A stretch of 64,000 bases of DNA from Nereocystis luetkeana (lineage: Eukaryota > Sar > Phaeophyceae > Laminariales > Laminariaceae), in the NCBI GenBank assembly GCA_031213475.1, contig JARUPZ010000006.1, positions 310,001 to 374,000 on the forward strand, in the 5' to 3' direction. The position numbers and the translations under genes are program-made. This document shows, piece after piece, positions 1 through 64,000 of this stretch. The notes beneath the pieces are model-generated. The model was not told the DNA's origin. It made no database searches and worked only from the letters and a program-made list of their open reading frames with translations. Each line of letters starts with the position of its first letter. The first letter of the stretch is position 1.

Positions 1-290
1 CACCGCAACTGCACCGACATGTTAAGGGACAACTACAGTACTGTTGTATGAATACTTGGAGTGATTAATTCATCGATTATTGCGGGAGTTGGACGGTCGT
101 TTTCAGTATGAGCCCTGTTGGGTGCACAGTGTTGCCTCTTGCCCTATGTTGTCCGCCCCGCTTTTTTTTGTTGTGGTGCGTGGTAGGTTAGTGTTTTCGT
201 TGTTGTTGGGATTGAGGGTGGCTCCACCCGGTGCATGGCGCCACTTGCTGAGCGTAACGAACACGTGTGTTCGGCTGCTGTGGTGTGCAG

Positions 291-1469
291 GTGAAGTTCG
301 AGATCCCATATTTCACGGTGAGCGGGATCCAGGTCCGATACCTCAAGATCATCGAGAAGAGCGGGTACCAGGCGTTGCCCTGGGTGAGGTGAGCGTTTCC
401 CTTCGATTTGGTGGCCGGCTCTTTTTCCTGCGCGTGGGTGCCGTAAACCTTTACCCGTACTATGTAGTACGTACCGGGTAGGCGCTACTGTAAACCAGTA
501 CCTGGTATGTACGAGGTACGTTCTACTGTAAACCGTTGATTTTACGGCAGTAGGTCCTACTGCTGTAGTCAGTAGGTTATGTTATAAATGAGTGTGTTGT
601 GCTGTGTGTAGTGTAAGTCAGCAGATTGTACCGTAACCCAATAGGTTTTACTGTACCTCGGCTACCGTTGCAGTAAGCATGCGTGACTCAGTCGAAAAGC
701 AGCTTGAGGACTCACGGTGGGATACATAGCGCCCTCCGTTCTGTTGGTGCCGTATGAATCGCAGCTGTATGTTATACCTGCAGAATGGTGTTCTGGTATT
801 ACGTAATTCTTTGAGTGTATCTGGGTTGCTGGCGTGTGTATGCTCTGCCTGTCGTATCCAGTACGATGGCATGGTATTGTAATGTCTGTCTGCAACGTAG
901 TGTTCTCATGTGTCGTAGTTTTTGTGACCACAAAGCTTGTATCTCTCGAGGACGAAGAAATAGCACAGACACTGGGGTATACTGGATGTCGACGGGCGGA
1001 AAGACCGGTTTAATGTTGAGAACACACACAGGACAGGCACGACACGGCACAGCGCGTTCAGCCCATCCCGGTCTACTCATCTAGAGTTGCTGCTGTTGCT
1101 GGTGCTGCTGCTCCTGCTGCTGGCATCTTGCCGGCCGTGACTGCTTCGCGAGTTGTGGTTGAGTATGATTGGGTATGTATCGCCGAGTTTTTCGAGCCGC
1201 TCGCGAGGTTTGATTGGGTATCATATAGCTGAAATTTGACGTTGCACATGTTAAGTTTAGGCATGCTGCTATAAAGCGCCCATCGTAACCCTCCCACGGT
1301 GTGTTCGGCCAAACTTCTTACGACGGTGGTACACTATGGAAGGTCAACTTGTGAGCAGGATAATGAAAAGACTCTGCTCTCCATCTCTCCTTCCTGACAT
1401 TGACTCGTATTTCTGCGTTGCTGCAGGTATATCACGCAAAACGGCGACTACCAGCTGAGGATGACGTAG
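291..1469 (+). CDS. AP1M: AP-1 complex subunit mu, C-terminal two exons (partial)
   Basis: Medium (mu) chain of the clathrin adaptor AP-1, which sorts cargo at the trans-Golgi and endosomes; this part is the end of the mu-homology domain that binds tyrosine-based sorting signals. Exon 291-388 reads VKFEIPYFTVSGIQVRYLKI and continues to the end of YQALPWV; intron 389-1426 (GT-AG, phase 2); exon 1427-1469 reads R-YITQNGDYQLRMT then TAG. The 46 residues match the extreme C-terminus of eukaryotic AP-1 mu almost exactly, except that the family usually ends QLRTQ or similar. Upstream exons are outside the window; bases 1-290 look like intron. The next gene on the same strand starts 2.5 kb downstream. 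An AP-2/3/4 mu is unlikely because the motif VSGIQVRYLKIIEKSGYQ is characteristic of AP-1. Confidence 0.95.
389..1426 (+). other. Intron of AP-1 mu gene
   Basis: 1,038-bp intron with GT donor and a CTGCAG acceptor. It contains a degenerate TACCTGG/ACGAGGTAC micro-repeat cluster near 480-530. I see no gene in it; short open frames here have no family resemblance. Confidence 0.85.
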
Positions 1470-4015
1470 CCTAGGGCCAGGCCAGAGAAAGTAATTTGAG
1501 CATGAGGGTATGGGTGTTTCCTATATTGCGGGATGGCGGATGATTGCTGCCCTCTTCATGTCGGGGGTGGGGGCGCCAAGGCACGTCGAAGGCGTTGCAT
1601 TTTTGTGGGTGGGGTTGCTGCTGGATGGAAGGTTTTGTGGCAGCCAGTTGCAGATGTGGCTGTTCGAGCAAGGAAGCATTTGAAGGTGGCTTGCCACCAC
1701 ACCCCAGGTTTTGTTGTTGTTCTAAATACCGGGTGTGTGTGCTTTGTACCAAGTCGAGCGCAGCCTCATGCAAGGATGACCTATCGACCGACCTACCGAT
1801 CGTACTTTACCGACGGCGTGGGGGTACAACTGTCGCCCAAGCCTGGGGGGATTCCGTTGCAGGTCCGCGTAGCCTTTGCTCACAACTTGCATCACACCCG
1901 CGGGAGTTGTCCGCGGCGGTAACCACGACGCCCATTCGCCACACGTAGCTTCGTATGATATCTCCATCTCCACCAATGGCCTCACCTCCGCCAACGAGGG
2001 TTCCGAGGCAGTGCAAGAAGGGGGGGGGGGGGGGGGGGCTACGTGGTGCAGTTCTGAACGCCTTTTTTTTCAAGTGTTCAGCTCCAGGAGAAAGAGGGCG
2101 AAGAACATATTAACCCTTGGAACCCAGAGATGACATCTGATGTGACAGCGAGCGACCAAAAAAACAGTGGGAAGCGCATACATGCGGTGTACCAACCGTC
2201 TAGCGCGAGTCGCAGCAGTACGAGGAGTAGTCATGCTGCGTGAGTGTGACCGACGCATTTTTTTCCTCATACAAAAGTTGTTTTTCATCCCGTTTTTTGT
2301 TTTTTGTTTTCACCCGTCTTTTATCTCTCCCTCCGAGTCTCAACTCCCTCCTATTATTTTTAGTCGTAACTCAAATTTGGGGTCACACAGATGGCAGCAC
2401 AGGTGGCCAGGACCCCCCCCTCCCCTTGTTATGTGGGCGTAAAAATAAAATAGTTGAGACGTTTTTTGCGGTTATCAAGTGTCAAGCTCCGGATCGACCG
2501 CTTCGCTTATCTTGGGTAGCCGTCGATCGCTTCTGCGTGTGTTCATTTTGAGCCGTGTTTCTTAAACCCAACTTCCTTCCTCGACTGAAAGCTGACATTT
2601 TATTTTATTTTTCAACATCACTTTTACCCTCGGCGATCTTCTGGACAAACCGTGGTCACTGGTGTCGTCCCTTTTCCCCCCCGGCACTTGCCTTTATTTT
2701 TTGTCGCGCATAGGGTTCAGCATTCCCAGTGCTTGTCAATTTTCATCGAATGTAGCTAACTCGCGCTCTCGCGCTTTCCGCTAATCATTTTTTTAATGCA
2801 AGAAAAAGTCCCTACGAGCATGCATTCGGTGAGACTTGAACCCACGAAATTGATATTGATCGGCACGCGGACCACCTACCAAGCCACCGTAAATCACATG
2901 AAACTCTTACTGTGTGGCTATTGTGACAGTCCTTTCGGAAACAGGCCGATTGGAATGTATCTATAAAGGTAGTATTAATAGGAAATTGAGACCATTTGAC
3001 CAAACATCCGATTTCAGTACGTACGCTCCGCTTTGCACGCGGCGGGCGCGGCCGAGGCCGCCACTGGCAGGGTCGGGGGGGGCGAGCAAGGTGACGCGCG
3101 TCCAGCAAACAGCGCACCGAGAGGTGGACCTCATCTCAAATGAAATCGTTTTCGGCTCAAAAGGTAGTACTAAATCGACTTCAAAACTGCTGAGCGTGAA
3201 CTTCCATGGGTCATCCTTGTACATATATTTTGTTCGGGGGTGTGCGGCAAGAAATATGTCATGGTGACTTGATTTTGGTGACAGGAGCCAGGTGGAGCAG
3301 CGTGCAAGCCTTGGAATTGCACCCCGAACGAGCAAGTTCGTGGTCACTCCAAGACTAGCAGTAAGCTTGAACCTCGACGAAGATATGGGGCTGATGTGAG
3401 AACGGGATTTGGGCGGGTACGGTATGAAGACACAACACATTCCGTAGGTATAACGGTATTCATACTGGTTGTACTGGTTGTACTGGTGGTAAGTGCTAAA
3501 AAACCCACGTGTTCACACCCTGATTAGGCGCATTTCCCACTTCATCTAGGGTGCCAGTTGGAGCGGGAATGGGTGGACCCTAGAGCTCTACGAGAATGGG
3601 ATATCCAATGCGAGCTCGTGGCACTGGAACCTGGGTGACAATGGATCCAGGATCCAAAAGATTGGGATTAAAATGTATCCTCCCCGGTCACGAACGCCCT
3701 TTGCAACTCCCACACAAGAGTATTTTTTCTCGCATCATGTCCAGCAGCGCTGCTTGTCTCCACGCCTCAGTCCTCGTTACCCATCTTGCTGGCTAGATTG
3801 CAATCGTACGTGGACGGAGGTGGGGCTTCACGGGCGTTTTTGTGGGTACTAGCTGTGAGCTTGGAGTAAGTAGGGCTCGAGACCGGTCGTATTTTTCATC
3901 GACCAAATAATAGCAGGTCCTCTTCCCGCCTATTACAGTCTTGCGGCAACTTGTCTGGCCTTGGTTCCGAGGTGGCTAGCTTGTCGGGCCTGGCGTTGCC
4001 TCGAACTGCTGCACC
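1470..4015. other. Intergenic spacer AP-1 mu to gamma-tubulin
   Basis: No recognisable gene. It contains a 19-base G run at 2020-2038, a pyrimidine-rich block at about 2290-2460 that recurs inside a MITE at about 59588-59768, and a tRNA-derived SINE on the minus strand at about 2600-2893. The gamma-tubulin promoter and 5' UTR must lie at its right end, but I cannot point to a TATA box or initiator with confidence. Confidence 0.6.
2600..2893 (-). mobile_element. tRNA-derived SINE, copy A
   Basis: On the minus strand the 5' end (2893 downward) has an RNA polymerase III A-box-like TGGCTTGGTAGGTGG and, about 40 nt later, a B-box-like GGGTTCAAGTCTCACC, as in a tRNA gene. It is followed by a roughly 200-bp unique body and an A/T-rich tail near 2600. 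A second copy on the plus strand at 17881-18197 shares head, body and tail; copy A lacks about 30 bp of the tail segment. There is no full tRNA cloverleaf, so this is a retroposon and not a working tRNA gene. Confidence 0.72.
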
Positions 4016-20694
<16,679 letters not shown>

Positions 20695-21541
20695 CCTGAT
20701 GTCTCTTTGTCTACCATAGGCCGTGTCTACTATAAATACTGGTACTTGCTAGGGGAACCGTTTATAGCTACCTGGTGTATACGTATATACCTGGTACGTA
20801 CAGTAGTAAAATTCTTGGGCGGCCCCTGTCTGGCTGTTGCGTGTCGAACGGTAACATCGAGCTCGGTTTCGGTGGGTGTGTGATCGTCCAAATCGCTTCG
20901 CTGGCTGTGATGTGGTTTGTTGCTTTATGATTATGACTACTGTCCACTGTCCACTGTCTGTTGTACGATACCTACTGACTTACTTGTCTACGCTTTCACG
21001 AAAGCTTCTGTGTAGCTAAAATACGAACTGCACGAAAACTGACGTCAAGAGTGTACTGTTTTTGCGATGAGGTCGACGCTGGAACGGCGAACGCGCGCTT
21101 GCGTGTGTGCTGATTGGGAGCTGGGGTGTACTGCCGCTGTGACTGCAATGCGCTTTCATCAGTATCAAGAGCTCGCCTGTGCGCCTGTGTGCCTCTGTGC
21201 GTGTGTGAGATTGAAGGAAATCACGTGCTGCTTAGTTGAGTAGTGGTTTCTCTGAGGCCTATGAGGCCTATGAAGTACCCAAACGGGGTCACCAAGGAGT
21301 AGTTTTCTCTCTGCAACTGTTGGGGTCAGGGTCGTTGTTCTCGGAAAGCTTGTTTTGCCAGAATTTCCATATTCGTGGAATAACTCCAATTAATTATGTG
21401 AAATTTAACAATTCAACAGAGGGCAAACTATCAGGAAAGTTAAATTTCACAAATTTGGAACTTGTTTCTCGAAAATGGGGAAAAAAAAAGTCTCCGATAA
21501 CAACGGCCCTCAGTCACTGAGGGAGCTCTCTCTCCCTGTAC

Positions 21542-21668
21542 TATTACGGGGGATCATAGTAAATAGGACCTACGGTAGACACAAAAACCTATATAGTTAC
21601 CTGTTTTTTCTAACAATATCTGGTCTTATTTACTACCCTGGTACCTGGTATGGTGTCCCCAGTGTTAC
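21542..21668. mobile_element. Mariner-like MITE copy 6, right end interrupted
   Basis: Left end TTACGGGGGATCATAGTAAA is intact. In the right inverted repeat, TTACTA-TGGTCCCCC is split by CCCTGGTACCTGGTA, a 15-bp insertion bounded by TA on both sides. Confidence 0.88.
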
Positions 21669-22064
21669 TGTTATTATGGGTACCTCACTTACTTACTGTA
21701 TGTAGTCACTGCCAAGCACTGACTTTGAGAAAAATGAAAAGTGCACCCCGATGGACTATTAATAGGTACCAGTATGATACTGCTGATGCGTAAACACAAA
21801 TGGTGGTCAAAAGATCAGGCATGCCTTATTGAATGATTTCCATGAATTTCCCATATTTCTGCATACCAGGTATATGGCTCATCAGAGTGGAACGCATGCC
21901 TTATTGGGTGTGCCTCAATGGGCACATAGCTGCTCAGTTGAAGAGCCCCCCCCCCCCCCCCGTCAGTTTACCAGGTGTTTCTTGTGATTTCCGTCCGCAG
22001 TAAATCTCAGACCAGTACGAAAAAGAAAAACGAAGCGCACATTGACTCGATTTTCTGACGCCAA

Positions 22065-22215
22065 TTCTTGAACCCGACTTCTGCCATTGTTTACCCCGAC
22101 TATCGCGGTTCTAGACCCCGATTTTTTTTTGCGATTCTTGATCCCGATTATCGCGATTCTCGAACCCAGTTGGTGGTTGGTGCGATGCTTGACCCCGATC
22201 ACCTTGATTCTTGTA
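22065..22215. repeat. Degenerate ~35-bp tandem repeat
   Basis: Four or five units of the type CCCCGATTATCGCGATTCTTGA in the spacer 3' of gamma-tubulin. Confidence 0.75.
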
Positions 22216-25140
22216 CGTACGCAATGAAGACGTTTTCCCTGGTTTGCCATATAATTGCTGCGCTCAACCTCATCGTCCCACGGTTGAACGCAAGGCGATT
22301 GACCCGAGCCTCAGTCGTTGGTGTAACCGCTCTGAGCGACCGGAATCCACGTACATGGTGCTGTGCCATGCTGCGTCATCCGACAGTGACACGACACACT
22401 GTCCACGCCCCATCGTTCTCCTCGTCCCCTGGTTTCGAGGGATGGGCATGGATGTCAAGAGCTCCCACAGTTACCTGGGTTTGACTATTTATTAATACAG
22501 TATGTCTCTATCCGAAAATCACCTGCTTTTGGTTCCCAAGGGCGTGTTCTTGGCCGCCTTCACAGCCTTTAACCCCTCGAGGCTGCACTCCCAATTCGGA
22601 TACATTACCTGTAGTTAGAGTCAGGGAATGGCCTACCAGGTATTCGTTAACGTACAGTGCAGTACTGAAATGTTTGTTCCTGGAGCATCCATGCCTCCAT
22701 TCAGCCTTGAATGTGAATGCCTAGGGAACAGCAGGGTAAAACATATCGTTGGCGCTGCTCTACCTTAGTAATATACCTTGAAACAGTCCGAGACCCGAGC
22801 GCTCGTACGTTATATTGATGTACATCGATGGCCACGCGCTATTGTAATTTAAGGAAAAATTCATGTGCGTCGAGGGGAAGATGAGCCTCCAGTCTAAAGC
22901 CTCGAGAACCCCACTCTCCGGAACGCCTCCGGACAAGACCGAAGCATATCAACCTGGAAAATATCCGCAAGCGAGCGACTACAGCAACCTTCAGAGAAGA
23001 CCCTCGCGATCTCCATTCCCTCCCTTCAACTGTGACGGAAAGTTCACTCGTGTCGTGCATCGCCCGCCAGAGTAATAGGTACCTCAGGGGGGCTCAAACG
23101 AATCCATGATCCAACACTCCCATTTCTTCAGATTCGGCCCTCCGGGGGGCGGGTTAGCCACACAAAGAGCAAGTGATGCGCTGATTATTAGGGGATGGTT
23201 GATATTAATCCCCTCCCCCAAGAACGCCTGGAGATTTATGTATAACCGACAGCGCATATATCCTCTTTTAGCCGTTGGAGGGACGACTGCTTCACCAAAG
23301 ATGAAATCGATGCTGCTTGTAGACTCGCAGATAGGTTTCGTTGTGCATGTGTAAAGGGGGCAGTACGCTACATTTGTTTGTGTCTGGAAGCTTGTATAGC
23401 GATACGCCAACATATGTGTGTCGGCTCTCCAGCGGGGGAGGGTAGTTCTGACTGGACATATTTCTATTTTTTGGGCACCCTCGGGTACCTGGTACTTCTT
23501 TTTCGCTTTCACTTGGAGCTTGCAAATCACATCGTTCATATCTTGGTGTGAGGATTGGCAACAACTTCCTCGTACCAGGAAGGTAGACACGAATGTCCAC
23601 ATTAAAATATTGAGGGGTGCACTATAGGGAAAGCACTGCAACGCATACTGTTGGCGCTGGCATTGCAGTTAGTACCGCTGTGCCGCTGTGGCACTCGAAC
23701 ATCGCATTTTCAAGCGCAGTCAAAAGCCGAAAAGGCCGTCGTTGCAGTTTGCAAACTTTTTGTCGTCGAAGCACCCGGTATACTACGTACCAGTATAAAA
23801 GTGGTTAAATCATGGCTGTCAATAGCACAGGAGCAGTACACATAATCAAAGCACGAGCCTTGTCCCAGCGTGGACAAAAAGTTGGAACATACTTTGCTTC
23901 AAACGTTATAATGCTATATAACCCAAATCCCGACCGCCTGGGACAAAACCTCGGAATGTTTCCGGGAACTTCTCAAAAAGTTATCGGAACGTTCTCTGAA
24001 AGAAGCTGTAAATGACGAGTTTGTGGGAATGACAACCATGTTTTGCCAAACTGGGCCAAGCCGTAACATACTGCTGCAAAGCACCAGCAAGCATAAAGTT
24101 GTCGCGGTTCAAGGTGACAGACACGGCATATGTATGAGGAGACTTATGAAACAGCGAGTGGGACGAGTTCCATGCAACCGTCAGCTCCAACCGCCAACTC
24201 CACAGCAGTGAGAAACAGTGTGTTGTTATTGTGATATTGCGGTTCATGACAACAGCGCCGACACTGCCTTCCTGAGTATCTCATGGTGTTGTCCACGTCA
24301 CATCGCCTCATTTCCACCGGAAATACCAGCCAAACCGGTCAAAACTCCACCAAATTCCAAGCAGAAAAAGCGACATACCTGGTACCAACTAACTGATTCG
24401 CCGTTTCACCTTGAAAAAAAAAAACAATTCTTGAAAAAAAAAAAGAAAACGCGATCGTTGGGCAGCGGAGATGCCACCACTTTGCCGGCAAATCGAAGGA
24501 CTGCAACTGAGCAAGTACTCTAAGAGGGTCGATGGCCTGCGTCAAGGCGGTTTTCTCCTTCCGCTCTTCGTACATATGCACCGATTTCGCCGCACAACCC
24601 TCCGGCCCGCCACGCGACATGACAAGACCGGACAGGGCAACTGGCCCATCCGAACCATCCGGCATGCAACTACAGCACACCCGTCCGCATGCACCACTTT
24701 CGGCACATAGAGGAACCCCAATCCCCAACCCGCGCCCTCGCCCCTTCCGACTCTACAGAAAACCCGGCGGAGCACCTGGTCAACCAGAAGCTCTCCGACA
24801 TGTGATAGCACACACTGCGTCTACGACGGCATGGGAGAAAGCGTCGACAGGCTATACGGCCAAAGCCAAAGCTGCCCTCGACACGGTAAAAATGCTGCCC
24901 CCCTTTGCACCGCACGCACGAAGCGCTCGAGACCGCTTCCTCTCCCCTACCCCCTTGATGCGACGCGCCCAAAACCTCTCATGCTTGGTGCAAACAATGT
25001 CTCCCAGGTCGACGAAAACCCAACGTGCTCGTCCCGGCAATGTAGGGAAGCGAGGGTCTATGGTCATACGACTACGGCCATGCACGACCTGAGAAACTTC
25101 CGCCCCCCCCGCGCCCTCCGCTCCCGCTAATACGAAGTGG

Positions 25141-28100
25141 TTACTCGTCATCTTCTTCGGTCTCCTCATCGTCGTCCTCGTCATCGTCCTCATCCTCATC
25201 CTCGTCATCGTCGCCTGCTGGCGTGAAGGAGTACCTAGGTTCTTGGGAATAAATCTTGCCGTACTCTAGGGGCAGCCCCTTAGCCTCTCGCACGTCTCTC
25301 GCCAGTGCCTCATCCCTCGCCCATTCCTGGCCAAGCCAAGCCCAATCAGTCACGACAGTCAGGCAGTCATTGTCAGGAAATCCCGATATTTGCGATGGTG
25401 TGATGGTGTGATGTTGTCATGCTGCCATATGTCAGCTGTCAGCTGTCACCAGTTCGTCGCCACTAGCGTAATAGCAGAGAGACTACTGCGACTACTACTG
25501 CGGTGTTTTGAGGGTATTCGATTCAAGTCGGAATGGAATATGTACGACCGATTGTCGGAAGGAAAACAAAATAATAATGATGAATAATGATAACAAAAAA
25601 AACAAGTCATGTCGCAATCAATTACCCGGTACCTGGTAGTGTTTATTACGTTGCCATTTACTCTATTAAATAGTAGGTGTGATGTTATCTACTAGGGTTT
25701 TTAGGTATGCTATTAATATCATGTTGACATCCCATGGTGTTGCCATTCTACAGTAAATTGACACCATCATATGTACCAGGTACACAATATGTATGATGCG
25801 GACGTGTTAGGATGTTGACATCTGGGCGTGCTGCCATCCGTTAAGCGCTATGAGTCATCATGTTGTAATCAATAACTACATGACAGTATGGTATTGTCGT
25901 GTTTTCATCTACTACAGTAGTAATAGCTTACTGTACGGGTTGTTTTGGTCGCAAAACGCTAATGGACTATGATATCATGATATCTGCCTCGCAGAAGGTG
26001 CAGAGCGACGACAAAGTTCACGTCAACGCCCTTCCTGCTGTGGCGGAAAGAGCGAGGGAGCACCATCGTCACAGCGTCACACCGCCACATCCCAAGATGA
26101 CACTGCGGTTTGGCCCCTTAACTGGACAACCTACACTAAAACCAACACAATGAGGCCGGAAGAGGTATCTGCGGGACCAAAAGATCGGTATACTACAAAT
26201 AACATATTTGTTCACACCCTCACTCCCTTCACCCATCACTTGCGCGAAGCGGTGCTCCGCATTGGCCCGCAATTCCGGAACGTCGTGAGTTATGCCGCAT
26301 CCTCACCTTGATGCCCGTTTCCGGTCCGTAGCCTAGCCCGATGATCAGAATCGCTGCGCTCGAGACCCACGTGACCGCCATGATTCCCTCCCACCCCTCT
26401 CGCTTGTAGTTCGGCCCCATGTTGAAAAGGTACGCCTTGTTCTGTGTAGCGGTTGCGATCTCATAAGATTAGTCCAAATGTATACTGGCTCAACTGCTAT
26501 ACATCAGCTGTGAATTAGACCGATTCAGTGCTCAAACGTACTATTAATAATACCAGGTACTTACCAGCACTTTATAGTTCTACAAATTGTAGGTAATCCC
26601 TTGAGGACTCTGTACATGATATTACTTGGAATTAGAGTAATATGCACGTTTAACGACAGTGCACATCTAAAAGGGTTAATAGTACCTTATCTGCCATTCA
26701 GAATTGCAGAATCCCATCGTTTTGGCGAGCTGCGTGATACGTATATTAAGCCGTGCGGTTGCGATTAGCGTAAGAAGCCTGTGTCAGCGTGTCAGCACGC
26801 CGTCGAAAGAAGGAGACCAAAAGAAGCGCGCACTAACTGTAAGAACGTTCCAAGAATACTCCAGCATCACGTCAGGTGGAAGGGACTACACGGGGAAGCG
26901 TTAACGGGGGGACGGTTTTGAAGAGGGGTGCCGCGTGGGCGTATAATCGTTCAACAATTTCGTCGTGAATATGAACGAGGTGCATGCATTGGTTGATAAT
27001 ACTGTAGGTAAAACTGTAGGCGCCACATTGGCACATTGGCACAGGCCGCGTATACTGCACTGAAATACAGCTATGGACAGTAACAGATAGTATAGTGAAC
27101 GCTAGCGACGGCGTTAGTCTTGTGTGCTTGTTGGGGCTGCAAGCAACTTACCAGTAGATGTGAGTGATACCAAGCTAGTCGGGTTTCTGGTTGCAAAAAG
27201 AGGCCACCAGCCCGAGAAAAGCGGCTGCTCTGATGCTACAAGTTATGCTTCTATATGACGATGCTGCCGTGATGCTATGGTGCTGTGACGTGATGCTAGC
27301 AATAGTCGATATGACGCTGTTATGCCAGGATGCTCCTATATCACGCTGTCGTGGTTGAATGATGCTGTGAGGCCGTGCTGCGATTAGATATGATGCGGTG
27401 AGGCCATGATGCTCTCTGGAGCGACGCAATCGTGGGGGCAGCTGACCCTAAATACCTCAACGTGTTCCCTTTCATGAAAAAGGGTCTACTCGTATCTACT
27501 GCTGTACATCTAATAGGGTCAAAGAGAGTCGTATCCGGGTCTACTACATTAATATATAGTATTAACCCCTTTAAAACCGCAGTCCCGTTTTGGGGGCAAA
27601 CTACTTGAAATATGAGTGGTTTGTCCCCAAAACGGGACTGCGGTTCTAGAAGGGTTAATAGTCGTTTAGACTACTCGAGGTATAATGCCAGAATTTTTTT
27701 TAGCCTCTCCTCCAACTACGTTTTTTTTATGGGTTACTGGGAGAACAATGACGACGACAATAACAAAATAGGGCACCGTACCGTTAGGTCCGGCTGGTCT
27801 ACCGGCTGGTCTACCAGGGTATGAATAGCAGGGTTGGGTATGGCAAGGTGATAGGGTATGATCGTGGAGGGTATCGTGTGGTCTCGTAGGGTAATACATG
27901 ATACAAGAGGGTCTACGAGTACCCGGGTCTATGATAGAGATTGTGTCGCATGATGCCAGCGAAAGTATCCCAGGTACGTAGCATCGATCGCGCGGATTGG
28001 TGTCGATCGCTTGCCATCGCTCACTGGTACTACCGCATGTGCACCGAAAAAACACCCCATTCGTCAACAAACGTGTACTACTGCTCTATATATACACTAC

Positions 28101-31026
28101 GAGCATTCTGTAGCAAATTGGCTCCAACTCGAAGAGGGAAGCCTACGAGTACTCAATAAACCAGGTACCGGGGGGTACGTACTGCTGTATACTCGTAGAT
28201 CTACATGTATTCCAGGAGTACTACTCGTACTGCTGCTGTCTTTTTCTCGGGTTCTTACAGCAGTCTGACACCATGTCTGATGCCATCGGTACATGGTAGT
28301 ATGATAGCGCTGCATGAGCAGGTGTCAAGCAGGTGGATAAGACTCTGGTGTATGGTGGGAATGCTTCGTAATGATAACCTTTGCACGTGCGGGGTACGAG
28401 GAGCAGCACAAGAAGAAAAGATATGTCCCCTCCCCTGTCCCTTGTCTCTGTGCATGCTGAGGACGGTCTGTTTTACGGTCGGTCCCTCTACATAGAGCAC
28501 TACTGCTGTTGTGCTATTGCTACCACACTACGGCCTTCACAGGACACCGAGGGCCCTACTAATACTGCCAAACTGCTGTAACAGGGTGCACAAGCGAAGA
28601 ACTTACATGCACGACGTACAAGGCTACAGCAGTAGATAAATGTTGTTATTGTTTCACCACCTGACACCGTGTTCCCATTTTGTACTTTGACCCGGAGTCG
28701 GTCCATCCAATTTGACACCCTGCTCCCATCTACTGCTGTAGTGGTGCAGAAAAATAATCAGCCCTCCGCAGGGAGGAACCGCCGAAGGCCCATCTGGCAC
28801 CCTGATCCCATTAGGTACCATCTACCTGAAGGCCAACCATATCTACAACAACTCCTTCGATACATACAACCGTATAGAATTTACGTGCAAATCTGAATAG
28901 CCTTGCACGTATACGTATGATATGCGCGTCATTTCTCCGCCGGTCAACAGGGTGCTGTCCTCGGCGCCAACGAAATGCAGGACGGCTCTGCAAATTAAAC
29001 TCCACGGTAATTTCAGATTTCAGCACAGCAGTAGAGCAGTATGTACTCGTAGTACCTGGAACCTGGTGTGATCCAGTAAGCTGGTATGCTGGTTTACAAG
29101 TGTCAGTTGTTTGCTTGAGCGTTGGAAACCCTCAACATTGGTGGGACCAGGTGACTATTACGGGGGGCCATAGTGAATAGGACCAAATATTGTTCGTAAA
29201 AATGGTTAAATATACAGGTTTTTATGAATACCATAGGTCCTGTTAACTATGGTCCCCCGTAATAGGTCGGCGTAGGATGTGGGTGTGTTGATCACTCTGC
29301 TGCCCTCTGGTACTCCTAATGGTACTGCTGTACCAGGCACTGGTATTAATAGCATGCTTGGGGTGCGGGGGGGGAAACCCATCACAATCAGTCCAACCAA
29401 ACACATCGTATAACCATAATCACAGCAACACCTGACAAAACGTGTACCAGGTACTATTGACGGGGGACCATAGTAAATAGCAGGGCTTTTCGCGGGTCAG
29501 GTCAAACCTCACGGGAAAAAATTGAGGCATGTTGACTTCACCCGACCCGACCCGCGAGATTTTGAGTGCCTCTTGACCCGACCTGACCCGACCCGACCCG
29601 ACCCGCGAAAAAATTGAGACATGTTGACTTGACCCGACCCGACCCGCGAGATTTGGAAAGCCTCTTGACCCGACCTTACCCAACCCGTGAGATTTGAAAA
29701 CCTCCTGACTCGACCCGACCCGACCCGCGAGATTTCAAAACCTTCCTGACCCGACCCTACCCGACCCGCCACCTTTCGATTGACCCGTGAGGCACGGGTT
29801 TCATGCGGGTCGGGTCACCTTGACCCGCGAGACCATTTGTCTTGACCCGAAGATTCGACCCGCGGATCTGGCCCGTGGATCGGCACTTCAAAAACCTTTT
29901 AATGTTCATGTCCGTGCCGCGCAGCGATATATGACCTGGCTGTCGTGGGTATGAATGTATGTGGGCATGTGTATATGAGTGTGTTTTTTCATGTTCGAAT
30001 ATGATACCATAGGAGGAGTATTATTGAGTATTGATTGGTACGAGAGAAATCTTTCGGTGAGAGAGAGGGAAGTGATTCGAGTGTCGGATCCGCGAGCCGA
30101 ATGCGCGGGTCCGACCAACGGGTCAGTAGAAAACAACTCGCGGGTCATGCTGGCCCGACCCGGGAGTGACCCGCTCCTCGCGGGCCATGACCTGACCAGA
30201 CCCGTCAGCTTTTCATCATCTGTTGACCCGACCCGACCCGACCCGTGAGATTTCAAAAACTCTTGACCCGACCTGACCCGACCCACGAGATTTGAAAACC
30301 TCTTGACCCGACCTGATCCGACCCGTGAGATTTGAAACACTTCCTGACTCGACCCGACCCGACCCGTGAAAATTTGAATACCACGTGACCCGAACCGCGG
30401 GTCGGGTCATGACCCGCGAAAAGCCCTGGTAAATAGGACCTACGAGTATGGTGCAAACAAAAAGCTATACCTGGTACGTATTCGTATGTAGATATCTTTA
30501 CCGACAATATTTGGTCCTATTTACTACCGGTACCTGGTATAATTAATATGGTCTCCCGTAATAGTGCTCACCTCCTGAGGAACAGCAGTATATTCTACGA
30601 ACGTAAAATTTGTACCAGGGTTTCATACCTGGTACCTGGTACCAGGTACCAGGTACCTGGTATCATTTATCATACCAGGTACCTGGTGCGCGTGTGAGTC
30701 TACGGGAAACAGCCGCGTTGAACGAGGGTACACAGGGTGAGATATCGAATACGGAACATCTCCTTGTTCCTGCCATGGTATTTTTCGCAGCACAGCCAGC
30801 CGGCGAACGAAGCACAAAATAACACGTGATGCCGCGTCGTCGTCGTGCTGCTTGGAAAAGCACGGAACAACGCCATCATTCTCATCATTCGTGGGCTTAC
30901 CTGGTCTACAGGTTTCAAGTTTGACGCATTGCGTCTTGCGCCGCCAGCTGCAGACCCGGCCGATCTCCTTGCAACAGCCGCAGAAAGCGCTCCGGCTCGG
31001 GCCAGCATCCTCCCGGTGGAGGCCAT
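25141..31026 (-). CDS. NDUFB11: Complex I accessory subunit, NDUFB11/ESSS family, 3 exons
   Basis: Supernumerary subunit of the membrane arm of mitochondrial NADH:ubiquinone oxidoreductase. Minus-strand exons: 30901-31026, 26307-26441, 25141-25326; introns 4,459 and 980 bp, all GT-AG and phase 0; total 148 aa, close to the human 153. Residues 1-40 (MASTGRMLARAGALSAAVAR and on) are rich in Arg, Ala and Ser with no acid before Asp41, as in a mitochondrial presequence. Residues about 62-80 form one hydrophobic membrane helix (IMAVTWVSSAAILIIGLGY). After it, EWARDEALARDVREAKGLP lines up with the human EW-x-RREAE-x-(n)-REANGLP segment. The protein ends in about 23 consecutive acidic residues with one Thr, much longer than in human. 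The start ATG is the first in frame after stops; an exon further upstream is not needed. The large first intron carries the nested hAT/MITE and a piggyBac-like MITE. It is head to head with the DUF4211 gene. Confidence 0.88.
27562..27658. mobile_element. Piggybac-like fold-back MITE, copy 1
   Basis: Palindromic 97-bp element bounded by TTAA: TTAACCCCTTTAAAACCGCA ... TGCGGTTCTAGAAGGGTTAA, with arms containing CAGTCCCGTTTTGGGG and CCCCAAAACGGGACTG around a short loop. TTAA borders and CCC-starting ends fit piggyBac-type elements. It lies in NDUFB11 intron 1. Confidence 0.82.
29156..29264. mobile_element. Mariner-like MITE copy 7
   Basis: Complete copy, TA-TTACGGGGGGCCATAG ... CTATGGTCCCCCGTAA-TA, in NDUFB11 intron 1. 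Confidence 0.92.
29455..30563. mobile_element. Mariner-like MITE copy 8, host of a nested hAT-like element
   Basis: Left end TTGACGGGGGACCATAGTAA at 29457; right end GTCTCCCGTAATA at 30563. It is split by the 948-bp element at 29481-30428. The remaining MITE also carries three short TA-bounded insertions: CGAGTA after CCTA at about 30443, CCTGGTACGTATTCG near 30471, and CCGGTACCTGGTATAATTAA in the right terminal repeat near 30527-30546. Confidence 0.9.
29481..30428. mobile_element. Non-autonomous hAT-like element with perfect 8-bp target duplication
   Basis: Termini are perfect 19-bp inverted repeats, CAGGGCTTTTCGCGGGTCA at both ends. The flanking GTAAATAG at 29473-29480 and 30429-30436 is an exact 8-bp direct repeat of the MITE sequence it interrupts. 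An 8-bp duplication and CAGGG ends point to the hAT superfamily. The inside has no transposase; much of it is tandem GACCCGACCCG(T/C)GAGATTTGAAA units that resemble the termini. Confidence 0.9.
30612..30690. repeat. Cluster of TACCWGG units
   Basis: Eight or more overlapping TACCTGG and TACCAGG units in both orientations, including the palindrome TACCAGGTACCTGGTA. The same unit is scattered through introns and spacers over the whole window and is not seen in any exon. Confidence 0.9.
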
Positions 31027-31248
31027 CGTCTCTGTAAGCAACGTCTGCCTGTGCTAGCTGCTGGGGGTGGTTCAGACCCTGGGGCAGATAAGTCGTAGCC
31101 CCTGTAAAATAAAGCCATAGTATCACTGGTGCAATACCTGATCTTTTTTTTCAATGTTTTTTTTTGCTCGATAGTGCCAGAAGGAGCTGTTGTTCTCGAG
31201 GTGCCTGGTACCCGCGCAGCGGTAAATTTTCCCCGATTCAAAAGGAAC
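31027..31248. promoter_or_regulatory. Putative bidirectional promoter, NDUFB11-like / DUF4211 genes
   Basis: Only 222 bp separate the two divergent start codons, so both promoters and both 5' UTRs must fit here unless non-coding upstream exons exist. The middle holds AAAATAAAGC and two T-runs; I see no clear TATA box. The inference rests on gene arrangement only. Confidence 0.6.
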
Positions 31249-34200
31249 ATGTCTTTGAGGAGGATTAGGCGAACGCTTCGTGAGGATGACGGCGATGAGG
31301 AAGAGGTGATCGCTTTAGTATCCTAGGTTCTTTGTCGCTGTGTATATCGAGTTTCTCCGTGTTTCAACACGATTTTTAGATACCAGGTACTCGTACGTAA
31401 TACTACTGCTGTATGCTTCGTCTCTTTTTGAGTATCGCTTGGTGAATGATAGTGAATGCTGCACCTGCACCCTCTCACCGAAGCAGACGTGTTCGTCGCA
31501 GACTTCGAAGGCAAGCGAGACTGCCTTATCTCTGGGCCCTTTATGCAGTAGCCTTGCGTATCTAGACGTTGAACGAGTTGACTCCACCCTCAGAAGCCTG
31601 GAGCACCCCCACACCTGTGTCGTTTCGATCGCGTGGGAATCGAGGACCCTGCTGGCAAGGTCAACCTGAACTCGTCGAGCCGGCTGAACTCCGAGTCAGG
31701 CTTACACATGTATCGAAAGAGCTTGGAAGCTGATGCACCAGGCAGCCAGGTACAAGCGTCAGATTAGTCAGAATGGACTACAAGCCTTACCTTAGCTTCG
31801 ATACCATAGCTCTAGCCAATGAGCTTTTGGTAAGAGTTGAAACAGCTGCAGCTTTCAATACGCTACCAGGTGGTACCTGGTAGCTGATACTGGTATTAAT
31901 AGGTACTACTCACACAAGTAAGTTTGGACGATATACCAGGTAGGATACAAGTAGGCCATGCTGGTGCTTTCATACACCAGGTTCTTTCACAATCGCTGCA
32001 CATGCCTGCAGACACGAAAAAGCCAACATCGCCCCCCCCTGCTCGTGCTCGTGCCGATGCTCGTGTTCATGTGTCCATGCTCGTGTTCGCGCTCAACTCA
32101 TTGAGCCCCTTTTGAGGGCGTTATTATTTGGTTGTCTATACTGGTATGTCGTAAGATGCAGGCAATATCATCTGACACTAATTCCAAGTAGTTTTGTACC
32201 CCAAAACTTCGGTGCCAAGGAGCGCCACGTATATTATACAGCAGTACGAGCCTGGCACATACTCGTAAAGTGATACAGGAATTGTTCGCTTTAACCCGTT
32301 TAGGACTGCAGTCCCGTTTTGGGGACAATTGGGAACAAACTACTTGAAAATTGAGTGCTTTGTCCCCAAAACGGGACTGCGGTTCTAAAGGGGTTAATCA
32401 TGCCCCCCCACCCGTACCCCATACAACCATTGAACAGGCCGCCCTCAGTCCCGAAGTGGTTGCCTCGCGCTCCAAATCTAAAAGGAGGTTGATAACCTCG
32501 GATGACGACGATGATGTGGATCGTGACGGGGGTGACGAAGAGGAGGACGGAGGGTGGGAGCAGGAGGAGAAGGAGGAGGGAAATAAGGAGCGGGGGCATC
32601 CGGTACGCAGCCCCGGGTCAAACACGCGAGCGGTGGATGCGACGGGGAGGAATCTAGACAAGGACGAGTTTTGCGGCCGCGACCAAGGGAAGTGCGGCCT
32701 GCTTGCCCCGGACGAGGCTTGTCAGGACGTGCCCGAAGATGCTCCAGCGGCAGTGTCAACACCAGCAGCATCAACAGGAGCAGCAGTATCGTCAGCAGCA
32801 GCAGCAGCAACAGCAGTAGAGGCAAACGTGGGCCCTCGTGCAGTAAAGGCCGTCTCGGCTAGCGCGATCGCTTCCAGAGGTAAGGGGGGAGACGGAGAAG
32901 GACGCAGTAAGAAGAGGCTCAGGCTGGGAGGGCTAGACGAGCTCGAGGAACCGGGGTGGCTGGAAAGAGGTCACGCCGAGGTGGGCGGTGTTGGTGATGG
33001 TGGTCGTCGTCGTGGTGCTGGTGGTGCTGCTCTGGTGGATCTGACGCTGGAGGGCAACCCTGTCGCTGTTGCTGCTGTTACTGCTGCTGCTGCCACTACT
33101 ACTGCTACTACTACTGCTGCTACTACTGCTACTGGTGAGGGGATGTCCACGCATCGGGCAGATAGATCGCGATCTACGTAGATCATCTACAGTAGATCAT
33201 CTCTGGATCATTTACTTGCCGTTATGTTATACTGGTATGATATGTTGTTCATGCAGGGGGCGCATCATCCAGATCCCAGCCGGCAAACGCAAAGCCATGC
33301 GATGCTCTAAAACCGAACAAGAGCCGAAGAGACGTGTATTTCGTACCGCAAACGGAAAATTTGGTGCACGGGAGATTTTGATGTTTTTGACCGCGGATAT
33401 ATTCTACACACATCAGTAAACGGGGTCGGATGCGACCTGCCCGCTGTGTTATTAGTGGAAGATACTTGGTACCTGGTACCAGGTATTATTTTTTATAGTA
33501 GATATAGTATGATACGACCAGGTACCTGGTACCGATACTCGTACTAATATTCAATTGAACTTGGATTTATGTTATACCAGGTACCTGGTATACATGGGCC
33601 GGACAGAAGGTTGACCTCTTATTACTTGCCGTACTTGGTACGACCCATGGGTAGCCTGCACATATGTAGAACCACTTAGATCTAAATCCTGAGCGTGCTC
33701 GGTTGGTACATCCCTGGCCTCTCAGAGCTCCCACTTCGAAATCGCCTCCTTTCATTTCTTGCCGGACCTTTCCAGCAGTTCTTTGTTTTCTCCATTTCTC
33801 TTGGCACTCTCGGTCCTTTCTTCCTTTTTCTTCTTTCGTTTCGTGTGCGTGCGTGTACTCCGAGTACGGCACCGCGGGAGAGCCCGGCGCCGTCGCGGGT
33901 GTCAGCGGGTGCTGGCGGGTAGAGGGGGGGTTGGAAGGAGCGCGGTCGCCGCTTTCGTGCCTAGGCGTCGCGTGTGCCTCGAGACACGAGGGATGCATGT
34001 ACGGGCTTTGTCTGGCCTCCATTTATGATTTTTGATAGAGTATGTACGGGGTCGCAAGATAATCTTCAAGCGGTGCTTATTTTTGCGACCACGTTGAAGT
34101 TGAAAGAGGGAACTGTGCAGTTTGAACACCAACGTTATCGAGCTGGCGAACGACGGCCACGGTAAGCACCGAGTTTCACGCGGGGCGGGCGACGGGGCTG

Positions 34201-37200
34201 ATTGTGGCAGAGAGTGATAAAAGCTCTACCCGGACCGAATCGGTGGCGAGGTGGTCACGAGAGGGGCGGGCGGTGTACGAGGCTGAGAGAGAAGTTCTTC
34301 TGTTCAATTTTTTCTTTTCTTCTTTTTGACCGGGTGTAAAATGTTCCAATCAGGCAGAAAATGATTATACCCGTCCGATTTTTTTTCTTTCCGAATTTTG
34401 GTTTCATTTTCATTGTTTTTGCAGGGCTGCTGTGCCGTGCCGTGCTTCGCTTCTTTCGTACATACGAGTACAGACATATAGCATATCAAAAGACTAATAA
34501 GTAGTACCCTACTTGGGGTATGTACGTACGTACGACATCCGCGACGCGAAGCGTATGTGGCGTCCGAGCTGGCGTCGGAGCTGTTTTTTCCTGAAGCATG
34601 GCGGCAGGACTCCTGGCATTATCAAGTCGCCGGTTTGCAATTACGATCATTAAAAAAAACTAAATTCAATCGTGGACCTCTGTTCGCTTCGCATAATTTG
34701 ATGTGCGTTTTCCTTCCTGAGCAAAGCGGCTTGTATATGCATACCAGGTAGGGTGTGTTGTAGTTATATTCTGTAACATGTAATGGTACCTGTTATTTTT
34801 ATTCCCGACAACTACGAGTACCGTAACCAACTACGAGTACCGTAACAATGAATTAATGGGTTGAGCTACTGCTCTATTAATAGTATGGATCAAATTCATT
34901 TTACCAAAAGAGGGAAACGATGTACTGCTCTGATACAATGCCTGGTACCTGGCATGCATTACACGGAGTATATATTTCTGGAGCAGAAAGTAGAGTCTCT
35001 TGACCCGTCTGGAAATGCATAAACAGTTTAGGGGACAAAATTACTCTAGTTGCACTTACGAAGTGGTGTAATTGCAGCAGTAAATATACGACGAATAGTT
35101 ACTGTTACTAGTTGAAGTTAATTTCACGGTACTGCTGTATTGTGTGTTGTGCGACCCTAGACACTAAAGAAAAAATGATATTGGTGTTTATCGTCAAAAT
35201 AGCCAACGCCGGCTAAATGAAAGGGCTGTCAGTCGTGGCGACAGTGGTGGCGACCAGGAAGGTTCTCATATGGTCCTCCGCGAACACAGACAGCGGTCAT
35301 TGTTCTTTGTTCGTTTTTATATAATAATAGTGGCTTACGGAGGACGAACCGCCAAGCAAGCGAGGCTTATGATTTGGTTCAGGTTTTGGATTACAGCACG
35401 AGCGAAGACGGTTGGTTGGTGAGGGGATCACTTGACTATGGCCATCAATTGGTTGTGATACAATCTGCCGTACAATGCACCCATCGTTGGGATGTATATC
35501 TCTATATTTCGCCTTGCGTTGGCCCGCCCTGCTGCCAATACCACATTGCTCCTTGCTACGCACAGTACGTACTGCCAGTGCTACTGCCACTGCTACTTCC
35601 TATTTGCTGCGTACTGTTATTACTGCTGCTGCTCCTGCCCCTACCTGCTACCTATCCTACCGCAACTACTATTGCTGCTACTGCTACTTGTACTGATACT
35701 GCGGTACTGCTGCTACTTCTCCCACTGCGTTTGATGTTACTGCTTCTACTGGTACTGGTACTGATACTGGTACTGCCTCTGGTACTGGCGTGATTCCACG
35801 AAGAAGAAGGAGACGATAACGCCTCATCCGAAGAAGAGTTCAACGACAAGGATAGCAACAAAAACGCTAATAAGGCCAATAACAACAACAATAAAGGAAA
35901 CCATAGCGATAGCGATGACGATTTCGCCATAAACCCGCGAACGCCTCCTTTTTCGGGGAGACTGAAAGGCAAAGGTAAAGCCAAACCGGCGCCCACGAGC
36001 AACCAAAAACCCTACAGACAACGCAAAGCCAAAACCGTGGAAACCCCTACTATGAGTAGCCGGAAGACGCAAGGGTATTTTCCCGAGGGGTCTTCGGGAA
36101 GACGTCGTCTCCTCTCTCAAGCTGCGACGGTGGGGATTGGGGCGGATGGAATTTCTAGCTCCGACGATGGACTAGCGGGACCGAGGGGAAGGGCATTGGC
36201 GACGCCGAGACGGAGGGCTCGATCGACGCCTGCTGTTAGACGACCGAAGCGCGCCGCCGCCTCGGTTAGGGTCGACTACGCCCGCATGAACGAGGGAGAG
36301 CGTGAGGAAGGCGGAAGCGAAGAGGACAACGGCGGAAGCAGCAGTGATGGTGGCGGCGGTGGTGACGGGGAGAGGAAGAGAGGCGTGGGGGAGGGTGACG
36401 ACGAGGAATATGTCGATGGTGAAGAGGAGGAGGACGAAGAGGAGGATGGAGCTCAGGAGGAGGAGGAGGTGTTCGGACGCGGGGGGGGAGGGCGCGGAGA
36501 GAGGCCTCGAAGGGGGGGGCGGACACTGCGGACGGGTTCGTCGTCCTCGCGAAGGCGTGGCGCTCGCGGGGGTGCTGATGGAAAGAGCGAAGGTGGGGCG
36601 AGGAGGTCGAGACCGAGCGGCCGCTTGTTGACGAGAACGAAGCCAGTTGTCGCCAGCGAGGATAAGAGCGACGAGGCGATTTTTGGCGAAGAGAATGATG
36701 GCGTTGGCGATGGCGATGGCGACGGCGGCAGGGATGGGCGAGGGGTAAGAGGAGGAGGGTCCCGGTCGCTGAGGAGTGGGCGGGGGCGGAAAGCACTTAA
36801 TTCAGTCAAGGATAAAAATCGGAACGGAACGCGAAGAGGAGCAAGAGGAGCAAGAGGAGGAGCAGGGGGGGGGGGCGAGTCTTCCGAGGGTGAGGAGTGG
36901 GGGAGAAAGGAGGAGGAGGAGGAGGAGGAGGAGGAGGAGGAGGAGGAGGAGGAGGAGGAAGAAGAGGAAGAGGTAGATGAGCAAGAGAATCACTCTGCGC
37001 TGCTACACCAGCAGATGCTGGAGGAAGATGAGCCGGACTTGGAGGACCTGGTTGAACGTTCGATGATGATGAGGTATACTGAAATATTTAGTATCCATGT
37101 GTTGGGACACTGTTTTTTGTGTATGTGCTTTGTATCGCACGGGTGTTCAGGTGTTGTGATGGTAATTTTCTGTAGTGCACATAAAATGTATGTAAGATTG

Positions 37201-37724
37201 GTCTTAGTCTCTGTACCCCATGTTAACGGTGCACACGTCGGACAAATCATCTGCAGATAGATCATCTACATACAGATCATCTACATCCTAACCTGCCTTT
37301 CTTAGGTACTGTGCAGTACCTCTTTAGTACAGACCCAAGCCGGGAAACATGTCCTATTATATAGACCATGCAGATTATATGACTCCCACTCGGTAACGTG
37401 AGCTAGATCGCACAGATCAAGGTTTTCCCTGCCCAGGGAAGATCTAGATCATCATGAACTGTGGGACTGGATGATCCATCTGTTCAAGGTGTATATCGTT
37501 GTATTTCGCTGCGTCGCGTGTTCGTCTTCGTCGTATGTGTGTCAATTGATAATGTTATTGGTGCGGTGCATCTCGTCACGTGGAGTGTTCGTCTTCGTGC
37601 CCCTCTCCCCCTTGCTTGTCGACGCCTTCCAGCCCCGCACACACGGAGGACGCAAGCGTGTCGTTCATGTGGTACGTAGAGTTCCTCGCCAAGGCTGCTG
37701 AAGGTGATCCTCTAAGCTATTGTC

Positions 37725-37774
<50 letters not shown>

Positions 37775-37775
37775 C

Positions 37776-37810
<35 letters not shown>

Positions 37811-40780
37811 CAGTAGCAGTGGCCGTAGCGATTAATAGATAGATGGTTGAGGATCTGTCTTCGGCTGGTTGGACGGCAGCATGGAGCACGCACACATCCT
37901 ACCACCTAGCATAGCCCTCACCACGTCCTCCTCGTTTTATATTTGTGACTGGCCCTGCACGCCTCCTATCCGTGAAGGAAGAATGTGTCATATTGTACGA
38001 ACGGGGATCAGTTCCGCTTGTTGTGTTGTTATGAGCCAACGATGAACGTGGCCGATAGAGTTGGTATAGTGGCCGGTGTTGTCGTACTGAGTCACCACCC
38101 TGTACCCTGTACCCTGTACCCTGTACCGGTATGATGCCCCAACCGTGGCTGTGTCCGCTTTCGCCAACCCTAAGGACATGTCCACACGTCAGACACCTAT
38201 CTATAGATAGATAGATCATCTAGATCCTACGCTGCCGGTCTGAGACCCTTTGCAGGATCTGTATGGTGCAGATCCAACTCAGGAAACATGTCCTAGATCA
38301 TGCAGACTATGTGTCGCCCACCCGGCAACATGAGCTAGATCATACAGATCAGGAAGCTATCGGCTCTGAAAGATGTACTGTAGATGATGGAGTGGACAGG
38401 AATGATCTGTACATGGTCTATCCGATGTTTGAATGCATTCGCTTATGGTGTACCATGTACCACTACTGTCCGTAAAAGTAAGATTCGTTCGGGGACACAT
38501 ATTAAATCGAAGCCACCCTTATATTCCGTCCAGAGTAATAACACGCAAGCTGTGGACATTATCGAATGTATCGGTAAAAGCGACTCGTCTTGTATTCAGG
38601 GGGATAACCCCTGTACTATTATTTTGTTGTTTTTTATTTTATTTTGTTTCAATTGAGCTGTTGGATCGAAGGGTTCTTCAAAGCTCATATTTGCAAGGTG
38701 CGTGTGATACTTACGTGGATGGCGCGTACCAGTACTGGTCTGTATATACCGATAGCCCCCGCATCATAGTCTTGATCGGACATGTTTATACTGATAGCCC
38801 CCACACGGATCAGTCCTACCTTCGCAGTTACCTTGGTAGGTTTTACATGAGACAACATCATCTGGCATCTGGCAGCTCCCGACCTCTGTACCTGTCTCAA
38901 AACCGGACTTGAGTGATTTCGGTGGCGCAGCGTGACAAGCGATGACCAAAATAAAACACAAGAAAAAAAAAATCAACGCTGTTGAAATTATTTACAGGGT
39001 ATACAGGGTACGAGCAGACACTCTCATCACGGGTGCCTCTGATCTGCTGAATCTGCTGGAAATGGAGGCCCTAAAACTGCGCCCCCCAGTTTAGTTTTAG
39101 TGATCACTGCTACTAGAGTAACTACCAACAGAACCGCGCTCGGAGTAAACCACACTTTAATGACGGCCACAGACAGGCCCGACAAAGGTGGAAGAAACGA
39201 ACCGGGTTCGAACCGGTACACGAAAACTTGAGAAATAAGTGTGGACGGGGGTTTCCTCTCGCTCTCCGGGGCAGAAAAAAAAACAAAAACAAAAACAAAA
39301 ACGCTTCCTGTGAGGACTGAGGCACGGTGAACGAATGTTGCGGCTGAACGTACGCGCGAAGGTGACGGCATGGGGGAGGCCTTCATGGAAAAGTTCGTGA
39401 AGTGCCGGCACAAGTTTCGGCCGTATCGGCGTGCGGTGAAGAAGTTCGAGGATCGCATCTGCACCGTCAGGGAAAGCATCGCTGGCGGTGGCTCCTGGAA
39501 CCAAGACTTCAAGTAAGCTCAACTGGTACTGGGGAGGGGGAGCATAGTGATGCATGGTACTATCACGGGGGACCATAGTAAATAGGACCTAATATTGTTA
39601 GTAAAAATAAGTAGATGTATAGATTTTCATGTGTACCATAGGTTCTATTAACTATGGTCCCCCGTAATATTAATAGTAATACATACCAGGTAGTAATATT
39701 AATAGTAGTGATCAGAACCAAGTTTGATGTGTAATTACATTGTAGGGGGATACATGGCTGTTTCGTCGTGGGTTCTGATCACTACCACTCTGTCCGAAAA
39801 TATAATAATCATTTTCGTTAAATATCAATTTACAAAATGTGCTAATATTTAGGGACAGAATGATATGTTTTACTGTGGATTACTATCGCCCCCCGTATTG
39901 CCGATACGTACATCGAATGCATGCACACCAAGTATATCGTGAGAGCATATATGCTGCATAAAGATGACACACACTCTCAGGACGATTTCACAATCTGATC
40001 TTCTTGACAACAAGACAACCAAGGAAAGGGCAGATGGATGCCGAGCGATGCGTTCATGGAAATGTCCCGACAAGATCTGTCTACAGCAACCATCTGCTTC
40101 GTTTGTGCCCCCCTTAAGGCCTTAAGGCATGCTTTCGAACCGCAGTCCCGTTTTGGGGACAAACTACTTGAAATTTGAGTGGTTTGTCCCAAAACGGAAC
40201 TGCGGCTCTAACAGGTTTAAGGCATGCTTTCGAGAAAATCGGCCCTAAATGTATCCCATGTGATGTCGCTTGGGAGAAAATCGGCCCTGAATTTTGAAAA
40301 TTATGCCAGGGAGTGTCGTTTTGGAGAAAGTTGGCCCTGAAAATAATCCTTATCCTAGGGGGTGTTGTTCTTTGGAAACAATCGGCCCTGAAATTCAGCC
40401 CGGGGGGTGTGTTATCTTGCGCGGTATACGGTATGCAGAACGCTCATGTTCAATTCCGTTGGTGCTCCTCTCCATGCCAGTACAGGTATCGAAAATATGT
40501 GGTGGGGTTGGGTGGGAGGGAGTAGAGTGGGGTGTGATATTGTATCTATGACAATGTAGTGTGATGTGGTCTCTTGAATATTTTGAATTGCGGCTTTTTG
40601 TGGCATTGCTGGAGTTGCCGTTTAATGGCCGATGGTTGTGGGGTGTTGCAGCCATGCTGCGGCATTACGAATACTAAACCCGGTTCACTCCGAATTGCTT
40701 TTACCCTCGTGCTATCGCCACTATTAATACCGCCGTCACCATCATCGTCATCCTCACCACTGCCATCGTAATCCGTCATG

Positions 40781-40811
<31 letters not shown>

Positions 40812-43800
40812 CCACCAACACCACCACCGCCGCCGTCACCACCATCAACGCCATCACCATCATCATCCATCATCGTCACTACCATCATCATCACCGTCTC
40901 CACCTCCATCCACAAACCCAACCACGACCATCACCACCATTTCCACCACCACCACCACCACCACGGCCATCATCTCAACCACCGGTCTGTACAACCATTG
41001 TCACCACACCAATAGGACGGCGGTGACGAAATACCCTTTCGTCGGTTTCTGTGACGCAATTTACTATGGCGGTCAGAGCGAGAGCGATAGCGACAAGGAG
41101 AGGGAGAGGAACGGCTTCAAACGCGATCGCGAGTACGAGATACGGGAAAGATGCGCTGCGTGCCACCGTGCAGAGTTCGCCAACGTGTCCGAGATGTACC
41201 TTGCCGGGGGGGGGTACGACTCCAACGGGGTGAGCGGGTCACAACACGGCCATACGCATGCGTTCGTCCCTTCGCCCATTGGTAAGTTCGGCTGTTCATC
41301 CGTCCGTCGATTCTTCGCATCCATCAATCCATCCATGCATGCATCAATTTATCCATCCATTGACCCGTCCATCTCTCCATTCATCTATTAATCCATCTGT
41401 TCATCTATCTTATCCGTCCATTTCACACACCCATCCCTCCCCCTACTGGTTATGAAAAGATGTGGATAAGAGCGAGGTGGGACAAGCTTCTGCCTGACGG
41501 ATGGGATAGCGCCGGGGACATCGCCGATAGCAAACGGGTGAGTCACCATACGAGTATATATTTTTGTTTTTGGCGTGTCCGTGTCTAGGTGTACCGACTT
41601 TTGGCGTATTAACGTGTCAGAGTACCTTCTCGTGTTTGCTCGTCCGGGTGTACTGTACTAAGGTACACACTGTACCTAATGTTCCTGCTGTGAGGGATAC
41701 TGCCTACCTTACCTTACCTTACCTTGTGTTCTGATATTTTTTGGTACTCTAGACTGTAAAAGGGGGGTGCTTTGTAACGGTTGGGTGTTTCCGATGGATC
41801 TGTTTTTTTTCACGATATCGGCAGGATATTTTCAACGGTGTGACAGGTTTAACGGTGGCGTATTTTTAAAGGTAGAACGTTTTTAACGGTACATAGGGTG
41901 TTTTCACGCCTTGGACGAACGGTAGTCTGTTTATTAAGAGATTATTTGAATCCTAACCTACCGTTCCGAGTGACTGTTACGGGGGGGCATAGTTAATAGG
42001 ACCCACGGTACTCACGAAAACCTATATATTTCGCTATTTTTACTAACAATATTTGGTCCTATTTACTATTGTCCCCCGTAATAGCACAGATCCACCCCAG
42101 GAAGTATTAGGTGTTGTAGATCATGCAGAGAATACGGGTCTCACCCGGCAACATGACCTAGATCATACAGATCATACAGATCAGGAATATATATATCTGC
42201 CAGATCAAGCAGAGAATACGGGTCTCACCCGGCAACATGAGGTAGATCATACAGATCATACAGATCAGGAATGGATATATCTGCCCTGAAAGATCTGGAT
42301 CGTAAACTCGAATGATCTGCAGACTCTCTGTCCGAGGTGTAGTTAGTTTTAACGCTACCGAAAGATATTTTTCGGTTTGGGCTGGCGGGTTTCGGGTGAA
42401 GGTGGCGACTCCATCCCGGGCCCCGGGTACGAAGCGCTTCACTTGTAACAATAACAAAAAACGCTGTTGTCATTTTCAGGTAGTTTTTTTTTTCCCAGTG
42501 ATGCGGGGAGTTGAAAAGTTACCGCCAGTAACAGTGAGATAAAAGTACTGAATACTGCTTTTTGTTCAGGTACTCTGTAGTATGTTTTCCATTGGTGCGG
42601 GGAACATATTTCTGTGTGGCATTGGTGCTGGTAATATCTACGCGTACATTTTGTCGGTTGGAGGAGAGCTCGCTTGGCCTGGAACACGGTATCGTGTTTG
42701 TGTCGTCCCCCAATGCCCGCAATTAGAGCGTAAGGCGCGCAATAAGAGCGTATTACCACCCCTCTTCGCGGGTCATGACCCGACTGCCCTGTCGGTTCGG
42801 TTCAGGAGGTCTTCAAAATCTCACGGGTCGGGTCGGGTGTCAGGAGGTTTGCAAATATATCATGGGTCGGGCCAGGTCACCCTGGCCCGACCCGACCCAA
42901 CCCGACCCGCTAGGTTTGACCTAAACCATGATCAGCCCTGCTTTGATCTGAACACGAGCTAAAGACGAGCGTAAGACGCATTCTTTGGGGAGCGCTTCTA
43001 CGTACCAGGTATATACGTACTCCTAACAACCCTAACCCTAATCTACAGTATACGAGTATTCATTCATATATCGCAAACACTAAACCGTACCTGGTATACG
43101 TATAGACAATAGCCTTGTATGCGATGGTATGTGTGCTCAAGTTCAAGCAAGGGTGGTGTGGCGAGAAAGTTCACGCAGGCTTGCTTGAGGATGGTTGGCG
43201 GGCCCATACTGTATCTACAGGTGTTGATAGTATACATATCAAACCAATCGCTCAGTCCACGCCGATTATTATTAATAGTGGTGTTAGTGGAACACTCGTA
43301 TTGCTCGTATTAGTAGTAGTGTTAGAAAACTCTGCCCTGAGACTCGAGGAGGGCGGTCTACTGCCGACAACAGCTGACAGTTGTTGCTTAGTTCGGTTCA
43401 TGTTACCCACGAGAGATAAAATCGTTCCGCACACTGTGCCGCCGCTCGTTTGCCGATGTCTGTCTGTCTGTATGTCTGTCCGTCTGTCTGTCTGTCTGTC
43501 TGTCTGTCTGCCTGCCTACCTGCCTGCCTGTCTGTCTGCCCGCCTGCCTGCCTGCCTGCCTGCCTGTCTGTATGTATGTATGTCTGTACGCCTGTCTGCC
43601 TGCCTGCCTGCCTGCACAGGAAGTTCACCTGCGCCTCAAGCTGGGCGGAACTTGCCGCTTCAAGTCGCACCTGTACCACACGTGAGTTGTCTGCCATCCT
43701 CCCAACACGTACCAATATTGCTCCTCCTATTTAGTACCTGGTACGAATGTAGTAATATACTATTACAGTAGTATATATACTATTAATAGCAATCTACCAA

Positions 43801-46800
43801 TACCATCCTGGCTGGAAGTACAAAGTCCGTTTCTTTTTCACATTAGAGCCCGGACGGTGATTGTACTGATTTTATTATATCAGAGTCCAAAGCGGTATGT
43901 CATGTTATACTTTTTTCTTGGACTAGGAAGTGGGACTCGTATGCCATATTTTTATTACAATGCCAGTACTCCTACGCGTTCCTGCTGCGGGGTCCGGCTG
44001 TTGTTGATACAGCCTCTTCTAATACTGACTGTTGTTTGCACGGTTTGTTTTCATGTCTCGGACCTGCTGCGTCGCTTCCGCTAAAAGACCCGAAAATCTC
44101 AAGACAGCGAACTGATAAATCGGAGTATATTACAGTAGAATGAGAGCGAGGAGGGGAGAAGTGTACTGGTCATCGAATGTTAACTCAGAAGACAATACAG
44201 TTGGATTATATGTCATCAATCTACCAGTGCTGCACTCGCGAACAACAGCAATGAGCTGCAGTGTAAACATTTGGAACTATCGAACTGCACGAACAGCAAC
44301 ACCGAGGCCTGGCACACCCACGGGCAACACCGGCAACAGCACTGCCAATATCAGCAGCATTTATACATAGCATGTAGCCGGAGTAGTCGAAAGTTTTTGA
44401 ATCGTTAGCTCCACTCCTACTAATTGTATACACGTGGTGTAAGACCTGAAAATATTTGGGGGTTTTTCGATTTACGCGGCACTCCTCGTTTGGTTGTTTT
44501 GTCGGCTCCTTTTGTCGCCTTTTTGACACTTGTACTGCTTGCCGGGACACCGGTGTTTTGTATTTTGCGCAAATCCTATTCTTTGTTCGGATCTGCGTCT
44601 CCTCTTTGCTCGATCCGTGTCCCCTCTACGCGTGTTCGATCAGACCCTCGTGTATCTCGACACCATGTTCGAAAATACGCGTACAGTTCCGAAGCGGCAG
44701 AACAAAATGGTTTGACCCATCATGCCAGTACTATTTAGTAGCTGCCCTTGGGTTTCCACGTAATACGACAATGTGTAGGACTGCTTGTAGTACATCGTAT
44801 AAGGCTTGCAAGCACACATAGAGTCTAGACTTGTAAGTCACGCATTGCAAGACTTTCGATCCCTCACACATAACACATCAAATATCGTCGCGAATACACT
44901 AGCGTGACAACCAAATACGTGCACAACTTGCACACCAAAGACTTGCACAACTTGCACAACTTGCACAACAAAGACTTGCACAACTTGCACAACAAAGACT
45001 TGCACAACTTGCACAACAAAGACTTGCACAATGCGCATGATGTCTCACCTTCCTCGCTGTTCGTGCTGTCCTGTCATTTTCACTGCTACTGTAGCTTGCT
45101 GCACTACAAGCTGTACCTTGTGTGCAAGATCCGGCACAAGCTGGACGTAGAAGGGGTGAACCCTGAAGGTCTTCGAGACGATCGGTTCAAGGACTTCTGG
45201 GACGCCGAGAAGGCTGCAGTCGACCAGGTTAGTGCTCGGAAATATGGGAATACCTGGTATGTAATATGGTACCAGGTAGTACTCGAAGTATGGTAATGTG
45301 GTAATATGGGAATATGGGAATATGGTATTTCAGCAGTATGGCGATATGGTACTGTGTTAGTGCAGTAGTACCGTGTCCACATGAACGGTACACTGTCTGG
45401 TTGGTGGTAGTGGTGATCATGATATTCATACAGGTATTGGATTGTTGTTGTTGATGATGATGGCGGTCGTAGTGGTGGAGAAGGTGTTGTTGTTCTTGTT
45501 GTTGTTATTGTGGTGACCCTACTGTAAATACGGCTAGTACCATGTCGACGTGAACGCTATCTATTAATAGTTTGTGTTGGTGGTGTTGGTGGTTGGTGTT
45601 GATGTTGGATTAAGCTTGTAGGGATATAACCGTAACCAATCGGTCAATCAATCAACCATCCAATCAACAATCAATCAACCATCCATTCAATAAACCGATC
45701 GATCCATCGATCAATTTAGCAATCCGACCAATGAATTCATGTATTCCAATTATTCGAGCGTCAGTCAACCAATCAAATACTGTAGTCAATCAACCGATCA
45801 ATCAATTTTAATCGACCAATCAATTAATCGATCAATGAACCAAGCAATCGACATGGAAATGGCGGAATCCCGATCGACGAACTTATACCTCAAGTATACG
45901 TTTTTTGGTGACAGCTGATGGGGCGCGCGGAGATGATGGCCAAGATGAAGAACCAAAATGAGGATTGGAGGCCCGAGTCGTGGGAAGGGATACGCACCAT
46001 CCGCAGGTAAAATGAAGTGCATCATCCGCCTTCACAGCTTCTTGTGCTTGCCACAACACGCCACACTTTATCTTCATCTACACCCGTGCACCTATTTTGT
46101 TTTTGAGACTTCTAGTTTAAGGAGTAATAACTCTCCCAAAAAAAAAACATTTTACAGAAAATCGGACGCTCAAGCTCGGGCTATCGAAGGTGTTGTCCGA
46201 GAAATAGTGCGAACGAAACATTTGATCAACGATGTCGAAATAATAATCGCCAAAAAACGTGACCTGTTTTTTAGCACGCATCTCTACTTGCGACTTGCTC
46301 TACTTGCCATTTTGCTCCGCTTGGTTAAAACCGTCCTCTTGATTGACGCTGTCGTGTTGATGGACGCCGTATCTTGATTTGACACCACAGCAGTCTTGAC
46401 TTGACACCGCATCGCGATTGGCACTGCGTTGACTCCGTGTTCATTGGCATCGTCTTTTGACATTTGACAGCAGTTTCTTGACACCCGTGATCATCGCCAC
46501 CGGGTTAAAATGTGTGGATTGACAACGTATTGATGTGGTCTTGCTTCGACCGTATCGTCGCGTTCTTTCTCCAACATTATCAACATGGTACGCCTATATA
46601 TCACTGTGTTTGTCCTATCCTTCTTATCCAGTATCGATAAAGCATGTCAAAATCTGAGCCGAGTGGATAGGTATCATTTTCGAAAAAACACTTTAGATGA
46701 GCGGCCGAAAACTCCGTCGACGAAACTCATCTTTGCAAGCTGCACACTTTATCTCAATCTGCGCATCCGCTTTGTTTTCGGACAAACGTACTTCGAATAT

Positions 46801-47363
46801 AAAAAAAGCTACAGGTCCAACGTGTCATGCAAAGTGCAAACCTCGTTTCAAATATCAAAATCTTCGAGGAAAGCTGTAATTATTTATTCTCCGGTTTGGA
46901 AATGCTATCTGACCAAAACAATTAAATAAATTGACCTCGGTTTCAATTTAATTATTTCGTACTTGGAAATAGAGGTAATTTTTATTTTCCGTCTTCGGGC
47001 ACACGAAATGTACGAGTTGGGGACGAAAAATCGCGGTAGAAAGGTAATCGCATCACTAGACGATAATCCTGCTACCGACCCGGTGCCCCCCACGCCTCTG
47101 ACAGGTGGCTGTACGTGCCGCAGGATGTCATCGAGCTCGAGGAGGCCAAGCGTGAGCGTCAGGCCAGACTGGGTCAGCGGAGCAGCTCGGACGCGAGCGC
47201 CAGCGGAAGCGACAGCAGCGTCGGCATCCGTAGGGGAGGGCGAGGACGGGTGGCGGCTAAAGGGAGCCGCAGCGATGGGAAGAGGGGTCGATATGGGGGT
47301 GCGACCAGCAGTGATGGCGAGGAATCCGATGACGACTTGGCTAGCTTCATTGTGGACGATTGA
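31249..47363 (+). CDS. DUF4211-domain protein, large charged chromatin-type protein
   Basis: Exons: 31249-31305, 32438-33134, about 33257-33335, 34121-34161, 35804-37073, 37633-37703, 39362-39512, about 41079-41229, 41460-41537, 43620-43681, 45095-45227, 45915-46006, 47105-47363. In this model the frame stays open for about 1,046 aa. Exons 3-4 and the exact start of the 41079 exon are the weakest parts. The N-terminal ~700 residues are low-complexity: acidic and basic blocks, Ala/Thr runs, Arg/Gly patches, a 25-Glu stretch. From about residue 715 a folded region follows: SFMWYVEFLAKAAEGDGMGE, then FRPYRRAVKKFEDRI, RCAACHRAEFANVSEMYLAG, LGGTCRFKSHLYHTLLHYKL. The Cys-x-x-Cys segment followed by Gly-x-x-Cys and YH fits DUF4211, found in plant and animal nuclear proteins such as QSER1 and PRR12. 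The C-terminus is Ser/Asp-rich. Function is unknown; a nuclear, DNA- or chromatin-linked role is inferred from composition and family. Confidence 0.83.
32291..32397. mobile_element. Piggybac-like fold-back MITE, copy 2
   Basis: TTAACCCGTTTAGGACTGCA ... TGCGGTTCTAAAGGGGTTAA with arms CAGTCCCGTTTTGGGGACAA / TTTGTCCCCAAAACGGGACT; 107 bp, TTAA on both sides. It ends 40 bp before the DUF4211 exon at 32438, so an open frame reading in from it is misleading. Confidence 0.88.
33463..33596. repeat. Cluster of TACCWGG units
   Basis: Three blocks of two to three TACCTGG/TACCAGG units (33469-33485, 33518-33533, 33575-33592), with TACTCGTA next to the second. Confidence 0.9.
36905..36975 (+). repeat. Coding (GAG)n microsatellite
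   Basis: About 20 GAG codons in a row inside the DUF4211 exon 35804-37073, encoding poly-Glu; likely variable in length between individuals. Confidence 0.95.
37240..37465. repeat. GATC-rich dispersed repeat, copy 3 (inverted)
   Basis: GATAGATCATCTACATACAG, then CAAGCCGGGAAACATGTCCT, CTCCCACTCGGTAACGTGAG and GATCATGAACTGTGGGA: reverse complement of the order seen at 59985-60510. Confidence 0.7.
37725..37822. repeat. (AGT)n microsatellite
   Basis: About 30 AGT units with rare AGC variants, just after the donor of the DUF4211 exon 37633-37703. It yields spurious poly-Thr and poly-Tyr frames on the minus strand. Confidence 0.97.
38195..38415. repeat. GATC-rich dispersed repeat, copy 4 (inverted)
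   Basis: TATAGATAGATAGATCATCT, ACTCAGGAAACATGTCCTAG, CGCCCACCCGGCAACATGAG and CAGATCAGGAAGCTATC in the same order as 37240-37465. Confidence 0.7.
39561..39669. mobile_element. Mariner-like MITE copy 9
   Basis: Near-intact copy with ends TCACGGGGGACCATAGTAAA and CTATGGTCCCCCGTAA. Its right border TA is the first TA of a TATTAATA octamer (39668-39675). Confidence 0.92.
39705..39785. mobile_element. 81-bp fold-back element, GTAGTGATCAGAACC ends
   Basis: Perfect 15-bp terminal inverted repeats GTAGTGATCAGAACC / GGTTCTGATCACTAC around TTTGATGTGTAATTACATTG and GGGGGATACATGGCTG. Related degenerate copies: 9805-9900 and the 100-bp duplication at 9195-9394 (AGAACCAAATATGGTGTG). Confidence 0.8.
40119..40221. 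mobile_element. Piggybac-like fold-back MITE, copy 3
   Basis: Arms GAACCGCAGTCCCGTTTTGG and CAAAACGGAACTGCGGCTCT. Instead of the usual ends, TTAAGGCATGCTTTCGA occurs on both sides (about 40124-40140 and 40217-40233) as a 17-bp direct repeat. Confidence 0.75.
40222..40415. repeat. Degenerate ~50-bp tandem repeat
   Basis: Four units marked by GAGAAAATCGGCCCTGAA (or GGAAACAATCGGCCCTGAAA) and GGGGGTGT. A single related unit lies at about 5268-5310. Confidence 0.8.
40772..40976. repeat. (CAT)n/(CAC)n repeat
   Basis: Uninterrupted ATC/CAT run at 40778-40812, then imperfect CACCATCAC units, in the DUF4211 intron before exon 41079. Confidence 0.93.
41975..42083. mobile_element. Mariner-like MITE copy 10
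   Basis: TTACGGGGGGGCATAGTTAA ... TTACTATTGTCCCCCGTAA; near-intact, TG left and TA right. Confidence 0.9.
42085..42320. repeat. GATC-rich dispersed repeat, copy 5, with internal duplication
   Basis: The segment ATCA-(A/G)GCAGAGAATACGGGTCTCAC...CAGGAAT is duplicated in tandem with a unit of about 88 bp (from about 42119 and 42207). Inverted relative to 59985-60510. It directly follows MITE copy 10. Confidence 0.75.
42760..42950. mobile_element. GACCCG-rich hAT-like fragment
   Basis: TTCGCGGGTCATGACCCG on the left and TGATCAGCCCTG on the right resemble the ends of the element at 29481-30428; the inside has GGGTCGGG and GACCCGACCC blocks. It is degenerate. Confidence 0.6.
43455..43612. repeat. 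(TGTC/TGCC)n tetranucleotide repeat
   Basis: About 40 tetranucleotide units running up to 8 bp before the DUF4211 exon at 43620; it forms the polypyrimidine-like stretch of that acceptor. Confidence 0.95.
44920..45032. repeat. ACTTGCACAACAAAG tandem repeat
   Basis: Units of 12 and 24 bp built from CTTGCACAA and CAAAGA, about nine in total, just upstream of the DUF4211 exon at 45095. Confidence 0.9.
45620..45860. repeat. CAATCAATCAACCATC degenerate repeat
   Basis: Tetranucleotide-derived ATCA/ACCA array in the DUF4211 intron before exon 45915. Confidence 0.85.
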
Positions 47364-49598
47364 GCTCGTTGCTGCGGCTTGTGGGAGGGAGGGGGGGGCG
47401 GGTACTCATGTCATGCATGGCCGTATTTGTATGATCATAGGGGGGGTGTGTCTGCTTAGTTTGAGGGGGGGGGGTGCTCCTGACCCTTCGTTAGTCTTCT
47501 CATTGTGACGTCCCTCCCGGTGTTATGTTCCTTGCACAGCGGTCCGCCCGTGAAAAACAGTCAACAGGCGCTGCACGTCGTTGGTTTACAGATCGATTCC
47601 GCCGATAATGTTAGTATTAGTAGTTGTAGTAGTAGAGCAGCACTTATGTGCTACAATGGGATCGATCGAGTGTGGATTATTTCGCCCACAAGCTGTGTGG
47701 TGTGGCACAAGCTTTATTCATTGCGTTCTCCTTGTAATTTACCTGGTAGGTAATATGTAGTAACGATACATAGAAGGATAGTATGCTCTCTGTAATAAAG
47801 TACCTGGTACCTGGTATGTAAATTGCTGATTGTCTTTGGGAAAAAAAAACGAAAACAATGTAAAAAGCGGGTGTTTATAAAGTGCATGGCGTCATACAAC
47901 AGGATTTTGCTTCAACTTTCGACAGAGTTTTTTTTTTGCCTCACAGCAATAGCGGAGAACCCACCAGAGCAGATAAGCTCTTCGCTTGGGAATGAATTAC
48001 CAGTGATGACGAAGGACACGAGCGTCAGGGTACTCGGTACTTGGATGCCATTGCAACCATTGCAACCATGACCACCACCACCACAACCAAAATCGGTGTA
48101 GCTTAATATCCTGCAGCAAATATCGCGACAAAAGGCAGTGAACGAAAGCATGACAGCGCAGCAGGGACAACAATTAGTGTATCACCCCAAATAGCAGCAG
48201 CATCGGTAAGAGCACTGCAACTGCGCTAAAGCTAAACATAATGCCGTGTGTAACTCTCCGCCAATACCTTCTTTCCGCAGCTGGCGACTTAGTGAGACCC
48301 AGCACCCAAGCTAAGGTTCACACAAAAAAAAAAAAACATGGGGCAGCCGAACACATTTATCATTTCTCATGCCTTTGCAATCTCCATTCGAGCTAGAAGA
48401 AGGCCTTCAATGTTTATCCTGCGAGTTCAATGGTTCGGTTTGCTGCGACTACAAAAACAGGTTCCTTCCCTCTCGCGTGAAACGGCGACCGCACGACCTC
48501 GTGAGACAATACTAACAGGTTACCCTCAACAAACACGCGCACCGAAAAATGGAAGACCTATATGAGGCACCCGCCCTCGCGGCCCGATCCATCCCCGTTT
48601 CCCGACCCCCACTCGAAGTTGAGGGAAAAAACAGATACAGCAAAGAGTTATCGACTTTCTCGAAACATTCCTCCCTGCCTGTCTTGCCCAGAAAAAGAAG
48701 AAGAAGAAGAAGAAAAAACTCTGCGAAAACAAGACCAGATCGTGTAGCTAAAAGAGATCGACCTCCTCGAAACATTCCTCCCTGCCTGTCTTGACCAGAA
48801 AAAGAAAAAGAAGAAAAAAAACTCTGCGAAAACAAGACCAGATCGTGTAGCTAAAAGAGATCGACCCCGCCTCCTGTCTTGACAAGGAAAAAAAAAGTAC
48901 CGCAAAAATATCAAACAAAGCAATTCCGCATACAGACTGCTGAGGCGGCGGCGAATTACTTGGAATTATAGTAGGATGATGTTTGTATGTACGAGGCCAT
49001 GTAGTTTTGAAAAGAAATACGGTTTGTCAGACCGCCTACGGAATTGGCCGTAATTTGCAGTGGACGTAGTTTACTATTAGACAAAGAAACGGTTAAGGAA
49101 AAATACACCGGGTTTCTCTTACGCCCCCCGCTGCGGCCCTTGGCGTCAATGGCTTCACTATTGCTCATCTCGAAGTATTTTGTTTCTGTCTTCAGGCCTT
49201 CTTCTCTCCCTGTCTTTCAGCCCTTTGAGAGTTACCATAGGAGCATGGTAGCATGGTAGCATGGTAGTGACAATCACGACGACAAAATCGGGGGTATCAA
49301 TGGTACCAACCGTCTACGAGCAGCGTGAGAGCCCAGGCCAGCACAGCACGGCAGCAGAGGGGTAGAATCATGTCTTGCCCCGTGCCGCACGATTCCTTGC
49401 ATTCTCACTATTAATACTGTGCCTGTACTGCTGTGACTCGGACAGCACAGGCACAGTATCAATACTTTATTTATACTATCCCCCAATCCCCGATCACGGA
49501 GTGACCGTTGCCGTAGTCATCACGATTTCGGTGTTCCCGTCTCAATTCCCAAGAGCGTTATGGCTACTGTAGCGTGAAGCCTAGTGTTGCTATATTTT
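47364..49598. other. Convergent spacer DUF4211 gene / asparagine synthetase
   Basis: No recognisable gene. It contains a duplicated ~105-bp block (48655-48866), G-runs just after the DUF4211 stop, TACCTGG units near 47803 and GCATGGTA triplication at 49243-49266. Both 3' UTRs lie here; I could not assign polyadenylation sites. Confidence 0.65.
48655..48866. repeat. ~105-bp tandem duplication
   Basis: Two units, each starting CTCGAAACATTCCTCCCTGC and ending TAGCTAAAAGAGATCGACC, differing mainly in the length of the AAGAAG run; a third partial unit follows. Confidence 0.9.
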
Positions 49599-52500
49599 TC
49601 AAGCAGTAGCGTTCTGGGCCCCCTTGTCGCCGATCTCGAAACCCTCGCCGTACGCATCCACGTGCACACCCCCGATCGCGCGGCCGGAGCAATCCGCGCG
49701 GTTCTGCAAGTTTGAAGGAGACATTGCGCAGGAACGGAGAGAGGGGGAGGTCGTAGTAAGTACTAATACCGCAGACCCTCGCATCCCTACAATACCTGGA
49801 CGGAGGGAGAGGGGGCGAGACACGAAGAAGCCTGAAAATCGGACGTGGTTGAAAAAAATGTGTCTGTCGGTGCGGCGTAACAGCGTCCGTCTGATTTCCG
49901 ATGGACTAAAACGGCTCCTGAGACTAATAACATACTTCGAAGCAATGAAAATAAACGTTCAGCGGCCGAAGCAAAGTCATGAACAAAAAAAGGTAGTACC
50001 TCATTTAGGCCCTGAGGACTGCACGCCCATGATGGGAAGATATGTGCACACGCCCTATACCACACTGGTAGACCCCAGTAGCCTTAAAAGCATGATTAGG
50101 ATGCTTGCTTGGCATGGCCGACGGTACGAACGTACTCGTCACATTTTGTTTTACACGTTTTTGCCCCTTGAAGGCATGCCTCCAGGTCACACAAGGTTCG
50201 ACGGTTGTAATCGTCAGTATTGTTCTACACGTTTTCCACCTGAAAGGCGTGCCTTTAACCGTTTCGACAAGTTTTCCACTCGGAGGCATGCCTTCAAGTC
50301 TCCAAGTTTTCGCCCTTCAAGGCATGCCTCCAACCCTTCCGACAAGGTTTCCACTTGAAGGCGTGCCTAAACGCCATCACTTCGGCCGCTACTATAATCC
50401 CCGTTTGATACTGACAGTATGTATGAAGAGAGTGAAAACGGTCACAGTCCTCACATTTCCGTCCATAGAGGTATTTCTACGAGTAAACTCAATCAAATAT
50501 ATCCAGTAAAACGAGGGTTCGTATGTACGAACTCGTCTTGCTTCGTAGACCCAAGATGCATCATGTCCATTCCGTGGTCAAACTAAGTGCAATTCAGGAG
50601 AAAACAATATGTATCGCAACGAAACAGGACAGTACCAAGTGAGATATATGTCCAACGTACTGCCTGCCGGTCACCGAAGAACAGACAGACGACAACACAA
50701 TTTGAGCATGAATTGCGATCAAACATACGAGCAATGAATCGCAAATTCCTGGAAAATAAAAATAAAAATAAAACGGAAACAAAAACAAAAAGTCTGGGTT
50801 AGGCCAGATTTTCCTCACCCTCGCCCCTCATCTACCCAATCGTCGTATCATACATATCCTCGTCATCCCTACACTCAGAATTATGATGCCAATGACTGCT
50901 ACTGTTATGCATGCCCTCCGACAACGTGCAGCGTGTTGTCAATCGCAAAATATGGCGAAAAGGGAGAAAAAGAAGACCGCTATTTATACGTACAAAAACG
51001 AAAAACTACCACACCCCGAAGACCCAGTTGACCCTAACCCCCCTTGCCTTAAAAGACTCGTCCCATGCTATCGCGCGAGCGGTGGAGCAGGCGATGGAGG
51101 GACCGGCAGGGACAGTCTCGACCGCGGCAGGGGTGGGGAAAAACTCTTCGAAAATCTTGCGGTACAGGTAAGCCTGGAAACGGGCAACACGCCAACGAGC
51201 GCACAGGAAACGGACGATCAGCCAATCAGCCGACAGGAAACAGCCAAAAAAGTGAAACGGAGTCGTCAATCAGTGATCAGGAAGCGGACAATCAGCCATT
51301 ACAGGAAACAGACTATCGGCTAATCAGCGAACGGGAAAAAACAATCAGCGAATAGGAGTGGCTAATCAGTGAACAAGAAGCGGACATTCAGCCAATCACC
51401 GAACGGGAATATCTCCCTCAGCGACCAGAAGCAGATACTCAGCCAATCAGCGAACAGGACACCGGCAAAGAGCGAACAGAACATCGACAGCAAGCGAACA
51501 GGGCATTGCAGCCAATCAACCGATCAGCGAATAAAAAGCGGGCAAACAGCTGATCAGCAAACAGCAAACAGCGAACAGCGCACAGGCCGTCAAGCAATCA
51601 GGCAATCAGGGCACGGGAGACAGACGACGACCCCGGCGAGAGTGGCAATGCGAAGGTGGCACAGGCAAGGCAGCAAGGCTGGCTGGCGAGCCGCGCAGAA
51701 AAAACAGCAGCAGCTTCTCTCCTGATTATTCATCCTAGAGAGATACAAGTTATGCGTCACAGATAAGAGACAAAAAAAAACGAAACCAAAACAGTAGGAG
51801 AGGAGTCACGGTAGGCACCTGAAATGCGTACCGTTTACGAAAAACACAACAAAACACGTCAACCTACAAAACAGGAAAATAAAAAACCAAATCGAACAAA
51901 CAAACGAAAAAATACAAAGGCATCGACACATGTACGCACCTCCTTGGTGGCCGGGGGGTCGCGCGGGAAACGGCGCGTTCGGTGCGCGAACTGCTCGTCG
52001 GTGACCTGCCGCAAAAGATCCGTTGGAATATCGAAAGAAATATCCGTTGCAATATCGAGAGATCCGTTGAAATGATCGCGGCAACAATGCAACAGAGCAT
52101 CGCACGAAAAACGGGTACGTATGAGTCTAGCGTTGATATATCCGTTGGAAGATCACGGCCGCAGTACAGGAAGATACCAAGCAAAAAACGGTACGTATTG
52201 AGCATGTACTTGGTATCCGTGGAACGATCGCGGGAGCCGCGCAACCAAACAGGAAGCGGGAAGGAAAAAACATAGAGCGATTATGAATACGAGAGTGGAA
52301 CAGACGAAGAACATGCCGCGCCGCTTCTGTTGGGTGTGCGTGGTAGCATTTGTGTTCAGAGCAGTTATTTTACGCGGTACAAATACGACTACTACGATAG
52401 CAATTTCTAGCAAAAAGATACGAGAGCTAATCGTATCATCAACAGCATGAGCAGACGTGGCGAAGATAGCAGCAGTTAGCCGCATCGGCACCAGTGACAA

Positions 52501-54976
52501 AAATAGCAGAGCTAATCGTGCTATCAGCAGCCAGCAGCAGCAGAGGCTTAGGGTAAAGAAACTTACGATACGACATACCTGGTATAGAATCTAACTCTCC
52601 ATATAATATATTATATACTTGGTATAATATATATATACCGTACACACGATAAACATCGAAATCTCGATGGATCAAAAGTTACCACAAAACATCGTCAGCC
52701 ATGCTAGACGATGACCCACCTCCTCTTCCGCCTTCCCTCTGAGCTCGTCTATCCAGTTGTAGCCGACGCCGTCGCTAAACTGCTCCTTCTGTCGGTAGAG
52801 GATGTGCTGAGGGAGGTAAGGGTCCTCGGGGGTGTCGAAGGCCTTGCGCATAATGTACTTCTCGATCTTGCCCTGACATGCCGTCACGAAACATCATATT
52901 AACCGTAGATACATCAAACAATCTCGTATTACAACATGTCACACGAGATACACGATAGCTGATATCGCATCCGACGAGATAAGACCTTAGTCTACATAAC
53001 CTGATTCGTAGTGAAGCATCACAACACAATATTAAAAAAAAAAACGTACGAGTATCAACATCAAGAAGTGATGCCACCTTGAGACGAGACGAGATCCCCC
53101 CCCCCCCCCCAAAAAAAAAAAAGACCCATCTCCCTTTCAAGCAGCCTGTTTCTCGATAAGCACGACCCCCGCCACACCAAAATTAGTAAAATAACGACAA
53201 AAGAGGTCATCGCCTATAATTACCACTCTAGCCGGTAAGACAATACTTACAGTAGCATATTCCCGATACCTCAAGCAGGGATGTAGGTTGGCTGATAACA
53301 AGCAATAAGCCGCCGATTATTATACTGTAGTTACTAGTACTACAGTAGGTAATCAGACCCCACAATGGACCCGGGAACACACACAGAGCAATAGTGGTGT
53401 GCCTATCACATAAAAGTGGTCTTATCTCGGACACGATCTCATATTTTGCTATTTACGGGGGACCATAGTAAATAGGACCAAACATTGTCAGTAAAAATAG
53501 CTAAATATGAAGGTTTTTGTGTGTACCATAGGTCCTGTTTACTATGGCCCCCCGTTAAACCGACGGAATGATCTTATCCTTATTTCAAGTCGCTTTTTTT
53601 TCGTGACAAGCCGATTGACCTGGTCTCATCTCTACAGTGGCTTCAAACCGGATGCTCTCTAAATCGGAACACCATTGTATTCCCCTATGTTATTATTTAC
53701 GGTATTTGGTTCTGCTTACGACCGGTACAGTATTACTTTAGTATGTTTACTACTAACATGTTCCCTCGTGATAGCTGCCTAGGCAATTTATGACTAGCGA
53801 GATGTAACTGTGATTTGCGGAGTTCTGCCTCTTTGCATCTCGCTGGCGCGTTGGTGGTTTGTGACTCGGATTGGGTTTTTTGTTGCTACAGTAGCAGCAG
53901 TGGTCCCTCTATAGCCTCTAGCCTCTAGCCTCATATGCGCCAGCCAAGAATACCGTCACTATAGCGGCAGCCTGCACTATTAATAGCACACTGTCTCACT
54001 GGTTCAATCCTCATCTGTGCCAAGCGGTTTCACACGCACCATAGCCGGCAGCCGGCACCATAAAGGACAACCGGCGAAGTAGAGGGAGCACTACTCTGTA
54101 CTTTCAATACTGCACTATTTAATGACCTCTCCACGCCCCCAGCTACAGTAACAATATGCCGCTTGGACTTGTGAAAGCTAAAAAGTGGGGACTATATTAT
54201 TTATAACCCAGGCCAGGTGAGGAGCACTTTTGTTGTATGACTAGAACCGATTCAGACTAGAAAAGACTACTCACGGGCGTGATCAGCTTGTCCTCCGGGG
54301 TGGTGGTCATAACCTCCTCGATAAAGTCAACGTCCAGGAACGGCACCCTCGCTTCTACCCCCCATGCGCAGGAGCTCTTGTTCGCTCTCGCGCAGTCGAA
54401 CTGGTGGAGCGCCAGCACCTGATCAAAAATGTCCGTCATGGCCACAGCGACACACCACCAGCATCATAATCATCACCACGTCATGTTGGAAAACGAATCG
54501 GAATCGAAATCGAAATCAAGGTGTTAGGTCCAAGCCAAGGTGGGAAGTCGGCATTGAAGCCGAAATCGAAGTTCCAGTCGAAATCGCGTCGAAATTGAAC
54601 GTCGAAATCGAAATCCGCAATTGAAACTTACTATCCAATATCGCAGCTAAGGTTCGCAATCGAGAGTCGCGGTCTAGAGTCGCAATTGAGAGACGAAAGC
54701 GCCATCACAAGCAATTCAGATATACCACACCAAATCGGGATAACAATCGAAATCATGGTGTTAAGTCCAAGGCAAGATGCGAAGTCGAAACTAACGCCCA
54801 AATCGAGATTGAAGGTGAGGTCGACATCGGAAATCGAAATCTAAAGTCGAAATCTAAAGTGTACACTGTTGATTGGCTGACCTTGTCCCTGGTCTCTTCG
54901 AAGAACTCCTGCGCGCTAGGCGCCTTGTGGAAGTACAGGTAGCCGCCAAGAATCTGATCGACAGACAGACAGACAG

Positions 54977-55012
<36 letters not shown>

Positions 55013-56277
55013 GGACAGACAGACATCACAACCAGACAGACAGACAAGGCAGACAAAACACACAGGCAACAAGATACCATATTCAGACAGCCTTCCACAG
55101 AATGAAAGGACGGTGATTTCCGAATGGCCCACCTCGTGTCTTGACGGTCATGCCAGAGTGTCGCAATTTGATTGGGCCACCTCGTGTGTTTGAACTGCCA
55201 TCCCACAGTGCCGCATTTTGACTGCTTCGTCTCGGGTGGGGAGGTGATAAAACAGATTACACACGTATGTATAGCGTATGCCGATGCTGCATTGTGATTG
55301 GTTGGCTCACCTCGTCGGCGCCTTCTCCAGAGAGAACCATTTTGACACCCATGGCCTTAATCTTCCGCGACATGAGGAACATCGGCGTGCTGGCTCGGAT
55401 GGTGGTAGTGTCGTACGTCTCGACCATGCGAACCACCTGCACACAGGCAACAACCGAGTCAAGCGAACGATTTGATTGGTCTACGATAGAAATAAATAAA
55501 GTTTGACCAATGAATGATACTGATCATATTTCGTTTTGACGAACGTCTCCCATGAGCCGTGTTGAGTACTTCGTACGGCTTGGTCTAGATTCCATAAAAT
55601 GGTTGATTTTGGCTCTAATGATCTAAACTGAACCCGAAACCTAACCCCGACTGACTGGTCCAAATGAGGAAATGAGGAGCCCCACATCAGACAGGTTATC
55701 GATTAGCCCAGATGTGATCTAGATCCTTCGTGGCACAAATATATATATATTTATGTAACATCTGGACTACTATCAATAGTAGGTATAATCTACAAATAGC
55801 TCTTGTTGCCCGATGGGATCCGTATACTCTGCATGGTCTACGGTACTATGGTCTACGGCAGTATGGTCTACGGTAGTATATGCTTCCTGGATAACATCTG
55901 TACAGATCCTGTACTCCGACCGACTGAGAAAACTTCTGCAAATGGTATCATATACAAGATAGTGCTGTGATGAGGAGCCTCACACCAGACAGATTCCCGA
56001 TTGTCACACAAACCATCTACCGTGGATACTTCAGCGCAAAGATAGATTCCTGATCTGGGGCAGGTGTGATTGATCTGCAGGGGAGCTCATATTGCCGAGT
56101 GGGATCCGTATACCTCGTACTCTGCAAGGTCTAGGGTATATTTCCTGGACAGGATCTGTGCCATACAAAATCCTGCGCAACATATGGCAACGGCAGACCA
56201 CCCAGTGATACAATCTACAGTAGATGACCCAGATAATGATCTACAGGAGACAGACAGATAGACAGATACATAGATAA

Positions 56278-56310
<33 letters not shown>

Positions 56311-59300
56311 GAGATAGATTTTTTTTTCAATCCTCCGGCGGATTGGTAAACATAAAGGTAAAGCTCACCACACTTCCACGTTCCAATTTCGTGTCGTGTG
56401 TCAACTTAACCTATAGCTCCCGTTGCAACATCAGCACAGGCTGCTGTTGCTACTGGCGCTTGGGCACGTTGACCCGACCTGACCCCCGAGACGAAGATAG
56501 ATAGATAGATAGCTCGTCATATTTCCAACGCGTGAACCGGTATCAAGTACCTGGTATACTGCTGGGCCCCGTCTGACATATCAGCTACACCACTTGCTCG
56601 CATGCCGGCATGCTGTCCATCAACAGTAGTAGCCTCCAACTGTTATAGTGTGGTCTATCCGTGAAATCACTCGTGATTTGAGAAGCTCCGTCAGCCTTAG
56701 ACATTGCCATAGTGTAATACTACACCAGGTATATGGCATATATGTATGGAGAGAAACGTGCTATCCTTATAACCAAGTAAGCCTCCGAAGGAAAATTCTT
56801 ACCTCCCGAATGGCGTCTAGCCCCTCCTGCACCGTGTACTCGTAACCGTGGTGAACAGTTCCCAAGAAGTCTGATACCTCCCTTGCGGCCTGCCGTATTC
56901 CGTCATCAACATCACCAACATCATCAACATCATCAACGTCAGCGAAAAAAACAATACCGGTAGTGATCAATACTGCGTGGGCAAGATCAGCAGCATCAAC
57001 ATACCTGGTACAGGACATCAACAGCGTCGGCGAACAAAAAGAGCCAACAACAACAGCGAAAAACACGTCAGGAAAAACAAAGTAGAGCCCACAAGAACAG
57101 CACTGACAGCATTGACAGCACGAGGGCAGTATCAATAACGTCAGGAGTAGAAGCGCCAGCAAGAACAGGGCCAGCACCAAAAGGGACCACCACGAACATC
57201 AACAGCACCCATGGTAACAACAGCACCACCAGCACCCACAACAACACCACCAACAACAAACACCACCACAAAAGCAACCACCACAAAAGCACCAGCAAAA
57301 CCACCGACCCAAACAAGAGACACCAACACCAGACACCAACCAACAGACACCAACACCAGACACCACTATCAGTATCACCACGAACAACAGCAGCAGCAGC
57401 ACATGGGTGCCTGCTATCATTCAAGACAGTACAGATGAGTGTGGGAAACGTGGGCGTTGAGGGTCGGGCTTCGCAGAAATGGTGGCCGAATTTACGATTC
57501 GGGCTGATTTACGTGTGAAAGCACGAGTTTTCCCGAAAAAAACAAATACCGCCCACCCGAATACAGCACGCCGGCCTTTTTTTTATGTACTGTAGTTCAG
57601 ATATTAACTACAACCACACGTTGAAATCTTGAAAGAACCAAGAAAAAAAAGTAACGGTCGTCCACGTCGAAACCATTACCCTCGCACGGGGTACGGATGA
57701 GCCCTCTAGCCACATCCTACTTCCTGCATATAGGGTAAATAAGCAAAAACAAACCGGCCGCTTTTCGTACTCTAAATATAAATAACCTCTTAATAGAACA
57801 AAAACATACCAGGTACGTACCAGCGAAAAAAAGATGGGAAAAAAAGAGTACTACGTAGGAACGTACCAGATACAAGGTACTTGTATGCACTCAACTGTAA
57901 AAGCAAAAATAAAAAGCAAAGGGAAGGGAAGGACAGATAACCGAATTGAACAGGTTATGAGGGACGTAATGAGTCAGTCACCTTGAGGTCGGGCGAGCCC
58001 TCGAGCCCGACGCTAAAGGAGTGTATCCTCGGGAACGCATCGCACAGCTTAGAGTCCGGGTGTTCCCGCACGTGCCTGCACGCCACGCTCGCCACCAGGC
58101 TAGAGTCCAGCCCACCTGCACACCAAAACGGTTTATTTCCACATATTTTCATTCGTTATTGATTATTTTTTCTTATTATCGTTTGTTTTCGTTCAGGTTT
58201 GGTTTGGTTTCATTCAATATTGGATTGGGTTGGGTGGGTTTGATTTGGTTTGATTTGGTCTGGTTTTGGTTTTGGTTTGGTTTGGTTTGGTTATGGTTTG
58301 GTGTTGGGTTTGGCTCCAATTTTTGTTTTGCTCGGGGTTGGGTTTATTTTGTTTGATTTTGATTGCTTTGGCTCTGGTTTGATTTTGGTTTTGGTTAGGT
58401 TTTGGTTTGATTTTTTTTCATTTCTGTGGTTGGTTTGGGCTTTTGGTTTTTGGTTTGGATTGGTTTAATTTGTTTAGGGGTTGTTTCGGGTTTGGCATCA
58501 AAGCTTACCCGAGAGAAGCACGCCCCAAGGCACGTCCGTCATCATCCTCCGGACCACCGACCGCGTGAACGACTCGCGCAGCCGGGTTAGGTCTACCCGC
58601 TTCGTGGGGTGCTGCATGCAGGCAGGGTTTCGGCGAAAAAAAAAACAAAAAAAACAGGTGAACAGACGAACCAGACAAGAGCAACACTCAATCGTCTTGC
58701 ACTAAAGGGATAAATACTTATACATAATGTCGTCACGGTCACCGAAGGAACATTAGTGGCTCCCTCACAAAATACTCTTACGGGGGGGCATATTAAATAG
58801 AACCTACGGTACATACAAAAACCTATATATTTCGCTATTTTTACTAACAATATTTGGTCCTATTTACTATGGCCCTCCGTAACATCAATATTATTTTTCT
58901 TGAAAAGAAAAAAAGGAAGAGTAGCAGGCAAGCAAGAAGGGGAGGGAGTGCCGACCTCAGGAGGCGAGCGGGCGGGAAGGGTAGGGAGGAAAGTGCGCCT
59001 ATCAAATAATACGAAAACCACCATGAGAAGATCTCAGCGGAAAAAACTGCGGCGAAAAAACGACGCGTACGGCGCTGCTAGCAAAGGCTACTGCTGCACG
59101 CGCAAACCATAAGTTCAAAGCAAACCATGTCATGTACAGCCTACAGCAGTGCCACAAAAACGACCAGAGGCGCAGCTGGCACGGGGGATAAAGGCAGGTC
59201 TACAGTACTATGTGTGATACGATAGCGCTACGTTGCACCGCTATCGTACGCTGTATGACTCTATGTATGACTGTATGTAAGACTGTACCCAAGACTGCGC

Positions 59301-62300
59301 AAGACAGGCCGTACACACGTACCTATATACGAAAACAAAACAAATACACAAACAAGATGCTTCCGGCGTGGTTAAGCTACCAGCACATCGACCCTTTTCC
59401 TGTTGCACTTCACGTAAGCATGGGTGTCACTCTATTTCCAAGCACTAAGCCCTCCAAACGGGAGTTCAGTCCTAGAAAGGGTTCATCACTAAAAAAACTA
59501 TTACGGGGGGCCATAGTTGATAGGACAAAATATTGTTATTAATAGTAAAAATGGTTAAATATATACCAGGGGTAGATTATTATATGTATACCATTTTTTT
59601 ATTTATTTATTTTCTCATCCCATTCATTATCTTCGCACATCTTCTTCTCTCTCCTTCCAACTCGTAACTCAGATCCGGGGTCACATAGCAGGCTCTTCTC
59701 CCCCCTTCCCGCTACGGTACGTGCCTTCATTTTTATCACGGGAAGATTTCAGCCTTTTCTTCCCTCGTAGGTCCTATTAACTATGGTCCCCCGTAATATT
59801 ACGGGGGACCATAGTAAATAGGACCAAATAATGTTGGTGAAAATAGCGAATTATATAGTTTTTTGTATGTACCGTAGGTTCTATAAAATACGGTCCCCCG
59901 TAATAGCTTCTCTGCTTCGAACACCCCTGGCCTGAACAAACGACAGCGCGTGCACACACAACACACATTTGGGACCGAGCAGATCTCGAATTGATGATCT
60001 AGATCCATCCGGGCAAACATATTCGTCATTTGTACCATCTGCAAGATATATCTATCTGTACGGTAGATCATGTTTCTCCGGTGGAATCTGCAGTACTGTA
60101 TGGCAAGGGTCTTACACGAACTTATGCCGGGGGTGGTATCTACCTGATCTATCTGATCTATGTGCATGCTACATATGGCTCTTGCAAAGCATCTCACAAC
60201 GCGAAATATACATATACAAACAATTTACACCTGACATTCAACACCCCGGACATATCATACAGATCATCTATTCCCACGGTTCATATCTAGATATTTCAGG
60301 GCAGATAGCTCTATTCCTGATCTGAATGATCTGTACGATCTAGCTCACGTCGCCGGGTGGGAGCCGTAAACTCTGCATATATAGCTCGAAAATAGCAAAA
60401 AAATCATGGGTGAGATCTATACTGCTGTACATAAACAGCTCCTGCACAGCACTTATCGCAACGGCAGGATATAGAGGATACATATATTTTATCTACTACA
60501 GCAGATCACGATCTGTTCCAAGGAGTGCATCATTCCGATCGCGAACTGTCCGATGGGTACACAGTAGCCGAAAGAACACACGGGAGGACAGAAAACACAG
60601 AAACGACCTGGAGACGGCTGGGCATATCCACTGACCTCCTTGATTGTGCGCCAGACGGGGTTGTACCACAAGCTGAACTCTCCCGTCTTGGAAGAATAAG
60701 AGTGCCCAGGGGGGAACGCCTTCAGCGTGCGGCACTCCGACGACAATCCCTGCTCCCACGAACAAAAAAGCAAGATGGGCCCGACGGACGGATTGGTCGA
60801 CCAAACCGACCGCAAGTAACGAGTAAGAAGCATGACCGACGGAATAACCACATCGACCGCAGTAAACAAGCGGGGGCCCCAGACGCAAGAGGCACAACTT
60901 CCAACTCGATTCAGCGTTTACTTCAACTTCGAGTTGAACTTGGACGTGAATCTTCTCACCTCCTGCGACTGAAAAAAATACTTCAGACTTCAACCATTGC
61001 CTTACCTTTTTTTACAGGGAGGGGTACGATATAAGGGACCTCAACGTCAGAGAAAAGTAGAGCGCCGGAATTGATAAAGGCTGGCGCATGCCGGCACTAC
61101 CAGTATACGACAGAGGGACCAAAACTGTAAATACCGGTTTCAGAGACCAATAACCCTTTCAGGACTCCCATTTCGGGGGCAAACTACTTATAATTGGAAT
61201 GCGTTGTCTCCAAACCGGATTCCAGTACCATTACTAACAGTACTAAAAGGGTCAACATGCCCCTCCCCCTGCAACCGCAACCTTACTACCATAGCCTCAA
61301 CCTTACATTGAATTCAACTACAACTCAGCCTTCACCTCTATTGAAGATTAAACCTTGACAACATCAACTTCAACTTCAACTTCAACTTCAACTTGAAGTT
61401 CAACACAGACCTCAACTTTGAAGCATCCTCACCTTCATCTCCGAGGAGATCCACACGCTGCCATCGTCGCCCCAGCCGATGTAGAGCGGGATGATCCCCA
61501 CATGGTCTCGCGCCACGAAGAAAGAGTCGTCGCGCTTGTCGTAGATGAAAAACGCAAACATTCCTCTCAGCTCGTTGAGGCAGTCCTGGCCCTTCTTCAG
61601 GTAGAGCGGGATGATTGCCTCGCAGTCCGACCCAGTCAACGGCTGGACGTATAGCGGGAAGGAGAATGGGGAGTTGCACGAGTATGGTTGGCGGGAGGGC
61701 AAGAGGGCGAGTAGGGGGGGGGTCGTTTAATGCTGAAGTTTTTACGAGTGCGTTTTTTTCCCGTACTAAATTCAAGTACGTGGGCGCGGTTTTACATTAT
61801 TCATAAAAAGGGACCGCAGGATTTCTTGTATAGGGGTGCTTTGGAGAAGGGAGAGGAGAGGCGGAACGTTCAATAATGGGGGTGAAACTTTCACGCTTCG
61901 AACAGATCATACAGATCGTCTACAGATAATCTATCCCCGCAGTTCATGAATTAGATCCTTCAGGGCGGACATATTCCTGATACGTACGTGTGATCTGTGT
62001 GATCTAGCTCATATTGCGGCATGGGACCGCATAGTCTGCATGATTTGGCACATGTTTCCTGGGTTGGACCCGAGCCGTGCAAATCCTCCTGTACAGCATA
62101 TCATAACAGCAGGTTATGAGCTAGATTATCTACAGTAGATCATTGTTTGTCTCAAATGTGCGGAGGCCTTTATAAATTTAATTCATCGTCGTGTTATCGG
62201 AAGAGAGAGAGAGAAGGACAGTTTAGGGGGTTCTTCAAACGCTTAGATACAGACAGCATCAACCGCACGGTAGTCTATGCTTGGCACATACTGGTTAGTA

Positions 62301-62783
62301 CATATCGAGCTGTATTACAAATAAGAATACACGGTGCATGAAACGCTCGTACTGCGGAAGATCATAATACTTCGTAGATACTGCATGCCGACACTATTAG
62401 TACTACGAGACTGACGTGCTGCAACCTGACACTGGTAAAGCATCTACACAGACGTGCTGCACGTTCAAACTGGCAATGCTACACCTCCGACGATAAGACC
62501 GCGCTCCGTATTTTTTACAGCTAAACTACAGGTATGCTATCCTATCCTACACTAATACTACACTATTAATACAGTAGTACTAGTAACAATTTTCTTTTCC
62601 AAGCACATGGGCTCGAAAGGCTAGACTAATAGTTCATCGTAGACTAGACTGTCAATGAGCAGGCAGAAAGGACTGAAGGGCAGTACGTGAGGGGTGATCT
62701 AACTATGTCACCTTGTAGTCGGTCTCGCCGCTCTTAAAGACTTCGGCATAGTTGTAGATCTCTCCGTTAGCAGATAGGATCAC
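49599..62783 (-). CDS. ASNS: Asparagine synthetase (glutamine-hydrolysing), 5' partial, 13 exons
   Basis: Makes asparagine from aspartate, glutamine and ATP in the cytosol. Minus-strand exons: 62712-62783, 61433-61642, 60636-60749, 58509-58611, 57982-58115, 56803-56889, 55311-55436, 54882-54953, 54275-54418, 52720-52872, 51940-52005, 51048-51173, 49599-49703; 1,512 nt, 503 aa, frame intact. The glutaminase half shows ANGEIYN and GSDCE, then [20 protein letters not shown]. The synthetase half shows the ATP-pyrophosphatase loop LLSGGLDSS, split by an intron, then [52 protein letters not shown] and [14 protein letters not shown]. The C-terminus is [20 protein letters not shown] then [10 protein letters not shown]-like residues and TGA. 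The N-terminal exon(s), with the Cys nucleophile (MCGI) and the RGPD motif, are not found up to 64000. The last intron (49704-51047) appears to use a GC donor. The layout resembles the plant/bacterial AsnB class more than the animal one. Confidence 0.97.
49704..51047 (-). other. GC-AG last intron of asparagine synthetase
   Basis: The upstream exon must end WDESFK (AAG) to join NRADCSGRA in phase 0, as in homologues (W-D-x-S-(n)-D-x-SGRA). The intron then begins GCAAGG, a standard GC-donor consensus; no in-frame GT is available nearby. Confidence 0.85.
50150..50375. repeat. Degenerate tandem repeat GAAGGCATGCCTCCA
   Basis: Five imperfect ~35-bp units with (C)GTTTTCCACTTGAAGGC(A/G)TGCCT, inside the last intron of asparagine synthetase. 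The 244-codon open frame on the plus strand here is produced by this repeat. Confidence 0.8.
51185..51620. repeat. Degenerate CAATCAGCGAACAGGA repeat
   Basis: About 20 imperfect units of 18-25 bp (AATCAGC(G/C)(A/G)ACAGGAA and variants) in the intron between exons 51940-52005 and 51048-51173. Confidence 0.85.
53451..53558. mobile_element. Mariner-like MITE copy 11
   Basis: TTTACGGGGGACCATAGTAA ... TTTACTATGGCCCCCCGTTAA in an asparagine synthetase intron; near-intact. Confidence 0.9.
54490..54860. repeat. (AATCGA)n degenerate repeat
   Basis: Imperfect GAAATCGAAATC / AAGTCGAAATC array, with GTGTTA(G/A)GTCCAAG(C/G)CAAG repeated at about 54520 and 54752. Confidence 0.85.
54955..55022. repeat. 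(ACAG)n microsatellite
   Basis: About 16 GACA units beginning 4 bp outside the asparagine synthetase exon 54882-54953, next to its acceptor. Confidence 0.95.
55700..56260. repeat. GATC-rich dispersed repeat, copies 6a/6b
   Basis: Two successive copies: GATTAGCCCAGATGTGATCTA ... GCCCGATGGGATCCGTATAC, then GATTCCTGATCTGGGGCAGG ... GCCGAGTGGGATCCGTATAC, each followed by TGCA(T/A)GGTCTA and a TTCCTGGA(T/C)A(A/G) segment. Confidence 0.7.
56253..56322. repeat. (GATA)n microsatellite
   Basis: About 16 AGAT units with minor interruptions; a shorter (GATA) run at 56494-56512. Confidence 0.95.
57010..57420. repeat. CA-rich (CACCAACA)n low-complexity block
   Basis: Degenerate CACCAACACCAGACACC units in an asparagine synthetase intron; no coding signal despite long open frames. 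Confidence 0.8.
58190..58500. repeat. (GGTTTGGTTTT)n low-complexity block
   Basis: G/T-only stretch of TTTGGTTTGG units; on the minus (gene) strand this is a pure A/C tract inside the intron before exon 57982-58115. Confidence 0.92.
58776..58884. mobile_element. Mariner-like MITE copy 12
   Basis: TTACGGGGGGGCATATTAAA ... TTTACTATGGCCCTCCGTAA, near-intact, in an asparagine synthetase intron. Confidence 0.9.
59499..59798. mobile_element. Mariner-like MITE copy 13 with three internal insertions
   Basis: Ends TTACGGGGGGCCATAGTTGA and TTAACTATGGTCCCCCGTAA. Against other copies it carries an extra TTAATA in ATTGTTA-GTAAAAA (about 59538), CCAGGGGTA near 59566, and a ~180-bp T/C-rich block (about 59588-59768) that resembles 2290-2460 (shared CGTAACTCA-(A/G)AT-(T/C)-(T/C)GGGGTCACA). 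Confidence 0.88.
59797..59905. mobile_element. Mariner-like MITE copy 14, abutting copy 13
   Basis: TTACGGGGGACCATAGTAAA ... ATACGGTCCCCCGTAA-TA. It shares the single TA at 59797-59798 with copy 13, so one copy inserted exactly at the border TA of the other. Confidence 0.92.
59985..60510. repeat. GATC-rich dispersed repeat, copies 7a/7b
   Basis: Landmarks ATCATACAGATCATCTATTC, GGTTCATATCTAGATATTTC, CTGATCTGAATGATCTGTAC and GTCGCCGGGTGGGAGCCGTA (right copy), with a more degenerate inverted copy to the left (59985-60160). Confidence 0.7.
61150..61255. mobile_element. Piggybac-like fold-back MITE, degenerate
   Basis: TAACCCTTTCAGGACTCCCA ... TACTAAAAGGGTCAA, with inner arms TTCGGGGGCAAACTACTT / GTTGTCTCCAAACCGGA; both TTAA ends are eroded. 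Confidence 0.6.
61900..62150. repeat. GATC-rich dispersed repeat, copy 8
   Basis: AACAGATCATACAGATCGTC, AGTTCATGAATTAGATCCTT, GATCTAGCTCATATTGCGGC and ACAGTAGATCATTG in the family order. Confidence 0.72.
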
Positions 62784-62919
62784 CTGTAAGGCGTTACGGC
62801 ACAGCAGCACATACAACCGGGGATAGGAGGGGGAGGGGGGCAGCAGCGTACGTCAGCTCCATTCTGAGAAGGGAACATAAACGGCACACGGCGGTTTTTA
62901 CTACCGGCCTGTGCAGAAC

Positions 62920-62990
62920 CATCTATTTGAGTCTAAACCCAAGTGATTTGCCCCCAAAACGGGATAGCAGTTCTAAAAGGGTCCAACAGG
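62920..62990. mobile_element. Piggybac-like fold-back MITE, half copy
   Basis: Only one arm remains: TTTGCCCCCAAAACGGGATA followed by GCAGTTCTAAAAGGGT. Confidence 0.6.
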
Positions 62991-63130
62991 GAGGGACCTT
63001 GATACAGCCTGGCTCAACTTTTGAACGGAATATGACGAGATTGGCTCATATATTAACAAGTGAAACTAGTGCATGGCACGCCATGTTCGTCTCGCATAGG
63101 AAGTTGAACCTTGCCCCGACTAAAACTTTC

Positions 63131-63227
63131 TTAACCCCTTTAGAACCGCAGTCCCGATTTGTGGACAAACCAGTCAAATTTCAAGTAGTTTTGTCCCCAA
63201 ACGGGACTGCGGTTCTAAAGGGGTTAA
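63131..63227. mobile_element. Piggybac-like fold-back MITE, copy 4
   Basis: TTAACCCCTTTAGAACCGCA ... TGCGGTTCTAAAGGGGTTAA, a near-perfect palindrome of 97 bp with TTAA at both borders; the best-preserved copy. Confidence 0.88.
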
Positions 63228-64000
63228 TTGTTACTCTCGAGTGGTACCCTTTCTTGAATGTCCTATAACATATAACGTACCTGGTACCTGATACTGGTAC
63301 TGCAGCCTGTAGCGCGATAAGAGGTCTGCCCTACAAGGCACGGTTCTGGGCCAGGTAGGGATGTGAAACTTACTGCAGGGTTACAGTGGTTCAAAACCTC
63401 AAGGATAACTGTACGTAGAGTTAAATTTAGGCCATTTATTATGCAGTCGGAAACTAGCCGGTTTCCGATCGGTTATTTTTCCGACTGGCTTGTGAATAGC
63501 TACCCTTCTTATCGTCCGTCGGATCGAATGTACAGATTTAATATTTTTCTGGAGACGTTTGATGTAAGGGGGGTGACTTTCAATGGATTGACTATGAATA
63601 AATAGCTCCAAGAAAAAAGGGTACGTAGGGCAGGCGGAAGTCGGTTCGAAACTGCTTCGCCGTACTGCTCGTAGGGCCAGAAAGGTCTTAATTTCCAGCA
63701 GCTGCGGCAAACCACACATACATGCTGATGTCTCGCTTCTTCCTCGAGCAGCGTGTGAGCTTCAGACGGTGAGTGTTCTCCTCCATCTCGTGCTTGAGGC
63801 ATCGCGGCGCTGGGTTTCTTCGAAAGACACTGAAGCTACAGCCAGCGCAGCAGTTGGCAAAATGTCATCGATACCGCGCACTGCGGCCATCGGTTGCTGT
63901 CACGTGCTGCTGACGGGGGTAGATAAGGATGTATCACGCTGACTCGCGCCGAGCAGCAGCAGACGTGACAGCAGCCAAGCCAGCGTCGCAGATATTGTGG

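Follow-up and report, generated by a model that had tools for sequence, protein, structure and literature searches.

What does the A/T-only palindrome TATTAATA record, recurring as it does through a stretch of brown algal DNA that also holds many copies of a short TA-inserting element? The window analyzed here is a 64,000-nt stretch of the Nereocystis luetkeana genome (contig 6, bases 310,001-374,000; assembly of 465 Mb in 1,987 contigs). A first-pass annotation, made from the letters of this window, proposed that the octamer is the footprint left when a mariner-like MITE excises. From comparisons of sequence within the genome, we consider that TATTAATA is very probably a stereotyped scar, left by the excision of a 105-bp MITE that inserts at TA and has TTACGGGGG ends.

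Results

The MITE and its insertion at TA

A consensus built from 47 copies defined a MITE of 105 bp, arranged as TA-TTACGGGGG...CCCCCGTAA-TA, whose start (TTACGGGGGACCATAG) and end (CTATGGTCCCCCGTAA) are inverted. Fourteen places in the window matched this element (Table 1), and 28 alignments gave about 91% as the median identity between copies and consensus. The end 15-mer TACGGGGGACCATAG was found at 33,293 places in 465 Mb, with at most two per copy; the 100 listed places covered 9.4 Mb of contig 1. Comparison of paralogues with and without the MITE revealed a difference of 105 bp plus a duplicated TA (L044/L030, and within L025 and L055), confirming the mode of insertion given in the first-pass annotation; in three more pairs, the inserts measured 108 bp (L042/L027), 102 bp (L042/L039), and 90 bp (L038/L017).

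Three features of Stowaway-type elements were found. The 2-bp TA target duplication was seen in filled and plain paralogues and in a nested insertion (L079); the element is short, non-coding, bounded by terminal inverted repeats, and present in high copy number; and paralogue comparison revealed terminal bases between two TAs, as in an excision footprint. It is not a plant Stowaway in the strict sense, its terminal inverted repeat being TTACGGGGG and not CTCCCTC, the grass Stowaway consensus (PMC4423477). A Tourist/PIF-Harbinger assignment was rejected, as the 3-bp TTA/TAA duplication is absent: the insert itself supplies TTA and TAA, and TA alone is duplicated. A piggyBac-like assignment was also rejected, the copies flanked by TTAA forming a separate family. 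This second MITE, of about 100 bp and piggyBac-like form, is bounded by TTAA and has CCC...GGG ends.

A DDE_3 search of the genome for the cognate transposase gave 0 matches, and no TA-type transposase turned up when 10 sample ORFs were scanned against Pfam. One ORF (L044:1526-2368) matched DDE_Tnp_4, a domain known from Harbinger-type transposases. Searching a sequence collection with the MITE end returned one viral contig and six genome contigs; the whole MITE was present in L033, L035, and L037, and the remaining four contained only the 16-mer. The three contigs with whole copies, filed as bacterial MAGs (Saprospiraceae, Phycisphaera, and Flavimaricola), are probably stray eukaryotic contigs; in L037, TACCTGGTA lies within a MITE copy.

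Table 1. Positions of MITE copies, octamers, and other repeats in the window.
Feature	Position	Strand	Remarks
MITE copy 13	59501..59796	+	split by ~173 bp of other sequence (~59595-59767)
Insert of ~173 bp in a MITE copy	59595-59767		relatives at L049:1953-2129 and L056:4335-4506
MITE copy	59799..59903	+	105 bp, TTACGGGGG...CCCCCGTAA, TA flanks
MITE copy	58778..58882
MITE copy	53453..53555
MITE copy	41977..42081
MITE copy	39563..39667	+	adjoins TATTAATA at 39668-39675
MITE fragment	30494..30526		adjoins TACCTGGTA
MITE copy	29158..29262
MITE copy	21544..21635		TACCTGGTA close to far end (21642)
MITE copy	18861..18965
MITE copy	15365..15469		adjoins two overlapping octamers (15351, 15357)
MITE copy	9693..9794
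MITE copy	9531..9635
MITE copy	7967..8085		contains two TACCWGG gains
TATTAATA	59537..59544		inside MITE copy 13; TTAATA gain at GTTA^GTAAAAA
TATTAATA, two overlapping	15351..15364		common TA, then MITE
TATTAATA	39668..39675		abuts MITE
TATTAATA	18410..18417		AGC..GCT context
TATTAATA	43781..43788		TAC..GCA context
TATTAATA	26542..26549		TAC..ATA context
TATTAATA	2973..2980
Other TATTAATA starts	4428, 4930, 6211, 9806, 21757, 22490, 25711, 29344, 31894
Other TATTAATA starts	34875, 39697, 40722, 43270, 45562, 49409, 53978, 62564
TACCWGGTA examples	30626-30662, 7703-7718, 33470-33485		often TA-sharing chains
Second MITE, TTAA-bounded	27562-27659, 32291-32398, 63131-63227

Enrichment of the octamer

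The octamer occurred 25 times in the window as compared to 0.93 expected from 100 dinucleotide shuffles (highest shuffle, 5), in line with the earlier estimate of about 20 by eye and about one by chance. The example positions given with that estimate were right to within 3 bases: 4428, 4930, and 39668 were exact, and four starts were corrected (18413 to 18410, 29342 to 29344, 43778 to 43781, and 53977 to 53978). Among the A/T-only 8-mers of the window, TATTAATA was second only to poly-A, and the remaining A/T-only palindromes occurred 0-5 times each, except for TATATATA and ATATATAT with 15 each. A 200-kb sample from elsewhere, taken at fixed positions in the first 0.5-8.5 Mb of contigs 1-5, contained 35 octamers against an order-2 expectation of 1.24. 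The words commoner than TATTAATA in this sample were poly-A, (TAA)n, (TA)n, and several A-rich words, and the only A/T-only palindromes that outnumbered it were ATATATAT and TATATATA. Simple repeats apart, unrelated A/T octamers were thus not equally enriched. The whole 465-Mb genome held 93,112 copies of TATTAATA compared to 10,689 of its reversal, the control palindrome ATAATTAT; the former total is not a count of excisions, because the octamer is also part of a dispersed repeat with 1,260 matches.

Octamers outnumbered places matching the MITE both in the 200-kb sample (35 versus 12) and in the window (25 versus 14). This suggests that more sites have been vacated by MITE copies than are occupied at present, although the ratio is a rough one, affected by unequal decay, by octamers inherited with repeats, by the uneven spread of the MITE, and by the origin of the 200 kb from contig starts.

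The same site in several states

The first-pass annotation had looked to different genomes for a locus with the MITE, the octamer, or a single TA; here, all three states were observed within one genome, at sites that are paralogous. Within a tandem array on contig 4 (L055), the site CAGCTA^GCTG was plain 14 times on the plus strand, contained CAGCTATTAATAGCTG 3 times, and was MITE-filled once (CAGCTA-105-bp MITE-TAGCTG), with 0 other gains of 3-12 nt. Genome-wide, all five gains at sites of this type (GGCAGCTA..TAGCTGCGCAGC) were TTAA; contig 4 held four of them and contig 282 the fifth. The octamers of the array represent one to several events, because array duplication could have copied one scar.

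The MITE itself provided two further sites. Site A, GTTA^GTAAAAA, is the TA at which window copy 13 had been described as bearing a clean TTAATA gain, and positions 59532-59551 indeed read ATTGTTATTAATAGTAAAAA where the MITE consensus reads ATTGTTAGTAAAAA. Across the genome, the plain site-A word was found 10,803 times, TA followed by a MITE end 331 times, and a gain of 3-12 nt 321 times. The 331 fillings were counted by junction pattern, and two were read through: L079 contains a complete 105-bp MITE nested at the site-A TA, and L078 has the same type of junctions around an inner copy of 137 bp with an internal repeat. Among 100 listed of the 321 gains, 49 were exactly TTAA and 51 were not; TTAA stood at the start or end in 65, and the others included TTA or TAA (6), CTG (6, comprising all 3-nt gains of the CWG type), and exactly CCAGG (1). 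On contig 1, the end 15-mers, nested MITE copies, and plain site-A words that were listed were sparse in the first 13-15 Mb and dense beyond.

Site B, ACTA^TGG, also lies inside the MITE and had 47 MITE fillings and 252 gains. Here, exact TTAA accounted for only 6 of the 100 listed gains (94 were something else; shorter anchors gave 22 exact matches), and CCAGG/CCTGG (24) and CAG/CTG (18) predominated. Fillings and octamers were therefore both fewer at site B, whereas exact CCWGG gains showed the reverse (24 at B versus 1 at A among 100 listed per site), which indicates that octamer numbers track MITE fillings and that CCWGG numbers do not, an agreement that covers these two sites.

The filled-site agreement bears on the best of the alternative explanations, in which the octamer is a scar but comes from some other TA-TTA element, perhaps an autonomous one, whose target preference the MITE shares and to which the MITE is only related. 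Any element ending in TTA would leave the same octamer, and neither the transposase nor an element of its own was found with the DDE_3 search. We nevertheless consider this explanation unlikely, since the octamer counts go with the MITE-filled counts at the two sites and the TTACGGGGG MITE was the sole recurrent TA-TTA inverted-repeat element in 354 kb. The reading of TATTAATA as a footprint of this MITE is supported by the paralogous three-state loci and by the enrichment, and neither of the outcomes that the first-pass annotation had held to speak against it was encountered.

Independent events or descent

Gains could also be copies of an older gain, carried by descent within a MITE subfamily and within other repeats and then amplified. 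One repeat does behave in this way: the dispersed repeat GTCTGCTATTAATAGTCTCC (1,260 matches to one stretch) bears TATTAATA in its own sequence, and among 100 listed matches, none was plain and most had TTAA. It was therefore rejected as a three-state locus, its octamer belonging to the repeat. Members were found at L042:9215-9818 and in L017, L039, and L012; in L042, a MITE is inserted within the octamer of the repeat. Some octamers are thus inherited inside other repeats and are not independent scars.

As a general account, descent is very improbable. The first 20 listed site-A copies with exact TTAA lay in 20 different flanks, and in a tree of these 20 and 12 plain MITE copies, the gain appeared on both main branches with 9 changes, compared to a mean of 9.9 for shuffled labels (171 of 500 shuffles at or below the observed value). 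With 26 of 29 inner branches open, this poorly resolved tree shows an absence of clustering and not the number of events. Grouping by flanks placed the 60 octamers from the window and 200-kb sample together in 53 clusters, 49 of them singles. Most of the octamers examined have unrelated flanks, and we read them as probable separate events.

Target context of the octamers

The target profile of the MITE, derived from 34 of 45 full-length MITE places (TA on both sides, unique flanks), reads G, T, A outward from the TA, that is, TAC-TA-GTA. For 73 of 81 octamers (8 with simple, MITE-like, or octamer-bearing flanks were dropped), the mean profile score was 1.52, compared to 3.16 for MITE sites and -2.97 for 18,528 TA sites. 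Lower means were obtained for TAATATTA (-0.40), TACWGTA (-1.44), and TACCWGGTA (-3.90), as well as for other A/T inserts between TAs (-2.35) and TTAA outside TA..TA (-2.90). Octamers scored above all TA sites (p 8e-27) and above TACCWGGTA (p 8e-23); they scored below MITE sites (p 0.004), a poorer fit to the MITE target profile. The result held in a test limited to the 23 window octamers kept, scored against a profile built from 29 MITE sites that lie elsewhere (p 2e-11), and the signal persisted when triplet-repeat flanks were left out (GTA on 14 of 94 octamer sides versus 438 of 22,584).

It is scarcely credible that TATTAATA is instead a regulatory word, a product of A/T microsatellites, or the preferred target of a TTAA-inserting, piggyBac-like family: a TTAA-CCC...GGG-TTAA family does exist, with one copy within TATTAATA at 27560, and 3 of the 60 octamers (all in L040) have low-complexity flanks, but TTAA outside TA..TA and other A/T inserts are without the MITE target context, and the 6-base gain relative to plain paralogues is not what a conserved regulatory word or a preferred target would produce. 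The TTAA family was also rejected as a source of octamers, since most of its copies end in TTAA and not in TA..TA.

A possible route to the scar

Insertion of the MITE duplicates the target TA, and on excision the donor site would retain a few of its end bases. If each 5' end were cut 3 nt inward, in the manner of Sleeping Beauty/mariner elements, each flank would carry a 3' overhang TTA; two such overhangs could pair through their self-complementary TA, and filling in one base on each side would give TA-TTAA-TA. The same octamer could also arise from a cut 2 nt inside, the ISY100 pattern, but would then need a less direct joining of unpaired ends. The rule originally proposed, two bases left from each end, does yield TTAA, but a second cutting pattern does so as well, and the data are compatible with both.

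A scar with two TAs may then serve again as a target, giving MITEs that abut octamers and octamers in chains. Such adjacency, already pointed out in the first-pass annotation, was seen for the MITE at 15365-15469, which is preceded by two octamers, and for the copy ending at 39667; the octamer pair and MITE from 15351 would correspond to three rounds at one site.

Further candidate scars

A second word, TACCWGGTA (W = A or T), occurred 51 times in the window versus 0.40 expected, and 182,395 times genome-wide versus 1,744 for the reversed word, an enrichment far above that of the octamer. It was also found as gains within MITE copies and as chains with itself (14 versus 0.9 expected). TACCWGGTA looks like a second excision scar without a visible donor. 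Recurrent TA-CCW inverted repeats and approximate inverted repeats were sought in 354 kb, in which some loci overlap, and no donor was found; paralogue insertions and shared sequence after TACCWGG in the same 354 kb also gave nothing recurrent. Long inverted repeats starting with TACC, TACTG, or TATTA (L039, L045, and L055) were rejected, the repeats continuing past the TA. The donor of TACCWGGTA, provided that the word is a scar, would be rare or lost.

The word TACWGTA was found 67 times in 200 kb (L038-L057) versus 27 expected. Its gains at site B, CAG and CTG with 9 each among 100 listed, have the form of a Sleeping Beauty footprint and suggest a third scar. A similar overhang rule could turn CAG ends into CWG; it could likewise yield CCWGG, either from CCW ends whose middle base is mismatched or from an overhang of 5 nt, CCWGG. 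At site B, A and T occupied the middle base in 13 and 11 of the listed CCWGG gains and in equal numbers of the CWG gains.

Discussion

The closest counterparts of this MITE are the grass Stowaway MITEs and the Tc1/mariner transposases studied with them (PMC1925063, PMC4561436, PMC4423477). As described there, the elements are likewise short and non-autonomous, duplicate TA, leave footprints of terminal bases between TAs, and may insert next to an older footprint (PMC1925063). Their footprints are varied fragments of 1-4 bp, in contrast to the single palindrome that makes up 49 of 100 listed site-A gains here. For rice, the same sources report that 8 of 94 putative excisions, from several superfamilies, left just the duplicated target.

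Two further reactions frame the proposed route. Sleeping Beauty and mariner elements are described as being cut 3 nt inside the 5' end, with 3-nt 3' overhangs and end-joining footprints (PMC7827188). The MITE would differ in its overhang, TTA, whose TA can pair with itself. For ISY100 of the IS630 family, the cut is placed 2 nt inside, and ligase closed the backbone to a TATATA junction (PMC2170065). That ligation is a precedent for self-pairing ends; the system is bacterial and was studied in vitro, and its 2-nt rule applied here would leave non-complementary TT overhangs. Scars of the kind proposed here were not found described in a search of titles and the starts of abstracts of open-licence papers, and they may be reported elsewhere. 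Papers listed for the letters themselves appeared, from their titles, to concern primers and barcodes.

More broadly, the intergenic DNA of this alga may be densely marked by scars of at least two, perhaps three, TA families, each fixed by the pairing of its overhangs, and the TACCWGGTA element may be extinct, very rare, or missing from the sequenced nuclei, leaving a record of its departures alone. This wider picture is possible, although we lean slightly against it. As a rule, a cut-and-paste element is counted at the sites where it is present; a fixed scar would make its past departures visible as well. A single genome would then suffice for the study of departures, with no need of a sister species, and the copies of the element would themselves provide thousands of replicate sites, at some of which the repair outcome is unusually uniform. 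Such scars would open a way to estimate excision against insertion, and they offer a means of detecting transposon families that have vanished.
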